Below, one piece after another: positions 1-64,000 of a stretch of 64,000 nucleotides of DNA. This DNA comes from Bacteroidaceae bacterium (GTDB lineage Bacteria > Bacteroidota > Bacteroidia > Bacteroidales > Bacteroidaceae), in assembly GCA_017465905.1 (NCBI GenBank), contig JAFTVE010000046.1, positions 1 to 64,000 of the forward strand, in the 5' to 3' direction. The translations under genes and the position numbers were made by a program. The notes below the pieces were generated by a model. That model was not told the origin of the DNA, did not search any database, and saw only the letters and a list, made by a program, of their open reading frames with translations. Within the stretch, counting starts at the first letter, position 1, and each line of letters begins with the position of its first letter.

Positions 1-225
1 CAAGAGATGTCTGTGAAGCAGATAATGGAGGCCATAGGTCTGAAACATAGACCAACATTCTTGGAGAACTACCTCAATCCATCTATAGCTAACGGATATG
101 TGCGACTGCTCTATCCAAACTCGCCCCAACACCCTCGTCAAAAGTATTTACTCACGGTGAAGGGGATAGCTGTGTATAACGAACTCAAATCGGATATTTC
201 CGATACTGTTTCAAAAGTTTTTTGA
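1..225 (+). CDS. Fic-like protein, C-terminal fragment (cut by window edge)
   Basis: The frame is open from the first base, so this is the tail of a larger gene. The visible ~74 residues form a winged-helix-type segment (VKQIMEAIGLKHRPTFLENY, then a basic PRQKYLLT stretch) of the kind that ends many Fic-domain and AlbA_2 proteins of Bacteroidetes. There it follows the catalytic domain and probably binds DNA or mediates dimerisation. The catalytic part is outside the window, so AMPylation activity cannot be judged. An AlbA_2/RecG-like ATP-binding protein would have the same tail and is the main alternative. Confidence 0.55.
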   Translation, partial: QEMSVKQIMEAIGLKHRPTFLENYLNPSIANGYVRLLYPNSPQHPRQKYLLTVKGIAVYNELKSDISDTVSKVF

Positions 226-330
226 TTCTAAATACCTTAAGGCAATATCGTTTCTAATTCAAACTACTACCCAATTTACGGCAATTTATGTTCACAAAAG
301 AAAGGAATAGGGGAATCCTTGCCATCATTC

Positions 331-534
331 CGCCCAATCCCCAGGCCAAGTGAAAAGAACGCAGCCATGAGCGATTAGGATTTTTCAGAAAGTAAGCGAA
401 ACGTGAGTTTTTGAGTTTAAAAGTTTTTGAGTTGGGCAAGTCTATACTTCCGATTTCTGTGCCGTGCAAGCAATCCGCAGGATTTGCTTTACAATCTGCT
501 ACAAAATTTCTGTACAGGATTTCCTTGCGTTTCG
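331..534 (+). repeat. Dispersed ~204-bp repeat, copy A (inverted partner at 54198-54400)
   Basis: Read on the plus strand this stretch matches the reverse complement of 54198-54400 over about 200 bp. Shared blocks include CGCCCAATCCCC, AAAAGAACGCAGCCATGA and GAGTTGGGCAAGTCTATACT. I judge identity by eye at about three quarters. Neither copy has a convincing gene. The two copies lie 53 kb apart in inverted orientation, one after a Fic-like tail and one at the left end of the accessory island, so it looks like the relic of a mobile or duplicated accessory segment. The rest of 226-652 is non-coding and holds a possible -7 element (TATCTTCG, 620-627) for the next gene, without a clear -33 partner. 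Confidence 0.7.
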
Positions 535-652
535 CTCCATAAGGCCGTTTAGGGACAGCAGATTTGTTACATTTTCGTTAAATTTCATCGAGCGTGGCCG
601 CAAAGTCGAGATTTCTCCCTATCTTCGCAGTGTAATAATAAGATGGTAAGCT

Positions 653-1345
653 ATGGCCGAACGCATACTGATAGTGGATGACGAGGAGACCCTGTGCGAG
701 GTGCTGAAACTAAACCTCGAGAATGAGGGCTACGACGTGGACATTGCCTTCAGTGCCGAGGAGGCATTGACCTACGACCTGAAAGGCTATTCACTGATAC
801 TGCTCGACATTATGATGGGCGAGATAAGCGGTATCAAGATGGCAAAGATGCTGAAGGCCGATGTGGCTACGGCAGATATACCTATCATCTTCTGCACGGC
901 ACGCGACTCGGAAGATGATATGGTGATGGGGCTCAACATCGGTGCCGACGACTACATCATGAAGCCTTATACCGTGCGCAATGTAATAGCACGGGTCAAG
1001 AGCGTGCTACGGCGTACCGCAGGGCACAAGAGCAGTGCCATAGCGGAAAAACCTCATGTGCTAAAGGTGGAGGGGCTGTGCCTCGACCTCGAGTTCAAGC
1101 GCTGCACGGTGGATGGCGAGGAGGTGAAGCTGGCCAAGAAGGAGTTTGAACTACTGGCCTATCTCATCAGCCACCGGGGTAAGATATGCTCGCGCGAACA
1201 GATACTGAGCCGCGTGTGGAGCGATGAAGTGGTGGTGCTCGACCGCACCATCGACGTGAACATTACCCGCCTGCGCTCGAAGATTGGCACATACGGCTCG
1301 TATATAGTAACCCGCTCAGGATTCGGATATGGCTTCCGCGAATAG
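653..1345 (+). CDS. OmpR-family response regulator (RprY-like)
   Basis: A 230-residue transcriptional response regulator. The receiver domain (about 1-120) has the acidic pair D9/D10, phospho-acceptor D52 in LLDIMM, T82 in FCTARD and K104 in IMKPY, so phosphorylation should be intact. The C-terminal ~95 residues form an OmpR/PhoB winged helix (KKEFELLAYLISHRGKICSR, then RTIDVNITRLRSKIG). The gene overlaps the next gene, its cognate kinase, by 17 bp, which implies translational coupling. Closest in plan to RprY of Bacteroides; the regulon cannot be read from sequence. Confidence 0.93.
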   Translation: MAERILIVDDEETLCEVLKLNLENEGYDVDIAFSAEEALTYDLKGYSLILLDIMMGEISGIKMAKMLKADVATADIPIIFCTARDSEDDMVMGLNIGADDYIMKPYTVRNVIARVKSVLRRTAGHKSSAIAEKPHVLKVEGLCLDLEFKRCTVDGEEVKLAKKEFELLAYLISHRGKICSREQILSRVWSDEVVVLDRTIDVNITRLRSKIGTYGSYIVTRSGFGYGFRE

Positions 1346-2615
1346 GCTCTCCTTTCACAAACGGCTCTTCGTGCAGCTCATCGCCTTCTCATGGGCTATC
1401 GTGCTATGCTTCGTTGGATTCCAGTATCTGAGGGAGAAGGAGTACAAGTCGGAGTTCCTGAGCGCCCAACTGCAACAGTACAACCACCATCTGCTGGTGG
1501 CCGTCGAGGAGGGCGAACCGTACGAAGAGTATGTAGCCTCGCATGAGAAACCCTTCGATGACCTGCGCATAACACTCATCACCCTCTCGGGAGCGGTCAT
1601 CTACGACAACACCATCTCTATAGACTCGCTCGACAATCACCACAGCCGTCCTGAGGTGGCAGCTGCCCTCAAGCATGGCTCGGGTTACCACATTGGGCGC
1701 CACTCCACCAGCGACGGGCGGCAGTACTTCTACTCTGCCACGCGGGGCGAACGAGTCGTCGTGCGCACGGCCATCCCATACTCGAGTACCCTGCGCACCC
1801 TGCTCGAAGCCGACTGGACTTTTCTGCTGATAATGATATCCGTCAGCCTGGCCATGAGTGTCGTGGCCTATTTCACTACCCGTAAGCTGGGCAAGGACAT
1901 TGAGCGCGTCAACCACTACGAAGCCGAGCAGGAGAAAAACCGCCTCAAACGCCAACTCACCAATAACATCAACCACGAGCTCAAGACTCCCGTAGCTTCC
2001 ATACAAGTGTGTCTCGAAACCCTGCTCTCGGGCATAACGCTCAGCGAGGAGAAGCAGATGGAGCTCATAGAACGCTGCTACACCCACACCGAGCGTCTGC
2101 GCCGCCTGCTGGAGGAGGTGTCGCTCATCACACGCATGGAAGATGGCAGCGCACTCATCGGCAAAGAGCCCGTCGTCATCAACAGCATCATCCATGAGAT
2201 AGCCTGCGAACTGAACGTCATGCCCGAGGAGGAGCGCCTATATCTGCATACCGACTTCCCCGAGCAGGTGACCATAGAGGGCAACCTGTCGCTCATCGGC
2301 TCTATCTTCCGCAACCTCACGGAGAATGCCATTGCCTACTCAGGCGGGCGTAACATCTACATCACACTCACCGCGAACGACGAGCGGCAGTGCAGCATAC
2401 GCTTCGAAGACGATGGCTGTGGAGTGGGAGAGGAGCAGCTCACCCGACTGTTTGAGCGCTTCTATCGGGTCGACAAGGGCCGCTCGCGCCAGAAGGGGGG
2501 TACGGGGCTCGGACTCTCTATAGTGAAGCACGCCGTACAGTTTCACGGAGGCACCATCACTGCCACCAATCGCCCGGAAGGCGGCCTGCGCTTTGACTTC
2601 TCGCTGAGAAAGTGA
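1329..2615 (+). CDS. Sensor histidine kinase (RprX-like)
   Basis: A 428-residue inner-membrane kinase. TM1 lies at about 13-31, a ~130-residue periplasmic sensor follows, TM2 is at about 163-182, and then come HisKA and HATPase_c. The H-box is NNINHELKTPVAS with phospho-accepting H216; the N-box is NLTENAIAYS (N333), followed by DDGCGVGEEQL and GGTGLGLSIVKH. All catalytic boxes are intact. There is no recognisable PAS, HAMP or ligand-binding motif, so the signal is unknown. The start codon lies inside the regulator gene, which fits a two-gene operon. The following 149 bp hold the promoter of the fucosidase gene. Confidence 0.93.
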   Translation: MASANRLSFHKRLFVQLIAFSWAIVLCFVGFQYLREKEYKSEFLSAQLQQYNHHLLVAVEEGEPYEEYVASHEKPFDDLRITLITLSGAVIYDNTISIDSLDNHHSRPEVAAALKHGSGYHIGRHSTSDGRQYFYSATRGERVVVRTAIPYSSTLRTLLEADWTFLLIMISVSLAMSVVAYFTTRKLGKDIERVNHYEAEQEKNRLKRQLTNNINHELKTPVASIQVCLETLLSGITLSEEKQMELIERCYTHTERLRRLLEEVSLITRMEDGSALIGKEPVVINSIIHEIACELNVMPEEERLYLHTDFPEQVTIEGNLSLIGSIFRNLTENAIAYSGGRNIYITLTANDERQCSIRFEDDGCGVGEEQLTRLFERFYRVDKGRSRQKGGTGLGLSIVKHAVQFHGGTITATNRPEGGLRFDFSLRK

Positions 2616-2712
2616 GGGACGAAGAGTCTCTTTGCCTTGCTCGCTCATAGCAAGCGGCATCGGCCACAGCGCTTCATAAATGGCTCCTTCGTCCGATTAT
2701 TGAGGCGCAAGT

Positions 2713-2744
2713 CTTGGAGAATCGGAGCATATTATATATATTTG
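2713..2744 (+). promoter_or_regulatory. Bacteroidales-type promoter of the fucosidase cluster
   Basis: CTTG (2713-2716), a 20-bp spacer and TATATTTG (2737-2744) match the Bacteroidetes sigma-ABfr consensus TTTG-N19-21-TAnnTTTG with one mismatch in the -33 box. Transcription would start around 2751, giving a very short leader before the ATG at 2765. Confidence 0.65.
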
Positions 2745-2764
2745 TCCCATAAATCTTTTTACTT

Positions 2765-4351
2765 ATGAAACAGACAAGAAGAGTATGGGGCTGTATGGCC
2801 ATAATGGCTGCCTTGGCAGCTTGTGCCCCCAAGAATGTGCCGGTAGAGACCGGTGAGTTTGCTCCCGACTGGGAGAGCCTGAAGCAATGGGAATGTCCCG
2901 AGTGGTTCAAGGATGCCAAGTTTGGTATCTGGGCGCACTGGGGACCGCAGTGTCAGGCGATGCGGGGCGACTGGTATGCCCGACACATGTACTACGACGG
3001 ACATTGGCAGAACAGTTGGCACAAGGAGCACTTTGGCGACCCATCGGAATATGGCATGAAGGAGCTCATACGCGACTGGAAGGCCGAGCGCTGGCAGCCC
3101 GACTCGCTGGTAGCGCTCTACAAGAGCGTGGGGGCTCGCTACTTCTTCACCCTCGGCCAGCACCACGACAACTTCGACCTCTGGGACTCGCCCTATCAGG
3201 AGTGGAACTCGGTGAACATGGGCCCCAGGCGCGACATCGTGGGCGAGTGGGCTGAGGCATGCGAGAAGTATGGCCTGCCACTGGGCATCAGTATGCACGG
3301 CAGCCACACCTGGATGTGGATGGAGAAGGCGCAGGACTATGACGGTAACCTCACCAAGGCCGACGGCAAGGGACAATGGTGGGAGGGCTACGACCCACAG
3401 GAACTCTATGCACAATGCCACGAACACAGCGAAGGCTGGGAGCGAGAGGGCAGCATACATGCCCAATGGGGATGGCAGAACGGTGCTTCGCTACCCTCGG
3501 AGGAGTACAAGATGAAGTTCCAGAATCGTGTGCTCCAGTGCATCAACGACTACGCCCCCGATATGCTCTACTTTGACGATACGGTGCTGCCCTTCTACGG
3601 ATGCGACGACCGGGTGGGGCTCAATATCCTGGCACACTACTACAACCGCAGCGCTCGCCTCAATGGCGGCCAGCAGCAGGTGGTGGCTATGGGCAAGGTG
3701 CTGGAGGAAGAGCACAAGGACCTGATGATGTGGGATGTGGAGCGCGGCGCTCCCGACCGTGCGCAGGAGAAGTACTGGCAGACCTGCACCTGCATAGGTA
3801 GCTGGCACTACGACATCGCCATATATAATGAGAATCGCTACAAGAGTGCCGAGCAGGTAATCTCCATGCTGGTAGATATCGTCAGCAAGAACGGTAACCT
3901 GCTGCTCTCGGTGCCTGTACGTGGCGACGGCTCCATCGACGATAAGGAGATGGCCATACTGGCCGACATCAAGGCGTGGATGGACGTGAACGGTAGCTCC
4001 ATCTATGGTACACGCCCCTGGAAGACCTTTGGCGAAGGCCCCTCGGCTGAGGCTTCGCGCCCCATCAATGCGCAGGGGTTCAATGAGAACAACAACTACT
4101 CGGCTGCCGATGTACGCTTCGTACAACGTAACGATACCGTGTTCACCACCATCATGCGCTGGCCCGAGGTGCGCACCTATACCATAAAATCATTAGGCCC
4201 GGCATCGCCCCACTATAACGGTGAGGTGGCAGGCGTAGAGCTGCTGGGCTATGGCGCAGTGCCCTTCACCAACAGTCCCGAAGGCCTCGTAGTGACACTC
4301 CCCGAAAAGAATACCAATGCCATTGCTCCCGTGCTGGCTGTAAGTTTTTAA
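2765..4351 (+). CDS. Alpha-L-fucosidase, GH29, lipoprotein
   Basis: A 528-residue secreted hydrolase that removes terminal alpha-L-fucose from glycans. A lipoprotein signal peptide ends in LAAC with lipidated Cys20, so the enzyme is probably anchored in the outer membrane or periplasm. GH29 signatures are FGIWAHWGPQ (53-62), GQHHDNFDLWDS (131-142) and YAPDMLYFDD, where D271 is the likely nucleophile. The full-length catalytic domain is followed by a beta-sandwich-like tail. A RhaM-type mutarotase and a GH28 enzyme follow on the same strand. Linkage preference cannot be told from sequence. Confidence 0.93.
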   Translation: MKQTRRVWGCMAIMAALAACAPKNVPVETGEFAPDWESLKQWECPEWFKDAKFGIWAHWGPQCQAMRGDWYARHMYYDGHWQNSWHKEHFGDPSEYGMKELIRDWKAERWQPDSLVALYKSVGARYFFTLGQHHDNFDLWDSPYQEWNSVNMGPRRDIVGEWAEACEKYGLPLGISMHGSHTWMWMEKAQDYDGNLTKADGKGQWWEGYDPQELYAQCHEHSEGWEREGSIHAQWGWQNGASLPSEEYKMKFQNRVLQCINDYAPDMLYFDDTVLPFYGCDDRVGLNILAHYYNRSARLNGGQQQVVAMGKVLEEEHKDLMMWDVERGAPDRAQEKYWQTCTCIGSWHYDIAIYNENRYKSAEQVISMLVDIVSKNGNLLLSVPVRGDGSIDDKEMAILADIKAWMDVNGSSIYGTRPWKTFGEGPSAEASRPINAQGFNENNNYSAADVRFVQRNDTVFTTIMRWPEVRTYTIKSLGPASPHYNGEVAGVELLGYGAVPFTNSPEGLVVTLPEKNTNAIAPVLAVSF

Positions 4352-4443
4352 TTAGGAGCCAGAAGCCTTGATGCAAAGCCTTGATAATTGGCATTTAACC
4401 TCTTCGGTAGGCAATTCTCAACTTTCAATTTTCAATTTTTAAA

Positions 4444-4824
4444 ATGACCGGATACAACTCAAAACAGCACCCTGTGCCCGTGAAGCGCTACTGCCGCACC
4501 ATGGACCTCAAACCTGATAATGCGCTCATACGCGAGTACATTCACCGCCATAGCGAAGGCGAGGCGTGGCCCGAAATCCTTGGCGGCATACGCGAGGTGG
4601 GCATCCTCGAAATGGAGATATACCTGCTTGGCAATCGCCTGTTTATGATCGTGGAGACTCCCCTCGACTTCGACTGGGACAGCGCCATGGCACGCCTGGC
4701 CACCCTGCCGCGCCAGCAGGAGTGGGAAGACTATATGGCTATCTTCCAAGACTGCAACGAGGGCGACACGGCCGACGAGAAGTGGCAGATGATGGAGCGC
4801 ATATTCTACCTATACGATAAATAA
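4444..4824 (+). CDS. L-rhamnose mutarotase family protein (DUF718/RhaM)
   Basis: A 126-residue cytoplasmic protein of the RhaM family, which interconverts alpha and beta anomers of 6-deoxy-L-sugars. Typical features are KRYCRTMDLKPD at the N-terminus, YIHRHSEGEAWPEIL with the conserved His and Trp-Pro pair, a central IYLLGNRLFMIVET strand pair and the tail PRQQEWEDYMAIFQ. Placed between a fucosidase and a pectinase-like enzyme, it probably feeds released L-fucose or L-rhamnose into catabolism. Which sugar it uses cannot be decided here. An alternative start at the in-frame Met20 would remove the first 19 residues. Confidence 0.88.
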   Translation: MTGYNSKQHPVPVKRYCRTMDLKPDNALIREYIHRHSEGEAWPEILGGIREVGILEMEIYLLGNRLFMIVETPLDFDWDSAMARLATLPRQQEWEDYMAIFQDCNEGDTADEKWQMMERIFYLYDK

Positions 4825-4842
4825 AAGCGAACAACGATGTAG

Positions 4843-6258
4843 ATGAATGCAATCAAGACGCTGTGCTTCGCGTTTGCAGTAGGCACGATGACGGCATGCA
4901 ATGCGCCACAAGTGACGTATGAGAGTATCAGTGTGGAGGCCCCATTTGAGATGGAGGCTATCCAAGTACCAGTATTCCCTCGGCAGGACTTCTGTATTGC
5001 CGACTATGGAGCGGTGCCCTCAGATGCAGAATGCTGTACCGAGGCTATCGCAAAAGCCATCGCGGCATGCCACGAGGCTGGGGGAGGCCGTGTCATTGTC
5101 CCGAGCGGACAATGGCTCACGGGACCGATACATCTGAAGAGCAATGTGAACCTACACTTATCCGAAGGGGCTGTGGTGCGCTTTACCGACAATCCCAAGG
5201 ATTATCTGCCTGCTGTGTATACCTCGTGGGAGGGTATGGAGTGTTATAACTATTCCCCCTTGGTATATGCTTATGAGTGCGAGAACGTAGCCATCACTGG
5301 TCCTGGCAAGCTCTATCCCAAGATGGGGCTATGGCGTAAGTGGTTCAGCCGTCCCAAGGCACACATGGATGCTTTGGCATCGCTCTATCATCAGATGTCG
5401 AAAGGGGTGTCTGTAGAGGAGCGTCAGATGGCGGTCAACAACAATAACTTCCGTCCTCACCTCATCCATCTGAACCGTTGCAAAAATGTATTGCTCGATG
5501 GCTTTGAAATCGAGAACAGCCCCTTCTGGACTATTCACCTCTACCTGTGCGACGAAGGCGTGGCACGCAACTTGCGTGTGAAGGCACACGGGCATAACAA
5601 TGATGGCATTGATCTTGAGATGTGCCGCAACTTCCTCGTGGAGGACTGTGTGTTTGACCAGGGCGACGATGCTGTAGTCATCAAGTCGGGACGTAATCAC
5701 GACGCTTGGCGTCTCAATACCCCGTGCGAGAATATCGTGGTGCGCAACTGCATTATTAAGAATGGCCATACCTTGCTGGGCATCGGCAGCGAGTTGGCTG
5801 GTGGCGTGCGCAACGTATATATGACCAATTGCGTGGCTCCGGGCACGGTGCACCGACTCTTCTTTGTGAAGACCAACCATCGCCGTGGAGCTTTCGTGGA
5901 GCATATCTATATGGACAACATCCGTACGGGAGGTACCCTGCGTGTGGCTGAGATTGACACCGATGTGCTGTATCAGTGGCGCGACCTGGTGCCTACGTAT
6001 AAAGATACGCTGACACGCATTAATGACATCTATCTCTCCAACATTGAGGTCGACTCAGCCAAAGCCATCTACGAGTTTCGTGGCGATGAGCGTCTGCCCA
6101 TCCGCAATGTGGTGTTGAGAAACATTGATGTGGCTTGTGTGGCCGACTCGGTAAGCAGGACGTCTCATGTTGAGGCACTCACAGTGGATAATGTTAATTT
6201 CCATGCCGTAAATGCCTCTGCTTTGCCTCAACTCAATAGATATTTGGATAATAAATAG
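4843..6258 (+). CDS. Glycoside hydrolase family 28 (polygalacturonase-like), lipoprotein
   Basis: A 471-residue lipoprotein (signal ending in MTAC, Cys19) with a right-handed beta-helix. An N-terminal pectate-lyase-like strand is visible (IADYGAVPSDAECCTEAI). The GH28 catalytic set is intact: NND at 252-254, GDD at 274-276, NGH at 307-309 and a VKTNHRRG element for the substrate-binding basic residue. It would hydrolyse galacturonan or rhamnogalacturonan-type backbones. Its neighbours (fucosidase, mutarotase) point to a branched pectin such as rhamnogalacturonan, where L-fucose and L-rhamnose occur together; that substrate is an inference. No SusC/SusD pair adjoins the cluster. Confidence 0.9.
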   Translation: MNAIKTLCFAFAVGTMTACNAPQVTYESISVEAPFEMEAIQVPVFPRQDFCIADYGAVPSDAECCTEAIAKAIAACHEAGGGRVIVPSGQWLTGPIHLKSNVNLHLSEGAVVRFTDNPKDYLPAVYTSWEGMECYNYSPLVYAYECENVAITGPGKLYPKMGLWRKWFSRPKAHMDALASLYHQMSKGVSVEERQMAVNNNNFRPHLIHLNRCKNVLLDGFEIENSPFWTIHLYLCDEGVARNLRVKAHGHNNDGIDLEMCRNFLVEDCVFDQGDDAVVIKSGRNHDAWRLNTPCENIVVRNCIIKNGHTLLGIGSELAGGVRNVYMTNCVAPGTVHRLFFVKTNHRRGAFVEHIYMDNIRTGGTLRVAEIDTDVLYQWRDLVPTYKDTLTRINDIYLSNIEVDSAKAIYEFRGDERLPIRNVVLRNIDVACVADSVSRTSHVEALTVDNVNFHAVNASALPQLNRYLDNK

Positions 6259-6310
6259 TCCTTCTTCGGTAAATATATGACTACAGGGTATGACAATACT
6301 TACATTGAAT

Positions 6311-7378
6311 TTATCGTCTGCTCTGTAGATAATAGTCGAGGAGGGTGATGGCAGCCATGGCTTCTACGATGGGAACGGCGCGTGGCACTACGCAGGGGTC
6401 GTGACGGCCCTTGGCCTGTAGGGTGTGTTCGGTGCCGTGGATGTCGAGGACGGTCTGCTCACCCAGTTGTGTAGCTACGGGCTTGAAGGCTACGCGGAAG
6501 TAGATGGGCTGCCCGTTGCTGATGCCACCTTGTATGCCTCCCGAGCGATTGGTCAGGGGGGCTACCCTGCCGTCGATCGTAGTGGTGAAGGGGTCGTTCT
6601 GCTCGGAACCTCGTTCGCTGATACCATCGAAGCCGCGCCCGTAGTCAAATCCTTTGCAAGCATTGATGCTGAGCATGGCACCAGCCAGTGCTGCGTGCAG
6701 TTTCCCGAAAACGGGTTCGCCCAACCCTATGGGACATCCTGTGATGACGCAGGTGACAATGCCGCCTATGGTGTCGCCTTCGCTCTTGACCTGAAGGATG
6801 AGTTCCTCCATCTCGTGTGCCTTCACGGGGTCGGGGCAACGCACGATATTGCTCTCGGTGAGCGAGAGGTCGTAGCGGGTGTAGTCATTCTCCAAGGCGA
6901 TATGTCCTACCTGCGACGTGTAGGCCTGTATAGTGATACCCAACTCTCGCAGGGCGAGTTTGGCCAGTGCACCAGCTACGCAGCGTGTGGCTGTCTCGCG
7001 GGCCGATGTGCGTCCGCCGCCACGATGGTCGCGTACTCCGTACTTCTGCTGGTAGGTGAAGTCGGCATGGGAAGGGCGGTAGATGTCGCGCAAGTTATCG
7101 TAGTCGGCCGAGTGCTGCGAGGTGTTGCGTATGATGAATCCGATGGGCGTACCCGTAGTGTGCCCCTCAAAGATACCTGATAGGAACTCCACCTCATCGG
7201 CCTCGTGGCGTCCTGTAGTGACAGCACTCTGTCCTGGGCGACGGCGGCGCATCTCTTTTTGTACAAACTCCATGTCAATGGCGATGCCTGCCGGCATGCC
7301 GTCGATCACGCCTCCTATGGCGGGTCCGTGTGACTCACCGAATGAGGTGAGGGTGAAGAGGGTTCCAAAGGTGTTCAT
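6311..7378 (-). CDS. aroC: Chorismate synthase
   Basis: Last step of the shikimate pathway: EPSP to chorismate, FMN-dependent. The 355-residue protein starts at [10 protein letters not shown] (ATG complement at 7376-7378). The frame is open further upstream, but that extension is repeat-like intergenic sequence and not family-like. Signatures are FGESHG (13-18), [13 protein letters not shown] and [15 protein letters not shown], with normal length for the family. Transcribed on the minus strand downstream of slyD, with a ~100-bp low-complexity spacer between them. Confidence 0.96.
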
Positions 7379-7479
7379 GAGGGATGAGGGTTTATGGTTG
7401 AGGGACGATGGTTGAGGGACGATGGTTGAGGGTTTAGAGTTGAGGTCCATCATCCATCGTCCATCAACTATCAACCCAA
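7379..7479. repeat. Low-complexity spacer of GGTTGAGGG/GGACGATGG units
   Basis: Between aroC and slyD the plus strand shows degenerate repeats of TTGAGGGACGATGG (twice) followed by the near-complement CATCATCCATCGTCCATC. The spacer can therefore fold into an imperfect hairpin. No gene is visible. Confidence 0.6.
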
Positions 7480-8073
7480 TTAATGACAATGTCCGCAGTC
7501 GCAGCCGCCATCGTGGTCGCCACATCCGTCGCATCCACCTCCACAGCTGTCGCATCCGCAGCTGCAACCACCCTGACCAGTGATGATGTTGATGAGTGCT
7601 TGAATCTCCTCCTTGGTGGCATCGTGCATTGAGAGCACCTTTCCTTCGAACACGAGGTTCATGCCAGCGTAGGGGTGGTTGAGGTCGATGGTAACAGCCT
7701 CTTCCTTAACCTCAACTACAAGCCCGTTCATACGCTGTCCATCAGCGTTCATGAGGGGAATGACGTTGCCGGGATATATCTGCTTGTCGTCAAACTTGCC
7801 ATTCACGCAGAAGATGTTCTTGTCTACGTCGAAGACAAGGTCGTCGCGGCGGTCGCCATTGGTCTCGTCCTTGGTGAGAGTGAAATTGAAGGTGTCGCCC
7901 TCCTTCAGTGTCTTGAACTTCTCCTCGAAAGCCTCGAAGGTGAAGCCGAGGCCTGTGGTGAACTGGAAGGGATGTTCCTCGGTAGCCTGTTCTACAAGCT
8001 CCTTAACGCCTTCAAACTCGGTATACATGTCGTACGATACAACAATCGTCTTGCTAGGATTGATTTCTGCCAT
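7480..8073 (-). CDS. SlyD-like FKBP-type peptidyl-prolyl isomerase with Cys/His-rich tail
   Basis: A 197-residue cytoplasmic PPIase/chaperone. The FKBP part (about 8-70 and 125-160) is split by an insert-in-flap domain, as in Sly[19 protein letters not shown] at the start, [17 protein letters not shown] before the end. The last ~30 residues are a metal-binding tail with nine Cys and three His (pattern [15 protein letters not shown] then CDCGHCH). Such tails bind nickel or zinc in SlyD and serve metal delivery or storage. The gene has its own promoter, back to back with that of the thioesterase gene. Confidence 0.9.
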
Positions 8074-8106
8074 AATTCTTTATATGTCTATTATTAATCG
8101 TAGCTG

Positions 8107-8174
8107 CAAAGGTACTGCAAGCCGAGAGAAATACCAAATTTATTTGGGTATTTCAGAGCCTTGTGCTACCTTTG
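8107..8174. promoter_or_regulatory. Divergent promoter pair with palindromic centre (slyD / thioesterase)
   Basis: Two complete consensus promoters stand back to back. On the minus strand, TTTG (8135-8138) and TACCTTTG (8107-8114) are 20 bp apart. On the plus strand, TTTG (8143-8146) and TACCTTTG (8167-8174) are also 20 bp apart. The two -33 boxes are the arms of CAAATTTATTTG (8135-8146), so the polymerases would compete or be co-regulated. The minus spacer holds the recurrent CTCTCGGCTTGCA motif seen at other modules in the window. Confidence 0.75.
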
Positions 8175-8248
8175 CAACTTAAAGTTGTCGTGATTTTCAA
8201 ATCAAAAAAACGACTTGTAGCAAAAACAATAAACTTTAAGTAAAAGAA

Positions 8249-8989
8249 ATGAAATCACTGATTGGGAAATATCCTTTCGAGGTTGAGACCTTTCAAATAG
8301 ACTATACAGGCGGTCTCTCGTTTGGCTTTTTGGCTAATAAGATGCTTATTACTGCAGGTAACCACGCCAATGAGCGCGGATTCGGTAAGGAACGTCTTAG
8401 TGCTGATGGAAAGACGTGGGTACTCTCGCGTTTAGCTATTGAGATATATGAATACCCTGGCGAGGGCGACACCTACTTCGTGGAGACTTGGGTCGAGAGT
8501 GTCAATCGCCTATTCACGTCGCGTAATTTCCGGGTGCTCTCAGCTGATGGCCGTGCCATAGGTTACGCTCGTACCATTTGGGCGCTCATCGATATTGCCA
8601 CACGCCAACCTGCCGACCTCACCACGCTCTACGATGGTGAATTGGCAGCTTACAGCTGTGATGAAGAGTGCCCCATCAAGGGCGTGAGTCGCGCTCGTGT
8701 CACCGCTACCGAGCCTTCAGGCGAGTTCATGCCGCTCTATTGCGATATTGACTACAACGGACATCTCAACAGCGTGAAATACATTGAGCATATACTCAAC
8801 TGTTTACCTCTCGAGATCTTCCGCACACATACCATACGCCGCGTCGAGGTAAGTTACAGTGCCGAGTGCTTCTATCGCGAACGTCTCTCCGTATTTATGG
8901 ACAAGAAAGAGGATGGACATGAATACGATGTTGAGATTCGTAAGGAAGCAGGCGAGGTAGCTTGCCGCGCAAAGATTATATTTAGTTAA
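8249..8989 (+). CDS. Acyl-ACP thioesterase
   Basis: A 246-residue double hot-dog thioesterase of the FatA/acyl-ACP family, which releases free fatty acids from acyl carrier protein. The first hot-dog contains GGLSFGFLANKMLITAGNHA and WVLSRLAIEIYEYP; the second contains CDIDYNGHLNSVKYIEHIL, whose Asn-His are the expected catalytic region. Length is normal for bacterial members. It has a strong own promoter (8143-8174) and a leader of about 70 nt. Chain-length preference is not predictable. Confidence 0.9.
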   Translation: MKSLIGKYPFEVETFQIDYTGGLSFGFLANKMLITAGNHANERGFGKERLSADGKTWVLSRLAIEIYEYPGEGDTYFVETWVESVNRLFTSRNFRVLSADGRAIGYARTIWALIDIATRQPADLTTLYDGELAAYSCDEECPIKGVSRARVTATEPSGEFMPLYCDIDYNGHLNSVKYIEHILNCLPLEIFRTHTIRRVEVSYSAECFYRERLSVFMDKKEDGHEYDVEIRKEAGEVACRAKIIFS

Positions 8990-9085
8990 AATCGTTACGG
9001 GGTTGGAGTTTAGTGTTTAGGATGCTATTCGAATGCCAACATGCTAAAACTCTCAGCCCTCAACAATAAACCCTCAACACAAATC

Positions 9086-10348
9086 ATGCTTGCTCTATCC
9101 CCTATGCTCGTGTTTATGGCAGTCTACCTCATAGGTTCACTGCTGGCCGGTGACTTCTATAAGGTGCCGTTGACGGTCGCCTTCCTCACAGCCTCGGCCT
9201 ATGCCGTATGTATCACACCGAAACTGCGTCTCAAGGAGCGCGTGGCCATCTTCTCTCGTGGTGCTGGCGATACGAACATGATGCTCATGGTGTGGATATT
9301 CATTCTTGCCGGTGCCTTTGCCAAAGCTGCTGGCGCTATGGGTGCTATTGATGCCACCGTTAACCTCACACTCAAGCTACTTCCCGAAGGGATGCTCCTG
9401 CCAGGACTTTTCATTGCAGCTTGTTTCATCTCCCTATCCATAGGAACCTCGGTGGGTACTGTGGTAGCGTTGACCCCTGTGGCTGTCGGTATTGCCGAGC
9501 AGACTGGTGCCTCGCTTCCTCTTATTGTTGCCCTTGTGGTGGGTGGTTCCTTCTTCGGCGATAACCTCTCCTTTATCTCCGACACTACCATCGTGGCTAC
9601 GCAGACCCAGCAGTGCCGCATGAGCGATAAGTTCAAGGCCAATATCTACCTTGTTGCCCCTGCAGCTATCATTGTACTGGTACTCTACATCATTATCGGC
9701 AGTGGAGTAGAGGCTCCTGCCAGTGTGCCTATGCCCGAGTGGTACAAGGTGGTTCCTTACGTGGCTGTGCTCGTACTCGCTGTCATGGGACTCGATGTCC
9801 TTGCTGTGCTACTCATTGGCATCGTGCTGGCAGGTACTATCGGTATACTCAGCGGCAGCTTCGACTTCATGGGCTGGATGGCCGCTATGGGTGAAGGTAT
9901 CATGGGCATGAGTGAACTCATCATTGTCACCCTTCTGGCAGGCGGTATGCTTGCGCTGATACGTCACAATGGGGGTATTGATTACCTCATCCGTGTGCTT
10001 ACCCGCCGCATCAACGGCAAGCGTGGAGCCAAGCTTACTATTGCTCTGCTCGTCGTGCTGGCCGACCTCTGCACTGCCAACAATACCGTAGCTCTTATCA
10101 CCGTTGGACCAATGGCTCGCGATATTGCCGATCGCTATGGGGTGGACCGTCGTATGAGTGCTTCATTGCTCGACACCTTCAGTTGCTTTGCCCAAGGTAT
10201 CATTCCTTACGGTGCTCAGCTTCTTATGGCTGCAGGACTTGCCTCCATTACCCCCTTTGCCATCATCGGCTATCTCTACTATCCCTTTGCCCTTGGCGCT
10301 ATTTCCCTGCTCGGTATTTTGTTGCGTTATCCTCGCAAGTACTCATAA
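9086..10348 (+). CDS. NhaC-family Na+/H+ antiporter
   Basis: A 420-residue inner-membrane antiporter with about 11-12 hydrophobic segments. Motifs include LSIGTSVGTVVALTPVAVGI, GGSFFGDNLSFISDTTIVAT (the ion-binding FGDNLSxISDTT core) and DLCTANNTVALITVGPMA. I start at Met 9086 because the upstream open stretch (9041-9085) reads like the CTCAACA-type spacer repeats of this genome. The role is Na+ (or malate/lactate-coupled) export and pH homeostasis; the exact substrate pair is uncertain. The next ~200 bp downstream hold no gene. Confidence 0.9.
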   Translation: MLALSPMLVFMAVYLIGSLLAGDFYKVPLTVAFLTASAYAVCITPKLRLKERVAIFSRGAGDTNMMLMVWIFILAGAFAKAAGAMGAIDATVNLTLKLLPEGMLLPGLFIAACFISLSIGTSVGTVVALTPVAVGIAEQTGASLPLIVALVVGGSFFGDNLSFISDTTIVATQTQQCRMSDKFKANIYLVAPAAIIVLVLYIIIGSGVEAPASVPMPEWYKVVPYVAVLVLAVMGLDVLAVLLIGIVLAGTIGILSGSFDFMGWMAAMGEGIMGMSELIIVTLLAGGMLALIRHNGGIDYLIRVLTRRINGKRGAKLTIALLVVLADLCTANNTVALITVGPMARDIADRYGVDRRMSASLLDTFSCFAQGIIPYGAQLLMAAGLASITPFAIIGYLYYPFALGAISLLGILLRYPRKYS

Positions 10349-10546
10349 GTACTCATTAGTTCTTGTGACATATCTTGCCCTTTGTTGAAAGCTGAGGTTA
10401 CTCCTTTTTTTTACGACTCTTTCTGTGAGTCCACAGCTTGCCTCACCTATGTTGAGGCTGAGTTGGAATGGCTCTACGGCTTGCCATACTTTCGGTTAGG
10501 CTGATGTGAGTCTTCTTTCCCAAGCCAATGTAATTACTAAAAATAA

Positions 10547-10580
10547 TGCGAGGATACACCTTGAAGTGTACCCTCGCATC
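10547..10580 (-). terminator. Intrinsic terminator of the PpiD-like gene
   Basis: ATGCGAGG-A-TACAC / loop CTTGAA / GTGTA-C-CCTCGCAT forms a 14-bp stem with one mismatch. In minus-strand direction it is followed by the U-rich stretch TATTTTTAG. It lies 46 bp beyond the stop codon at 10627. Confidence 0.75.
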
Positions 10581-10626
10581 GCGCCATAGTATGGAAATTA
10601 AATGTACGCTTGGTTATGACCGTATC

Positions 10627-12765
10627 TTAGAAGAAGATGTAGCGGTTGTCCTGAATGTCGCCCTGACGATAGAGCTCGTTGATGATGCTGTTGCTGTTGA
10701 TGTTGCGTGTAGCAGTTGCCTCAAGGATCTTCTGCTCTGCTGCAGCATCGAACTTGGCTACACCGTTGTTCTTCTTGATTACCTGGAGGAAGTAGATACC
10801 ACCATTACCCTTGATAGGTGCACTGAGTACGCCTTCTTCGAGAGTAGCAGCTGCACCGCTCAGTGCGGGTTCGCTTGCAGGTACCTTGCTTACGTATGCG
10901 GGTGAGGCAAAGTTAACGCGACGCAATGTGTCGGACTTAACACCATTGAGTGCAAGAGCCTCCTGCATGGTCTTCACGTTCTTGGCATCGGCAAGAATCT
11001 TGTCGGCCTTCTTGTCAGCAAGTGCTTGCATGCGGAACATGTCGGCGAACTGCTCTACGGGGCGATAACCAGCCTTATGGATGTCGGCTACGGCTACTAC
11101 CATGAGGTGGTCGTTTGCGCCTGCTTCGAAAATCTGTGATACTTCACCCTTCTCGGCATTGAATGCCCAGCGAAGTGCCTCACGTGTACCTTGTACGCCA
11201 CCAATGGTGTGAGCAGCGTTGCTAATCTCATTGATGGGATAGAGGCGGAAGCCTGCCTCCTCGGCATTAGCCTCGATTTCTTCGAGTGTCTGGTTGTCGG
11301 CTACGAATGCGCTGAGCTTGTTGTAGGCAGCAGCATAGGTTTCGTTGCTGAAGTATGCGGGGCGCTTGATGACAGCGGCTGTGTACTTCTCTACGGGGTT
11401 CTTGGTGTCAAGTACCTCTACGATAATCTCACCACCACCGAGGTTGAGTTGCTTGAGCTCCTTCTTCTTCATGCCGAAGAGGGTGTTGAGGTATGTTGCG
11501 TTGTCGCCTGTGAGTGATGCGCCTTCGTAGTGTGAAGAGGCAATCCATACGGGCTCAGAAGGCTGGTTGTACTTAGCTGCGAGTTCTGCAAAGTCAGCTC
11601 CCTTCTTCAAGGCATCGAAGATGCTGTCGGCCAACTCCTTAGCGCGTGCTGCATCAGCATCGACTACCTGAATCTGACGGTATTGTACTGAGTCGGGGAG
11701 CTGTGTGGTGCCAAGGATACGGAATGCGTTGTATGAGTCGTCAGCCTGATTGTAATAGGGACCATATACCTCATCGCCCTTCACTGAATCAAGGTGAGCT
11801 ACGATGTCGGTGGGAAGGCCGTTCTCTGTTACGGGTACTTCAGAGTATGCTACGGTAGAGTTTGACAAGCGGATTACTGAACTCAGGTCCTCGGCAGTTG
11901 TCAATTGAGCTGCATATTCGCCTACCTCCTTGAGAAGGTCGTCACGGTCGGCTTGGCTGGGTACTACAGCTACATCGATGTACTTGATGCCGCGTGTCTC
12001 AGCGGGCTGCTTGTAGAGCTCCTTCTTGGCATCGTATAGCTTCTTGATGTCAGAGCTGCTTACCTTAACGAGTGAGTCGGCGATGCTATTGAAAGGTACT
12101 ACTGCGTAAGCTACCTCAGCGTGGGTGTTGCGAGCATTGAAGTTGTATTCAGCAGCAACGGGGTTGGTGAGCTGTGCTGCGGTGATGAGCGCCTCATACT
12201 TCTGCATGAGAAGGCTGCTCTTGAGGTTGTCCTCGATAAATCTCCAGTAATTATAGAGCTGGTGATAGTAGTCTACATACTCGGCGGGCATGAGCTCGGG
12301 GTCCATAGCAGCATAGTCGGCAAGGAACTTCATGAGTACGTCGCGGTCGAACTGACCTGTTGTCTGGTTGCGGAAAGCAGACTGTGTCAACAAGGGGTCG
12401 GTGCCTTCGTCGATAACGGCCTGAAGCTCGGCTGTAGTTACGGTGAGGCCCAACTTCTTTGCTTGCTCTCCGATGAGGGTGTTGCTTACGAGGGTATTCC
12501 ATACCTCGTCCTTAATCTGTGCATTCTCAGCCTCTGTGAGTGAATTGGTACCACGAACGAAGTTGATGGCTTGTGTGTACTCCTCTACCAACTGCTGATA
12601 AAGCTGTGCGTCGATTTTGTTACCGTTGATTTCGCCCACATTCTGTGAGTTTTGGTGGGGTTGCAATACCTGTGCGGCATCGCCTGCAATGAATGCAAAC
12701 AGAGCGAGACCGATGATAATCACCAGGAAGGCTCCGTGTTTTCTGATTGATTGTAATGTTGCCAT
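10627..12765 (-). CDS. PpiD/SurA-type periplasmic peptidyl-prolyl isomerase
   Basis: A 712-residue protein anchored by one N-terminal membrane helix (about 12-30, FLVIIIGLALFAFIAG). A SurA_N-type helical region follows (IDAQLYQQLVEEYTQAINF onwards), then two parvulin-like regions (YRQIQVVDADAARAKELADS and, near the C-terminus, APIKGNGGIYFLQVIKK). PpiD-type chaperones sit at the Sec exit and assist folding of secreted and outer-membrane proteins. The lptC/OMP operon lies just upstream. The promoter region (12766-12937) contains a TACCTTCG -7 candidate. The family is clear; retention of catalytic activity is not certain. Confidence 0.88.
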   Translation of the reverse strand: MATLQSIRKHGAFLVIIIGLALFAFIAGDAAQVLQPHQNSQNVGEINGNKIDAQLYQQLVEEYTQAINFVRGTNSLTEAENAQIKDEVWNTLVSNTLIGEQAKKLGLTVTTAELQAVIDEGTDPLLTQSAFRNQTTGQFDRDVLMKFLADYAAMDPELMPAEYVDYYHQLYNYWRFIEDNLKSSLLMQKYEALITAAQLTNPVAAEYNFNARNTHAEVAYAVVPFNSIADSLVKVSSSDIKKLYDAKKELYKQPAETRGIKYIDVAVVPSQADRDDLLKEVGEYAAQLTTAEDLSSVIRLSNSTVAYSEVPVTENGLPTDIVAHLDSVKGDEVYGPYYNQADDSYNAFRILGTTQLPDSVQYRQIQVVDADAARAKELADSIFDALKKGADFAELAAKYNQPSEPVWIASSHYEGASLTGDNATYLNTLFGMKKKELKQLNLGGGEIIVEVLDTKNPVEKYTAAVIKRPAYFSNETYAAAYNKLSAFVADNQTLEEIEANAEEAGFRLYPINEISNAAHTIGGVQGTREALRWAFNAEKGEVSQIFEAGANDHLMVVAVADIHKAGYRPVEQFADMFRMQALADKKADKILADAKNVKTMQEALALNGVKSDTLRRVNFASPAYVSKVPASEPALSGAAATLEEGVLSAPIKGNGGIYFLQVIKKNNGVAKFDAAAEQKILEATATRNINSNSIINELYRQGDIQDNRYIFF

Positions 12766-12937
12766 TTTTTGTTATTTTTAGTTTTTATTGTTTCTAAAAC
12801 GGTTTGAGCGCACGAAGGTACAAAAAAACCATTTAATGGCATAAGGATTAGGCCAAAAAAATAGCACCTTACTCCATTTTAGGTGTGTTTTTCTTGATTT
12901 CCCACCTGTAGACTCCTTGGATTTGTAGCAGGAGTTA

Positions 12938-13576
12938 TCAAATTATGCTGTCAGTAGCTACAGCTGTGGTGTCGGCAGCCATGGAAATGCTGTCGGTCGG
13001 GGCGGTCTCTTCCTTGATGGGGAATATGCCTTGGGTGTTCTTGATTGTGTAGCGCGTGAAATCCTGGTTCGATGTGAAACCTATGCCAGTGATGATGCGC
13101 TTCTGCTGGCGGATGCGGATGTAGAGGTCTGAGTATACTCGCTTGGTTTTCTGGTCCCAGAAGAGTAGCTGGGTGTCAAACTCCTCATCTTGCTCGTTTT
13201 CGATATGTACGTTGCCACGTAGCTCCCATAACTCCTGCTTGTCGTAGTAGTAGGCTGTGTCGGCAATGATGACGGCCTCTATGCTGAGGTCGTTGTTGAA
13301 CTTTTCGAGGTATATGCCTTGCTCGAAGGTCCACATGGAGGGGTCGAGACGGTCGTATACTCTCCATTCATCGGTGATGATTTTATAGCGCACCACGCCA
13401 GAGTCGCTGATGTAGGTTGATACGTCGCGTGTCACCATTACCGGCACTGAGTCGCGGTTGGTGATGGCATCAGTGACAGGTTCCTTTCCTCCTGAGCATG
13501 ATACCGATAGAAACAGCATAACAACCGCTGATATGGCGGTTGCTATGCTATAGGGGGATATGTGTTTATGACGCAC
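12938..13576 (-). CDS. lptC: LPS export ABC transporter periplasmic protein LptC
   Basis: A 212-residue bitopic or lipoprotein-type LptC. The hydrophobic signal ends in LSVSC (Cys27), so lipidation is likely. The OstA-like beta-jellyroll carries the family features VRYKIITDEWRVYD, YDKQELWELRGNVHIEN and GIGFTSNQDFTRYTIKNTQGIF. LptC bridges the LptB2FG transporter and LptA to move lipopolysaccharide across the periplasm. It is last in a four-gene minus-strand run (coaX, OMP, TPR protein, lptC) with a 2-bp gap to the TPR gene, a synteny familiar from Bacteroidales. Confidence 0.92.
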   Translation of the reverse strand: MRHKHISPYSIATAISAVVMLFLSVSCSGGKEPVTDAITNRDSVPVMVTRDVSTYISDSGVVRYKIITDEWRVYDRLDPSMWTFEQGIYLEKFNNDLSIEAVIIADTAYYYDKQELWELRGNVHIENEQDEEFDTQLLFWDQKTKRVYSDLYIRIRQQKRIITGIGFTSNQDFTRYTIKNTQGIFPIKEETAPTDSISMAADTTAVATDSII

Positions 13577-13578
13577 TG

Positions 13579-14949
13579 TTAACGGATTGTGGTGGTTTCG
13601 TTGATGATACCGCCAACCTTCACTTGGTCACCCTTCTTGTGGCCGAGGAAGAAAAGATCTGATTCGGCGGGTGTGTGGGTTGAGTATGCGGCAATCATTT
13701 TGTTTACCTCTTCGGTAACCGACTCGTCTACACGCTTGGCTTGATACAGTTTGTCGAGTACTACGAAATACTTGCAGTTGTTGAGATGAGGATCATCTGT
13801 CCACTTGGGTGCAGCGGCATAGATGTTTGCCAGCAATATGTAGTAGGCGCCTTTGGTGCCGTTCAGGCTGATGGCGCGTGTGACGTAGCCTTTGGCTTTG
13901 CTCAGTTGCTTGTCAGAGTTGAGGACGATGGCGGTCTTGTAGCAATACTCGGCCTTACCGAGATCGGTAGCTTCGAGTTCGATGGCTTGCTCAAAGTATT
14001 CTACGCACTTGGCCATGTCGCCACGCTTGAGGTAGCTGGCAGCACATCCGGCAGCAGTCTCGGCTGTGGGAGATATCTTGTGAGCATATTCAGATGCAGT
14101 GTAGTAAGCATTTGATTCGTTGCATGAGAGCATACCCATGATGCCCACAACCTTCTTCAAGTACTCAAGGTTATCCTTGTTCTCCTCAATCTTGGGTGCG
14201 TAGATAGACTCCAGCTGCTCGCAGTCGGCAGCACCGCTGTTGATGAAGTAGGCGTCAACATTTTCCTTGGTGGTAGCTGCAGCCTTGATGAGGGCATCCT
14301 TTTGAGCTGATGTGCTCTTGTGGGCAGCCTCGGCAATCACGTTGATGTACTCTGATGCGGTGAGGTAGTCCTGGATGAGCTGCTCGCGGTGTGCCTCGTC
14401 CTTCTTGAACTTCTGGGTAGAGATCTTCATGAAGTCGCCTACGATGTAGTAGTCGTTGCTGGCCTTACCCTCTGCAATAACCTCGGCGAGCATTTCGTAT
14501 GCCTTGTTTACATCCATGCCAGGGTAGTAGGTGATGTAATCATGAGCCTTGGTACCCTTTACTTTGAAGCTCTTGAGCGGGGTGCGGATGAGCATGTTGA
14601 GCTTTTCCAAGTGCTGGAGCTGCTGGTCGTATACTGCCATCAGTTCGTCAGCATATTTCTTGCGCTCTGTCATGTCCTTTGTGCCTGCGATGAGGCTTCT
14701 CAGAATCTTGGCACCGTTGGTATAGGTGTCCATACGTGCAAAGGGTGCTTCTGTAAATACCTTCTGCCAGTAGGTATACGCTTCTGCGTAGTTTTTAGTC
14801 TTTACATACTCTTGGTAAAGGCTGATGTTGTTCAAGCAATTGATACTGTCTTGTCCGTGTCCGAAACGCGAACCATCTTCTACTCCTTTCTGCGCCATTG
14901 CTACAGAAGAGGTCAATGCAAATAATGCAATAATAGCTTTGATTCTCAT
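13579..14949 (-). CDS. Secreted tetratricopeptide-repeat protein
   Basis: A 456-residue protein with a clear signal peptide (MRIKAIIALFALTSSVAMAQ). The rest is alpha-helical, with TPR-like pairs such as YVKTKNYAEAYTYWQKVF, MAKCVEYFEQAIELEATDLG and SKAKGYVTRAISLNGTKGAY. It is probably a periplasmic scaffold. Position between the OMP gene and lptC, with a 2-bp gap to lptC, suggests a role in envelope assembly, but no function is established by sequence. No catalytic motif is seen. Confidence 0.85.
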   Translation of the reverse strand: MRIKAIIALFALTSSVAMAQKGVEDGSRFGHGQDSINCLNNISLYQEYVKTKNYAEAYTYWQKVFTEAPFARMDTYTNGAKILRSLIAGTKDMTERKKYADELMAVYDQQLQHLEKLNMLIRTPLKSFKVKGTKAHDYITYYPGMDVNKAYEMLAEVIAEGKASNDYYIVGDFMKISTQKFKKDEAHREQLIQDYLTASEYINVIAEAAHKSTSAQKDALIKAAATTKENVDAYFINSGAADCEQLESIYAPKIEENKDNLEYLKKVVGIMGMLSCNESNAYYTASEYAHKISPTAETAAGCAASYLKRGDMAKCVEYFEQAIELEATDLGKAEYCYKTAIVLNSDKQLSKAKGYVTRAISLNGTKGAYYILLANIYAAAPKWTDDPHLNNCKYFVVLDKLYQAKRVDESVTEEVNKMIAAYSTHTPAESDLFFLGHKKGDQVKVGGIINETTTIR

Positions 14950-15003
14950 TGTCTTTTATCTGTTAGGTTGTTATTGTTATTCGTCTTTTGTGCTTCTTTT
15001 CTC

Positions 15004-16266
15004 TTACTGGACTTTCCACTTGTCGAACCACGATTCGTTGAATGAGAGTCCTATGTTTAGTCTCAGGTAATTCTCTGTGATCATGCCGGGTGCTCCTGGA
15101 CGTACATGGACGGCCTGGCCTGATATGTTGATGATACTCTTCGCATTCCATCCGTTCATGATAGGGAGTCCTATACCGATGCTCGCACCAAATTCTGTAG
15201 GACCTGGGCGACCGTCTACAGTGTAGTGTGCTGTAGCATAATGGATGCCGGCACGATAGCGTGTACGGCGGAAGAGGTTGCGGGTGATGCGCTCGGGAAT
15301 GTATTCGAAGCCTGCCGATGCGCGGTGATAGTTGGCTCCCTTCATGCCGAAGAACTTGGCGGTGCTGTAGTGCTGTGTGCTATAGTCTGCAGCAAAGGTG
15401 AGTCGTTCGTCAAAGGTGTAGGATACACCGATGCCGAATCCTGAGGGGATACTGAGAGGTGTGGTTGTGAGGGTGTCGCTGCTGGTGACAACAGATTCTG
15501 TGGATACCAGGTCGATGATGTAGGTTTCGTCGTCAATGTTGTGTCCCAGCTGGTATGTGGCACCCACAGTCACCTTGTTCTTGCCGAATATAGTTTGGTA
15601 TTGCATACCAAAGTTGGCCATATAGCTGGTTACGTCGGCCTTGTATTGCTTGGTGCGTGTACTGATGGTTGTCTCATTGTACTGGTTGTATACGTAGTGG
15701 TAGATCTCGCCGTAGAGATATGATAGGTTGGTACCTACCGACAGTCCTTTAAGGGGGCTCCAACCCAGACCCATGGTCACTTGACGCAACCCACCATCGC
15801 CGTAGTAGCGGTTGGTGGTGGTCACCTGTCCGTCTTCGTCGTCGCGTATGGTCTGTGTGTTGCTGAAGTTGTAGCCGATGTTCGAGAAGGGCGTCATGCT
15901 GATTGTCATACCCAATTTGGGCATCAGGCGGAACTGCATGGCGAGATAGTCGAAGGTGGTGTTACGGGCATTCATCTTCACTCCTCCCTCGGCGAAGTTG
16001 GTATTGTGCAGGCTCATGCCTACATCGAGGAGGAAGGTCAGCGTGTCGACTGCTGCGTACGAGGCGGGGTTGAGCAGATTAATCTGGCTATTGTTTTGCA
16101 AGCCGATACCTGTGCCTCCCATGCCTTTGTTGACACCCAGCTCCATGGTGCCGAGCTGACCGAACCCGTAGCGTGTGTAAGGAGAGTTCATGCCATTATC
16201 AGCACGAAGCGCTATGGTGGCCGTCAGTAGGGCCATGAGTGAGACGATTATCCTAATTCTTTTCAT
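15004..16266 (-). CDS. Outer-membrane beta-barrel protein (FadL/PorV-like plan)
   Basis: A 420-residue protein with a signal peptide (cleavage after about ALRA). The start of the mature part (GMNSPYTRYGFGQLGTMEL then LNPASYAAVDTLTFLLDVG) is typical of Bacteroidetes FadL-like barrels. Alternating strands continue to a weakly aromatic C-terminus (SFNESWFDKWKVQ). Its start overlaps the coaX stop by 4 bp, so the genes are coupled. Transport of a hydrophobic compound is possible but unproven; only outer-membrane location and fold are well supported. Confidence 0.85.
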   Translation of the reverse strand: MKRIRIIVSLMALLTATIALRADNGMNSPYTRYGFGQLGTMELGVNKGMGGTGIGLQNNSQINLLNPASYAAVDTLTFLLDVGMSLHNTNFAEGGVKMNARNTTFDYLAMQFRLMPKLGMTISMTPFSNIGYNFSNTQTIRDDEDGQVTTTNRYYGDGGLRQVTMGLGWSPLKGLSVGTNLSYLYGEIYHYVYNQYNETTISTRTKQYKADVTSYMANFGMQYQTIFGKNKVTVGATYQLGHNIDDETYIIDLVSTESVVTSSDTLTTTPLSIPSGFGIGVSYTFDERLTFAADYSTQHYSTAKFFGMKGANYHRASAGFEYIPERITRNLFRRTRYRAGIHYATAHYTVDGRPGPTEFGASIGIGLPIMNGWNAKSIINISGQAVHVRPGAPGMITENYLRLNIGLSFNESWFDKWKVQ

Positions 16267-16991
16267 CTATTTAAGGTCAATATGCTATTAAGCCCTTTTA
16301 GGACAAGCAAATTATCTGCAAAGATGCGATTTTTTGTCTGATTGCCCAAGAGAAAAGCGTTTCCTCCTGTTAAAAAAATCAAAAGATTAGGGTATTTTAA
16401 GGTATACGCGCGTATGTAACCTTCAATTTCCCAATCTATGCCTTGCAAAACGCCTTCGCGGATGGCGGTCTCGGTGGTGTTGCCAAGCGCTACTCGCTCA
16501 CCCTCCTTGCTCACCAGAGGGAGCTTGCCCGTGAAGTGGTTTAGTGCTTTGAGTCTCATGCCTATTCCGGGCGATATGTTACCTCCCAGATAGGTGCCTT
16601 TTGCCGTAAGCAGGTCGTAGGTGATGGCGGTGCCCACGTCGATGACGAGCAGGTCAGCATTAGGTTGCTGGCACCATGCACCGGCTACAGCTGCCAGACG
16701 GTCGGGGCCAAGGGTCTCGGGTGTCTTGTAGGCTATGCTGAAGGGCATTCTCAGCATGGCCGACATCCGTAGGCAGGGGAAGGGGAGTGCCATTACAGCC
16801 TCCTCAAGGGACTCGCTGAGCGGAATCACTGACGATAGTATGGCGCTCCCTATTGAGGCATCTTGTGCTTTGGCTGCGAGCAGCTCGGGCAGTTCGGCAT
16901 GCTCTACACGAAGATGCTTAGCAAGACAGTCGTTCTCGAAGACGGCTACTTTGGCAGATGAGTTCCCTATGTCAATGATAAGTTGCTGCAT
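16263..16991 (-). CDS. coaX: Type III pantothenate kinase
   Basis: A 242-residue ASKHA-fold kinase that phosphorylates pantothenate in the first step of CoA synthesis. Motifs are IIDIGNSSAKVAVF (phosphate 1), GPDRLAAVAGAW (pantothenate-binding GPDR), VIDVGTAITYDLL and GGNISPGIGMRLKAL. Near the C-terminus FLTGGNAFLL closes the ATP site. Length is normal. It heads the operon coaX-OMP-TPR-lptC; the upstream 125 bp are low-complexity GTTTATGG-type sequence. Confidence 0.95.
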   Translation of the reverse strand: MQQLIIDIGNSSAKVAVFENDCLAKHLRVEHAELPELLAAKAQDASIGSAILSSVIPLSESLEEAVMALPFPCLRMSAMLRMPFSIAYKTPETLGPDRLAAVAGAWCQQPNADLLVIDVGTAITYDLLTAKGTYLGGNISPGIGMRLKALNHFTGKLPLVSKEGERVALGNTTETAIREGVLQGIDWEIEGYIRAYTLKYPNLLIFLTGGNAFLLGNQTKNRIFADNLLVLKGLNSILTLNR

Positions 16992-17117
16992 GTTTGCTGG
17001 TCTATGGTTTATGGTTGCTGGATGATGGTTTATGGTTTACAGTTTGTGGTTTATGGTTTATGGACTCTATCGTCCATCATCCTTTAACTCTCGACCATCA
17101 TCCCTTAACCAAAAGAT
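16992..17117. repeat. Low-complexity GGTTTATGG spacer
   Basis: The plus strand carries about six copies of a degenerate 9-mer GGTTTATGG/GATGATGG, followed by the complementary CCATCATCC class (CGTCCATCATCC, CGACCATCATCCC). It resembles the spacers at 7379-7479 and 44316-44421. It can fold as an imperfect hairpin and has no gene. Confidence 0.6.
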
Positions 17118-18203
17118 TCAACCTTGAAACTTGCGTGATTGTTCGGCTATCAGCTCTGCATCGTCAAAGTAATCAATGCGCATGGCGCGGCGAACGTCAG
17201 CCAGAGTGCTTGCTGCTACCTCGCGTGCTGCTTCGCTACCGCGTTTCAAGATGTCGAATACGGCGGGGATATCCTTCTCCCACTCCTTGCGGCGCTCACG
17301 GATGGGGGTGAGCAGCTCTTCAAGGATGGCGTAGAGGAATTTCTTCACCTTCACGTCGCCCAGTCCGCCACGCATGTAATGGGCCTTCAGCTCATCGAGG
17401 CTGCTGTAGTCGGGCCAGTATTGGGCAAAGTGCTCGGGGCGGCAGAAGGCATCGAGGTAGGTGAATACGGTGTTACCCTCCACCTTGCCGGGGTCTTCCA
17501 CGCGGATGTGGTCGGGGTCGGTGTACATGCTCATCACGCGCTTGCGTACCTCCTCGGAGGTGTCTGACAGGTAGATGCAGTTGCCCAATGACTTCGACAT
17601 CTTGGCCTTGCCATCGGTGCCCGGCAGACGCATACAGGCTGCATTGTCGGGCAGCAATATCTCGGGTTCTACGAGGGTGTCGCCATAGATGCCGTTGAAT
17701 CGGCGCACGATTTCGCGAGCCTGCTCAATCATCGGCTGCTGGTCCTCACCGGCAGGCACCGTGGTGGCGCGGAAGGCGGTGATGTCCGATGCTTGGCTGA
17801 TGGGGTAGGTGAAGAATCCTACGGGGATGCTCGTCTCGAAGTTGCGCATCTGGATCTCCGTCTTCACCGTCGGGTTGCGCTGCAGGCGGCTCACGGTGAC
17901 GAGGTTCATGTAGTAGAATGCCAGTTCGCACAGCTCGGCCACCTGTGACTGTATGAAGATGGTGCTCTTCGTGGGGTCGATGCCGCAAGCCAGGTAGTCG
18001 AGGGCTACCTCGATGATGTTTTGGCGTATCTTCTCGGGGTTATCGGCATTGTCGGTCAAGGCCTGAGCGTCGGCAATCATGATGAAAATCTTGTCGAAGA
18101 GTCCCGAGTTTTGCAGCTCCACGCGACGGCGCAGTGAGCCTACGAAGTGTCCCAAGTGAAGGCGGCCAGTAGGGCGGTCGCCCGTAAGAATGATTTTTCC
18201 CAT
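17118..18203 (-). CDS. trpS: Tryptophanyl-tRNA synthetase
   Basis: A 361-residue class Ic synthetase that charges tRNA-Trp. The HIGH motif appears as HLGH (16-19) in [11 protein letters not shown] and the KMSKS loop is exactly KMSKS (201-205). [16 protein letters not shown] and [20 protein letters not shown] are further family blocks, the latter at the tryptophan and ATP sites. Complete and of usual length. Its promoter lies at 18245-18275. Confidence 0.96.
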
Positions 18204-18244
18204 ATCTAATGTTAGTTTATATACCTATATTATATTAGCGGCTG

Positions 18245-18275
18245 CAAAGATACAACAAGCCGAGAGGAGAACAAA
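18245..18275 (-). promoter_or_regulatory. trpS promoter within a repeat module
   Basis: On the minus strand TTTG (18272-18275) and TATCTTTG (18245-18252) are 19 bp apart, a perfect match to the consensus. The spacer carries CTCTCGGCTTG, the motif shared with the modules at 8107, 25455, 25542 and 27728. A second, weaker copy (TTTG at 18353-18356, TAATTATA at 18325-18332, spacer with GCTCGGCTTGCAC) lies upstream, so there may be tandem promoters. Confidence 0.7.
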
Positions 18276-18359
18276 ATAAATGTATTTATTTTTTATCCCG
18301 AGGCGCCGTGTATCTTCTGTTTGTTATAATTAGTGCAAGCCGAGCAAAATCGCAAACTT

Positions 18360-20600
18360 TTAGCGCCTCTTTTCTCTGCAATATGCGTCGTACAAATAGT
18401 TGAGCTCCTCTTTGCGTATGCCGAGCGCATGCAGCGTGGTGAAGTCGTTCTGCACTTCATTGGCAAAGGTTCGCTTGTCGGTATACAGCTGTCCGTCAAT
18501 CTCCACCTCTTCGTGGGGTAGCTCTTCGTGCAGCTTCTCGGCGCGTTGCATGCAGTTGAAGAATTTCTCGCGCCAGCCCAAGAGCCAGTAGTTGTATGCC
18601 GCATTTTTCCAGTCCTGTACGGTGAGTTCGTCGGTGTGCTCTGCCATCATACGTTCGTAGTACTTGGTTGCTTGCTCAAACTTGTGGTCAAACAGGTTGC
18701 ACTCTGCCAGTAGGCGCACCGTCTTCAATGATTCGGGATGGTGGTAGTCTACCTTGTGCAGATAGGGCAGTGCCTCCTCGTAGTCGCCCAGTCGGTGGTG
18801 CAGCTCGGCTATGTGGTAGGTGAGGTTCAGGTTGTCGGGCTTTATGCTCTCGGCAATCTCGTAGTATTCGAGTGCTTTTTCGTATTGTGAGTCTGCGCGG
18901 TAGCATTGTGCCAGGTGCAGGATGGTCCAGTAGCTGTCGGGCTGCAGGAGGTCAGCTTTTGTGTAGGCCTCGATGGCCTCTTCGTAGAACTCCACCTTCT
19001 GATAGCATAGACCGAACTGTTGCAGCTGGGTCGCTTCCATGCGGTCGGGATGCCATTCGTCGAGGCAGTCGAAGTAGCTGATGGCTCCGAAGTAGTTCTT
19101 TTGCTTGATGTTGAGCCCGATGAGCTTGAACAGCGTGTCGGCTTCCATGATGTTCTCATAGAGCGGATTGCTGCGTATGGGGCGTTGCGCAAGGTCGTCG
19201 AACGGGTTGTCGAACTCTTTGATGTTGGGGAATAGCTTGAAGAACCGGTACAGGTTCTGCACGTATTGGCGCATGATGCTCTGTGTCGTCTGCTTGCTCA
19301 GCCGCTTCAGGTCAGGCATGTCGGCACTCTCCTTCAATGCTGTGTTCTGCTCTTCGAGCTGTGCCATCATTGCTTCGCGCTGCATCTGCGGTATCTCGCG
19401 TATGGCATAGCAGAAGGAGTATTTGTCCGAGTCGCACATGTAGTTTGACTGCAGTATCGTCTTTCCCAGCGGGTTGTTGCTCTCGTTGGGGTTGCCTATG
19501 ATGCTCAGCACATCGGCTTGCCATGCGTCGAAGGGTCGGAACCAGTTGCTGATATTATAGAAGAAGGGGTAGCGCTTCAGTTGTGAGAAGGTGCTCATGT
19601 TCACGTCGGCTCCCTCCATCTGCCATTCTGTAATCTCGCGCATGCTCTCCTCCAGTCCGCTCTCGTGCATCCACTGCTCCCAGTCGGGGTTGATGTCGTC
19701 GGTGCCAAACTCCTCCTTCTTTATGTTGGGCATACGGCGCAGCTTGGGATTTTTCATCAGCCCGGGGATGATTTCCTCGCGCATCTTGCGGTCTATCTCC
19801 TCGGTGTCGGCACTGCGTGTGAACTGCAATATGGCGTCGCCCACCTGACTGCTGAATATGGGGTCGTCGGTCAGTAGGGCCAGGCGTGCCTTGGCATCGC
19901 TGTAGTAGCCTATGCGTTCGCTCCAGCAGTAGCAGGCAATGATAATACCCACCAGGGCTCTCATGCTCACGGTCTGCTGTGGGTGGTAGTAGGCATCGCA
20001 GAGGAATATCAGCTTCAGTGGGTCAAACATGCGCAGTATGCTCAGTGTCACGGCGCTCACGATGACGCACTGGTCGGCTTCTGTGATGGTGGACGAGAGC
20101 AGCAGCTTGTCGGCCTCCGAAGCCGTGGCTGCATTCCATGTCCCCTGTGTCCATAGGTCGGTGAAGAGTGTTGCGAGCTGCTTGTCGTGTGTCGTGGCCA
20201 GTTGCTTCAGCTCCTCGGTGTCGTGTGTGGAGCGTATACCCTCGGCGAAGGCTTCCAGCTGCAGTTGGTATACGTGGAGCGACTCCCGTCGGGCTGTTCT
20301 GCTCTGCGTGGTGTAGTAGGGGAGCTCCTTGACACCGTGTGTAGCTATGACGCAGCGGTCGGCAATCTGCAGGGCATGCCCTACGAGCTGCTGGTATACG
20401 CGGTCGCGCTCTGGGTCGTCGGCTCCTTGGTTGAAATAGTCAATCAGCGCATCATACGTGGCGATGATTCCGCTCAGCTCATATTCCAGTTCCCACAGCT
20501 CCGCCTCCTTAATTGCGGCGGTGAGCTCTTCCAGGAAATGGTAGAACTGTCTGTTTCTGATGAACTCCATCCGATTGTCCGACAATGCATCTATCTTCAT
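18360..20600 (-). CDS. Large cytoplasmic TPR protein of unknown function
   Basis: A 746-residue protein without signal peptide or membrane segment. The N-terminal ~450 residues are helical and unassigned. The C-terminal ~250 residues hold at least four TPR units (for example FYEEAIEAYTKADLLQPDSY, YEKALEYYEIAESIKPDNLN, YEEALPYLHKVDYHHPESLK, FEQATKYYERMMAEHTDEL). The protein is probably a scaffold. It is monocistronic on the minus strand, with a TAACTTTG -7 candidate at about 20656. I do not recognise a named family. Confidence 0.8.
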   Translation of the reverse strand: MKIDALSDNRMEFIRNRQFYHFLEELTAAIKEAELWELEYELSGIIATYDALIDYFNQGADDPERDRVYQQLVGHALQIADRCVIATHGVKELPYYTTQSRTARRESLHVYQLQLEAFAEGIRSTHDTEELKQLATTHDKQLATLFTDLWTQGTWNAATASEADKLLLSSTITEADQCVIVSAVTLSILRMFDPLKLIFLCDAYYHPQQTVSMRALVGIIIACYCWSERIGYYSDAKARLALLTDDPIFSSQVGDAILQFTRSADTEEIDRKMREEIIPGLMKNPKLRRMPNIKKEEFGTDDINPDWEQWMHESGLEESMREITEWQMEGADVNMSTFSQLKRYPFFYNISNWFRPFDAWQADVLSIIGNPNESNNPLGKTILQSNYMCDSDKYSFCYAIREIPQMQREAMMAQLEEQNTALKESADMPDLKRLSKQTTQSIMRQYVQNLYRFFKLFPNIKEFDNPFDDLAQRPIRSNPLYENIMEADTLFKLIGLNIKQKNYFGAISYFDCLDEWHPDRMEATQLQQFGLCYQKVEFYEEAIEAYTKADLLQPDSYWTILHLAQCYRADSQYEKALEYYEIAESIKPDNLNLTYHIAELHHRLGDYEEALPYLHKVDYHHPESLKTVRLLAECNLFDHKFEQATKYYERMMAEHTDELTVQDWKNAAYNYWLLGWREKFFNCMQRAEKLHEELPHEEVEIDGQLYTDKRTFANEVQNDFTTLHALGIRKEELNYLYDAYCREKRR

Positions 20601-20748
20601 ACGCTCTTCTTCGTCACTTTTTTATTGTAATAGGTGTTGCTTATATTGCACAAAAATGCAAAGTTAACGTAAATCTTCCTAACTCCGTTCACTCCATCGC
20701 GGTTTTTTGTTTTTGCAGTGGGAAAAACCGTGTACCTTCAGTAAAAGA

Positions 20749-20785
20749 GTTGAGGGTGTGTCAAAACTGCTGACACACCCTCAAC
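20749..20785 (-). terminator. Intrinsic terminator of pgk
   Basis: GTTGAGGGTGTGTCA / AAACTGC / TGACACACCCTCAAC gives a perfect 15-bp stem, followed in minus direction by TCTTTTAC. It lies 21 bp after the pgk stop. The GGGTGTGTC core recurs in the terminator at 50399-50429. Confidence 0.85.
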
Positions 20786-20805
20786 CATAATTGTCTAACT
20801 AAGCC

Positions 20806-22077
20806 TTAGCCCTGGATAGCAGCTACGCCCGGCAACACCTTGCCTTCGATAGCTTCGAGCAGAGCACCACCACCGGTAGAGATGTATGATACCTGGTCGG
20901 CCAGTCCGAACTTGTTTACGCAAGCTACTGAGTCGCCACCACCGATGAGTGAGAAGGCACCCTCAGCTGTAGCCTTGGCGATAGCCTCGCCGATAGCGCG
21001 TGAACCTGCAGTGAAGGCATCGCACTCGAATACACCGGCAGGACCGTTCCACAGGATGGTCTTGGCACCCTCGATAGCAGCAGCAAATGCTTTCTGGCTC
21101 TCTACACCGGCGTCAACGCCTTCGAAGCCAGCGGGAACTGCGTTTGACGGACAGGTGATGATCTCAGCACCCTCCTTTACGCTCATTGTGCCGAAGTCGA
21201 GGCCGTTGGTAGCGGTGCAGTCAGTGCCGAGTACCAGCTCTACGCCGTTCTTCTTGGCCAGCTCCTCAACACCCAGAGCAACATCGAGCTTGTCCATCTC
21301 AACGATTGAGTCGCCAATCTCGCCACCGTGAGCCTTTGAGAATGTATAGGTCATACCGCCGCAGAGGATGAGCTTGTCAACCTTGCCCAGCAGATTCTCG
21401 ATGATACCAATCTTTGAAGACACCTTTGAACCACCCATGATGGCTACGAAGGGACGCTTGATGTTTGACAATACGTTGTCAACAGCCTGTACCTCCTTCT
21501 GCATGAGGTAGCCGAGCATCTTGTTGTCGGCATCGAAATAGTCGGCGATAACGGCTGTAGAAGCGTGCTTGCGGTGAGCGGTACCGAAAGCGTCGTTGAT
21601 GTAGCAGTCAGCGTATGAAGCGAGAGTCTTGGCAAACTCCTTCTGTGAAGCCTTCATAGCCTTCTTTGCCTCTTCGTATGCGGGGTCGGCCTTGTCGATA
21701 CCTACGGGCTTGCCCTCCTCTTCGGGGTAGAAACGGAGGTTCTCAAGCATGAGCACTTCACCGGGCTTCAGCGCAGCAGCAGCCTCGGCAGCCTTAGCGC
21801 AGTCGGGAGCGAACTGTACGGGTACACCGAGCTTCTCAGATACAGCGTCAACAATCTGGCTGAGTGAGAATTTTGCGTTCACCTTGCCTTTGGGCTTACC
21901 CATGTGCGACATGATGATGAGTGCACCACCATCGGCCAAAACCTTCTTCAGGGTGGGGAGAGCGCCGCGGATACGGGTGTCGTCAGTAATCTTACCTTCT
22001 TCGTTCAAGGGAACATTGAAGTCCACGCGAACGATTGCCTTCTTGCCGGCAAAGCTGTAGTTGTCAATGTTTTGCAT
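20806..22077 (-). CDS. pgk: Phosphoglycerate kinase
   Basis: A 423-residue glycolytic enzyme: 1,3-bisphosphoglycerate + ADP to 3-phosphoglycerate + ATP. The N-domain has [10 protein letters not shown] (R17, D19) and SHMGKPKG. The hinge and C-domain contain [34 protein letters not shown] and [13 protein letters not shown] at the nucleotide site. It is 20-30 residues longer than many bacterial PGKs because of a small insertion around residues 125-150, common in Bacteroidetes. Monocistronic, with its own promoter and a strong terminator. Confidence 0.97.
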
Positions 22078-22142
22078 AATACTTGTATTGTTATTAAAGT
22101 AATAGAATAAATCTTTATTTACGTAATCTTCGCACTTTCTTG

Positions 22143-22166
22143 CAAAGTTAACAAAAGTTTGTTAAC
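22143..22166 (-). promoter_or_regulatory. pgk promoter -7 element with overlapping dyad
   Basis: TAACTTTG (minus, 22143-22150) is a good -7 box; the -33 candidate is only TTCG, 21 bp away. A perfect 9-bp inverted repeat, GTTAACAAA-AG-TTTGTTAAC (22147-22166), overlaps the -7 box and would be a natural operator for a repressor. The regulator is unknown. Confidence 0.5.
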
Positions 22167-22223
22167 TCGCACGAAAAAAGCGATTAAATCTCGTTAAATG
22201 ACATTTTTTCTCTTTACGGCTTA

Positions 22224-22880
22224 TCACTCCTTGTCGAGGGGACTCATCTTCTTGTAATACTTGCATAGCATTTTCAGCCCACACTCATTGCACTTGGGCT
22301 TGCGGGCTATGCAGGTGTAGCGTCCATGCAGGATGAGCCAATGGTGGGCGATGGGGATGAGTTCGTCGGGGATATGCTTCGTCAGCTCCATCTCTACGCT
22401 GTAGGGGGTAGTGCAGCGTGCAGGCACCAAGCCTATGCGGTGGCTCACACGGAAGACGTGGGTGTCGACAGCAAAGGCGGCCTTGCCCCATACGACCGAT
22501 TGGATGACGTTGGCTGTCTTGCGCCCCACGCCGGGCAGACGCACCAGTTCCTCCAGCGTGTCGGGGACCTCGCCACCAAACTCCTTCATGAGCATCTGTG
22601 CCATGCCCACCAGGTGCTTGGCCTTGTTGTTGGGGTACGACACGCTCTTGATGTATTCGAAGATGACCTCGGGCGTAGCCAGTGCCATAGCCTCTGCGGT
22701 GGGGTAGTCGTGCATGAGCTGGGGTGTCACCATATTGACCCGCTTGTCGGTACACTGGGCCGAGAGTATCACTGCTACCAGCAGGCTGAAGGGGGAGTCA
22801 TAGTGCAGCTCCGTCTCGGCTACCGGCATTGCCTCCTTGAAGTAGGCTATCGTGCGTTCGTATAGTTCTTGTTTCTTCAT
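22224..22880 (-). CDS. nth: Endonuclease III
   Basis: A 218-residue DNA glycosylase/AP lyase of base-excision repair, acting on oxidised pyrimidines. The HhH-GPD core LPGVGRKTANVIQS holds catalytic Lys121, and AVDTHVFRVSHRIG holds Asp139. The 4Fe-4S cluster Cys residues are 190, 197, 200 and 206 (spacing C-x6-C-x2-C-x5-C). I start at MKKQELYERT; the frame extends 19 codons upstream, but that would overlap the preceding MFS gene. It follows the MFS gene by 19 bp. Confidence 0.95.
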   Translation of the reverse strand: MKKQELYERTIAYFKEAMPVAETELHYDSPFSLLVAVILSAQCTDKRVNMVTPQLMHDYPTAEAMALATPEVIFEYIKSVSYPNNKAKHLVGMAQMLMKEFGGEVPDTLEELVRLPGVGRKTANVIQSVVWGKAAFAVDTHVFRVSHRIGLVPARCTTPYSVEMELTKHIPDELIPIAHHWLILHGRYTCIARKPKCNECGLKMLCKYYKKMSPLDKE

Positions 22881-22899
22881 GATATATGGGGCTTGCTTG

Positions 22900-24090
22900 T
22901 CAGCGCAGTTTGTTCTTGATGAAGTGTGGTGCCACAATCTTGTTGTAGTAGATGAGCGACCCCAGCGTGAGTAGGGCGCCGAGCAGGTATCCGTAGCTGA
23001 GCGATGACACCTCGGCGATGTAGCCTCCCACGAGCATACCGATGCCGATGCCTACGTCCCATGAGGTGAGGTAGGTGGAGGTGGCTGTGCCGCGCTTGGA
23101 GTTGGGCGCGAGGTTCACAAACAGGGTGTTGTAGGCAGGGAACATGGTGCCGAAGCCTACGCCCAGCAGCAGGGCCGTGGCAAAGAAAATGAATACACAT
23201 GCCATCGTGTTCCATGCGATGATGTAGCGGCAAGCGGCCAGCAGGGCAAAGCATACGAGCACTATATACATGCCCCATGCGATGAGCTGGGTGAGGCGTC
23301 CGCGGTCGACAAGGCGGCCTGAGAAGATGCGCGAGATGGCCATGCCCACGGCCATGAAGGTGAAGAAGAGTCCGGTATTGACGGCCAATCCCATCTGTTC
23401 GGCATAGAGGGCCACATAGTTGGTGGTCATGCCATAGGGGACAGACATGAGCAGGAGACTGAGTCCTGCAGGCAAGCCCTTCTTGAGGATGAAGCGGTCG
23501 AAGGAGAGAGGCTCGCGCACCACACGGGGCTTGGGCGGTGTCTTCACCAGCGCTGCTGCTACCAAGCCAATGAAGGTGGCTACAAAGGCAATGGCAAAGA
23601 TGACGTCGTAGGAGACGCTGCCGTGAAGCATCAGGCCGAGCATGGGGCCGATGGACATGGCAAAGTTGTTGGTAAGGCCGAAGTATCCCAGTCCCTCACC
23701 ACGACGCTCCGAGGGGAGGATGTCGATGACGATGGTGCTGCCACCTACCGAGGTGGTGCCAAAGGCCAGGCCATGCGCCACACGGAAGAGGGCGAAGAGG
23801 GTGAGCGTGCCGGCAAACCTATACCCGGCAAAGATGGCTGTGAACACCATGTAGGCTACGAGGTAGAGCGGCTTGCGGGCAAACATGTCGATGAGGTAGC
23901 CCGAGAAGGGACGTATGCAGAGTGCCGAGACGGTGTAGCACGAGAGGATGATGCCGATGAGCGTGCCCTCGGCCGCAAACACTTCGGCCAGATAGAAGGG
24001 GAGCACGGGGACCAGCATCCAAAATCCGAAGAACATCAGGAAATTGGCTGCCAGCATGAGGCAGTAGCTGGGGGTGAAGAGGCGAGGCAT
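22900..24090 (-). CDS. MFS transporter
   Basis: A 396-residue major-facilitator protein with 12 predicted membrane helices. The cytoplasmic loop 2-3 motif is degenerate (GYLIDMFARKPLYL), and a charged central loop (PKPRVVREPLSFDRFILKKG) separates the two halves. It resembles the drug/sugar-efflux type of proton-driven exporters. The substrate is unknown. Transcribed with nth on the minus strand. Confidence 0.9.
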   Translation of the reverse strand: MPRLFTPSYCLMLAANFLMFFGFWMLVPVLPFYLAEVFAAEGTLIGIILSCYTVSALCIRPFSGYLIDMFARKPLYLVAYMVFTAIFAGYRFAGTLTLFALFRVAHGLAFGTTSVGGSTIVIDILPSERRGEGLGYFGLTNNFAMSIGPMLGLMLHGSVSYDVIFAIAFVATFIGLVAAALVKTPPKPRVVREPLSFDRFILKKGLPAGLSLLLMSVPYGMTTNYVALYAEQMGLAVNTGLFFTFMAVGMAISRIFSGRLVDRGRLTQLIAWGMYIVLVCFALLAACRYIIAWNTMACVFIFFATALLLGVGFGTMFPAYNTLFVNLAPNSKRGTATSTYLTSWDVGIGIGMLVGGYIAEVSSLSYGYLLGALLTLGSLIYYNKIVAPHFIKNKLR

Positions 24091-24402
24091 TGAGTTGTGA
24101 ATTATGAGTTCGGAGTTATGAGTTGCCCATCATTCGTCATTTCGGTATTCAGTGTCATCTCGAAACGGAGTGAGAGATTCTCGGACAAGCCGAGCGCAAG
24201 CATTGCCTTTAGCCCCTACGGGCGGCGAACACGTTTCCTCGCATTGCTCGGGATGACACAGAGGGGGGCTTTAATTAGGAGTTTCGCGGAACAAACATTT
24301 TTGACATAGGATATATAATTAAAAGTTAGGAGCTATGCTATCCCGATGAGACCACCATTTAGCTTTAACTCCTAACTCCTAATTTCTAACTCCTAATTAA
24401 AC
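24091..24402. repeat. Gene-free spacer with BIME-like inverted repeat
   Basis: No gene. From about 24152 to 24258 the ends are near-complementary (TGTCATCTCGAAACGG against TTGCTCGGGATGACAC). The interior has CTCGG-ACAAG-CCGAG and CCTTTAGCCCCTACGGGCGGCGA, the latter related to the repeats at 27791 and 55511. From 24310 to 24400 there is an imperfect array of TAACTCCTAA / TTAGGAGTTA units. The TGTCATCCCG...CGGGATGACA pattern recurs at 29798-29843. Confidence 0.6.
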
Positions 24403-25422
24403 CTAATTCGCTGCTTCAAACTCCTTGAGGAAACGGACGTCGTTCTCGGAGAACATGCGAAGGTCCTTGACCTGGTACTTGAGGTTGGTGATGCGCTCGA
24501 TACCCATACCGAGGGCATAGCCTGAGTATACCTTGCTGTCGATGCCGTTGGCTTCGAGCACGTTGGGGTCTACCATACCGCAACCGAGGATCTCTACCCA
24601 GCCGGTTCCCTTACAGAAGGGACATCCCTTGCCGCCGCAGATGTTACAGCTGATGTCCATCTCGGCCGAAGGCTCGGTGAAGGGGAAGTAGGAAGGGCGT
24701 AGACGAATCTTGGTGTCCTCGCCAAACATCTCCTTGGCAAAGAGCAGGAGGGCCTGCTTGAGGTCGGTGAACGACACGTTCTTGTCCACGTAGAGTGCCT
24801 CTACCTGATGGAAGAAGCAGTGTGCGCGGTAGCTGATGGCCTCGTTGCGGTATACGCGTCCGGGGCAGATGATGCGGATAGGGGGCTGGCTGGTCTCCAT
24901 CACGCGGCTCTGCACCGATGAGGTGTGGGTGCGCAGGATGATGTCGGGGTGTGCCTCGATGAAGAAGGTGTCCTGCATGTCGCGGGCGGGATGGTCTTCG
25001 GCGAAGTTCATCGAAGAGAACACGTGCCAGTCGTCCTCCACCTCGGGACCGTCGGCCAGGGCGAAGCCCATGCGGGCAAAGATGTCGATGATCTCGTTCT
25101 TTACGATGGAGAGCGGGTGGCGTGTGCCCAGCTCTATGGGGTAGGCCGTACGTGTGAGGTCCATCTCGGCAGCACCGCTGTCGTTGGTCTCGAAGGCCTC
25201 TTTGAGTTCGGCGATGCGCTCTGTGGCGCGTGTCTTCAGTGCATTGAGTCGCATGCCCACCTCTTTCTTCTGCTCGGCGGGTACGTTGCGGAAGTCGGCC
25301 ATCAGGTCATTGATGGCGCCCTTCTTGCTCAGATACTTGATGCGCAGTGCTTCCAGCTCCTCTGCGCTATTGGCGGTGAGGGTTTCCACCTCAGCCATGA
25401 GTGCTTCTATCTTGCTTATCAT
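24403..25422 (-). CDS. pheS: Phenylalanyl-tRNA synthetase alpha subunit
   Basis: A 339-residue class II synthetase alpha chain that charges tRNA-Phe with PheT (not in this window). An N-terminal coiled coil for tRNA binding (about 1-90) is followed by the catalytic core. Motif 1 region: HPLSIVKNEIIDIFARMGF. Motif 2: PGRVYRNEAISYRAHCFFHQVE. Motif 3: GYALGMGIERITNL. GPEVEDDWHVFSSMNFAEDHPARDMQDTFF is the conserved core. Driven by promoter modules at 25455-25523 and possibly 25542-25602. Confidence 0.96.
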   Translation of the reverse strand: MISKIEALMAEVETLTANSAEELEALRIKYLSKKGAINDLMADFRNVPAEQKKEVGMRLNALKTRATERIAELKEAFETNDSGAAEMDLTRTAYPIELGTRHPLSIVKNEIIDIFARMGFALADGPEVEDDWHVFSSMNFAEDHPARDMQDTFFIEAHPDIILRTHTSSVQSRVMETSQPPIRIICPGRVYRNEAISYRAHCFFHQVEALYVDKNVSFTDLKQALLLFAKEMFGEDTKIRLRPSYFPFTEPSAEMDISCNICGGKGCPFCKGTGWVEILGCGMVDPNVLEANGIDSKVYSGYALGMGIERITNLKYQVKDLRMFSENDVRFLKEFEAAN

Positions 25423-25454
25423 AATGATATATGTTGTTTCTTTGAATTAATTTG

Positions 25455-25523
25455 CAAAGTTAGTGCAAGGTGAGCGAAATATCAAATTTATTTGAATATT
25501 TCCGAACCGCCGCCTAACTTCTG
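25455..25523. promoter_or_regulatory. Bidirectional promoter module upstream of pheS
   Basis: Minus strand: TTTG (25483-25486), 20 bp, TAACTTTG (25455-25462), perfect for pheS. Plus strand: TTTG (25491-25494), 20 bp, then TAACTTCT (25515-25522), a degenerate -7. The centre CAAATTTATTTG (25483-25494) is palindromic. Flanking motifs GTGCAAGGTGAGCGAAA and TTTCCGAACCGCCGCCTAA recur in the other modules. Confidence 0.65.
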
Positions 25524-25541
25524 GGCTTGCGCAGCAAGCAC

Positions 25542-25602
25542 TAAAATTAGTGCAAGCCGAGAGAAAAGGCAAATTTATTTGTAGTTTTCCGAACCGCCGC
25601 CA
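25542..25602. promoter_or_regulatory. Second promoter module, overlapping the nadD 3' end
   Basis: Minus strand: TTTG (25570-25573), 20 bp, TAATTTTA (25542-25549), one base off consensus and directed at pheS. The centre CAAATTTATTTG occupies 25570-25581 and covers the nadD stop codon. The following TTTTCCGAACCGCCGCC encodes the last residues of NadD (GGGSENYK), so the repeat supplies the protein's C-terminus. Confidence 0.6.
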
Positions 25603-26204
25603 TACACTCCCCTATCCCTAATATAAGCAGCCACGCTGGGGTGAACCATGGCGCTGATGTCCTTGCCTCGGGCAACGGCATCGCGCACCTCGGTAGAGCT
25701 ATAGGGCAGTAGGGGCAGTTCGAAGTCGTGTGTCCGGACTTCAGCCTTGCGGATGCTCTTTAGTCCTTGCCGGTGCTGGGCATCGTCTGATGCCGCCTGT
25801 TCGCTCCGTGGATATACAATCAGTGTGGTGTCGCGCAAGATGTCGTCGCCACGGTACCAACGATTGAAGTGCTGCCAGTTGTCTTCGCCGACGATGAGGC
25901 TGAACGCATGGTCGGGATATGCCTTGCGCAGCGCCTCCAGCGTATGGTAGGTGTAGGAGGGGCGAGGCAGGTGAAACTCAAAGTCACACGCCTGCAGCAT
26001 GGGATAGTCGGCCACCGCAAGGCGCACCATCTCCAACCGCATGTTCTCGTCCAGAAGTTCCAGGTTCTGCTTCAGCGGATTCTGTGGGCTCACCATCATC
26101 CACACCTCGTCGACCAGCCCCTGCTCGCAGATAGAGGCTGCAAGGGCTGTATGCCCCAGGTGGATGGGGTTGAAGGAACCGCCAAAGATACCGATACGCT
26201 TCAT
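25575..26204 (-). CDS. nadD: Nicotinate-nucleotide adenylyltransferase
   Basis: A 209-residue nucleotidyltransferase making nicotinate adenine dinucleotide in NAD synthesis. Signatures are FGGSFNPIHLGH (7-18, His15 and His18 at the catalytic site) and a C-terminal SSTEVRDAVARG. The last eight residues (GGGSENYK) are encoded by a promoter-repeat module, so the tail is a recent addition. It follows gmk by 16 bp on the minus strand. Confidence 0.95.
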   Translation of the reverse strand: MKRIGIFGGSFNPIHLGHTALAASICEQGLVDEVWMMVSPQNPLKQNLELLDENMRLEMVRLAVADYPMLQACDFEFHLPRPSYTYHTLEALRKAYPDHAFSLIVGEDNWQHFNRWYRGDDILRDTTLIVYPRSEQAASDDAQHRQGLKSIRKAEVRTHDFELPLLPYSSTEVRDAVARGKDISAMVHPSVAAYIRDRGVYGGGSENYK

Positions 26205-26220
26205 GGGCTGGGCGACTTTT

Positions 26221-26784
26221 TTACTCCTCGATGAAACTCTTTATCACTGCCAGGGCATCGGCCTTAGCCGTTTCCAGGTTATCATTGATGATTACCTTGT
26301 CAAACTTGGGCGCAAAAGAGAGCTCATACTCAGCCTTGTCGAGGCGCTGCTGTATCACCTCGGGTGCATCGGTGCCGCGACCTTCGAGGCGGCGGCGCAG
26401 CTCCTCTATCGATGGCGGCTGTATGAAGAGCGAGAGGGCTCGGTCGCCATAGTACTCCTTGATGTTGCAGCCCCCCACCACGTCGACATCAAAGACGACA
26501 TGCTGCCCGGCCTCGAGTTGACGCTCTACCTGAGCCTTGAGGGTGCCGTAGAAACGGTCGGGATACACCTCCTCATACTCGAGAAACTCGCCTGCTGCAA
26601 TGCGTGAGCGGAACTCTTCGGGAGTGAGGAAGAAATATTCAACCCCATGCTGCTCGCTGCCGCGCGGAGCACGGCTGGTGGCAGAGATGGAGAATGCGAG
26701 TCCCAGCCCCTGCTGCATGAGATAACTGATGATGGTGGACTTGCCTGAGCCTGATGGTGCGGAAAATATGATTAGTTTACCCAT
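26221..26784 (-). CDS. gmk: Guanylate kinase
   Basis: A 187-residue kinase converting GMP to GDP. The P-loop is SAPSGSGKST (8-17). The GMP-binding region SATSRAPRGSEQHGVEYFFL contains the SRxxRxxE-type pattern and Tyr, and VVFDVDVVGGCNIK and the lid EELRRRLEGRGTDAPEVIQQR are typical. Full length. It lies between yicC-like and nadD in a minus-strand run with short gaps (39 bp to the upstream gene). Confidence 0.97.
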   Translation of the reverse strand: MGKLIIFSAPSGSGKSTIISYLMQQGLGLAFSISATSRAPRGSEQHGVEYFFLTPEEFRSRIAAGEFLEYEEVYPDRFYGTLKAQVERQLEAGQHVVFDVDVVGGCNIKEYYGDRALSLFIQPPSIEELRRRLEGRGTDAPEVIQQRLDKAEYELSFAPKFDKVIINDNLETAKADALAVIKSFIEE

Positions 26785-26823
26785 GTTTTTTTAGTTGAAA
26801 GTTGAAAAATGAAAGCCAAACCT

Positions 26824-27699
26824 CTACATGACATTCAATACCTGTTCCTTGATTTGCTCCAGCTCGTCCTTCATCTTCACCACGATATTCTGCATCTCGG
26901 CATGGTTGCTCTTGCTGCCGGTGGTGTTGATTTCGCGACCCATCTCTTGCGCTATGAATCCGAGCTTCTTACCTTGTCCGTGACCTTCGCGCATGGTCTC
27001 GCGGAAGTAGCTGAGGTGGTTGGTGAGGCGCTGTTTCTCCTCGTTGATGTCGAGCTTCTCGATGTAGAAGATGAGCTCCTGCTCGAAGCGGTTCTTGTCG
27101 TACTCCACGCCAAGGCTTTTCTGCAGGCTTTCGAGGATGCGCTCGCGAATCTTCTCGGTGCGCTCATGCTCATAGGGCGCTATGCTATGGAGCAGGCTCT
27201 CTATGTTGTCGAGTTTCTCGCCGAACTTCTTCTCCAGTGCAGCGCCCTCCTGTCGGCGAAAGTCCATCAGCTTCTCTATGGCCTCCTTCACGGCCGTCAG
27301 TGCCGTTACCCACTCCTCGTCGCCGAGCTCCTTCACCTCGGTGCGTGTCAGCACGTCGGGCATGCGCAGCAGTGTGGCAAACCAGTCGGCAGGCTCGGGG
27401 ATTCCTGTAGCCTCGCTCACCGCCTTTATCTGTGCGTAGTAGCTCTCTATGATGGCTTTGTTTACCGGCGCTCCCTGCTGTGCGCTATCCTCCTCAATCC
27501 AGAGGTTAAAGTCTACCTTGCCGCGTTCCAGCGACTGGGCGATGAGTGTACGTATCTCCATCTCCTTTTCCCTGTAGAGTGGAGCGATGCGTGTAGAGAG
27601 GTCGAGTGCTTTGCTGTTGAGCGACTTTATCTCTGCGCATATCTTCTTGCTTCCGTAAGTGGCTGTGGCTTTGCCATAGCCAGTCATTGATAGTATCAT
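26824..27699 (-). CDS. YicC-family endoribonuclease-like protein
   Basis: A 291-residue YicC protein. The N-terminal signature MILSMTGYGKATATYGSKK and the C-terminal DUF1732 region (QEMGREINTTGSKSNHAEMQ, then VVKMKDELEQIKEQVLNVM) are both present. YicC members are reported as endoribonucleases linked to sRNA turnover. It heads the run yicC-gmk-nadD, an order common in many bacteria for yicC and gmk. The promoter module is at 27728-27794. Confidence 0.93.
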   Translation of the reverse strand: MILSMTGYGKATATYGSKKICAEIKSLNSKALDLSTRIAPLYREKEMEIRTLIAQSLERGKVDFNLWIEEDSAQQGAPVNKAIIESYYAQIKAVSEATGIPEPADWFATLLRMPDVLTRTEVKELGDEEWVTALTAVKEAIEKLMDFRRQEGAALEKKFGEKLDNIESLLHSIAPYEHERTEKIRERILESLQKSLGVEYDKNRFEQELIFYIEKLDINEEKQRLTNHLSYFRETMREGHGQGKKLGFIAQEMGREINTTGSKSNHAEMQNIVVKMKDELEQIKEQVLNVM

Positions 27700-27727
27700 A
27701 TTCTTATGTCGATTCGTTTATTGACGA

Positions 27728-27794
27728 CAAAATTAGTGCAAGGTGAGCGAAAAAGCAAGTTTACTTGCATTTTTCCGAACCGCAGCCTAATTTG
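27728..27794. promoter_or_regulatory. Promoter module upstream of the yicC-like gene
   Basis: Minus strand: CTTG (27756-27759), 20 bp, TAATTTTG (27728-27735). The centre here is CAAGTTTACTTG (27756-27767): both arms differ from CAAATTTATTTG of the other modules by complementary changes, so the dyad is preserved. The plus side (TTGCATTTTTCCGAACCGCAGCCTAA) repeats the layout at 25491-25520. Confidence 0.6.
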
Positions 27795-27826
27795 CCTTTC
27801 CCTTACGGCCGGCGACCTAAAGGTTC
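27791..27826 (-). repeat. CCTTTAGGTCGCCGGCCG interspersed repeat, copy 1
   Basis: On the minus strand this reads GAACCTTTAGGTCGCC then GGCCGTAAGGGAAAGGC. The same words bracket an expanded version at 55511-55597, and a diverged form is at 24210-24236. It is non-coding and lies next to promoter module 27728-27794. Confidence 0.6.
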
Positions 27827-27851
27827 TGTGTTCGCGCAGCGGACACTAAAA

Positions 27852-28670
27852 TTAGTGCCGCAATGTCACGACGACAACATCCGTCGGGGCAAACACTCGG
27901 ATGGGGCGGCGCGAGGTACCCAGTCCATTCGATACGATCACGGGCACTCCCTGTCGGCTACGCTTGAGCCCCGAGCGGTAGCGCATGCCATATTTCGAGG
28001 CCGTGACGGGAGCGTAGAGCCCGAAGAGGGTGACCTGTCCCCCATGTGTGTGCCCTGCGAGGGCGAGGTCGGCAGCGGTAACCCCCGCATCGTCCACATA
28101 GTCGGGTGTGTGGGTGAGCAGTATGGTGAAGTCCTCAGGGACGATGTGCTCCGCCGGCAGCGTCTGCACCGCTCTTGCTGTGGGGTATCTCCCGGCATAC
28201 GCATTGGCTCCCCATACCAGGATATGCTCGTCGCCTCGGCCGATGGTGTCGACCTCTTCCTCGAGCAGCCTTATGCCCCACTTCTGCATCGCCGAGCGTA
28301 TAAGCTCGGTGCAGCGCTCATAGTCGTTGTTGCCCATCACGGCAAAGATGCCATCGGGTGGGGTCGCTTGTGCCAACGCCTCGAACAGTGGCTCCACAAA
28401 CTCGCATCCCTCCTGGTAGTCGCCGCCCAGCATGATCACGTCGGGAGCGAGAGCCTGCAGTGCCTTCACCGTACCGCGCAGCTGGCGCTCCTTGAACTTG
28501 CTTTCCAGGTGGAAGTCCGAGGCAAAGGCTATGCGATACCCGTCAAAAGCCTCAGGCACATCGGGCGAGGCGATGTCGTAGTGGCGTATGCGGCTCACTC
28601 CCGTGTAGCGCAGCGAGGTGCACGAGGCGAAGGTACATATTGTCAGTAGTAGCAGGGCGAGTCGGCGCAT
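27852..28670 (-). CDS. Metallophosphoesterase, lipoprotein
   Basis: A 272-residue calcineurin-like phosphoesterase (YaeI/UDP-diacylglucosamine-hydrolase-like plan). The lipoprotein signal ends in FASC (Cys17). Metal-binding blocks are FASDFHLESKF (D-x-H), MLGGDYQEG (GGD), VMGNNDYERC (GNND) and LAGHTHGGQVTLFG (GHTHGG). The lipid anchor points to a periplasmic or outer-membrane site, so phospholipid or extracellular phosphate esters are possible substrates. A promoter candidate lies at 28868-28899, giving a ~190-nt leader. Confidence 0.9.
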   Translation of the reverse strand: MRRLALLLLTICTFASCTSLRYTGVSRIRHYDIASPDVPEAFDGYRIAFASDFHLESKFKERQLRGTVKALQALAPDVIMLGGDYQEGCEFVEPLFEALAQATPPDGIFAVMGNNDYERCTELIRSAMQKWGIRLLEEEVDTIGRGDEHILVWGANAYAGRYPTARAVQTLPAEHIVPEDFTILLTHTPDYVDDAGVTAADLALAGHTHGGQVTLFGLYAPVTASKYGMRYRSGLKRSRQGVPVIVSNGLGTSRRPIRVFAPTDVVVVTLRH

Positions 28671-28867
28671 AGTTGCTGAATATTTTGTTTGTGGATGTAT
28701 TTACTATACCCTCTGCTGTCGAGGAATGCGTGTTTTACGTAATCCTCCGTTTCTACATGCTGAGTAATTGCTATCAAACTATCATTTTTCATTCATTATA
28801 TCAGTGAGTTAGATGATGTTGTTGGTTGTCAAGGTTTGGTAATATTGCGTAGAAGTGAACTATACTG

Positions 28868-28899
28868 CAAAAGTACGAATAAGCGAGTAGCAATGCAAG
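28868..28899 (-). promoter_or_regulatory. Promoter of the metallophosphoesterase gene
   Basis: CTTG (28896-28899), 20-bp spacer and TACTTTTG (28868-28875) on the minus strand. The spacer ACTCGCTTATTCG is shared in style with the argF' promoter at 47633-47664 (ACTCGCTTATTCC), which suggests a second class of related spacers. Confidence 0.6.
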
Positions 28900-28963
28900 T
28901 TTTTCGGATGTTTTATTTTTTTGCAAGACTTCCATTTACGAAGAGTTTCGGATTGTGCAAGAG

Positions 28964-29155
28964 GTAGACAGTAGACAGTAGACAGTAGACAGTTAATATG
29001 CGCACTCACCTTGGACGAGAAAATGTTCATGTGTAAAATTCATTATTTTTGTATAGGATATACGTAGTATATTCTATACTTAAATAATGCCCTATTATTA
29101 TACACACTCGGCACGAATCGACTGAGCAGGTATCTGTCTACTGTCTACTGTCTAC
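28964..29155. repeat. GTAGACA tandem repeat with inverted partner (possible MITE)
   Basis: Four GTAGACA units plus GT (28964-28993) are mirrored by three TGTCTAC units (29135-29155). They bracket about 140 bp of AT-rich sequence with no gene. The arrangement gives terminal inverted repeats of about 22 bp. Just outside, TACCTGC (29160-29166) and GCAGGTA (29194-29200) form a second inverted pair. No transposase is near. It could be a nonautonomous element or a hairpin-forming spacer. Confidence 0.6.
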
Positions 29156-29337
29156 AAATACCTGCGCTCGCGCGTGGCGCACGCGTATTATGCAGGTAGA
29201 GCGCCGTCAATGAGTTAGGTTGAATGATGACGGCTCCACGGTTCGCCGCGCCGCGCTCAACGGCTACAGCGCGGCACGAAATGCCGAATTTGCGAAAATA
29301 TTTTTTTTCGCTGTAGGTCAAAGAGTTGCGTGTAATT

Positions 29338-29386
29338 AGTTTCCATTAGTTTCCATTGGTTCCCATTAGTTTCCATTAGTTCGCAT
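29338..29386 (+). repeat. 10-bp tandem repeat AGTTTCCATT, five units
   Basis: Units AGTTTCCATT, AGTTTCCATT, GGTTCCCATT, AGTTTCCATT and the partial AGTTCGCAT. The array ends 20 bp before a TACCTTTG -7 element (29407-29414), so it may hold activator sites or set spacing for that promoter. It precedes a structured leader and the truncated HU gene. Confidence 0.75.
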
Positions 29387-29406
29387 CGTATTTTGCCGAT
29401 GCAGTA

Positions 29407-29691
29407 CCTTTGCAATGTCATTAGATGACAAGCGAGTTTCGGCTGCTCTCGCTGAGCATGAAAGCTAGCATTCATGCGCTCGTTGGCACGAAACTTGCAG
29501 CGTAGAAGAAGAACAAAAAGCAACCCATTATTAACCCGAGTTCGAAGATTCACGAATAGTCATCCGGAGGCAATTTTAGAATTCAGAATTCACAATTCCG
29601 CAGCGTAGCGAGAGCAGAGTCAAATTTATTTGAACTATGCCGAGCAAGCAAGGAATCTTAATACGAATCATTATAATTCAGAATTACCAAC
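29407..29691 (+). promoter_or_regulatory. Promoter and structured 5' leader of the truncated HU-type gene
   Basis: TACCTTTG (29407-29414) follows the AGTTTCCATT array. The presumed leader contains nested complementarity: GCGAGTTTCG with CGAAACTTGC, and inside it GCATGAA-AGCTAGCA-TTCATGC. At 29621-29632 lies CAAATTTATTTG with nearby GCCGAGCAAGC, a remnant of the promoter-module family. An ATG follows at 29692. Confidence 0.45.
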
Positions 29692-29841
29692 ATGATTACC
29701 TACAAAGTATCCAAAGTGAAGAACCCAGGCAAGAATGCCGTAGAAGGTACCCAGTACTTCGCCGCCAAGGTACTCCTAAAAAAACAAACACTTCTGTGTC
29801 ATCCCGCAGCGCGAGGGATCCCTCACAAATGTTCGGGATGA
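29692..29841 (+). pseudogene. Truncated HU-family DNA-binding protein gene
   Basis: The frame begins MITYKVSKVKNPGKNAVE, then GTQYFAAKV, which is how Bacteroidetes HU-like (HU-HIG) proteins begin. After about 29 residues it runs into a TCATCCCGCAGC...CGGGATGACA repeat and stops at residue 49 instead of the usual 120-190. The body of the gene is missing and no HU sequence continues downstream before ispF. Either the repeat replaced the gene or a recombination removed it. Confidence 0.6.
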
Positions 29842-29843
29842 CA
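29798..29843. repeat. TGTCATCCCG...CGGGATGACA inverted repeat
   Basis: About 46 bp with near-perfect complementary ends (TGTCATCCCG and CGGGATGACA) and an inner GAGGGATCCCTC palindrome. It is related to the outer ends of 24152-24258. It terminates the truncated HU frame and may act as a terminator for ispF on the minus strand. Confidence 0.65.
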
Positions 29844-29878
29844 TTAGACATTAAACTCTAAACACTAAGTCCTAAACC

Positions 29879-30367
29879 CTAAACGAACTCCACCTTCTCT
29901 ATCAGCACGGTGGCATAGGCCGAGATGCCCTCTTCGCGACCTGTGAAGCCAAGCTTCTCGGTGGTGGTAGCCTTGATGGTGACATCTTCTTCGTCGATAC
30001 CCATCACATCGGCCAGCGTCTGCTGCATGAGGGGGATGTGGGCTTTCAGCTTGGGGCGTTCGGCGCAGATGGTGGCATCGATGTTGCCCACACGGAAGCC
30101 TTTGGTGGCGATGAGCTCTATGGTGCGACGGAGCAGTATCTTGCTGTCGATGTTCTTGAACTCGCCCGCATTGTCGGGGAAGTGGTAGCCTATGTCGCGC
30201 ATGTGGGCTGCACCCAGCAGGGCATCGCAGATGGCATGGATGAGCACATCGGCATCGGAGTGGCCCAGAAGGCCCCGGTCATGTTCAAGGCGTATGCCAC
30301 CTAACCAAAGTTCACGGTTCTCGGCAAATTTGTGGACGTCAAATCCGAATCCTACACGTATCTTCAT
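29879..30367 (-). CDS. ispF: 2-C-methyl-D-erythritol 2,4-cyclodiphosphate synthase
   Basis: A 162-residue enzyme of the MEP isoprenoid pathway. Zinc ligands D10, H12 and H44 are present (FGFDVH, LIHAICDALLG) along with LGHSDAD (35-40) and the C-terminal ATTTEKLGFTGREEGI. Normal length. It lies downstream of porV and porU on the minus strand, the same order as in other Bacteroidales including Porphyromonas. dxr of the same pathway is at 40358. Confidence 0.97.
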   Translation of the reverse strand: MKIRVGFGFDVHKFAENRELWLGGIRLEHDRGLLGHSDADVLIHAICDALLGAAHMRDIGYHFPDNAGEFKNIDSKILLRRTIELIATKGFRVGNIDATICAERPKLKAHIPLMQQTLADVMGIDEEDVTIKATTTEKLGFTGREEGISAYATVLIEKVEFV

Positions 30368-30507
30368 TTACAATTCTACTATTTACAATTTACAATTGAT
30401 TTACAACTTGGTTACTTGACAATTTATAGAACCGCGACATTGAAATTGTAGTTTACACAATCGCGCAGTAAATGGTAATTCGTAAATTGTCAGATTGTAA
30501 ATCGGCT

Positions 30508-31692
30508 TTATCTTCCCATAATTTCGCGTATGCCATCCATGTCAAACGACAGGGTGAAGCGCAGCGTCTGGTCGAGCGGGTTGCTCTGCGCCATGGAGAT
30601 GAGGTAGGCTGCATCGAGTGAGAATACATTCATCTTGAAGCCTGTACCGAGGGTGAAGTATTTGCGGTTGCTCTTGTACTCGTTTTCGTAGTGGTAGCCT
30701 CCACGGAGGAAGAACTGGTTGTTGTAGGCATACTCCACACCGGCTCCCCAGTAGATTTCCTGCAGCTCCTCGCGGAAGCCTCCGGGGGCATCGGCAAAGG
30801 ACTGGAAGATGCCGGCAATGGGGGAGATGTCGTTGTAGCCTCCGGCATCGAGCCAGGACTGATATTCTGAGGCGTAGGAGTAGCTGTCGTCAACGAAATC
30901 CTCACCGAACTCCTCGTTCAGGAACTGACGGTACGAGGGCTTGGTGGGTACCATGAGCTTATTGACGTCGGCGCTGAAGGAGATGGTGTTGTATTCGTCG
31001 ATGGGCACCAGGATGGAGGCACCAAGGCGCAGGTTGGTGGGGATGAACTGGTTGGTGTTGCCACCGTCATACGAGATCTTGCTTCCGATGTTGGAGGCGT
31101 TCAGACCGAGGTTGAAGAGGCACTCGCGGCGGCCCAGCATCACGTAGTTGGTATAGAACATGGCGATGTCGGCTGCAAAGGCTTGGCCCGAGGTGATGTC
31201 CTCATCGTAGTTGTACTGGAGGTCGGAGTGTATGAAACGCAGACCTACAGAGGCCGAGAAGGTCTCTGACAACATGCGTGAGTAGGCAAAGTCGATGGCC
31301 ATCTCATAGGGGCGGATAACGTAGTTGTCGGCATATACATCGCCCAAAGAGAAGTAGGTGAGCGAACCGCTGATGGCCTGGTAGTCGCCAATGCGGTAGT
31401 AGCCTACGAGGTTGGCAAGGTCGATGTCGCTCACGAGCTGGCGCAACCAAGGGGTATAGGCGAGCGAGAAGCCTGCAGGACTGATGGCGAAGGGGTACTT
31501 CGCGGGGTTCCAGTACTGGGAGTTCACGTCGGGGTCGGTAGCGGCACCTACGTCGCCCATGGCACCGGCACGTGAGTCGGGAGCGATGGAGAGAGAGGTC
31601 ACGCCCGTGAGTACGGGGTTGAACATGTCTTTTTGTGCCATTGCCGAGGTGGCAAGCAGTATGGCGGATAGTATCAAGAGTGTTTTCTTCAT
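30508..31692 (-). CDS. porV: PorV, type IX secretion outer-membrane shuttle protein
   Basis: A 394-residue beta-barrel with signal peptide (ends SAMAQ). The family start is typical: NPVLTGVTSLSIAPDSRAGAMGDVGAATDPD, then SQYWNPAKYPFA. FadL-like strands continue to the end (TLRFTLSFDMDGIREIMGR). PorV binds the C-terminal signal of type IX cargo and brings it to PorU for removal of the signal and attachment to A-LPS. Directly downstream of porU (74-bp gap), which supports the call. Confidence 0.94.
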   Translation of the reverse strand: MKKTLLILSAILLATSAMAQKDMFNPVLTGVTSLSIAPDSRAGAMGDVGAATDPDVNSQYWNPAKYPFAISPAGFSLAYTPWLRQLVSDIDLANLVGYYRIGDYQAISGSLTYFSLGDVYADNYVIRPYEMAIDFAYSRMLSETFSASVGLRFIHSDLQYNYDEDITSGQAFAADIAMFYTNYVMLGRRECLFNLGLNASNIGSKISYDGGNTNQFIPTNLRLGASILVPIDEYNTISFSADVNKLMVPTKPSYRQFLNEEFGEDFVDDSYSYASEYQSWLDAGGYNDISPIAGIFQSFADAPGGFREELQEIYWGAGVEYAYNNQFFLRGGYHYENEYKSNRKYFTLGTGFKMNVFSLDAAYLISMAQSNPLDQTLRFTLSFDMDGIREIMGR

Positions 31693-31766
31693 ATTTAAAT
31701 TTACTATTTACAAATAACAGGTTGCTTTAATCTCTAAACTCTAAACCCTAAACTTTATTGCCTTCG

Positions 31767-34700
31767 TCAGCGCAAAATAGTCAGTTTCTTGGCTCGGCTG
31801 GTCGACTTGCCGCTTGCCGAGGTCACGGTGACGCGATACAGGTATACGCCCGAGGCGAGGGGTTGGCCTGCCGAGGTGCAGAGGCCCCAGTCGGCGGTGT
31901 AGTGATTGTCGGGCGTGGTAGCCTGTTCGGTGAGGGTCCATAGCGTGCGGCCTGAGAAGTCGAACACCTCGAACTTCACCGTTACCTCTGTCTCGGGACG
32001 GTCGTGGGTGAGCATGAAGGTGGTGTGCTCGCGGGCTGGGCTATGCGTGGTTGTAACCTCAAGGATGCGTGGGCGCAGTCCCTTCACTACCTCAAAGTCT
32101 ACGGTTACGGTGGTGGCGTTGTTCATCATGTCCCAAGCGCGGAACATCAGGGTGTGCATACCCTCGCTCAGCTCGGGGAGGCGGTACGATACGGTGCCAC
32201 GGGTATAGTCGCCTAACTCTGAGGTGTAGTAGTTGTTGAGGTTATAGGTGAGCGATGCCTCGCCATCGATGATGGCTATGAGGTCGTGACCGATGCCGTT
32301 ACCCACGGTGTTGATGCCGTCGGGGTCCTCGAGCATCACCAGCAGGTGGGGGGTCTCGTTCACTTGGTCGCCGCTGACGAAGTCGGGTGAGTTGAGATAC
32401 AGCTCTACCTTGGGGCCGAGGCTGTCGTTGACCAGTCCGTCGGCTGTGCCGCCCAGGAGGAATTGGTTGAACATGCCCTTGGCTTCGCGGTCGTGGGCAT
32501 CGCTCACGGCATAGAGGTTGATGAGGCCGCTCTTCAATGAGTAGTTGATGTCCATGGGTACTCGGAAGGTGAAGGTGAACTCTCCGTTGCGCACCGAGTC
32601 GCCGCCGATGAAGAGTGTCTTCGTACGTTCTCTAAAGCTGAATGGCTGCGATGCACTGCCTGCATTGTTGCGACAGTTGACAATCTCTATGTTGTCAAAT
32701 ACGGTGGCGTGCATCACTCCGGTGAAGTCCGATGCTTGGGTGCCGTCGAGCGTGGTCACGTGGCCCTTGACACTGACACGGGCACCTGCCTTCAGCGTGA
32801 TGTCCTCTTTTCCCGCTGTGCTGATGCCGTTGACCTCGTCAATCACCATGTTGTAGTCGGTGTTGCCCACGATGAGTGCGGGGTCGCCCAAGAGGGCGTA
32901 GTTGAGCTTGTTCTCGCTCATGTCCTGCAACGAACCGTTGGTGGTGGTGATGAGGCTGCATTTGGCCAGGCGTATGGCATCGCCCAAGCTGTAACGTCGG
33001 TTGTGCTCGTCGCGGGCAAAGGCATACTTCGAGAAGAAGTAGTTGATGCGGCGGTTCTGGTCGGAGAAGGTGGTGCGCGTAGAGGTCATCAGAGCGATGG
33101 CTCCTCCCTTGGGGTTGAGGAAGGCATACTCGCCGAACGAGGTCGTGGAGTTGTCGAACGGGCTGATGTCGCACGATACCGTCACCCACACTGGCAGACG
33201 GGGCGAGGCGAGCTGCTCCATATCGGTCTTGCTGATGACCATCTCGTGGGACAGCACGTCGGGGCTGCCATGACCGCTGTAGTTGACCATCAGGGCACCT
33301 TCGTTGAGCAGCTCGAGCAGGCGCTTGCGCACGGTGGGGTAGCTGTGTCCGGTGGCGGTCACCTCCATGGGGTAGGTGTCCCAGTAGATGCGCTTCACCA
33401 TATAGTCGGGGTAGTTGCCTTCGAGCATGAGTGCCACTTGCTCGGCATCGCTCATGTGCTGGTTGTTGTCGCCGTCGTCGCCCAGCATGAGAATCGTGTT
33501 CTTCCACGCTCCGGCATTGGCGTTGTCCATGTAGGTGATGACCTTGTCGACGGCATCGCGTGCTTGCGCTACGCTGGTCACGGGGAAGCGTCCCACGCCG
33601 ATGTCCACCTTGTCGAGGAGCAGGCGCTTGCCTTCGCCATCGTCAAGCAGGCCGAAGTAGTCCTCCATCACATACGATGAGGTGGAGCTGAATGAGTTGA
33701 CGGCCTCGAAGCACAAGAGGTAATCGTCGGGCGACTGCCCCTTCCAGGCCGATGACAGCATACGGTTGTCCCAAGCGGCATCGCCGAAGAGCAGCAGGTA
33801 CTTGGGCGCATCGTCCATCGTCTCGGCGCGGTCGTACAGCATCTTCAGGTAACGGCGGTAGGCCGTGGCATCGGGTGTTCCCGAGGAGAACTCGTTGTAT
33901 ATCTCGTCGGCACGCACCACCTTTACACGTAATCCGCTATGCGTGCGGTGTGCCTCAGCCAAGCGCTCGGCCTGTGTGGTGAGCTTGCCGCTCGATGGCA
34001 CGATGATGATATAGTCCATCGGCTCCGTAGCATGCAGGTCTTGATTAGCCACCTCGCCTACTATTTCGGGCATGGGGTAGTTGCTTTGGGTGCCAACGAC
34101 AATGAACATATCACCATGTGTCCCATTGGCCGTAAAGGTATTCGTCGTTTTGTCGAAGGGTATCTGCCTTATCGAGGTTGCATCGGTGACACGCCACACG
34201 ACCGTATGCTCATCACCCCATATGCCTACATCGTAAGTATGGATGCCTTCGCTGGTGGCATAGATGGGTCCTCCTCCTCCTCTTAGGTTGCTTTTCGTGT
34301 AGTTGAAACGCCAATAGTCAAGACGGCCCGATGTGCCTGTCGGACGATTATGAGTCAGTGTCAACGTATGGTTACCGATAGCACCACCTAATGTCTTCAT
34401 ATCAATCGTGTAGCTGCGCGTAGTACTCGAAGCTTCGCTATGCCGACCCACAGGGCTGAGCGTAAGGGTACCCAGTGAGGTGCTATCTAGAACCACCGAC
34501 AGCGAGGTGCTGCTACTGCCATTGTGGGTGAAGCAGACATCGAGTACAGCCTTTTCGGGAGCATAGCTGAGGAAATCCAAAGGGTAGCGCTTTATGTTAC
34601 CGCCTGCATAGTCATAGCTATCTACCAACTGGCGTCCTCCGTGAAACCATGCATAATCATCCACCTCGTACAACACATAGGCTGGTGTCGTTTGAATGAC

Positions 34701-35525
34701 AGGCTCCACTATAGGAAGCGAATCCTCGCAGACAAATGTAGCCGGTTCGCCCTCCGCTTCGTCCGTCAAGAAGTAGTAGCCATATTCGGAATAGGGATTG
34801 CGGGTATGAGTGAAGGTGTTGTCGCTTTGCAGCGTCCACTTTATGGGACCATTGGCATAAAAAAGCAAGCGGTGATTGTCTGTACGCCACAGAGGTACCT
34901 CGCAGAGGTCATCAATCCATGAGTCGGTATCGCTCTCAGAAAGAGGGTGACCGCCATATCCAAAGAGACGTACCCTGCTGGGGTCGCTGAAGCCCATGTT
35001 CCTGAGGTGAGTATGGGTAAGCATGTGGACACCATTCTCCGCCACGCGCAGTTTCACCCAGCGACCTTTGCTCAATTGAGAATGGAGTGCCTCTTCTTGC
35101 TCTTGGAAAGAACTTCTAGCATATGCCTTAACCGCAGATGAAGTGCTCTTCACCTTAAGTGTAAAGCTCACAATCTTCTGATACTTCCCGTCGCGCCAAA
35201 TGATGGGAGTAAACGAGATGTCCAGTTGTCCGCGCTTGGCACTGATGCCTTTGTATACATCCATCTTTGGCCATTCGGGGAGTCCAGCCTCGGCAGGCAG
35301 ACGGAAGCGTGCGATTTCCTCTGTCGTGAGCGGCTTCAGCTCGGGATATTCGATGGCGACGCTGTAGGTGTGTCCTGCGTGGTCGTAGCCGAGGTCGATG
35401 CTGTGGGTGAACACCGGTGTCACCGTGTCCTGCGCATAGGTCGCCCAGTCCACCTCCAGCTCATTCTGCGCTTTTGCTGGCAGTAGCGCAAGAAGCAATA
35501 TGGGTAGTAATAAATATCGTGTCAT
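31767..35525 (-). CDS. porU: PorU, type IX secretion C25-family sortase
   Basis: A 1252-residue gingipain-type (peptidase C25) protein. It has a signal peptide (ends PAKAQ), a long N-terminal region, and a catalytic domain with His752 in NYSGHGSPDVLSHE and Cys785 in WVTVSCDISPFDN. Several Ig-like domains follow. The C-terminus (LASGVYLYRVTV, then KKLTILR) is itself type-IX-signal-like. PorU cleaves cargo signals and conjugates cargo to anionic LPS at the cell surface. Linked to porV and ispF as in Porphyromonas. Confidence 0.94.
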   Translation of the reverse strand: MTRYLLLPILLLALLPAKAQNELEVDWATYAQDTVTPVFTHSIDLGYDHAGHTYSVAIEYPELKPLTTEEIARFRLPAEAGLPEWPKMDVYKGISAKRGQLDISFTPIIWRDGKYQKIVSFTLKVKSTSSAVKAYARSSFQEQEEALHSQLSKGRWVKLRVAENGVHMLTHTHLRNMGFSDPSRVRLFGYGGHPLSESDTDSWIDDLCEVPLWRTDNHRLLFYANGPIKWTLQSDNTFTHTRNPYSEYGYYFLTDEAEGEPATFVCEDSLPIVEPVIQTTPAYVLYEVDDYAWFHGGRQLVDSYDYAGGNIKRYPLDFLSYAPEKAVLDVCFTHNGSSSTSLSVVLDSTSLGTLTLSPVGRHSEASSTTRSYTIDMKTLGGAIGNHTLTLTHNRPTGTSGRLDYWRFNYTKSNLRGGGGPIYATSEGIHTYDVGIWGDEHTVVWRVTDATSIRQIPFDKTTNTFTANGTHGDMFIVVGTQSNYPMPEIVGEVANQDLHATEPMDYIIIVPSSGKLTTQAERLAEAHRTHSGLRVKVVRADEIYNEFSSGTPDATAYRRYLKMLYDRAETMDDAPKYLLLFGDAAWDNRMLSSAWKGQSPDDYLLCFEAVNSFSSTSSYVMEDYFGLLDDGEGKRLLLDKVDIGVGRFPVTSVAQARDAVDKVITYMDNANAGAWKNTILMLGDDGDNNQHMSDAEQVALMLEGNYPDYMVKRIYWDTYPMEVTATGHSYPTVRKRLLELLNEGALMVNYSGHGSPDVLSHEMVISKTDMEQLASPRLPVWVTVSCDISPFDNSTTSFGEYAFLNPKGGAIALMTSTRTTFSDQNRRINYFFSKYAFARDEHNRRYSLGDAIRLAKCSLITTTNGSLQDMSENKLNYALLGDPALIVGNTDYNMVIDEVNGISTAGKEDITLKAGARVSVKGHVTTLDGTQASDFTGVMHATVFDNIEIVNCRNNAGSASQPFSFRERTKTLFIGGDSVRNGEFTFTFRVPMDINYSLKSGLINLYAVSDAHDREAKGMFNQFLLGGTADGLVNDSLGPKVELYLNSPDFVSGDQVNETPHLLVMLEDPDGINTVGNGIGHDLIAIIDGEASLTYNLNNYYTSELGDYTRGTVSYRLPELSEGMHTLMFRAWDMMNNATTVTVDFEVVKGLRPRILEVTTTHSPAREHTTFMLTHDRPETEVTVKFEVFDFSGRTLWTLTEQATTPDNHYTADWGLCTSAGQPLASGVYLYRVTVTSASGKSTSRAKKLTILR

Positions 35526-35632
35526 AGTTTTATTGTATAATAATAAACGTGACGTGAGCTTCTTTATTGTGTTACTGTCTTCTTGGCGTTTGCCCCAATA
35601 GCATCATGTCTTGCTCCTATGAACTAAGGCAT

Positions 35633-36460
35633 TCACTTGACGGAGTCATTGCTCATACGGTTGCTGATGAACTCTATCTGACGCTTTAGCTCGTCCTGCT
35701 GCTTCTCAAGCTGTTTGACGGTACGTATGACTGAACCTAAGCGGCTTACCTGCACGAGGATTTCGCTATCGGCCTTGCTGAGGGGGAGAGTAGCCTTACC
35801 CTTATTTCCCACGAGGGTGACCTTGATGGATTTGCCGTTCAGGCTGGCAAGGAAGTTGGCAGCATTGTCCAACCCCTCGGTGGGGAAGTCGACCCGCTCG
35901 GTGCGTCCCATCGCATTGCTTGTGGCGTATGCTGGCTCCGAAGCCTTGAGCTCTACGTAGCTGTCGTTGTTGGTGCTGATGCGCAGGGTGTGTGCCTCGA
36001 TGGGCTTGCCATGGTGGAAGACAATGAGCGACGATGTGCCCTTTTCGCTGGTTTGTGGGCGCATATAGCTACGGCCGACATTCTTCTCCGTGCTGTGGCG
36101 TGGGGAGTAGTAGTGGCCTATCTCCTCGTAACGAGGGTTCTTGTCGAGCTTCAGCCCTTGGGTGAGTGGCTCTATGTTTGCTCTTGCAGTGGTGAGGCTG
36201 CTGTCGATGTAGTGAAGCCCTATACGGGTCTCGTCCAGCTCGATGCGTTGGTGTAGGCGTATAGCCTGTTTCCTTGTGTCAAATTCCTTGGGATATAGCT
36301 CTCTGATGCTGTCGAGCTGAAGCTTGGCCTTGCTGTATTCCTGGTGCTGGTATGCTTGTGTGGCACGTTGCAGCAATGCTTGGGCCTCTTGCTGCTCCTT
36401 GTTGGCACATCCTGCTATGAGTAGTATTGCAGTGGTAAGAATGATGTTTTTCTTTCTCAT
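35633..36460 (-). CDS. Lipoprotein with TPR-like start and coiled-coil end
   Basis: A 275-residue lipoprotein (signal ends IAGC, Cys18). A TPR-like pair at about 20-60 (AQALLQRATQAYQHQEYSKAKLQLDSI) is followed by a beta-rich middle part and a C-terminal coiled coil (TVKQLEKQQDELKRQIEFI). Similar proteins occur across Bacteroidales without known function. Monocistronic between porU (107 bp) and the divergent nucleotidyltransferase gene. Confidence 0.8.
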   Translation of the reverse strand: MRKKNIILTTAILLIAGCANKEQQEAQALLQRATQAYQHQEYSKAKLQLDSIRELYPKEFDTRKQAIRLHQRIELDETRIGLHYIDSSLTTARANIEPLTQGLKLDKNPRYEEIGHYYSPRHSTEKNVGRSYMRPQTSEKGTSSLIVFHHGKPIEAHTLRISTNNDSYVELKASEPAYATSNAMGRTERVDFPTEGLDNAANFLASLNGKSIKVTLVGNKGKATLPLSKADSEILVQVSRLGSVIRTVKQLEKQQDELKRQIEFISNRMSNDSVK

Positions 36461-36660
36461 GTTGTGTATGGTTATATTTTGCCTATTTATGGTGTAAAAG
36501 TAGTGTTATTATTCCATATTTAATAGCAATATTGCCAAAAAAGTGAAAAGCTTTGGCAAGAATCGAAGAAAAACAGTTTTTTTTGAGTAAATTCGCAAGG
36601 TTTTTGTGAACATAAAAAGTGGCGTGGTGGAAACCTTAGCCAATTATATAGCTTTTTTCT

Positions 36661-38097
36661 ATGAAACATATATCTCCCGAAGAGCTGAAAGCGATGTTCG
36701 ACACGAAGCTGTTTCACCTTATCGGCACTACAGCTGATGAGTTGGGCCTTGAATGCTACGTCGTGGGCGGCTATGTGCGCGACCTCTATCTGGAGCGCCC
36801 CTCCAAGGATATCGACGTGGTGGTCGTAGGTAGCGGTATCGCCATGGCTGAGGCTCTGCGCAAGAAACTTGGCCGGGGTGCCCATGTAAGCATCTTCCGT
36901 AACTTCGGCACCGCACAGCTCAAGTGGCGCGACATGGAGGTGGAGTTCGTGGGGGCCCGCAAGGAATCTTACACCCACGACTCGCGCAAGCCTATCGTGG
37001 AGGATGGTACCCTGGAGGACGACCAGAACCGCCGCGATTTCACCATCAATGCGCTTGCCGTATGCCTCAATGCTGAGCGCTTCGGCCAACTTACCGACCC
37101 CTTTGACGGACTTCTCGATATGGAGGACCGCCTCATTTGCACACCGCTCGACCCCGATGTCACCTTCAGCGATGATCCTCTGCGCATGATGCGCTGCATA
37201 CGTTTTGCTACGCAGCTCAACTTCTATATTGAGGAGGAGACCTTCGAGTCGCTCACACGCAATGCCGAGCGCATCAAGATTATCTCCAAGGAGCGTATCA
37301 TTGATGAACTCAACAAAATCATTGCTTCGCCTGTCCCCTCCAAAGGATTTGTGGAACTCGACCGCAGTGGACTTCTTCCCCTCATCTTCCCCGAGCTGGC
37401 AGCATTGCAGGGCGTGGAAATCATGAACGGGCGAGCCCACAAGGATAACTTCTACCATACGCTCGAAGTGCTCGACAACATTGCTCGCCACACCGATAAC
37501 TTATGGCTGCGCTGGGCAGCCCTGCTCCACGACATCGGTAAGCCGCGCACCAAGCGCTGGGACCCACGCTTGGGATGGACCTTCCACAACCACAACTTCA
37601 TTGGTGAGAAGATGATACCCAGCATCTTCCGCAACATGAAGCTGCCGATGAACGAGAAGATGAAGTATGTGCAGAAACTCGTGGGACTCCACATGCGTCC
37701 CATCGTCATTGCCGATGAGGAGGTGACCGACAGCGCCGTTCGTCGTCTGCTCTTCGAGGCTGGCGACGACATCGACGACCTGATGATGCTGTGCGAGGCC
37801 GACATCACCTCGAAGAACGAACTGCGTAAGCAACGTTTCCTTGATAACTTCCGCCTCGTGCGCGTCAAACTCAAGGATCTCGAGGAGCGTGACCTAATAC
37901 GTAACTTTCAGCCCCCTGTTGATGGCGACGAGATTATGCGCACCTTCGGCCTCACCCCCTGTGCCGAAGTGGGAGCACTCAAAAGCAGCATCAAGGATGC
38001 CATCCTCGACGGCATCATCCCTAACGAGCACGATGCTGCCTATGAATACATGATGAAAAAGGCTCGTGAGATGGGGTTGAGCAAAGTGGATAGTTGA
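36661..38097 (+). CDS. tRNA nucleotidyltransferase / poly(A) polymerase family with HD domain
   Basis: A 478-residue class II nucleotidyltransferase that adds or repairs the tRNA 3' CCA end. The palm signature GGYVRDLYLERPSKDIDVVVVG holds D50 and D52. DQNRRDFTINALAV and FSDDPLRMMRCIRFATQL are the neck motifs. The HD domain follows (HTLEVLDNIARH, then ALLHDIGKPRTK with H290-D291), giving possible phosphatase/phosphodiesterase activity. Full length; the promoter is not clear in the AT-rich upstream 200 bp. Confidence 0.94.
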   Translation: MKHISPEELKAMFDTKLFHLIGTTADELGLECYVVGGYVRDLYLERPSKDIDVVVVGSGIAMAEALRKKLGRGAHVSIFRNFGTAQLKWRDMEVEFVGARKESYTHDSRKPIVEDGTLEDDQNRRDFTINALAVCLNAERFGQLTDPFDGLLDMEDRLICTPLDPDVTFSDDPLRMMRCIRFATQLNFYIEEETFESLTRNAERIKIISKERIIDELNKIIASPVPSKGFVELDRSGLLPLIFPELAALQGVEIMNGRAHKDNFYHTLEVLDNIARHTDNLWLRWAALLHDIGKPRTKRWDPRLGWTFHNHNFIGEKMIPSIFRNMKLPMNEKMKYVQKLVGLHMRPIVIADEEVTDSAVRRLLFEAGDDIDDLMMLCEADITSKNELRKQRFLDNFRLVRVKLKDLEERDLIRNFQPPVDGDEIMRTFGLTPCAEVGALKSSIKDAILDGIIPNEHDAAYEYMMKKAREMGLSKVDS

Positions 38098-38207
38098 TAG
38101 ATGAAAGTGGAAAGTACTTTTCGTTCGGATGACTGCTTTCATCTCCAAACGTTCAATTCAAAACTCAGAACCATCATCTATCATCTTTTAACTGTCAATT
38201 AAACAAA

Positions 38208-38834
38208 GTGCTTCATCGTCTAATCGCTGAAGGCGAACACCAGCAGCAGGATTTCAAGTATGAAATCTCCGATGCACGCAAGATTGCGCGCACCCTCTCG
38301 GCATTTGCCAATACCGACGGGGGCCGTCTGCTCATTGGCGTGAAGGACAACGGCAAGATAGCTGGTGTACGTAGCGATGAAGAGATTTATATGGTTGAGG
38401 CTGCTGCCTCCCTCTATTGCACCCCGCCCGTAGAGTGCCGTATGAGCATTCACCGTGAAGAGGGACATAACGTTGTCATTGCTGAGGTAGATGCGGTAGA
38501 ACGTCCCCCCGTATGTGCTCGGCTCGATGACGGCAAGCTCTGTGCTTTCGTCCGTATCGCCGATGAAAATATCGTGGCCACACCCGTGCAGATGGCACTT
38601 TGGCGCGAAGCAACCGATGACGTCGGTACCCTGCTCCCTTTCACTCCGCGCGAGCAAGCCCTGCTGCAGATGCTCACCGAGGCTCCCGAGCCTCTCACGC
38701 TCAATCGCTTCATCCGCCTTGGTCGCCTTCCTCGCCACCGTGCCGTACGCCTGTTAGCTCAATTCATTCGTTTTGGCCTCATCGAGCAACGCTTCGTAGC
38801 CCACACCTTTGTCTATACAGCAGTGGAAAACTAA
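38208..38834 (+). CDS. AlbA_2 (Schlafen AAA-4-like) domain protein, GTG start
   Basis: A 208-residue protein. Its N-terminal ~120 residues form the AlbA_2/divergent AAA-4 fold (DFKYEISDARKIARTLSAFANTDGGRLLIGVKDNGKIAGV). The C-terminal ~60 residues form a winged helix (PFTPREQALLQMLTEAPEP onwards). The best start is GTG at 38208, since no ATG lies before the conserved core. Such proteins are put down as putative transcriptional regulators. It follows the tRNA nucleotidyltransferase by 110 bp and is probably cotranscribed. Confidence 0.82.
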   Translation: MLHRLIAEGEHQQQDFKYEISDARKIARTLSAFANTDGGRLLIGVKDNGKIAGVRSDEEIYMVEAAASLYCTPPVECRMSIHREEGHNVVIAEVDAVERPPVCARLDDGKLCAFVRIADENIVATPVQMALWREATDDVGTLLPFTPREQALLQMLTEAPEPLTLNRFIRLGRLPRHRAVRLLAQFIRFGLIEQRFVAHTFVYTAVEN

Positions 38835-38913
38835 ATTATGATGCCTGCTCCAGTGAGCAAATATACTACTTTTCTCCTATTAAATGGTTGGAATCAAGTG
38901 ATACCATATACAG

Positions 38914-38961
38914 AAATCACCCATAACAGATTCTCTTAGTTCAGTCTGTTATGGGTGATTT
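38914..38961. terminator. Bidirectional terminator between AlbA_2 gene and rseP
   Basis: AAATCACCCATAACAGA pairs perfectly with TCTGTTATGGGTGATTT over 17 bp, with a 14-nt loop. It stands between converging genes (stops at 38834 and 39013) and is followed by TGATTCTT on the plus strand. Confidence 0.85.
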
Positions 38962-39012
38962 GATTCTTGTGAATGCTGCCTGACTAGGCTTTATGTGTCT
39001 TCGTTGCTCTTG

Positions 39013-40347
39013 TTAGAAGAAAAAGCGGATGATGTCGTTGAAGTTGGCGTATATCATCAGACCGAAGAGGATAATCATGCCTGTGTACTGAGCATACTCC
39101 ATGAACTTGTCGCTGGGCTTGCGACCGGTAATCATCTCGAAGAGCAAGAACATGAGGTGACCTCCATCGAGGGCCGGGATAGGGAGGATGTTCATGAAGG
39201 CGAGAATGATGGAGATGAAGGCAGTCATCATCCAGAAGCTGTACCAGTTCCACTGTGCAGGGAAGAGGCTACCTATAGTGCCGAAGCCGCCGAGCGAGGT
39301 GGCTCCTTCCTTGGTGAAGATATACTTGAAGTCGCTGACATAGCCTTTCAACGTGTTCCAACCATAGGCAATGCCGGCAGGAATAGAGGCGAAGAACCCG
39401 TATTCCTTGATGGCGGGTGTATAGGGATAGGCAACGCTGACACCTACCTTGAAGTTCTCATCGGTGGCGACGGTGACGGTATCAAGCACGCCAGCACGAC
39501 TATATACGATGCTGATGTCGTGGTTGACAATCTCGCCTTCCTCTTCCTGCAGCTTAAGTTGGGTGAGTGCTGTGTTGAAGGTGGTCCAGGTTTCGGTGGG
39601 CTTGCCATTGACGCTTACGATGTGGTCGCCTGCGAGAAGACCTGCACGTGCAGCACCCTGTCCGGCTACTACGCTGTCGATGGTCATGGGCATGTAGAAA
39701 GCGATGAAGGGCTGTGCGTCCTTCTGGAGGTCGAAGAGACCGAAGTCCTCAGGCATGCTAATGACGGTTTCACTGCCATCACGAAGTACGGTGACTTCAT
39801 CAGCATTGGCTATGGCGCGTAGCATGTCGCCATTGTAGCGCTCAAAGGCTGTCTTGTTGGTGCGTACCAAAACATCGCCATCACGGAAGCCGATGGCCTC
39901 GGCGCGCTCATTGAACTCCATGCCATACTTGCTGTTGTTGAGCGGAGTATAGGCATCGCCCCAAGTGAAGAGCACCATGGCGTAGATGAAGCAGGCAAGG
40001 ATGAGGTTGAAGCATACACCGCCCACCATAATGAGGAGGCGCTGCCATGCTGGCTTGGTGCGGAACTCCCAGGGCTGGGGTGGTTGCTTCATTTGCTCCA
40101 GATTAAGGCTCTCGTCAATCATGCCCGACAGTTCTACGTATCCGCCGAAGGGGAGCCAGCCTACTACATATTCAGTCTCACTGCGCTTGGGCTTGTAGCG
40201 CAGGAGGGGTTTACCGAAAAAGAGCGAGAAGCGCTCGACGCGCACACCAAAGAGGCGTGCGAAGATGAAGTGTCCCAACTCGTGGATGACCACAAGAATG
40301 GTGAGTGAGAGGATTACTTGAATGAGTTTTATTAGAAAAACAGACAT
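39013..40347 (-). CDS. rseP: Site-2 protease RseP
   Basis: A 444-residue intramembrane zinc metalloprotease. The first helix holds HELGH (22-26), and the second metal motif is NILPIPALDGGH with D394. Two PDZ-like segments lie between (about 140-215 and 222-300, including AGQGAARAGLLAGDHIVSVNG). In other bacteria RseP cleaves anti-sigma factors and signal-peptide remnants. It ends the envelope block on the minus strand, 10 bp after dxr. Confidence 0.95.
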   Translation of the reverse strand: MSVFLIKLIQVILSLTILVVIHELGHFIFARLFGVRVERFSLFFGKPLLRYKPKRSETEYVVGWLPFGGYVELSGMIDESLNLEQMKQPPQPWEFRTKPAWQRLLIMVGGVCFNLILACFIYAMVLFTWGDAYTPLNNSKYGMEFNERAEAIGFRDGDVLVRTNKTAFERYNGDMLRAIANADEVTVLRDGSETVISMPEDFGLFDLQKDAQPFIAFYMPMTIDSVVAGQGAARAGLLAGDHIVSVNGKPTETWTTFNTALTQLKLQEEEGEIVNHDISIVYSRAGVLDTVTVATDENFKVGVSVAYPYTPAIKEYGFFASIPAGIAYGWNTLKGYVSDFKYIFTKEGATSLGGFGTIGSLFPAQWNWYSFWMMTAFISIILAFMNILPIPALDGGHLMFLLFEMITGRKPSDKFMEYAQYTGMIILFGLMIYANFNDIIRFFF

Positions 40348-40357
40348 TGTTTTTAAG

Positions 40358-41551
40358 TTATGAGTTATGAGTTATGAGTTCTTCTGCTATGCGACGTGCT
40401 GCGGCATCGGTAGCTACATAGTCGTCGTAGGTGGGTGATGTGATGAAGCTGGTGCGCTGCATCGTCTGCTCTATCACGTCGCTCATCTGCAGGAATCCGA
40501 TGCGTTCCTTGAGGAAGGCGGCTACGCATACTTCGTTGGCAGCATTGAGAATGCAGGGCATATTGCCACCACGTTCCAATGCTTCGAACGAGAGATCGAG
40601 GTTACGGAAACGCACGGGATCGGGCTGCTCGAAAGTGAGCGAAGAGAGGGTGGAGAAGTCGAGACGCTGGCTACTGAGCGACAATCGCTGCGGGTAGCTG
40701 AAGGCATACTGGATGGGGAGACGCATATCGGGTGTACCGAGTTGTGCCTTCACAGAGCCATCGGCAAACTGCACCATGGAGTGTATTACCGACTGTGGAT
40801 GTACCACCACTTCAATCTGCTCCGGTGTGACGTCGAAGAGCCACTTAGCCTCGATGACCTCGAAACCCTTGTTCATCATTGACGCTGAGTCGATGGTGAT
40901 TTTTGCACCCATATCCCAGTTGGGATGCTTCAGTGCCTGCTCGCGGGTGGCATGTTGCAGCTGCTCCATGCTCCAGGTGCGGAACGGGCCACCCGATGCG
41001 GTGAGCAGCAGCTTCTCTATCGGGTTGTGTGCCTCACCGGATAGACATTGGAAGATAGCCGAGTGCTCAGAGTCGACGGGCAGGATGGGTACTTGGTGTT
41101 CCAAGGCCAGTTGGGTGACGAGTTCACCGGCTACCACGAGCGTTTCCTTATTGGCCAGGGCGATGGCTTTTCCTGCGCGGATGGCATTCATTGTGGGGCG
41201 CAAGCCTGCGTATCCTACCATTGAGGCTAATACCATATCGATGGGTTCGGCCTCGACGACCTCGTTCAGAGCATCGCTGCCAGCATATACCTTGATGGGA
41301 AGGTCGGCAAGAGCATCGCGTAGCGTGGTGTAGTGGGCTTCATTGGCGATGACCACCACGTCAGGTTGGTGGCGGCGTGCCTGCTCAATAAGCAGCTCAA
41401 CGTTGTTGTTGGCTGTCAGTGCGTATGCTTCGTACAAGTCGCTATGCTCCTCGATGACCTGAAGTGCCTGTGTTCCTATCGAACCAGTGGAGCCGAGAAT
41501 GGCTATCTGTCGTTTCCGTGCGGTCTGTTCATGTAGAGATGTCTTGTTCAT
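40358..41551 (-). CDS. dxr: 1-deoxy-D-xylulose 5-phosphate reductoisomerase
   Basis: A 397-residue NADPH enzyme making 2-C-methyl-D-erythritol 4-phosphate, second step of the MEP pathway. The Rossmann motif is IAILGSTGSIGTQAL; LPVDSEHSAIFQCL and LTASGGPFR are active-site blocks; GAKITIDSASMMNKGFEVIEAKWLF and VVHPQSVIHSMVQFADGS follow. A 12-residue N-terminal extension (MNKTSLHEQTAR) precedes the conserved core; a later start is possible. 10 bp before rseP. Confidence 0.96.
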   Translation of the reverse strand: MNKTSLHEQTARKRQIAILGSTGSIGTQALQVIEEHSDLYEAYALTANNNVELLIEQARRHQPDVVVIANEAHYTTLRDALADLPIKVYAGSDALNEVVEAEPIDMVLASMVGYAGLRPTMNAIRAGKAIALANKETLVVAGELVTQLALEHQVPILPVDSEHSAIFQCLSGEAHNPIEKLLLTASGGPFRTWSMEQLQHATREQALKHPNWDMGAKITIDSASMMNKGFEVIEAKWLFDVTPEQIEVVVHPQSVIHSMVQFADGSVKAQLGTPDMRLPIQYAFSYPQRLSLSSQRLDFSTLSSLTFEQPDPVRFRNLDLSFEALERGGNMPCILNAANEVCVAAFLKERIGFLQMSDVIEQTMQRTSFITSPTYDDYVATDAAARRIAEELITHNS

Positions 41552-41560
41552 AAGTGTCGC

Positions 41561-42430
41561 TTAGAATGAAATATACTGTGTCGGGTTGAGGGCTGTACCT
41601 TTGTGCCATAGCTCAAAGTGCAGGTTGGGGTCGGCCTGTTTGTTCCCCTTTTTTTCAATGATTCCTATAGCCTCGCCAGCTTTCACTTTATTACCTTCGC
41701 GCTTGAGGATAGCTGTGAGATGCTTGTATGTGGTTACCAGGTTGCCCACGTGTTGCACTACCATGACATAGCCGTCGGTGGCGGTGTATCCGCTCATCAG
41801 TATGGTGCCATCGAGCACGGAGCATACGTTCTGGTTGGTGCTGGCAAGGGCTATGTCTACACCGAAGTGGAGGTCGGCAGGATCGAACGTACGCACGAGC
41901 AGACCGCGCAGTGGTGTCGTGAAGTGTAGGCCATCCATGTCGCTCTTGTGGAGGCTCTGAGAGGTAAGGTTATACTTCTCATTCTGCTCATATTCGTGGG
42001 TGAATTCGCTCTCACGCTCGGTGCGTTCCATGAGGTCGGCGCTGCGTAGAATGGTGAGTGAGTCGATGGTACTGACGGAGTCGATGTTTACGTTGCCTCG
42101 CAGAATGTCTTGAATGTTCATTACATAGAGCTGATGGCGCTGTACAGCTTCGTTTAGGGAGTCGAGGCGTAACGAGGCTCCTATCATGAGTTCCCGTGTT
42201 TGCGGACTTACGTAGCCTGGGGCAAGTGAGCGCAAAGGAGAGTAGAAAAGCAGTAGGGTGGTGGCTGTAGCAACTACAATCACAAAGGCAATGATGTACA
42301 GTGTGTTGATGAACCGTGAGGTGGAGATGCGATGCTCCACATCACGTCCCCTACGTTGGGTGAATATCACGTCGTAGCGGCGGAAAAACTGATGCCAGAA
42401 GCCCTCTGTGTTTTTTTTCTTCCTACTCAT
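41561..42430 (-). CDS. M23 (LytM) peptidase-like membrane protein, degenerate HxH
   Basis: A 289-residue protein with one membrane helix (about 43-63), a coiled-coil periplasmic linker and a C-terminal M23 domain. HFGVD supplies H188 and D192, and H237 lies in YKHLTAIL. The usual HxH motif reads NLH (269-271), so the catalytic His is Asn while the zinc-binding His271 remains. It may be an amidase activator or scaffold rather than an active endopeptidase. It sits between dxr (9 bp) and rimM. Confidence 0.88.
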   Translation of the reverse strand: MSRKKKNTEGFWHQFFRRYDVIFTQRRGRDVEHRISTSRFINTLYIIAFVIVVATATTLLLFYSPLRSLAPGYVSPQTRELMIGASLRLDSLNEAVQRHQLYVMNIQDILRGNVNIDSVSTIDSLTILRSADLMERTERESEFTHEYEQNEKYNLTSQSLHKSDMDGLHFTTPLRGLLVRTFDPADLHFGVDIALASTNQNVCSVLDGTILMSGYTATDGYVMVVQHVGNLVTTYKHLTAILKREGNKVKAGEAIGIIEKKGNKQADPNLHFELWHKGTALNPTQYISF

Positions 42431-42489
42431 ATCTTATGCATTGGTGGCAAAATTACGAAAAAAAGCGGTATGAAGCCTATTTGGACTGA

Positions 42490-43008
42490 TTATTCTAACA
42501 AACCGTCAGGTAAATTAAACTTTATTATACGTTTGTCGTGGTCGAGCTTTTCGATGAAATCCTCTTGAGCGGGGATGAGGAGTTCCTCTCCATTGGGTCG
42601 TTCGACGATGAAGAGAGTGTTGATGGTACTCTCGTCTACCGCTACCAACGTGCCCAAATAGCCATGGTTGGCATCTTCGGCAGTGAAGTCGATAAAATAC
42701 TGCCAGTTGTACTCGCCGTCCTCGGCCTGCTCGGCATAGGACTTAGGAAAGTAGACCTCCTTGTTGGTGAAGATAGCTGCATCTTCAGATGTGTCGATGC
42801 GCTCGAACTTGATGAGCGCTACGCTGTTGCTCTTGAAGCGGTACTCCTCGATGAAGAAGGGAACCAGAATACCATCCATGTCGCACACGAGGTAGGGGCA
42901 GTCGACACGGTCGAATACATCATCGGTGAACGACAATGCCATCTCTCCCTGCACGCCGTGCGTGCGGGTGAACTTTCCTATGCAGTATACCTCTTCGGGA
43001 CGTATCAT
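42490..43008 (-). CDS. rimM: 16S rRNA processing protein RimM
   Basis: A 172-residue ribosome-maturation factor for the 30S head, binding S19. The N-terminal RimM barrel (CIGKFTRTHGVQGEMAL) and the C-terminal PRC-barrel (GYLGTLVAVDESTINTLFIVE, then LLIPAQEDFIEKLDHDKRII) are both present. Its start codon overlaps the murA stop by 4 bp, so translation is likely coupled. Confidence 0.95.
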   Translation of the reverse strand: MIRPEEVYCIGKFTRTHGVQGEMALSFTDDVFDRVDCPYLVCDMDGILVPFFIEEYRFKSNSVALIKFERIDTSEDAAIFTNKEVYFPKSYAEQAEDGEYNWQYFIDFTAEDANHGYLGTLVAVDESTINTLFIVERPNGEELLIPAQEDFIEKLDHDKRIIKFNLPDGLLE

Positions 43009-44315
43009 AGTTCTACGCGGGTTATGCGTGCCCCGAGGCGGTTGAGGCGTTCGTCAATATTCTGGTATCCGCGGTCAATTTGGTCGATGCGGTCGATACG
43101 ACTGGTTCCTTCGGCACTCATGGCTGCGATGAGCAGGGCGATGCCGGCACGGATGTCGGGCGATGTCATGGTGCGGCCACGCAGGCTGATGGTATGGTCG
43201 TGGCCATTGACCACGGCACGGTGCGGGTCGCAAAGGATAATCTGTGCTCCCATTTCGATGAGCTTGTCTACAAAGAACAGACGGCTCTCGAACATCTTTT
43301 GATGGATAAGCACACTACCCTTGGCCTGAATGGCCGTAACGAGCAGCACGCTCAGCAGGTCGGGAGTGAGGCCTGGCCACGGCGCATCAGCAATGGTCAT
43401 GATGGAACCGTCGATGAATGACTCAATCTGATAGTGCTCTTGACGGGGTATGTAGAGGTCGTCACCACGCTCCTCAATGAGGATGCCAAGGCGGCGGAAA
43501 CTGTCGGGGATGACGCCGAGGTTCTCCAATGACACGTTGCGGATGGTGAGCTCGCTGCGGGTCATGGCGGCCATGCCGATGAAGCTGCCCACCTCAATCA
43601 TGTCGGGTAGCACCGTGTGCTCGCATCCGCTCAATGAATCGACGCCTGTAATCACTAAGCGGTTGCTGGCGATGCCCTCAATCTTGGCGCCCATACGGCA
43701 CAGCATACGGCACAGCTGCTGTATGTAGGGCTCGCAAGCTGCATTGTATATGGTGGTTGTACCCTCGGCCAGCACGGCAGCCATGATGATGTTGGCTGTA
43801 CCCGTCACCGAAGCCTCGTCGAGTAGCATATAAGTGCCTTTGAGTTGCTCGGCTGCCAGTTCATAGATGCCACGGTCTTCGTTGTATGAGAATGAGGCTC
43901 CCAACTTTATCAATCCCAAGAAATGGGTGTCGAGTCTGCGACGTCCGATTTTGTCACCACCTGGCTTGCTGATGAGTGCGCGGCCAAAGCGGGCAAGCAG
44001 AGGCCCCATAAGCATTACTGAACCGCGGAGACTGGAGCATAGCTTTAGGAACTCATCGCTTTGCAGGTAGGCTTCGTCGATGTTCTTGGCTGTGAAACTG
44101 AAACGACCCTCGCCGAGGCGATCGACAGATACGCCCATCGATTGCATCATGGTTATCAGGTTGTTTACGTCCAATATGTCGGGAACGTTGTTTACTGTTA
44201 CCGTCTCTTGGGTGAGCAGTGTGGCACACAGAATCTGAAGCACTTCGTTCTTGGCGCCTTGCGGAGTAATTTCTCCTTGCAAGCGGTGTCCGCCTTCGAT
44301 GATGAATGAGGCCAT
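43005..44315 (-). CDS. murA: UDP-N-acetylglucosamine 1-carboxyvinyltransferase, Asp-type
   Basis: A 436-residue enzyme that starts peptidoglycan precursor synthesis by transferring enolpyruvate to UDP-GlcNAc. Catalytic Lys22 in GAKNE and the two inside-out barrels are present. The loop that normally carries the catalytic Cys reads KPGGDKIGRRRLDTHF, so position 121 is Asp. A Cys-to-Asp change at this site is known to make MurA insensitive to fosfomycin in other bacteria. It is followed by rimM with a 4-bp overlap. Confidence 0.96.
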   Translation of the reverse strand: MASFIIEGGHRLQGEITPQGAKNEVLQILCATLLTQETVTVNNVPDILDVNNLITMMQSMGVSVDRLGEGRFSFTAKNIDEAYLQSDEFLKLCSSLRGSVMLMGPLLARFGRALISKPGGDKIGRRRLDTHFLGLIKLGASFSYNEDRGIYELAAEQLKGTYMLLDEASVTGTANIIMAAVLAEGTTTIYNAACEPYIQQLCRMLCRMGAKIEGIASNRLVITGVDSLSGCEHTVLPDMIEVGSFIGMAAMTRSELTIRNVSLENLGVIPDSFRRLGILIEERGDDLYIPRQEHYQIESFIDGSIMTIADAPWPGLTPDLLSVLLVTAIQAKGSVLIHQKMFESRLFFVDKLIEMGAQIILCDPHRAVVNGHDHTISLRGRTMTSPDIRAGIALLIAAMSAEGTSRIDRIDQIDRGYQNIDERLNRLGARITRVEL

Positions 44316-44421
44316 AGTAATTAGGGATTATAGGGTATGGGTTGAGAGTATGCATTAGGAGGGGGTATTGCGGAGCTCCTTTAACTGTAAACTCTAAACC
44401 TTAAACTCTAAACTATATCTA
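44316..44421. repeat. Spacer with CTAAACC / AACTCTAAAC micro-repeats
   Basis: The spacer holds TAACTGTAAACTCTAAACC then TTAAACTCTAAACT, preceded by GGGATTATAGGGTATGGG. Telomere-like CTAAACC words of this kind also occur at 29845-29880, 31730-31755 and 7430-7445. No gene is visible. Confidence 0.5.
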
Positions 44422-45039
44422 TTAGTGTTTCTTCTTATTCTTACGGTTGTTTTTACCCTTCTGGTTCTTGCTTTGCTGCTGTGCCGGGGCACGGTATACT
44501 CCCAGATTGAGCTGCTCGGCATCTAAGCTGATGGCTCCGTTGGAGTATTCCTTGATGTCTTCTACGATTTTCTCGTCTTCTACGCTATCCTTATTCCATA
44601 GAATATACTCCTTCTTCATCTGGGCGGCGATGAGGCGTAGCAGCTGGTCACGTTCTTCACCATCGGTCATGGCGCAGGCTTTTTTCATCATCTCCTCCAC
44701 GCAACGTCCGTAGTGGCGATAGCGTATGTTTCCTTTGGGGTATTCGATGCGTTGCGGAGTGGTGTGCAGCGTTTCGGGACTGGCTACCTCGTAGGGGTAA
44801 TCGATGTCGAGCTTGAAGTCGGCCATCACTGCCAGATGGTCCCATAGCTTGTGCTTGAAGTCGGGCATATCTCGCAATTGAGGATACATGTTGCCCATTA
44901 CTGCCACAATGGTATTGGCACATCGCTGGCGCTCATCACGGTCCTCAATGCTTACTGCATGGTCTACCATCTTCTGCACTGCACGCCCATATTCGGGCAT
45001 CGGCAGTCTTTTCTCCTGTGTATTGTATTTCATTGACAA
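44422..45039 (-). CDS. DUF4290 protein
   Basis: A 205-residue cytoplasmic protein of the Bacteroidetes-specific DUF4290 family. Characteristic stretches are YNTQEKRLPMPEYGRAVQKM and NIRYRHYGRCVEEMMKKAC. The C-terminal ~25 residues are a Lys/Asn/Gln-rich basic tail (KNQKGKNNRKNKKKH) that may bind nucleic acid. It precedes murA on the same strand in a conserved order, but its function is unknown. Confidence 0.9.
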   Translation of the reverse strand: MSMKYNTQEKRLPMPEYGRAVQKMVDHAVSIEDRDERQRCANTIVAVMGNMYPQLRDMPDFKHKLWDHLAVMADFKLDIDYPYEVASPETLHTTPQRIEYPKGNIRYRHYGRCVEEMMKKACAMTDGEERDQLLRLIAAQMKKEYILWNKDSVEDEKIVEDIKEYSNGAISLDAEQLNLGVYRAPAQQQSKNQKGKNNRKNKKKH

Positions 45040-45052
45040 TAATAATGGTTTT

Positions 45053-45745
45053 CTAAAACACTTTGTTCTTCGCTACCGTAGCCACGAACTCCTTCAGATA
45101 GAAGGGCTCGAAGTAGGCAACATCCTGGAATGTGCCGTCAAGGAACTGTCGGTCGGCAAGTGGGAACATCCATTTGGCCAATGGCTGTATGCCATCGATG
45201 AATCGTGCGTTTTCGTGGGTGATAACCTCCTTGCACTTGGCTGCTCCATTGCCGAAGAAGTATACGGGATGCTCCTCCAGGTACTTGGCATAGCTGTCGG
45301 CTGTGATGATATCGGCACTCACTTCCTTTACGGGGTTTAGTGCACGGTCGTAGATAGCAGCATATACCTCCATGCGGCGTGCGTCAATCATGGGGCACAG
45401 CAAAGCATCCTCGGGTAACTCGTCCATCAACAATACTGGCACGCTCATCACCTTGAGTGTAGGCAAAGCTATTAGCGGTATGCTGCGTCCATAGCAGATG
45501 CCTTTGGCCATTGAGGCTCCTATGCGCAATCCAGTGTATGAGCCGGGTCCGCAACTTACTGCTACGGCATCGATGGGCTTGGCATGGCTGTCGGCCATGG
45601 AGAGTAACTCGTCTATGAATACTCCCAATGTTACGGCATGTTGAGGCCCGTCAAAGTCCTCTTTGGAGAATAGCACCGCTCCGTCTTCGCTTAGTGCCAC
45701 TGAACACACATCCGTTGAGGTTTCTATATGTAGTATACAAGCCAT
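45053..45745 (-). CDS. tsaB: tRNA threonylcarbamoyladenosine synthesis protein TsaB
   Basis: A 230-residue ASKHA-fold partner of TsaD and TsaE for t6A37 in tRNAs reading ANN codons. ILHIETSTDVCSVALSEDG opens the first phosphate-like motif and VSCGPGSYTGLRIGASMAKG is the TsaB hallmark; CPMIDARRMEVYAAIYD follows. Normal length. A TAATTTTG -7 box lies at 45768-45775. It heads the minus-strand run tsaB-DUF4290-murA-rimM-M23-dxr-rseP. Confidence 0.95.
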   Translation of the reverse strand: MACILHIETSTDVCSVALSEDGAVLFSKEDFDGPQHAVTLGVFIDELLSMADSHAKPIDAVAVSCGPGSYTGLRIGASMAKGICYGRSIPLIALPTLKVMSVPVLLMDELPEDALLCPMIDARRMEVYAAIYDRALNPVKEVSADIITADSYAKYLEEHPVYFFGNGAAKCKEVITHENARFIDGIQPLAKWMFPLADRQFLDGTFQDVAYFEPFYLKEFVATVAKNKVF

Positions 45746-45855
45746 TCCTTATATAATTTTAGAGCTACAAAATTAGAAAAAAAATCCGATTCAGCGAAAA
45801 TATTGTAAGTTTAAGCGCCATGAAGCCTGACTCTCTCTCTTGATATGTGGCAATG

Positions 45856-46629
45856 CTAGCCGTTCACAATCTTTGTTTCCAGATCGTTGCCGAGATTGTC
45901 GGCATGCTTGATGACCACGCATTGTACACCACCGTCGATGGCGCGGAAGGCACCCTCAATCTTGGGCAACATACCTTTGTTGACGGTGCCGTCGGCACGC
46001 AGAGTGGCAAAACTCTCGCGGGTGATGGTGGGGATGACACTGAGGTCGTCATCCACATCGGTGAGTACACCGTTCTTCTCGAGGCAGAAGATGAGGCTCG
46101 TTGGCTGTATCTTCGAGGCGGCTACGGCCATGGCCGAGGCTACGCTATCGGCATTGCTGTTGAGCAGTGAGCCCTGCTCGTCGTGGGTGATGGCGCAGAA
46201 AACGGGTACAATGCCTTGTTCTACGAGCGAGGCGAGGAAGGACACGTTCATACGCTCGGTCACGATATCGCCCACATAGCCATAGTCGATGGGTTTGGGG
46301 GCGCGGCGCACGGCAGGGACGACGTTGGCGTCGGCTCCTGAGAGGCCTATGGCCTTGCAGCCGAGGGCGCCGAGGCGTGCCACAATCTGTTTGTTGACGA
46401 GGCCGGCATATACCATGGTGACTACATCGAGTGTGTCACGGTCGGTGACGCGGCGCCCATCAATCATCTGTGTCTCTATGCCCAGCTGGGCGCTCAGGCG
46501 TGTGGCCAGCTTGCCTCCGCCATGGATGAGCATCTTGGGGCCTTCAAGGGCGGCAAACTTGGTGAGGAATCGCTCCAACGCTGCGGCGTCGTCAATGACG
46601 TTGCCGCCTATCTTTACTACTTTTATCAT
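45856..46629 (-). CDS. argB: Acetylglutamate (or N-succinylglutamate) kinase
   Basis: A 257-residue amino-acid kinase for the second step of arginine synthesis. The start is MIKVVKIGGNVIDD; six further upstream codons are in frame but not family-like. Motifs are LIHGGGKLATRLS, the Arg-containing DGRRVTDRDTLDVV and NSNADSVASAMAVA. In Bacteroides the pathway uses succinylated rather than acetylated intermediates, so the substrate is uncertain. It lies 20 bp after argF'. Confidence 0.93.
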   Translation of the reverse strand: MIKVVKIGGNVIDDAAALERFLTKFAALEGPKMLIHGGGKLATRLSAQLGIETQMIDGRRVTDRDTLDVVTMVYAGLVNKQIVARLGALGCKAIGLSGADANVVPAVRRAPKPIDYGYVGDIVTERMNVSFLASLVEQGIVPVFCAITHDEQGSLLNSNADSVASAMAVAASKIQPTSLIFCLEKNGVLTDVDDDLSVIPTITRESFATLRADGTVNKGMLPKIEGAFRAIDGGVQCVVIKHADNLGNDLETKIVNG

Positions 46630-46649
46630 GATTTTCGTTAATCTCAATG

Positions 46650-47609
46650 TTAATCGCTCAACCCTTCAAGCAGTCTTTTCAGCACCACTGTTGCCGAAAT
46701 CTCGCGGTTGGCTGCTTCGGGGATGACGAGGCTGGTGGGGGCCTCGATGACGTCGTCGGTGACAATCATGTTGCGGCGTACGGGCAGGCAGTGCATGAAG
46801 AAGGCATTGTTGGTGAGTGCCATCTTCTCGGTGCCGATGGTCCATGAGCGGTCGGCAGAGAGCACTTTGCCGTAGTTGGGGTCGGCGTAGGCACTCCAGT
46901 TCTTGGCATACACGAAGTCGGCTCCGCGCAGTGCCTCGTCCTGATCGTGGGTCACCTTGGCTCCCGCCACAAACTCGGGGGCGAGGTCGTAGCCCTCGGG
47001 GTTGGCGATGACGAAGTCGTAGTCGGTAGCGTTCATCCACTCGGCAAACGAGTTGGGCACGGCTTGTGGCAATGCCTTGGGGTGGGGCGCCCAGGTGAGC
47101 ACTACCTTGGGGCGTGCAGTGCGCTTGTGCTCCTCGATGGTGATGAGGTCGGCAAAGCTCTGCAGAGGGTGGCGCGTGGCTGCCTCCATGCTGAACACGG
47201 GGCGGCCCGAGTAGCGGATAAACTGCTCGATGATGCGCTCCTCATAGTCTTCGGCCTTGTTGGTGAGTCTGGCAAAGGAGCGTACGCCGATGATGTCGCA
47301 GTAGGAACCCATCACGGGGATAGCCTCAAGGAGGTGCTCGGCCTTGTCGCCGTCCATGATGACGCCGCGCTCGGTCTCGAGCTTCCATGCGCCTTGGTTC
47401 ACGTCGAGCACGATGACGTTCATTCCCAGGTTCATCGCCGCCTTCTGTGTGCTCAGTCGGGTGCGGAGCGATGAGTTGAAGAATATCATCATAAGTGTCT
47501 TGTTACGGCCCAGCTCCACGTGGGCGAAGCGGTCTTTCTTGATGGTCAATGCCTCGGCTACTGCATCGTGCAGGTTGCCTATGTCTTGTACGCAGGTAAA
47601 TTTCTTCAT
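46650..47609 (-). CDS. N-acyl-L-ornithine carbamoyltransferase (ArgF')
   Basis: A 319-residue transcarbamylase of the acetyl/succinyl-ornithine branch. The carbamoyl-phosphate loop is FNSSLRTR (44-51) and FFMHCLPVRRN is the second signature. VLTWAPHPKALPQAVPNSF is the proline-rich loop that binds the acyl group and separates this family from ordinary OTCases. Residue 90, known to set succinyl (Pro) versus acetyl (Glu) preference, appears to be Ala here (MDGDKAEHLLEAIP). Starts the argF'-argB unit. Confidence 0.93.
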   Translation of the reverse strand: MKKFTCVQDIGNLHDAVAEALTIKKDRFAHVELGRNKTLMMIFFNSSLRTRLSTQKAAMNLGMNVIVLDVNQGAWKLETERGVIMDGDKAEHLLEAIPVMGSYCDIIGVRSFARLTNKAEDYEERIIEQFIRYSGRPVFSMEAATRHPLQSFADLITIEEHKRTARPKVVLTWAPHPKALPQAVPNSFAEWMNATDYDFVIANPEGYDLAPEFVAGAKVTHDQDEALRGADFVYAKNWSAYADPNYGKVLSADRSWTIGTEKMALTNNAFFMHCLPVRRNMIVTDDVIEAPTSLVIPEAANREISATVVLKRLLEGLSD

Positions 47610-47632
47610 TATGTTTTCTTTTAATTATTCTG

Positions 47633-47664
47633 CAAAGATAGGAATAAGCGAGTGAACAGCCAAG
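47633..47664 (-). promoter_or_regulatory. Promoter of argF'-argB
   Basis: CTTG (47661-47664), 20-bp spacer, TATCTTTG (47633-47640) on the minus strand. The initiation site would fall near 47626, 17 bp before the ATG. The spacer contains ACTCGCTTATTCC, shared with 28868-28899. Confidence 0.7.
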
Positions 47665-47825
47665 TTTTAACGAGTGAGAGCAAAGAAATGCTTGCATTTT
47701 TTTGCCGAGCGAGGCAGAAACTTGCGTTAATATAACAAAATGTCTGCGAAGCTCTTATTTTTGGAAGCATAAGAACGATAAGATAGAAATATATATGTAT
47801 CTTTGCTTATTCTTAATTAATAATC

Positions 47826-48278
47826 ATGAAAAAGAGAGTTTTTATATCTTTCCTCTGTGCCCTGTTCTTGTCGGGTGCAGTATGTGCCAAGAGTTTGGTG
47901 CTTACACTCAGTGACGGCACGCTGGTGTATTATCTGCTGGGGGGCGACTCCAATCCCAAACTTCAATTTGTGGAGGGTGGTTTTATGCTTAATGCCGACA
48001 ATTATGGCTTTGCCAATGTGAAGAATTTCTATATCTCTAATGAGGACGATCCGAGCGGCATCGAGAATGTGCTTGTCGAGGGTGGGGTAGAGGTGCAAGG
48101 CAATCAGCTCGTGATTCCTACGGAAGGTTTGGTGAAGGTGTTTACCGCCGCTGGCAAGGAGGTGAAGGCCGAGACACGTGTCGTTTCAGGCAACACGATA
48201 GTTGTCCTCGGTACTCTGCCTCAGGGAGTATATGTGGTGAACGCAGGTGGTGCATCAATCAAAATTATGAAGAAATAA
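47826..48278 (+). CDS. Small secreted protein, type-IX-like C-terminal domain
   Basis: A 150-residue protein with signal peptide (MKKRVFISFLCALFLSGAVCA). The C-terminal half has the beta pattern of a Por secretion-system tail (VKVFTAAGKEVKAETRVVSG, then TLPQGVYVVNAGGASIKIMKK). The N-terminal part (LVLTLSDGTLVYYLLGGDSNPKLQF) resembles short regions at the start of several Prevotella/Bacteroides surface proteins. It is 9 bp before the larger HEIGH protein, so they form an operon. No enzymatic motif; it may be a partner or substrate adaptor. Confidence 0.78.
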   Translation: MKKRVFISFLCALFLSGAVCAKSLVLTLSDGTLVYYLLGGDSNPKLQFVEGGFMLNADNYGFANVKNFYISNEDDPSGIENVLVEGGVEVQGNQLVIPTEGLVKVFTAAGKEVKAETRVVSGNTIVVLGTLPQGVYVVNAGGASIKIMKK

Positions 48279-48287
48279 GGAGGCGAT

Positions 48288-50378
48288 ATGATGAAGAATT
48301 TTTTGAAGGCATTTGTTTTTGCCAACCTCTTGGCAGGGGGCCTCTTTGCACAGGAGAAGCCCGATACCATGTGGTTCCAGTTTGAGGACCGTTTCATGGA
48401 AAATGAGATTATTGACCTGACCGATGTCGACTCCATCGAGTTTACCAAGACAATGCTCAAGCGCTTTAAGAACAGCACTGCTTCGGGCACTGTAATATCA
48501 ATCCCCAAGGCTTACCGCACCAATGGAGTGTACCGTTTCGATGAGGTGGAGCGTTACCTGGTGAAGCCAAACACTTACTCGGGCAATAACTACGACAATG
48601 AGAACTCCACCTTCTGCTTCCAGCGCAGTGCCGAGAGCGAGCACTTTGTCATCTTTTGGGCTAAGGGACTGACCAAGCAGGCCAATGGTAATCTCGTAGG
48701 TGGTGCGTCCAGTTCGGTATGCAATGTGAACACGCTGCTGCGCAATGCCGAGAATATATGGGACGTATATGTCAATCAGCTCGGCTTTCTGGAACCGGGC
48801 AGCTCCACTACCGACCGTGTGAAGATAGAGATGTATATCGTCAACCAATCAGAGTGGCGTGCCGACGGTAGCGGTGTCGACGGCAAGGTGTGGACAGCAG
48901 GCACAGGTACCAGCAAGACATCGAAGTCACACAAGGTGGGTATTTTCCACTGCAACGCTTGGGCTGCCAGCGATAATGTGACCGTTGCCCATGAGATTGG
49001 CCACACGTTCCAATACCTTGTCAGTGCCGACCTTGGTTCGCTCCATGGCCTCAACTACGTGTTGGGCGACAACTCCAATGGTAATGAGTGGTGGGAGGAC
49101 TGTGCCAACTGGCAGGCACATAAGGTATACCCAGCCCAGCAGTTCTCTTCCAACTGGAGCAATAATCAAGATATGCACCACATGAACATCATTCACGAGG
49201 GTGCCCGCTACAACAACTGTTACTATCAAGACTGGTGGTGCCAACTCCATGGACTCAATACCGTTGGCCGTATTTGGCGCGAGGCTACTAAGCCCGAAGA
49301 TCCCATACAAGCCTATATGCGTATCTTCAACCACGATGAGCAGAGCTTTGCCGATGAGCAATTCACTGGTTATGCCCACATCGCTGCCATGGACATTGAT
49401 TCTTGGCAGAAGTATGGCCAGGGACTCATAGGGAGCGAGCAGCAACGTCTGCAGGAGGTGCCCGAGGCTATCGTTGCTTCGCATCTCAATGGCGAGACCG
49501 ATTGGTGGATTGTTGACCCTGCCTATTGCCCTCAAAACTATGGATATAATGCCAATCCCCTCAAGGTACCCGCTGCTGGTACCGTGGTGAAAGCTACCTT
49601 CAAGGGGCTCACGGGTGCTACGGGTTACCGCTCCATCTATCCCGAACGTGCCGGATGGCGCTACGGCTTGGTGGCCTATGCTGCCGACGGCACCCGCACT
49701 TATGGTGAGATGGGCCGTGATGCCGAGGGCGAGGTGAGCATCACCGTACCTGAGGGATGCACCCATATGTGGTTTGTTGTGATGGGATCCCCCACCAAAT
49801 GGTGGAGCCACTCATGGAACGATAATGATGCCGATGATGAGCAGTGGCCCTATGCCGTGCGCTTCAGCGGCACCGACCCCTACGGAGCTGTCCGCACCTA
49901 TGGCGAATACCCCGACGACTATGTCCGCCACGACACTACTGTAGTCATCAATGCCCAGCTTGCCTACGATGCCTCCAATTACTCTTCGGTACGCGTACAG
50001 TACGATATGGATGCTGTTAGCAAGGCTTTGGGACTGAGCACTGCGCAGATGAAGCAGGTGAAGGTAGGCGCTTCCAACAAGATACGTTTTGTGGGAGTCA
50101 ATCCGAATGGCTCGGTTGCCAATAACACCACTACCTCTACCAGCTCGTCCACCTGTTTCGGTCATTGGTTCAATGCCTCAGGCAATATTTGTGGTTATGA
50201 TGGCAATGCTCGCATCTTTGCCGAGTTCTATCCCGACAAGTATGGCTGCTACGTCGGCCAGTATCCTGGCCGTCTCACCCGTGGCAAGACCTACACCATA
50301 CGCCAGGCTATTATCTACACCCACACCGATGGCAAGGAATACCGTGCCACGATGGAGGTGAAGCTCAAGGTGCAGTAA
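48288..50378 (+). CDS. Secreted HEIGH metallopeptidase-like protein (DUF6055/DUF4859-type)
   Basis: A 696-residue exported protein. The signal peptide is short (to about AGGLFAQ). A possible metalloprotease core has VAHEIGHTFQYL (HEIGH at 235-239) and NEWWEDCANWQAH (about 267-278), which may give the third metal ligand. The C-terminal ~150 residues match the DUF4859 pattern (TVVINAQLAYDASNYSSVRV, then YPGRLTRGKTYTIRQAI). Catalysis is probable but unproven, and the substrate is unknown. It is in an operon with the small secreted protein, inserted between argF' and argD. Confidence 0.8.
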   Translation: MMKNFLKAFVFANLLAGGLFAQEKPDTMWFQFEDRFMENEIIDLTDVDSIEFTKTMLKRFKNSTASGTVISIPKAYRTNGVYRFDEVERYLVKPNTYSGNNYDNENSTFCFQRSAESEHFVIFWAKGLTKQANGNLVGGASSSVCNVNTLLRNAENIWDVYVNQLGFLEPGSSTTDRVKIEMYIVNQSEWRADGSGVDGKVWTAGTGTSKTSKSHKVGIFHCNAWAASDNVTVAHEIGHTFQYLVSADLGSLHGLNYVLGDNSNGNEWWEDCANWQAHKVYPAQQFSSNWSNNQDMHHMNIIHEGARYNNCYYQDWWCQLHGLNTVGRIWREATKPEDPIQAYMRIFNHDEQSFADEQFTGYAHIAAMDIDSWQKYGQGLIGSEQQRLQEVPEAIVASHLNGETDWWIVDPAYCPQNYGYNANPLKVPAAGTVVKATFKGLTGATGYRSIYPERAGWRYGLVAYAADGTRTYGEMGRDAEGEVSITVPEGCTHMWFVVMGSPTKWWSHSWNDNDADDEQWPYAVRFSGTDPYGAVRTYGEYPDDYVRHDTTVVINAQLAYDASNYSSVRVQYDMDAVSKALGLSTAQMKQVKVGASNKIRFVGVNPNGSVANNTTTSTSSSTCFGHWFNASGNICGYDGNARIFAEFYPDKYGCYVGQYPGRLTRGKTYTIRQAIIYTHTDGKEYRATMEVKLKVQ

Positions 50379-50398
50379 ATCGCTTGATAAATACAATT

Positions 50399-50429
50399 GG
50401 GGGTGTGTCGTATTCATTGACACACCCCC
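50399..50429. terminator. Bidirectional terminator (HEIGH gene / argD)
   Basis: GGGGGTGTGTC / GTATTCATT / GACACACCCCC is a perfect 11-bp stem between converging genes with stops at 50378 and 50451. It shares the GGGTGTGTC core with the pgk terminator at 20749-20785. Confidence 0.82.
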
Positions 50430-50450
50430 GACTATTATAGTAGCTTCTTC

Positions 50451-51578
50451 TTATTCAGTAATCAGTTCCTTGAATGCGGCGAGGAACACGTCGGCCTGTG
50501 CCTTGCTGATGCCCAGTGCGGGAAGCAGGCGTACGGTTGACACGCCAGCGCCACCGGTGAAGATGTGCTTCTCGAAGAGCAGTCGCTTGCGGAAGTCCGA
50601 TGCTGAGCCCTCGATCTCGATACCTATCATCAAGCCGCGTCCGCGTACCTCCTTGATTTGGGGTATCTTCTTCAGTTCGTCGATGAGGTATGCACCCACC
50701 ACGGCAGCATTCTGCACGAGGTTCTCCTCGGCAAACACGTCGAGCACGGCGATGGCTGCTGCACATGCCAGATGGTTACCGCCGAAGGTGGTGCCCAGCA
50801 TGCCTGGCCAGGGAGTGTAGTGCGGTGCTATGAGCACGCCGCCGATGGGGAAGCCGTTGCCCATGCCCTTGGCCATGGTGATGAGGTCGGGGCGTATGTC
50901 GGCAATCTGGTGGGCAAAGAACTGGCCCGTGCGTCCGTAGCCCGACTGTATCTCGTCGAGGATGAGCGACACGCCATACTGTGTGGTGAGCTCGCGCAGC
51001 TGGCGCAGAAACTCCGGTGAGGGGCAGTGGATACCTGCCACGCCCTGTATGCCCTCGATGATGACGGCACAGAACTCGCCCGTCTTGAGCTTCTGCTCTA
51101 CGGCCTCGGCATCGCCCAGCGGCACGAACTCCACGTTGGCCGTGCGGTTGAAGGGGGCATTAATCTTGGGATTGTCTGTAGCGGCCACAGCGCCCGAGGT
51201 GCGTCCGTGGAATGCCTTGCCGAAGGCCAGCACCTTGGCTTTGCCGTTGTGGAACGATGCCAGCTTGATGGCGTTCTCATTGGCCTCGGCACCCGAGTTG
51301 CAGAGGAAGAGGCTGTAGTCGTCGTAGCCCGAGAGGCGACCCAGACGGTCGGCCAACTGTTGCTGCAGGCTGTTCTCTACAGAGTTGGAGTAGAAGCCCA
51401 GTCGGGCCACCTGCTCACTGATCATCTGCACGTAGTGCGGATGGGCATGGCCTATGGAGATGACGGCATGGCCGCCATAGAGGTCCAGATACTCGGTGCC
51501 TTGGGCATCGTATACGTAGCTGCCCTTGCCGCGCACGGGCTCTACGGGATAGAGGGAATATACGTTGAAGAGAGTCAT
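50451..51578 (-). CDS. argD: Acetylornithine (succinylornithine) aminotransferase
   Basis: A 375-residue PLP class III aminotransferase. FLCNSGAEANENAIKLA binds the cofactor phosphate, and ILDEIQSGYGRTGQFFAH and LITMAKGMGNGFPIGG carry the Asp and Schiff-base Lys237. Length is typical. It follows argC by 21 bp on the minus strand. In Bacteroides the natural substrate may be the N-succinyl form. Confidence 0.94.
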   Translation of the reverse strand: MTLFNVYSLYPVEPVRGKGSYVYDAQGTEYLDLYGGHAVISIGHAHPHYVQMISEQVARLGFYSNSVENSLQQQLADRLGRLSGYDDYSLFLCNSGAEANENAIKLASFHNGKAKVLAFGKAFHGRTSGAVAATDNPKINAPFNRTANVEFVPLGDAEAVEQKLKTGEFCAVIIEGIQGVAGIHCPSPEFLRQLRELTTQYGVSLILDEIQSGYGRTGQFFAHQIADIRPDLITMAKGMGNGFPIGGVLIAPHYTPWPGMLGTTFGGNHLACAAAIAVLDVFAEENLVQNAAVVGAYLIDELKKIPQIKEVRGRGLMIGIEIEGSASDFRKRLLFEKHIFTGGAGVSTVRLLPALGISKAQADVFLAAFKELITE

Positions 51579-51599
51579 CTTTAATTGAAAATTGAAAAT

Positions 51600-52592
51600 T
51601 TAGAACGCGTTCGCCTTCAGTCCAAGTCCTGCTTTCTCGTCAACGCCGAACATCAGGTTCATGTTCTGTACGGCCTGGCCTACGGCTCCTTTGAGGAGGT
51701 TGTCGATGATGCAGGTGATGACGGCCTTGCTGCCAAACTTGTCGATGTGTACGAGTGCCTTGTTGGTGTTGACCACCTGCTTCAGGTCGAGTGCCTTGTC
51801 CACGTAGTGCGTGAAGGCAGCGTCGGCGTAGAAGGTGCGGTACATGTCGGCTAGCTGCTCGGCTGTGGGGTTAGTGGGTGAGCCCTCAGCACCGTCGAAC
51901 TTCACCACCTCGGTGCAGAAGATGCCGCGGGCAAAGTCGCCACGGTAGGGGATGAAGTCGATAGAGGCTTCTAGTGAGCCTTGCAGCTCGGTGAGCGACT
52001 GGCGTATCTCGTGCAGATGCTGGTGGGTGAACACCTTATATATACTCATATTGTCGGTGCGCCAGCTGAAGTGCGTGGTGCCCACAGGCTTCTGTCCTGC
52101 ACCCGTAGAGCCGGTGATGGCGTTCACTGCCACATCGTGAGTGAGCAGTCCCGCCTTGGCCAAGGGCAGCAGACCCAGCTGTATGCAGGTGGCAAAGCAC
52201 CCCGGGTTGGCCAGATGCTGGCACTGCTGTATCTGCGCCTTGTGTATCTCGGGCAGTCCGTATACGTAGTCGTGGGTAGGTGCGGCGATGCGGAAGTCCT
52301 GCGCCAGGTCGATAATCTTCACGTGGGCAGGGATTGTGTGCTCCTGCAAGAACTGCTCGCTCTTGCCGTGGCCGAAGCAGAAGAACACCACGTCCACTTC
52401 GTCGAAGGGCATGGTATCGGTAAACCTCAGGTCGGTGTCGCCGAAGAGGCCCTCGTGCACATCGGCCACAAGGTTGCCTGCATTGCTCTCGCTGTTGGCA
52501 AAGACGATTTCCGCCTCGGGATGGTTCACCAGCAGGCGGATGAGTTCGCCGCTGGTGTATCCGGCAGCTCCAAGTATTCCTATTTTAATCAT
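51600..52592 (-). CDS. argC: N-acyl-gamma-glutamyl-phosphate reductase
   Basis: A 330-residue NADPH enzyme of arginine synthesis. The Rossmann motif is GILGAAGYTSGELIRLL; the catalytic Cys132 lies in NPGCFATCIQLG. The internal order and length fit ArgC type 1. It overlaps the end of the PspC gene region by 4 bp (start at 52592, PspC stop at 52589), so the two genes are coupled on the minus strand, followed by argD. Confidence 0.95.
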   Translation of the reverse strand: MIKIGILGAAGYTSGELIRLLVNHPEAEIVFANSESNAGNLVADVHEGLFGDTDLRFTDTMPFDEVDVVFFCFGHGKSEQFLQEHTIPAHVKIIDLAQDFRIAAPTHDYVYGLPEIHKAQIQQCQHLANPGCFATCIQLGLLPLAKAGLLTHDVAVNAITGSTGAGQKPVGTTHFSWRTDNMSIYKVFTHQHLHEIRQSLTELQGSLEASIDFIPYRGDFARGIFCTEVVKFDGAEGSPTNPTAEQLADMYRTFYADAAFTHYVDKALDLKQVVNTNKALVHIDKFGSKAVITCIIDNLLKGAVGQAVQNMNLMFGVDEKAGLGLKANAF

Positions 52593-52801
52593 TGGTTGAG
52601 ATAGCGGTTAGGTGCTTCGGGAATCAATATCATGAGGATGATGTATACGATGATTCCGCTGAAGGCGGTGAATATGGTCAGCAGGGTGTATACCACACGA
52701 GCTACCGTAACGTCGATGTTCGCATAGTTAGCGATGGCAGCACATACGCCTGCCAGCATACGTCCAGTGCGGGGACGCTCCATCTTCTTGGGTTCTGACA
52801 T
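52589..52801 (-). CDS. PspC-domain membrane protein
   Basis: A 70-residue protein with the PspC fold: RMLAGVCAAIANYANIDVTVARVVYTLLTIF, followed by a hydrophobic segment (SGIIVYIILMILIPE). PspC domains sense membrane stress or partner with phage-shock regulators. The gene is short, as usual for stand-alone PspC proteins. It precedes argC with a 4-bp overlap, an odd pairing. The likely -7 box is TACCTTTG (52844-52851). Confidence 0.9.
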   Translation of the reverse strand: MSEPKKMERPRTGRMLAGVCAAIANYANIDVTVARVVYTLLTIFTAFSGIIVYIILMILIPEAPNRYLNQ

Positions 52802-52933
52802 AGTTGTTACTTTTTGAAAGTATATATCCTATAAAAATCTTTACAAAGGTACGATAATTCTCACACAAAATTGCAAAGTGTAAGGCCGAAAAGGTGAAAA
52901 CGAGGAAAAATAATAGTTCCACCGTCCTGCTTC

Positions 52934-53797
52934 TCACACCGTCAGCCGCTTCGGTGTTGTCCCCGTATGCTTCTTGAAGAACTGCACAAAGGCCGATGGG
53001 GTGGAGAAGTTGAGCCTGTCGGCAATCTCCTGCACGGTGAGGTCGGTGGTGCGCAGCAGCATGGCTGCCTCAATGAGCAGCGCTTCGTGTATCCAGTCCA
53101 GGATGGGCCGCCCCGTGATGCGCTTGATGGCTGTGGAGAGGTATTTGGGTGTAAGGTTCAGGCGGTCGGCGTAGTAGTGCACGGTGTGCTCCTCGCGGAA
53201 GTGCAGTGCCAGCAGGCGGAAGAAGCGGTCGCTGAGGCTCTCGTGACGAATGGTCATGTCGGGCTGCAGGTGATAGATACGCTCATATTCGCCCAATATC
53301 TCCAGTATGAGGGCACTGAAGATGGCACTCACAATCTCGCGCTGGTAGCGCCCCTCCTCGTGCATCTCTTTATGGATGAAGCGGTAGTAGCTGTGCAGGT
53401 CGTCGAACTTGGCATCGGTGAGCGTGATCACCGCCCGGTAGCGCGAGTAGCCGAAAAAGTTGGTGTCCACGGGCGAGGGCAGCCGCAGGATATATTCGGG
53501 CAGCAGGGCTATGATGTTGTTCTCGGTGAGCAGCACCGGCTCTATGTAGTTGATGAGCTGGTTCTCGGAGAGTACGATCACGTTGTTTCCCTCCACCCGG
53601 TACTCCTTGCCATTGATGACCACACGCCCGCCCCTGCCCTTGCAGAGAATGATGATGAAGCCGCCCTTGAGGAGCAGGTTGGTGGCATCCTTGCGCGGCA
53701 GATGCAGGTCGAGGTTGATGAGGAAGTCCTTGCCACCGCCCTCGGCGATGAGTCGTGCCACGTCGATGTGCTCGATATTGTCGCGAAGTTTCTCCAT
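52934..53797 (-). CDS. AraC-family transcriptional regulator
   Basis: A 287-residue regulator. The N-terminal cupin-like sensor (about 20-170, IILCKGRGGRVVINGKEYRV) is followed by two helix-turn-helix motifs (HYYADRLNLTPKYLSTAIKRITG and VQEIADRLNFSTPSAFVQFFKKH, ending TGTTPKRL). It closes the conserved region just left of the accessory island. The upstream sequence is AT-rich. The effector is unknown. Confidence 0.92.
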   Translation of the reverse strand: MEKLRDNIEHIDVARLIAEGGGKDFLINLDLHLPRKDATNLLLKGGFIIILCKGRGGRVVINGKEYRVEGNNVIVLSENQLINYIEPVLLTENNIIALLPEYILRLPSPVDTNFFGYSRYRAVITLTDAKFDDLHSYYRFIHKEMHEEGRYQREIVSAIFSALILEILGEYERIYHLQPDMTIRHESLSDRFFRLLALHFREEHTVHYYADRLNLTPKYLSTAIKRITGRPILDWIHEALLIEAAMLLRTTDLTVQEIADRLNFSTPSAFVQFFKKHTGTTPKRLTV

Positions 53798-53962
53798 AGC
53801 AGCGTGTAAAAGCGAAGTTTGAAACAGCTTTCTTGCGACAAATATACGAAACTTCCGCTATATAGCCTTGCTTCGCAATGCTAAAAAACTATAAATCCGC
53901 CGTGCTTCCTTGTTTTGTGCTTCGTTTTTTTTTGTAACCGTTGATATTTCTGTACAAATCAC

Positions 53963-54156
53963 AAAGAATCTTAAAGAGGAAATTTTGAACATTTCTGTGC
54001 CCAAAATTGCAATTCCCCTTTGGGCACATATCCCTACCTTTGCAGCGATAATGTCTTTTTTCCACTGTCTGGCCGATGTAGTTCAATACAGAACACTCAT
54101 TCTCCAAACGCGTTGAATGGAATGGAAGATACAGGTTTAAGTCCTGTCATCGGCAC
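53963..54156 (+). repeat. 194-bp island-flanking direct repeat, copy 1
   Basis: Matches 62918-63111 base for base without gaps, with one mismatch seen (54069 C against 63024 A). In order it contains a 9-bp hairpin (GTGCCCAAA at 53997-54005 with TTTGGGCAC at 54019-54027), a -7-like TACCTTTG (54035-54042) and a tRNA-like sequence (54072-54155). The flanks outside the copies are unrelated. The two copies bracket an 8.8-kb accessory island. Confidence 0.92.
54072..54155 (+). other. tRNA-like sequence with enlarged anticodon loop, copy 1
   Basis: The acceptor stem GCCGATG/CATCGGC (7 bp), D-arm GTTC-AATACA-GAAC and T-arm ACAGG-TTTAAGT-CCTGT all pair perfectly, and A54155 sits at the discriminator position. 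The anticodon stem pairs TCATT with AATGG-type partners (five pairs plus C-G), but the loop is 12 nt instead of 7, with CTCCAAA (a CCA, Trp-type anticodon) followed by CGCGTT. The D-loop lacks GG. It is not a normal tRNA; it is a decayed or repurposed tRNA. Confidence 0.6.
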
Positions 54157-54197
54157 CGTTAGTATCCGCTTTGACGGTAATGTAAGGTTTCACTAAC

Positions 54198-54400
54198 CGA
54201 AACGCCTGCAAATCCCGTACAAAATCCGTAGCAATTTGTAAGGCAATTTCTTTGATTTGCTTACACAGTGCAGAAATTGGAAGTATAGACTTGCCCAACT
54301 CAAAAACATATAAGCTCAAAAACTAAGTTTTTTGCTTACTTCCTGCATTTTCCTAATGCCTCATGGCTGCGTTCTTTTCGCCCGCCTTGGGGATTGGGCG
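54198..54400 (-). repeat. Dispersed ~204-bp repeat, copy B (partner of 331-534)
   Basis: Reverse complement of the sequence at 331-534, with several small differences. It lies directly after tRNA-like copy 1 and before the DUF3791 promoter. A short frame (MSLYVFELGKSILPISAL) crosses it, but no family-level coding signal is visible. The rest of the gene-free stretch 53798-54517 is AT-rich and holds only the 194-bp repeat and the promoter at 54459-54489. Confidence 0.7.
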
Positions 54401-54458
54401 GATTGAGGGCACCGTTGCGATAGAAAATAGTTTATCCCACAATAAAACGGCCCAAACA

Positions 54459-54489
54459 ATTGTTATAACAAATAAAAAGCCTATATTTG
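54459..54489 (+). promoter_or_regulatory. Promoter of the DUF3791-DUF3990 module
   Basis: ATTG (54459-54462), 19-bp spacer and TATATTTG (54482-54489) match the Bacteroidales consensus with one -33 mismatch. Transcription would start close to 54497, about 20 bp before the ATG at 54518. Confidence 0.6.
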
Positions 54490-54517
54490 CAATGGCAAAC
54501 AACTATCCGCACTTGAT

Positions 54518-54733
54518 ATGAACTCGCAGACTCTAAACTTTACCATCTTCTGCGTTGGCAGCGTAGCCGACCACTTAAAGATGAATGCTCGCGACGTGTA
54601 CCACAAGTTGCAGAGCACAGGTATCATATCAGACTACATCGTCCCCTGCTATGATGTGTTGCATTCGTTTTCCAAGGAATACATTGTGGAGGATTTAATT
54701 GCATATATGAAGAAGAAAGGAGCACTGGCATGA
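54518..54733 (+). CDS. DUF3791 protein A (candidate antitoxin or accessory)
   Basis: A 71-residue protein of the DUF3791 type, ending in the family pattern of alternating charged helices (LHSFSKEYIVEDLIAYMKKKG). The ATG of the next gene overlaps its stop codon (ATGA), so expression is coupled. DUF3791 and DUF3990 genes are neighbours in many Bacteroidales and Firmicutes genomes. The small size and order before a toxin-like ADP-ribosyltransferase suggest an antitoxin or chaperone role, which is inference. Confidence 0.8.
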   Translation: MNSQTLNFTIFCVGSVADHLKMNARDVYHKLQSTGIISDYIVPCYDVLHSFSKEYIVEDLIAYMKKKGALA

Positions 54734-55203
54734 TACGCCTATATCATACTTCAAGCGTAGAGGTTCGCACTCCTGACATATGTCATTCGCGCGAACATCT
54801 TGACTTTGGCCGAGGTTTCTACCTGACTTCATTGCGCGAACAAGCAGAAAAATATGGGCAACGTTTTTTGCGCAAAGGCGAAACTGCCGTAATGAACATC
54901 TATGAATTGGACGAAGAGTTGCAAGAGTTCTCCCGCATCATCTTCAATGCTTACGATAGTAAATGGCTCGATTATGTCACGGCATGCCGTAAAGGACAAG
55001 ACCACACGATATATGATATTATTGAAGGTGGTATTGCCGATGACCAGGTGTTCGACACTATCGATCTCTACTTCTCTGGAGTATACTCCTACGAGCAAGC
55101 CCTCGACCAATTACGTTTCAAGCATCCCAACCATCAGGTATGCATCACCAGTCAATTGGTACTTGATAAGCATCTTCATTTTATTGAATCCATCAAACTC
55201 TGA
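54730..55203 (+). CDS. DUF3990 protein, ADP-ribosyltransferase-like
   Basis: A 157-residue protein of the DUF3990 family, which is grouped with ADP-ribosyltransferase folds. The likely NAD-binding set is LYHTSS (H6), then LDFGRGFYLTS (G29, F30, Y31, T33), a central YDIIEGGIADDQV and the C-terminal HPNHQVCITS, where Gln136 may be the third site. No signal peptide; a cytoplasmic target is expected. It is flanked by DUF3791 genes with a 4-bp overlap and a 3-bp gap, which looks like a toxin with two small partners. Confidence 0.82.
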   Translation: MIRLYHTSSVEVRTPDICHSREHLDFGRGFYLTSLREQAEKYGQRFLRKGETAVMNIYELDEELQEFSRIIFNAYDSKWLDYVTACRKGQDHTIYDIIEGGIADDQVFDTIDLYFSGVYSYEQALDQLRFKHPNHQVCITSQLVLDKHLHFIESIKL

Positions 55204-55206
55204 CCA

Positions 55207-55425
55207 ATGGTAGCCAATAAGATTATTCTACAACGTAAATATGCTCGCATAGTGCAGATGTTTGCCGAAAAAACTGGATACTCTTACGAGGAGGCTTTGG
55301 GTATGTTCTATGATTCCAAAACCTTCGAGCTCATTAGCGAAGGCATTGCCGATATGCACTGCATGAGCGATGAGTATTTGGTGGATGAGCTGATAATAGA
55401 GTTGGGTGTCAACAAGAAAGAATAG
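55207..55425 (+). CDS. DUF3791-like protein B
   Basis: A 72-residue small protein starting MVANKIILQRKYARIVQMF. It has the same size and helical charge pattern as the first DUF3791 protein (a central EALGMFYDSKTFELISEG and the tail DEYLVDELIIELG), although sequence identity between the two is low. It is the last gene of the triad. Having two different DUF3791-type proteins around one DUF3990 gene is unusual. Confidence 0.72.
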   Translation: MVANKIILQRKYARIVQMFAEKTGYSYEEALGMFYDSKTFELISEGIADMHCMSDEYLVDELIIELGVNKKE

Positions 55426-55735
55426 TACCACACACATACATGTGCGGAATTCCACATGCTTCTTCTTGCTGAAGATTTTCGTAAGGTGGTGGTGAACTTG
55501 ATTAACCAATGAACCTTTAGGTCGCCGGCCGAAGGCGGCAGCCTTAGCTAAAAGTCCGAAGGCGGCAGCCTTGACGAAAAAGCCGAAGGGAAAGGCAAAT
55601 GAATAAGGGCTGTTAAGGACATAACTCCACAGAAGGCCTTCGAAGTATGTCTGCGCCTATTCTTCGGAAACCTTCTGTGGATTTTGTGGATATTGAAAAC
55701 CCTAGTTTCGTGTGGGATTTTCTTTTATATGACGC
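55426..55735. repeat. Gene-free stretch with CCGAAGGCGGCAGCCTT repeats and hairpin
   Basis: CCTTTAGGTCGCCGGCCG opens the stretch (55514-55531), then two copies of CCGAAGGCGGCAGCCTT (55529-55545, 55556-55572) and a variant ending GCCGAAGGGAAAGGC. This is an expanded form of the repeat at 27791-27826. The hairpin copy at 55627-55680 (see the DUF1016 cassette) completes the stretch. No gene is visible. Confidence 0.65.
55627..55680. repeat. 54-bp hairpin repeat, left flank of the DUF1016 gene
   Basis: CCACAGAAGGCCTTCGAAG at one end and an imperfect complement (TCTTCGGAAACCTTCTGTGG) at the other form a hairpin. The copy at 56903-56956 has the same length with five differences. The two copies are in the same orientation and bracket exactly one gene, like a cassette. 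They may serve as terminators, recombination sites or both. Confidence 0.7.
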
Positions 55736-56818
55736 TTATTCCCCTTGTTGCGCCTGAAACACGCTTTTCTGTAGCTCAATCTCCTCGCGAAGCTGCTCTA
55801 CGGTAGGCAAGTAAGTGAGATATTTGGCTTGGAAGAGGCGCTCATTATCGTGCATCACCGAATATCGTGCCATATCCTCGCTTGTCTCCGAGCAAAGGAT
55901 AAGACCAATGGTGGGATTATCGCCTTCGGTACGTTTCAGTTGGTCGTACATTCTCACATACATATCCATTTGGCCTACATCCTGATGAGTGATGCGCGAG
56001 GTCTTGAGGTCCACAAGAAGGAAGCATTTGAGGATATAGTTATAGAATACCAAATCGATGAAGTAGTCGCCCATGTCAGTGCGGATATGTTGCTGCCGCG
56101 CGACAAAAGCATATCCCTTACCCAGCTCCATCACAAATTTCTGTATGTGTGTGATGATAGAAGCCTCCAGCTTGGTCTCGGTGAAGTCACTATTGGGAGA
56201 CAACCCAAGGAACTCGGCCACAACAGGATTCTTGATAAACTCCAGCTTGTCATTCTGGAAGTCGGCTGTCAACGCCTGCATTTCATCGCGCACCGCCTCC
56301 TTGGCTTGCGATTGCAGCAGGCGGTAATAATACTGCGAAGCAATGTTTCGGTCGAGCGTACGCGAGCTCCATCCCTCGCTAATCGCCTCGTTCATATACC
56401 AGTTGCGAGCGGCATCATCAGTCACACGGAGTAGTGCGCGATAATGCGTCCAAGCAAGTGACAAAGATTTTCCACTCACTGCGTGGAAAATGTCGGGGAA
56501 ACACTTGTAGAACTGTGCGAATTGATACAGATTGGTTTTAGCAAATCCTTTACCATAGTTCTCGGTGAGGTAGTCTGCTAATTTCACAACCACCTCTTTG
56601 CCATATTCAGCACGGCTTTCACCCTTCAGTTCTTCAATGGCAATGCGCTTGCCTAGCAACCAGTTGCGCTGAATCATCGCTACATTGACTGCGCGATAGG
56701 CATAGCTACGCGACTGCTCTATGATGAGACTCGCATCCTTAAAGATGTTGTCGCTATACGCTACTTGCAGCAAATCCTTGTTCTCGTCCGACATGGTAAT
56801 CTTGTATATAGGTTTCAA
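55736..56818 (-). CDS. DUF1016 (YhcG-type) nuclease-like protein
   Basis: A 360-residue protein of the YhcG/DUF1016 family. The N-terminal DUF1016_N domain (about 20-165) is helical. The C-terminal PDDEXK-type domain has E231 in MELGKGYAFVA, D255 in YFIDLVFYN and the LVDLK motif (D270-x-K272). Such proteins accompany restriction-modification and other defence genes. It is complete, monocistronic, and bracketed by the 54-bp hairpin repeats. A start at MSDENKD (residue 9) is possible. A TACATTTG -7 box lies at 56822-56829. Confidence 0.9.
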   Translation of the reverse strand: MKPIYKITMSDENKDLLQVAYSDNIFKDASLIIEQSRSYAYRAVNVAMIQRNWLLGKRIAIEELKGESRAEYGKEVVVKLADYLTENYGKGFAKTNLYQFAQFYKCFPDIFHAVSGKSLSLAWTHYRALLRVTDDAARNWYMNEAISEGWSSRTLDRNIASQYYYRLLQSQAKEAVRDEMQALTADFQNDKLEFIKNPVVAEFLGLSPNSDFTETKLEASIITHIQKFVMELGKGYAFVARQQHIRTDMGDYFIDLVFYNYILKCFLLVDLKTSRITHQDVGQMDMYVRMYDQLKRTEGDNPTIGLILCSETSEDMARYSVMHDNERLFQAKYLTYLPTVEQLREEIELQKSVFQAQQGE

Positions 56819-56902
56819 CTACAAATGTACAGTATTTTTCCAATATACTGATTAAAGTCTGTAAAATTTCATCTTGGGCTCGGTAAAAGATGCGCCATAA
56901 AA

Positions 56903-56956
56903 CCACAGAAGGCCTTCGAAGTACGCCTGCGCCTATTCTTCGAAAGCCTTTTGTGG
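56903..56956. repeat. 54-bp hairpin repeat, right flank of the DUF1016 gene
   Basis: Second copy of 55627-55680. Changes relative to copy 1 are two in the loop (T to C) and three in the 3' arm. It stands 17 bp from the stop codon of the SusD gene, so it may also serve as its terminator. Confidence 0.7.
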
Positions 56957-56972
56957 ATTGACTCTTTTATAG

Positions 56973-58994
56973 TCATTCTGTTACATATGCCTCATTTTGC
57001 TTGAGATTTGGATTAATGTTGATTTCACGTTCGCATATAGGAAAGAACAAACTACTAATATTACTCAACTTGGTACGGATAGCCTTATGGTTAGATTCAT
57101 ATTTATGTTCTACCAATAAATCAAGCATTGGGGCTGTTTCACCATCACACAAAGCTTTGCGAACAAGGTCATACCATCTTTTCCCTTCAAAGGCTAATTC
57201 TCGTTGTCTTTCCACTAACACTAATGCTCGCATATCTTCTGCATTCTGAGGGAATGACAGCCTATTTTCTGCAGCAACTTCGTCTATTCTATTTGAACGA
57301 TAATATACGGCAGATACTATTTCAAAAGCATTCTCCAAATCCATAGATGTAGCATCTGCACGATACGCTAAGGCTTCTGCTTTCATTAACAGAATATCTG
57401 TTATACGGTACATAATCCAATTGCTGTTAATAGCTGGTCTCCCGTCTATAACTTCTATCTCGCGATAAACAGGAGTCAGTTGAGAATGTAACTTTGAGAA
57501 AACTCCATTATGCGTTCTTGCCGTGTATTTTGTTATTGGTAAATTCTTATCACTTTCGTACATAACATTGATAAAACTTGCACGTCTAATGTCTGTAGAA
57601 CAATAAAGTCCCTCTGTTATACTTGATGACATTTGTGACAAGTAGTCTGATGCAACAATAATAGCATCATTCCCCTCTTCTCTGCCATAAAAATATGGAA
57701 TAAAAGAGTTGTAGTAGTTGTTGCTATATTGTAATTCAAGAATACTTTCTTCACTATTTTGTGTTCCAAAAACGACATCATAGGCCTTGTTCCCCTCCGA
57801 TTGTGGCTCGTCATTAAAACTATAGACCATTGGATAATCTTTTCCGTCATTACTAAAGTCAAAGTTACCCCTTTGGTTAAACCCGTCAATTATAAGGTCA
57901 CAATAAGCAATACATTCTGTATAGTATTGGTCGCACAGACCATCAGAGCCAACCGATTCATATTGAGTAAATGCGGCTTTCCATAATAAAACATCTGCTA
58001 TAATGGCTCGTACTGCATCCGAAGTAATACGTCCCTTGTTTTCGGTATTCGTAGGGTATCCCCCAGACTTCATCACCAAAATTTCAGCTTCATATAAATC
58101 TGTTAATATTTGATCTAAAGCTACGATAGGAGACACCTGAGAAGGATATAAATTTTGACTATCATTACTCATAACCTCTGTAAGTAGAGGAATGTCTCGG
58201 AATGTGCGCACCAAATAAAAATGGCACAATGCGCGTATGGTTAACATCTCGCCACGGTGAACATTCCATTCTTCTTCGGTATATTCAGGATCTAAAGCCA
58301 AAACGCTGGGAGCATATTTTAGCACAATATTACAATTATTAATAACCTCATAGAAATCAGCCCATGAAGTGTAGCTATTGGTAGGAAGGAGGTTAACATC
58401 TAAGATGCTTCTGATGTCAGTAGGCGCATAGTCTCCCTTAATGACATTATCACCGCGCAGTTCACTCCACGCTAAAAGCCTTGAAGAGAATTCAAAATCT
58501 GTCATTAAGCGGTAAGCATTTGAAACCACGTTTTCTACATCGGCTTTGGTTTTCCAATAGTTCTCTATAACTATTACATCAGGAGGAACTACCGTTTTAA
58601 CGCCTTTGTCCTGTTTTACAACAATCTCGGCAATCTTTTCTGCGGCAACTTTTAATTGGATTTTAGCTGAACGAGTTGTATCGCTATCATTGCTGTCTAT
58701 TCGTAGCACAACTTTATGTAAACCTGCATTACCTGAATTTGGTTCTACATAGCACCACGACGTTGCTCCGTCAAGATAGACTATATCCATTGTCCACTTC
58801 GTGTTAATTTGGAAAGCAATCTTAACTTCGCAAGAATCACTATCAAGAGACAAGTCCTCTATGAAATAATTAACATATCCATTAGGAACTGATACTTCAG
58901 GAATAATATAGGAAGACTCTTCTTTGCAGGAGATAAGGGCTGTGGTGCAGCACAGCAGCAAAATAGGAATCGCAAATATAAAAGTTCTCTTCAT
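56973..58994 (-). CDS. BACON-SusD/RagB lipoprotein without SusC partner
   Basis: A 673-residue lipoprotein (signal ends ALISC, Cys23). An N-terminal BACON-like domain (about 40-130, with IAFQINTKWTMDIVYLDGATSWCYVEPNSG in two pieces) is followed by a SusD fold (VVSNAYRLMTDFEFSSRLLAWSELRGDNVI) and the C-terminal family region (LVLVERQRELAFEGKRWYDLVR). SusD proteins bind nutrients with a TonB-dependent SusC porin, which is absent here. The gene is more AT-rich than the rest of the window, a sign of transfer. Confidence 0.88.
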   Translation of the reverse strand: MKRTFIFAIPILLLCCTTALISCKEESSYIIPEVSVPNGYVNYFIEDLSLDSDSCEVKIAFQINTKWTMDIVYLDGATSWCYVEPNSGNAGLHKVVLRIDSNDSDTTRSAKIQLKVAAEKIAEIVVKQDKGVKTVVPPDVIVIENYWKTKADVENVVSNAYRLMTDFEFSSRLLAWSELRGDNVIKGDYAPTDIRSILDVNLLPTNSYTSWADFYEVINNCNIVLKYAPSVLALDPEYTEEEWNVHRGEMLTIRALCHFYLVRTFRDIPLLTEVMSNDSQNLYPSQVSPIVALDQILTDLYEAEILVMKSGGYPTNTENKGRITSDAVRAIIADVLLWKAAFTQYESVGSDGLCDQYYTECIAYCDLIIDGFNQRGNFDFSNDGKDYPMVYSFNDEPQSEGNKAYDVVFGTQNSEESILELQYSNNYYNSFIPYFYGREEGNDAIIVASDYLSQMSSSITEGLYCSTDIRRASFINVMYESDKNLPITKYTARTHNGVFSKLHSQLTPVYREIEVIDGRPAINSNWIMYRITDILLMKAEALAYRADATSMDLENAFEIVSAVYYRSNRIDEVAAENRLSFPQNAEDMRALVLVERQRELAFEGKRWYDLVRKALCDGETAPMLDLLVEHKYESNHKAIRTKLSNISSLFFPICEREININPNLKQNEAYVTE

Positions 58995-59098
58995 TTTGAG
59001 TTTTTACTAATTTGTTCAACAAAATCTTATGAAAGAAAAAGGCTTTTCATTGTCGTTTCCTTCCAAATTTATATTATTAGTACTGGCTGCAATATTTC

Positions 59099-59539
59099 TT
59101 ATATTGAATCTTGGAAAGATTCGTTGTACTCGTTTTGTATGAAATAGTTGGTCAAATCCAATTCTTTGGCATTAGTATCATATAAAACAAAGCGCCCTTC
59201 ATCAGTACGTATCCTCAAATTTGTGCGTCCATTTTTTAATGTAGAAACATTGTTGTTTTCTATATATTGTATTAAGCATTCGACAGGTATTAGCAATATC
59301 CCCATAAATCCTGCTGTCATGCAAAGGAATGAAACTTCCTTTTCCAGTAACATGTCCTTGTCTACTCCAGACCACAAAACATTTTGAGGTCGATAGATCT
59401 GTGATTCTTTTAGAAGAATTATACCTTTGGGCGATTGATACAGTTTTTGTTTGGAGTTTATGATATTCATTGGCTTAAACCCCATAGGCAATAGGGTCAA
59501 TACTCTATCGTACGACAAACAATTGTTGGATTTTTGCAT
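59099..59539 (-). CDS. Unrecognised 146-residue protein
   Basis: A small protein starting MQKSNNCLSYDRVLTLLPMG. A hydrophobic stretch (FLCMTAGFMGILLIPVECLIQYI, in two pieces) may be one membrane segment. No family is recognised. It has a convincing promoter (59559-59591) and its end lies 104 bp upstream of the SusD start, so the two genes could be cotranscribed. AT-rich like the SusD gene. Confidence 0.55.
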   Translation of the reverse strand: MQKSNNCLSYDRVLTLLPMGFKPMNIINSKQKLYQSPKGIILLKESQIYRPQNVLWSGVDKDMLLEKEVSFLCMTAGFMGILLIPVECLIQYIENNNVSTLKNGRTNLRIRTDEGRFVLYDTNAKELDLTNYFIQNEYNESFQDSI

Positions 59540-59558
59540 AATATTTATCTATTTTGTG

Positions 59559-59591
59559 CAAATGTACATATAAATTCTTACTCCACTCAAA
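59559..59591 (-). promoter_or_regulatory. Promoter of the unrecognised gene and SusD
   Basis: TTTG (59588-59591), 21-bp spacer, TACATTTG (59559-59566) on the minus strand. The start site would fall about 10 bp before the ATG at 59539. Confidence 0.65.
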
Positions 59592-59607
59592 TAATATATA
59601 AGAAAAG

Positions 59608-59760
59608 GCGTGAAACCATCCGTTACTCGCCTTCTTAGTAGGTACCGCCAAGTGACCTTCCACACAACAAGCACAGAATAGTCCACACCCTATCGGGGTG
59701 AACCTTCAGTCTGCTTGTCCTCGTGTGTTGAAAATTGGCGGTTTTCACTAAGAAGAGAAC
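59608..59760 (-). ncRNA. Rod-shaped RNA candidate (6S-like architecture)
   Basis: Five nested helices give one long rod: 59631-59639 with 59747-59755 (9 bp), 59644-59651 with 59735-59742 (8 bp), 59661-59665 with 59723-59727 (5 bp), 59667-59673 with 59712-59718 (7 bp), and 59686-59690 with 59696-59700 (5 bp, loop TATCG). Between the second and third helix lies an asymmetric bubble, as in 6S RNA. In minus direction it is followed by AAGGCG...CGCCTTTTCTT, a terminator-like hairpin. A perfect promoter lies upstream at 59960-59991. I have no family match to confirm it as 6S. Confidence 0.5.
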
Positions 59761-59959
59761 AAGAGCCAAAAGCTCCATATCTATATTTATTAAGAACGAA
59801 CGGAACGCTTTTTCGTGTTAATGATTTGTTTTTATTTGGCTTTAATTAAGCCTTGAAAGCAGTAATGCTTTGCATCACAAACCTTCGCGAAAGCGTCTGT
59901 CCGGGTTACTCCATAGGCAATTCGTTTTATTTGTTAATACTGTATTGTTTACTTATCCG

Positions 59960-59991
59960 CAAAGGTAGCTAAACCCTGCGAGAAATGCAAA
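59960..59991 (-). promoter_or_regulatory. Perfect minus-strand promoter upstream of the rod RNA
   Basis: TTTG (59988-59991), 20-bp spacer, TACCTTTG (59960-59967). It starts 18 bp after the BRO-type gene's stop, and no gene begins within 400 bp downstream. A structured non-coding transcript or long leader (about 410 nt to the ATG at 59539) is therefore the likely product. The stretch 59761-59950 shows small hairpins only, for example GGCTTTAATTAAGCC. Confidence 0.65.
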
Positions 59992-60008
59992 TCTATGTCC
60001 TCTATTGT

Positions 60009-60839
60009 CTAATCCTCTTTCTTGTTGAGCAACAAACCATCCTTGGCGTTCATTGGTGATATTACCGCTTTGCCGGTTTTCTCTTCCAGTTCCATACGGG
60101 CATTGCGGGCAATCTCGCCTCCTTGCCGTGCTATCTGCTGATGCTCGCCAAAGGTTTCGGGATTACGGCTTTCTGAGATTTCTTTGGTCGACAATTCGGC
60201 CAACATATTCAGCACCAATTCCTTGTTGGTCATATTATCTCGCAAGTTTTCCTTTTTCAGTCCCTTGAACTGCTTATACTCGCGAGCAGTCATGTCGGCC
60301 CAAGTCTGATAGATGATGTCGGTGAGCGTGGCAAACTGCACTCCCTCCTGCAGCCCATGACGTTTCCATTCGTCGGTAAGCTCCTTGCGTATCTCGATAG
60401 ACTTCAGGCGTTGGTTTATCCAGTTGTCGGAGTATCCCAGTCGCTTGTAGTCCATCATGGCCTGGTTGATTGACAGTTCGGGGTCTTGCATCTGGTCGAG
60501 TCGCTCAGCTGCCACTCGTGCCATCCATAGTTTGAAAGGCTCCGCCTTGGGCGAGGGGATGGATTGGATGATGCGGAACATTGCTTCGGTGTCAGCGAAA
60601 TTAACCTTTTGCTTACCTCCAGCTGTTTGTATGGAAAGGGGGGTGACAATTTGTCCCCACCCTTCGGCCAACTGTGGATCGCGCTTTCGCATTTTCTTCA
60701 GATAATCGGTGGGATTGACACTGTCGGTCAATACTGATACCACATCAACAACGGAGAAATACCATTTCTCTTGTTGGTCGTCCCATATGGTGCGCACCCG
60801 CTTCTCTTCGAATAGCTTTATTGCATTGTGCTGTGTCAT
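60009..60839 (-). CDS. BRO-N / DinD-type protein
   Basis: A 276-residue protein. The BRO-family N-terminal domain (about 10-115) shows KRVRTIWDDQQEKWYFSVVDVVSVL and a RIIQSIPSPKAEPFKLWMARVA block. The C-terminal half (LGYSDNWINQRLKSIEIRKEL, then YKQFKGLKKENLRDNMT) is of the DNA-damage-inducible protein D type. Such proteins are common on prophages and genomic islands, with a DNA-binding or damage-response role. Here it stands alone between the rod RNA promoter and the Fic gene. Confidence 0.88.
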   Translation of the reverse strand: MTQHNAIKLFEEKRVRTIWDDQQEKWYFSVVDVVSVLTDSVNPTDYLKKMRKRDPQLAEGWGQIVTPLSIQTAGGKQKVNFADTEAMFRIIQSIPSPKAEPFKLWMARVAAERLDQMQDPELSINQAMMDYKRLGYSDNWINQRLKSIEIRKELTDEWKRHGLQEGVQFATLTDIIYQTWADMTAREYKQFKGLKKENLRDNMTNKELVLNMLAELSTKEISESRNPETFGEHQQIARQGGEIARNARMELEEKTGKAVISPMNAKDGLLLNKKED

Positions 60840-60986
60840 AGTAACGCAAATTTATCAAAAATCTATGGAATAGCAAAGCATTCCTCAAATTTGTTTATCT
60901 CCGTTTCAGTTCCTTTCCCGGTTCCTGCATTCGGTAAAACTCCGCTATGCGGAAAATCATGCTCACACAAATGAATAAAAAGCATC

Positions 60987-61052
60987 ATTTCTTGCCGATA
61001 TCGGCAAGAAATAGTACTTTTGTGGTGTTGTAATGAAGAGAACTTGCCGATA
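60987..61052 (+). promoter_or_regulatory. Palindromic operator and promoter of the Fic gene
   Basis: A perfect 26-bp palindrome (60987-61012, core CTTGCCGATATCGGCAAG) covers the -33 TTG (60992-60994) and most of the spacer. The -7 TACTTTTG is at 61015-61022 with the expected 20-bp spacing. A 10-bp half-site CTTGCCGATA repeats at 61043-61052, just downstream of the start of transcription. This is a textbook layout for repression, probably by the Fic protein itself through its N-terminal HTH. Confidence 0.8.
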
Positions 61053-61065
61053 AGAGGGTTTAATT

Positions 61066-61947
61066 ATGGAGTATATATCTGTATCAGACTTTGCCAGACA
61101 GCATGGAGTGTCAGAGCGCACGGTGCGCAACTATTGTGCTACGGGGAAGATAGAAGGGGCTTTCCTCACGGGAAAGACGTGGAACATCCCTGCCGAGGCC
61201 ACGCTACCCAGGCGGGGCAAAGCATACGCATTACCATTGCTCAAGATACTGCGCGAGCAGAAACAAATGCGTCTGACAGGGGGCATCTACCATCGCACAC
61301 AGATAGACCTTGCCTACAACTCGAACCACATAGAGGGCAGCCGACTTACACATGACCAAACGCGCTATATCTTCGAGACCAACACCATAGGCATCACCAC
61401 CGAGAGCGTCAACGTAGACGACATCATAGAGACCAGCAACCATTTCCGCTGCCTTGACTTCATCATTGATCGTGCCGAAGAGCGCCTCACCGAGGGTTTC
61501 ATCAAAGGGCTACACGGGATGATGAAGAATGGCACGTCGGACAGTCGGCACGAGTGGTTTGCCGTAGGAGAATATAAGCGTTTGCCCAATGAGGTGGGCG
61601 GCAATGAGACTACGCCCCCTGAGGAGGTTCATCGAGAGATGCAGAGGTTGCTGAAGGAGTATAATGCCAAGAACGAGAAGACGCTGGAAGACATCCTCGA
61701 CCTGCACCAGCGGTTTGAGCGTATACACCCCTTCCAAGATGGCAATGGCCGTGTGGGCCGGCTCATTATGTTCAAGGAGTGCTTGGCTTGCGGACATGTG
61801 CCGTTCATCATCACCGACGAGTTGAAGATGTTCTACTACCGCGGCCTGCAACACTGGCCCCATATCAAGGGTTACCTGATGGACACCTGCCTCACAGCAC
61901 AGGACAACTACAAAGCTTTGTTAGACTACTTCAAAGTGAAGTATTAA
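61066..61947 (+). CDS. Fic-family protein with N-terminal HTH and built-in inhibitory helix
   Basis: A 293-residue protein. The first ~45 residues form a MerR/excisionase-like HTH (MEYISVSDFARQHGVSERTV). The Fic motif is HPFQDGNGRVGR (221-232), intact at all catalytic positions (H221, D225, GNGR). The N-terminal inhibitory motif SNHIEG (86-91) has the S/T-x3-E-G/N pattern, so this is an autoinhibited class II-type enzyme. It would AMPylate a target protein. The HTH and the palindrome at 60987-61012 suggest autoregulation. Confidence 0.92.
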   Translation: MEYISVSDFARQHGVSERTVRNYCATGKIEGAFLTGKTWNIPAEATLPRRGKAYALPLLKILREQKQMRLTGGIYHRTQIDLAYNSNHIEGSRLTHDQTRYIFETNTIGITTESVNVDDIIETSNHFRCLDFIIDRAEERLTEGFIKGLHGMMKNGTSDSRHEWFAVGEYKRLPNEVGGNETTPPEEVHREMQRLLKEYNAKNEKTLEDILDLHQRFERIHPFQDGNGRVGRLIMFKECLACGHVPFIITDELKMFYYRGLQHWPHIKGYLMDTCLTAQDNYKALLDYFKVKY

Positions 61948-61994
61948 TAGGCAGTGAGGTATACAATCCCCAATAAATTTCTACACAGCGATAC

Positions 61995-62072
61995 TCCAGT
62001 CTCACTGTGGTGAGACTGGAATTTCTGTGTGTAGAGACTGCAATCTCTCTATAGTGAGACTCGAGTCTCACT
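61995..62072. terminator. Hairpin cluster after the Fic gene
   Basis: TCCAGTCTCAC / TGTG / GTGAGACTGGA (61995-62020) is a perfect 11-bp stem nested in TACACAG...CTGTGTGTA. The perfect 20-bp palindrome AGTGAGACTCGAGTCTCACT lies at 62053-62072. The GAGACT/AGTCTC words occur five times. It acts as a terminator or as binding sites for a dimeric regulator. The stretch 61948-62320 has no gene beyond this. Confidence 0.65.
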
Positions 62073-62320
62073 TTGCTGAATTTATTTGGTACTGGGATGT
62101 GGCTGATATACTGTATGGTGTGAGCGACTGGGGACGGGCTTGCAACTGTGCGGAATCACCAATCGTATTCCTCCACGTAGGCATCGAAGTCGGGGAGGTC
62201 GGTGATGCCAAGGCGTGTCATGGCTTGGCGGATGTGCTCTTGGGTGGCAGGGTCGTTCGGACTGACTGCCACCACTGGTGCGGTATTATCGTCCAATGCT
62301 GCAATTCCCCTGTGTCGTCG

Positions 62321-62857
62321 CGCACCTTCTTTACCGAGGAGCAGCAGGGGGTTGCGTCGGCATTCCACGCCGTATACACCTTCCTCGAAACGATTTTGGC
62401 AGATAAACACACGGAGGGTAAGTATGAGCAAGGCGTGTGCGTATTTCGCTGCCTTCTGTTGGGCATACGCGACAAGAGTGCCCGCTACCAGGAGCCATGG
62501 CGGAAGGTCGAACCGGGAAACTCGATGGGCCATTACAATCGCTTTATGGTATTGCTCAATCAGCACTGCAAGGTCCATCACGACGTTGCTTTCTATGCCT
62601 GTCAGCTCCATATCACCTCTCAATACCTCGGACGCATCTGCCGCAAGTATGACGGGCGCGGACCAAAAGAGATTATTGACGAAATGCTGCTGTTGCAACT
62701 GAAGTCTACCCTCAAGAATACCGAAAAGTCGATGAAGGAGATTAGCTACGAGTACAATTTCTCTAACTTCTTCTTCATGTGCAGCTTCTTCCGCCGCAAC
62801 GTGGGTATCAGTCCTTCGTAGTTTCGCGCCAAGTACCGTGATGGAGGGCAGGTATAA
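62321..62857 (+). pseudogene. AraC-family regulator pseudogene
   Basis: The frame shows the C-terminal half of an AraC regulator: RTFFTEEQQGVASAFHAVY, then YNRFMVLLNQHCK, ACQLHITSQYLGRICRKYDG, ISYEYNFSNFFFM and FFRRNVGISPS. A TAG at 62819-62821 stops it, and FRAKYRDGG follows in the same frame. The N-terminal sensor is not recognisable. On the opposite strand a tail (GITDLPDFDAYVEEYDW, ending 62156) may be the relic of another gene, so the region is a decay zone. Confidence 0.7.
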
Positions 62858-62917
62858 GCATTTACTTGTCATGGCTGCTGTCCTGACAAATAGGGACGTC
62901 CACAACGTACGATTCAT

Positions 62918-63111
62918 AAAGAATCTTAAAGAGGAAATTTTGAACATTTCTGTGCCCAAAATTGCAATTCCCCTTTGGGCACATATCCCTACCTTTGCAG
63001 CGATAATGTCTTTTTTCCACTGTATGGCCGATGTAGTTCAATACAGAACACTCATTCTCCAAACGCGTTGAATGGAATGGAAGATACAGGTTTAAGTCCT
63101 GTCATCGGCAC
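62918..63111 (+). repeat. 194-bp island-flanking direct repeat, copy 2
   Basis: Second copy of 53963-54156, with the same hairpin, -7-like element (62990-62997) and tRNA-like sequence. This copy directly precedes the small membrane protein gene at 63137, which is probably its original context. The island lies between the two copies. Confidence 0.92.
63027..63110 (+). other. tRNA-like sequence, copy 2
   Basis: Identical to 54072-54155: acceptor, D- and T-stems paired, CCA-type loop enlarged to 12 nt. It ends 26 bp before the next gene. Two identical copies mean either recent duplication or selection. Confidence 0.6.
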
Positions 63112-63136
63112 TGCTGAGCTAAAGTACAATCATCCA

Positions 63137-63682
63137 ATGAAAAAGAAGTTATCACTCTCTACGAATAAGAAGTCGGCATCGGAAGGAGAATTCATCGATG
63201 TCAAGTGGAACTGCGGTGCCTGCCCTGATTCCTTGCTCTTGGCAATCGACTCGGGCTATAAGTGCTATACCATTCCTATTGCGGACAGCGGTAGCACACG
63301 CATCGTGATGACACGCTCAAAGAGGAAAACGACCATTACCTTAAAGGCTCTCATCTCCGGGAAGAGGGTTTCAAAAAGCACAAGCATCCGCGTAAGGAAC
63401 AGCAAGCAGAGCCGTTCCTCCAGTGCCGACGGCGCAGGTCGCATGAAGATGCGTAGGGAGAAACTGTATGCCAAATGGTGTGTCTTCCGTGCACAAATGA
63501 AATACTGGTGGCTCTCCCTCAAGAAATGGCAGAAGGCACTTTATATCGCATTGTTGGTGCTATGGTTTGCAATGCTTTTGCTCCCTTGGGGCAGCAAACC
63601 AAAAAGTTCAGTGCCAAGTAATCAGGTTCAGACACCTTCGTCAACAGTATTTGTTGAGCAACCACAAAATCATTTCGTATAA
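63137..63682 (+). CDS. Small membrane protein of unknown function
   Basis: A 181-residue protein from MKKKLSLSTNKKSASEGEF. The frame is open upstream through the 194-bp repeat, but that part is tRNA-like and not coding. A lysine/arginine-rich soluble N-terminal part is followed by one strong membrane helix near the end (about 139-157, ALYIALLVLWFAMLLLPWG) and a polar tail. No family is recognised. It is 39 bp before the TerB-like gene and may be cotranscribed. Confidence 0.7.
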   Translation: MKKKLSLSTNKKSASEGEFIDVKWNCGACPDSLLLAIDSGYKCYTIPIADSGSTRIVMTRSKRKTTITLKALISGKRVSKSTSIRVRNSKQSRSSSADGAGRMKMRREKLYAKWCVFRAQMKYWWLSLKKWQKALYIALLVLWFAMLLLPWGSKPKSSVPSNQVQTPSSTVFVEQPQNHFV

Positions 63683-63721
63683 TCATCTGTTGTCTTCTCA
63701 TTAAACTCCTTATAATACAAT

Positions 63722-64000
63722 ATGGGACTCGGGAAATGGATAACAGGAGCACTCGGATGGGCACTGTTTGGACCTATTGGAGGCATCCTTGGATATTTTA
63801 TTACATCAAAACTGGAGGAACTCTCTGAGGCGACTGCCGCACAGGGAGAGCAGCAGTCATGGAATCAGGGGCAGAGAAACAGTTTCCTTATGAGCCTTCT
63901 GGTGCTGTCGGCATCAGTCGTCAAGGTTGATGGCAAGACTACATCGCAGGAACTCTCGACACTTCGCAACTTCTTTGCAAGAAACTTCGGTCCACAGGCG
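63722..64000 (+). CDS. TerB/DjlA-like protein (N-terminal part, cut by window edge)
   Basis: The first 93 codons show a glycine-rich membrane-associated start (GKWITGALGWALFGPIGGILGYF) and the beginning of a TerB domain (SFLMSLLVLSASVVKVDGKTT). In the known DjlA-like layout a J domain would follow. Such proteins assist DnaK-type chaperones or membrane-stress responses. The rest lies outside the window. Confidence 0.8.
   Translation, partial: MGLGKWITGALGWALFGPIGGILGYFITSKLEELSEATAAQGEQQSWNQGQRNSFLMSLLVLSASVVKVDGKTTSQELSTLRNFFARNFGPQA

Follow-up and report, generated by a model that had tools for sequence, protein, structure and literature searches.

A duplicated promoter and tRNA-like RNA unit beside a defence-candidate island may anchor exchange of accessory modules in a Bacteroidaceae genome

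The window, a stretch of 64,000 nucleotides from a Bacteroidaceae bacterium (GCA_017465905.1, contig JAFTVE010000046.1, positions 1 to 64,000 of the forward strand), carries a pair of 205-bp direct repeats, and each copy is best read as a promoter-like box together with a rare tRNA-derived structured RNA that lacks a normal anticodon loop. We consider it reasonably probable that this promoter-RNA unit stands at the head of exchangeable accessory modules, for which it serves as a homology anchor in recombination. Recombination between copies may help to bring in and remove defence genes, as suggested by a relative (G014) that has a single copy and lacks the island. The features of the locus are:

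52934..53797, minus strand: AraC-type regulator gene, left flank (Pfam HTH_18 1.4e-18; blastn)
53952..54156, plus strand: R-left, promoter-RNA repeat, 205 bp (pairwise sequence match)
54035..54042, plus strand: promoter-like box TACCTTTG, left copy (conserved in aligned copies)
54072..54155, plus strand: tRNA-like RNA, left copy, 84 nt (Rfam RF00005 45.4 bits, gathering 29; own model R3 101.4 bits)
54157..54411, no strand: left end segment of the island (blastn; also adjoins the RNA in G002, G006, G007 and partly G018)
54518..54733, plus strand: DUF3791 protein, PDC-M13A (Pfam and defence-candidate family match)
54730..55203, plus strand: DUF3990 protein, PDC-M13B (Pfam and defence-candidate family match)
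55207..55425, plus strand: DUF3791 protein, PDC-M13C (Pfam and defence-candidate family match)
55620..55683, no strand: 64-bp palindromic repeat, left of the DUF1016 gene (repeat search; 8 matches in own genome)
55736..56818, minus strand: DUF1016/YhcG nuclease-like protein, PDC-S02 (Pfam and defence-candidate family match)
56896..56959, no strand: second copy of the 64-bp repeat, 89% (repeat search)
56973..58994, minus strand: SusD-like protein with BACON domain (Pfam)
59099..59539, minus strand: 146-aa ORF, no match in Pfam scan
60009..60839, minus strand: BRO-N protein, PDC-S13 (Pfam and defence-candidate family match)
61066..61947, plus strand: Fic protein, PDC-S04 (Pfam and defence-candidate family match)
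62027..62821, plus strand: AraC-like remnant (Pfam HTH_18 1.8e-11)
62907..63111, plus strand: R-right, promoter-RNA repeat, 205 bp (pairwise sequence match)
62990..62997, plus strand: promoter-like box TACCTTTG, right copy (conserved in aligned copies)
63027..63110, plus strand: tRNA-like RNA, right copy (Rfam RF00005, own model R3; ends 26 nt before the next start codon)
63137..63682, plus strand: 181-aa protein, first gene after the right RNA (no Pfam or NCBIfam match)
63722..64000, plus strand: start of a DjlA-like protein gene running beyond the window end (NCBIfam NF006948 2.2e-5, below cut-off)

Direct alignment bore out the 194-bp repeats described in an earlier note on this DNA (53963-54156 and 62918-63111), which match without a gap and with a sole mismatch at 54069 (C/A), and extended the match leftward to 53952 and 62907, giving 205 bp in total at 98%. 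In the added left part, R-left and R-right differ at 53956, 53958, and 53962. The copies are separated by 8,761 bp, and GC content per kilobase amounts to 36-51% in 54000-62999 compared to 50-58% in 48000-53999. A search of the own genome (2.84 Mb, 79.7% complete, 54 contigs) returned no third copy, with a next best E value of 0.28 versus about 1e-105 and 1e-97. An exact pattern, which may miss divergent copies, gave 0 matches in a viral collection, and blastn detected none in phage records at E 1e-5 or in plasmid records at E 0.01.

Six island proteins matched defence-candidate families and, together with the Pfam matches, support the accessory gene content reported in the earlier note. In line with the lack of an integrase stated there, none of the nine scanned ORFs at the island showed an integrase or transposase Pfam match. 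An inverted copy at 316-534 resembles the left end segment at about 80%, and in G009 the gene preceding the RNA, which looks intact, matches part of the AraC-like remnant at 70% (blastn, ORF).

Among the related genomes compared, all of them drafts, one was indeed found to have one repeat copy and to lack the island, the state that the earlier note had proposed to look for. In G014, the left flank (52949-54160) is joined via one repeat copy to the right flank (62907-64000), which runs on to a calcium-ATPase gene. The BRO and Fic genes are also found at this place in G002 (97.7% over 60739-62255), which has the left repeat copy alone, an arrangement that comes close to the one the earlier note had itself named as refuting (same genes, same place, repeats lacking). 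The idea of a repeat-bracketed island gained or lost in one step was therefore upheld only in part: the empty site in G014 agrees with it, whereas in G002 island genes occur beside just one copy. That two island genes stand behind only one copy in G002 indicates that the repeat pair does not define the island, and that the right copy is part of the next module rather than the island end.

The interval from the AraC gene to the calcium-ATPase gene differs in accessory content among G000, G002, G007, and G014, and alternative modules were seen in G002, G007, and G018. While the left-flank AraC gene is common to G002, G006, G007, G014, and G018, the gene at 63137-63682 was found in only 3 of the 18 genus genomes searched, so that the right side is accessory too and not, as previously described for both sides, ordinary chromosome. 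Weighing against the module-exchange reading, the genes farther left than AraC are not the same in G014, G006, and G007, which indicates that more than one rearrangement happened. The trees of the two flank genes also differ, with G014 grouping with G002 for calcium-ATPase (100/99) and placed without support for AraC (0/4 inner branches starred).

We propose that the promoter-RNA unit is placed as a 5' leader ahead of accessory modules, such that the window would comprise two consecutive modules, namely promoter-RNA plus the defence-candidate island, followed by a second promoter-RNA with the 63137 gene and the genes around it. Ordinary recombination would find its homology in the common 205 bp, and a crossover between the copies would remove the island in one step and leave one promoter-RNA ahead of the next module. 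The product predicted from such a crossover is the arrangement observed in G014, for which we infer a loss. The single copy of G014 agrees with R-left at 53956/53958/53962 and at 54069, and its sequence continues past 54157 as in R-right. Moreover, both window copies share 53968 A and 54103 T, which are absent from five aligned relatives, despite their differing left edges, as expected if the copies exchange sequence. Possible signs of raised homologous recombination at the flanks are confined to these shared sites and the differing flank trees. One and the same locus is seen in three states, in G014, G002, and G000, so that the exchange model can be put to the test.

Integration at a tRNA site, with the repeats as attL and attR, the tRNA-like gene as attachment site and an integrase lost or acting from elsewhere, is an unlikely origin of this layout. 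tRNA genes are classic integration sites, a tRNA-like gene forms the island border, and an empty site exists in G014; however, the direct repeat spans the promoter and the whole RNA gene (205 bp) rather than a 3' end alone, G002 and G007 contain one copy only, and no integrase was present among the Pfam-scanned island ORFs or recognised, mostly by eye alone, in the ORFs listed near other copies. The proposed module exchange anchored by the promoter-RNA unit shares with the integrase-free hotspots of PMC5635113 a variable defence-rich content between shared flanks, the lack of a detected integrase and homologous recombination as the proposed driver. That paper notes tRNA genes as integration sites and describes recombination at flanking genes, whereas the candidate anchor here is a repeated non-coding promoter-RNA unit and not only core genes.

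We assign a similarly low probability to an assembly chimera, in which a strain with promoter-RNA-island and a strain with promoter-RNA-63137 gene were fused inside the identical 194 bp. All 11 records found (11/11) are titled MAG, which together with 79.7% completeness in 54 contigs makes the window genome probably a MAG as well, and 194 identical bases exceed the length of common short reads. In contrast, the left edge of R-right differs from R-left at three sites, so that, whatever the history of the repeat interior, the right end of the island is followed by a copy bearing an edge of its own.

The earlier note had overlooked the promoter and tRNA-like RNA within each copy. Both window RNAs exceed the RF00005 gathering threshold (45.4 versus 29 bits), as do only 3 of 9 other RNA-holding loci, and they are the two lowest-scoring of 35 RF00005 matches in their own genome. 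The anticodon arm exceeds the usual length by about 15 nt, with approximately 7 bp and a loop of some 15-18 nt in place of the 5-bp stem and 7-nt loop of a normal tRNA, which were absent from all 13 aligned sequences. ARAGORN called 0/16 tested copies; it passes over RNAs with such oversized arms, and the family would thus be missed by annotation relying on it.

Across the 13 distinct sequences from relatives, 97.7% of cloverleaf cells are paired (acceptor 97.8%, D 100%, T 100%). Double-changed cells numbered 38 compared to 12.2 in shuffled alignments, and for four of five covariation measures 0/500 shuffles reached the observed value. The 107-nt fold of the right copy was only moderately better than shuffles (z -1.5; 13/200 as good). 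A decaying tRNA pseudogene within functionless chance duplications would fit the missing ARAGORN calls, the two broken acceptor pairs in G921 and the absence of the RNA from most related genomes, but is quite improbable given compensatory changes in 15/23 cloverleaf pairs and the stronger conservation of the RNA (85-93% identical in seven distant pairs) than of the adjoining promoter region (55-75%).

The nearest ordinary tRNA is probably tRNA-Arg(CCU). Among 46 shorter model hits checked with ARAGORN, 33 were tRNA-Arg(CCU); as all 46 were normal tRNAs, hits no longer than a usual tRNA were excluded from the family. The own genome also contains a normal tRNA-Arg(CCT). Descent from tRNA-Gly, considered first, gave way to Arg(CCU) in the light of pairwise and model-hit comparisons, of which the pairwise evidence is mixed: the G000 RNA scored slightly higher with its own tRNA-Gly(TCC) (56.7) than with its own Arg(CCT) (55.5), and the G697 RNA showed no clear tRNA relative. 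The window-type RNA resembles tRNA-Arg(CCU) and RF00005 in acceptor, D and T arm dimensions, AGAT variable loop and A73, and differs in the oversized anticodon arm that escapes ARAGORN and, in Bacteroidaceae copies, in a short D-loop lacking GG. T-loop position 56 was dropped as a marker because normal tRNAs of the own genome show the same base, and SNORA49, mir-4524, and ylbH Rfam matches in 53000-64000 were set aside as below gathering.

The RNA occurs in 8/19 genomes of its own genus, 3/44 of another genus and 3/393 across the order, and no description of such an RNA was found in the open-access literature searched. The box TAC(C/T)TTTG is retained in 10/10 aligned copies, and the Bacteroidota -7 promoter consensus is TAnnTTTG. 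A sigma-70 and terminator scan of 53700-54600 revealed no terminator and 2 promoter-like sites versus 1.8 expected, and is thus uninformative either way regarding promoters. In 7 of 14 loci, the RNA 3' end lies 26-42 nt upstream of a start codon, with four unrelated gene families at this position; the other seven have no gene start at this distance, and 362 nt separate the left window copy from the first island gene.

We infer that the RNA may be transcribed and act as a leader. The E. coli thrS operator and T-boxes are tRNA-like mRNA leaders that likewise carry a structured element related to tRNA a short distance before the start codon, whereas the putative leader here is a full tRNA-derived cloverleaf, and no T-box model was among the five Rfam matches (E up to 5) in 53000-64000. 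CreT, in contrast to the window RNA, is not known to form a cloverleaf. The CreTA system, in which the RNA CreT sequesters tRNA according to PMC8501985, is similar in having a small tRNA-linked RNA near defence genes.

A more far-reaching reading, which we put forward only tentatively, is that an RNA derived from tRNA-Arg(CCU) left translation and became a portable Bacteroidales 5' leader before unrelated genes (phospholipid, unknown), moving with its promoter and controlling or processing the transcript, while its duplicates let defence modules exchange by ordinary recombination. If the RNA is a leader travelling with its promoter, it would be an example of a tRNA turning into a regulatory element. 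The proposed exchange, if true, would provide a repeat-based route for gain and loss of integrase-free islands, with a regulatory RNA doubling as recombination anchor.

The two direct repeats bracketing the accessory island are two copies of one unit, a promoter followed by a rare, tRNA-derived, structured RNA. A 194-bp repeat with a single mismatch had been claimed in an earlier note; comparing both copies bore this out and extended the match to 205 bp (53952-54156 versus 62907-63111). The copies are separated by 8,761 bp, the island is lower in GC than its left flank, and a genome search revealed no third copy in the same genome (G000). The Rfam tRNA model placed the RNA as follows:

54072-54155, left copy: tRNA-like RNA (45.4 bits, gathering 29)
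63027-63110, right copy: tRNA-like RNA (45.4 bits, gathering 29)

Directly upstream of the RNA lies a promoter-like box, TAC(C/T)TTTG, present in all ten copies aligned.

Among the 35 tRNA matches of G000, the two window RNAs score lowest, and at gathering Rfam detected three of nine other RNA loci. ARAGORN called no tRNA in the window and none of 16 RNA copies (the window copies and 14 in relatives, the copy in Bacteroides sp. SIG136 being left aside), because the anticodon arm is oversized, with a stem of ~7 bp and a loop of ~15-18 nt versus 5 bp and 7 nt. The alignment shows a palindrome within the anticodon loop: ACGCGT in the window's genus, apart from one deviating copy, and CACGTG in a second genus.

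Base-pair covariation was followed as sequences accumulated. Double-sided pair changes numbered 8 in 10 sequences (2.2 when shuffled) and 14 in 11 sequences (4.0 when shuffled). With 13 of the 17 known RNA copies aligned (leaving out the second window copy, whose RNA is identical, and those of G014, G006a and G007), 15 pairs were doubly changed versus 7.8 in shuffles, and 38 cells versus 12.2. The observed value was reached by 0/500 shuffles in four of five measures and by 27/500 in the fifth; all seven anticodon-arm pairs covary. Across seven distant pairs, identity was 85-93% for the RNA and 55-75% for the promoter region. Six trimmed sequences gave fold z-scores of -2.2 to -6.4. Counting against a conserved RNA, two acceptor cells are unpaired in G921, the single-sequence fold is just moderately better than shuffles (z -1.5), and Rfam at gathering detects no more than the three of nine other loci given above.

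Strong matches occur in 8 of 19 genomes of the window's genus (10 copies) and in 11/301 genomes of a family sample, and in 3 of 44 genomes of the second genus. Matches of at least 87 nt were found in 3/393 genomes of an order sample (G000, G349, G697), in 3/247 of the family of G697 (G697, G349, G921) and in 1/395 of a phylum sample, namely G000 itself. A pattern scan of assembled genome contigs returned 11 contigs with the RNA, seven of them with titles that refer to the gut of sheep, water buffalo or water deer, and added one genome, SIG136. Its copy (L103:5646-5732) lies directly behind HlyD-RND-TolC-type genes, named by eye, and no ORF of at least 60 aa follows within the short stretch examined.

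Shorter model matches that were fetched and checked were all normal tRNAs (46/46): 33 Arg(CCU), 7 Arg(ACG), 2 Arg(CCG), 2 Thr and 2 Gly. For three of five RNAs, the highest pairwise score went to another genome's Arg(CCU); Arg(CCG) was best for the G255 RNA, and the G697 RNA had no clear relative; against the tRNAs of its own genome, the G000 RNA scored Gly(TCC) slightly above Arg(CCT). Together, these identities and mixed scores make tRNA-Arg(CCU) the probable ancestor, short of proof. A further model match, L110:1501-1569 in G749, is a 69-nt tRNA-like sequence with a shrunken anticodon arm; ARAGORN makes no call at that place and calls other tRNAs nearby.

The proposal that the island could be lost in one step is supported by an empty site in G014, but the repeat pair does not define the island. 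G014 has the AraC-type regulator gene of the left flank, one copy, and the 63137 gene (63137..63682, plus strand, 181 aa) with its neighbours up to the calcium-ATPase gene. In G002, AraC, one copy and the island's left end lead into a RhuM-type gene, BRO, Fic and then the calcium-ATPase. G007 has this left end and other genes before the calcium-ATPase. Behind the G018 copy, the stretch reaching to 62255 seems to be inverted, and the G006 contig stops within the island. The window holds both modules, each with one RNA copy ahead of it; the 63137 gene was found in only 3 of 18 genomes. Both window copies share 53968 A and 54103 T, which are absent in five aligned relatives, their left edges differ, and the single G014 copy resembles the left copy on its left side and the right copy past its end. 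Exchange of sequence between the copies and island loss in G014 fit these data, although the sites concerned are few; flanking-gene trees resolve only in part and disagree in detail. Near the window start, 316-534 is an inverted copy, ~80% similar, of the island's left-end segment 54157-54411.

Six island proteins were submitted to PADLOC, a set to which neither the SusD-like protein nor the 146-aa ORF belonged, and all six fall into candidate-defence families (PDC-M13 A, B and C, S02, S13 and S04). The G002 RhuM gene matches S23 and, in G194, a gene close to the RNA matches AbiD. A palindromic repeat of 64-74 bp, with eight matches in G000, flanks the DUF1016 gene in the window (55620-55683 and 56896-56959) and, at the corresponding locus of G002, another gene, Kinase-PolyVal (L054:7051-7124 and 7922-7995), as though individual genes had been swapped between short repeats.

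In 7 of 14 loci examined (G006a, G007 and G018 left out), an ATG follows the RNA end at 26-42 nt. The genes concerned are of the 63137 type (right copy of G000, and G014), or encode a CDP-alcohol phosphatidyltransferase (G012, G006, G009), a DUF3943 protein (G697) or a phospholipase A1 (G349), so that two of the four families, going by Pfam names, have phospholipids as substrate. The DUF3943 gene of G921 starts 161 nt from the RNA, and the six remaining loci lack such a spacing. In G000, G007 and G010, the region ahead of the CDP-alcohol gene is similar but lacks the RNA. Upstream, the RNA directly follows a TolC gene in the second genus and exporter genes lie ahead of it in G697 and G349. On the minus strand of L030 (G155), immediately 3' of the RNA, an open frame runs from within the RNA into the apparent beginning of an AbiEii-type gene before breaking off. 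From the spacing to start codons, our best guess is that the RNA may serve as a leader of the genes behind it.
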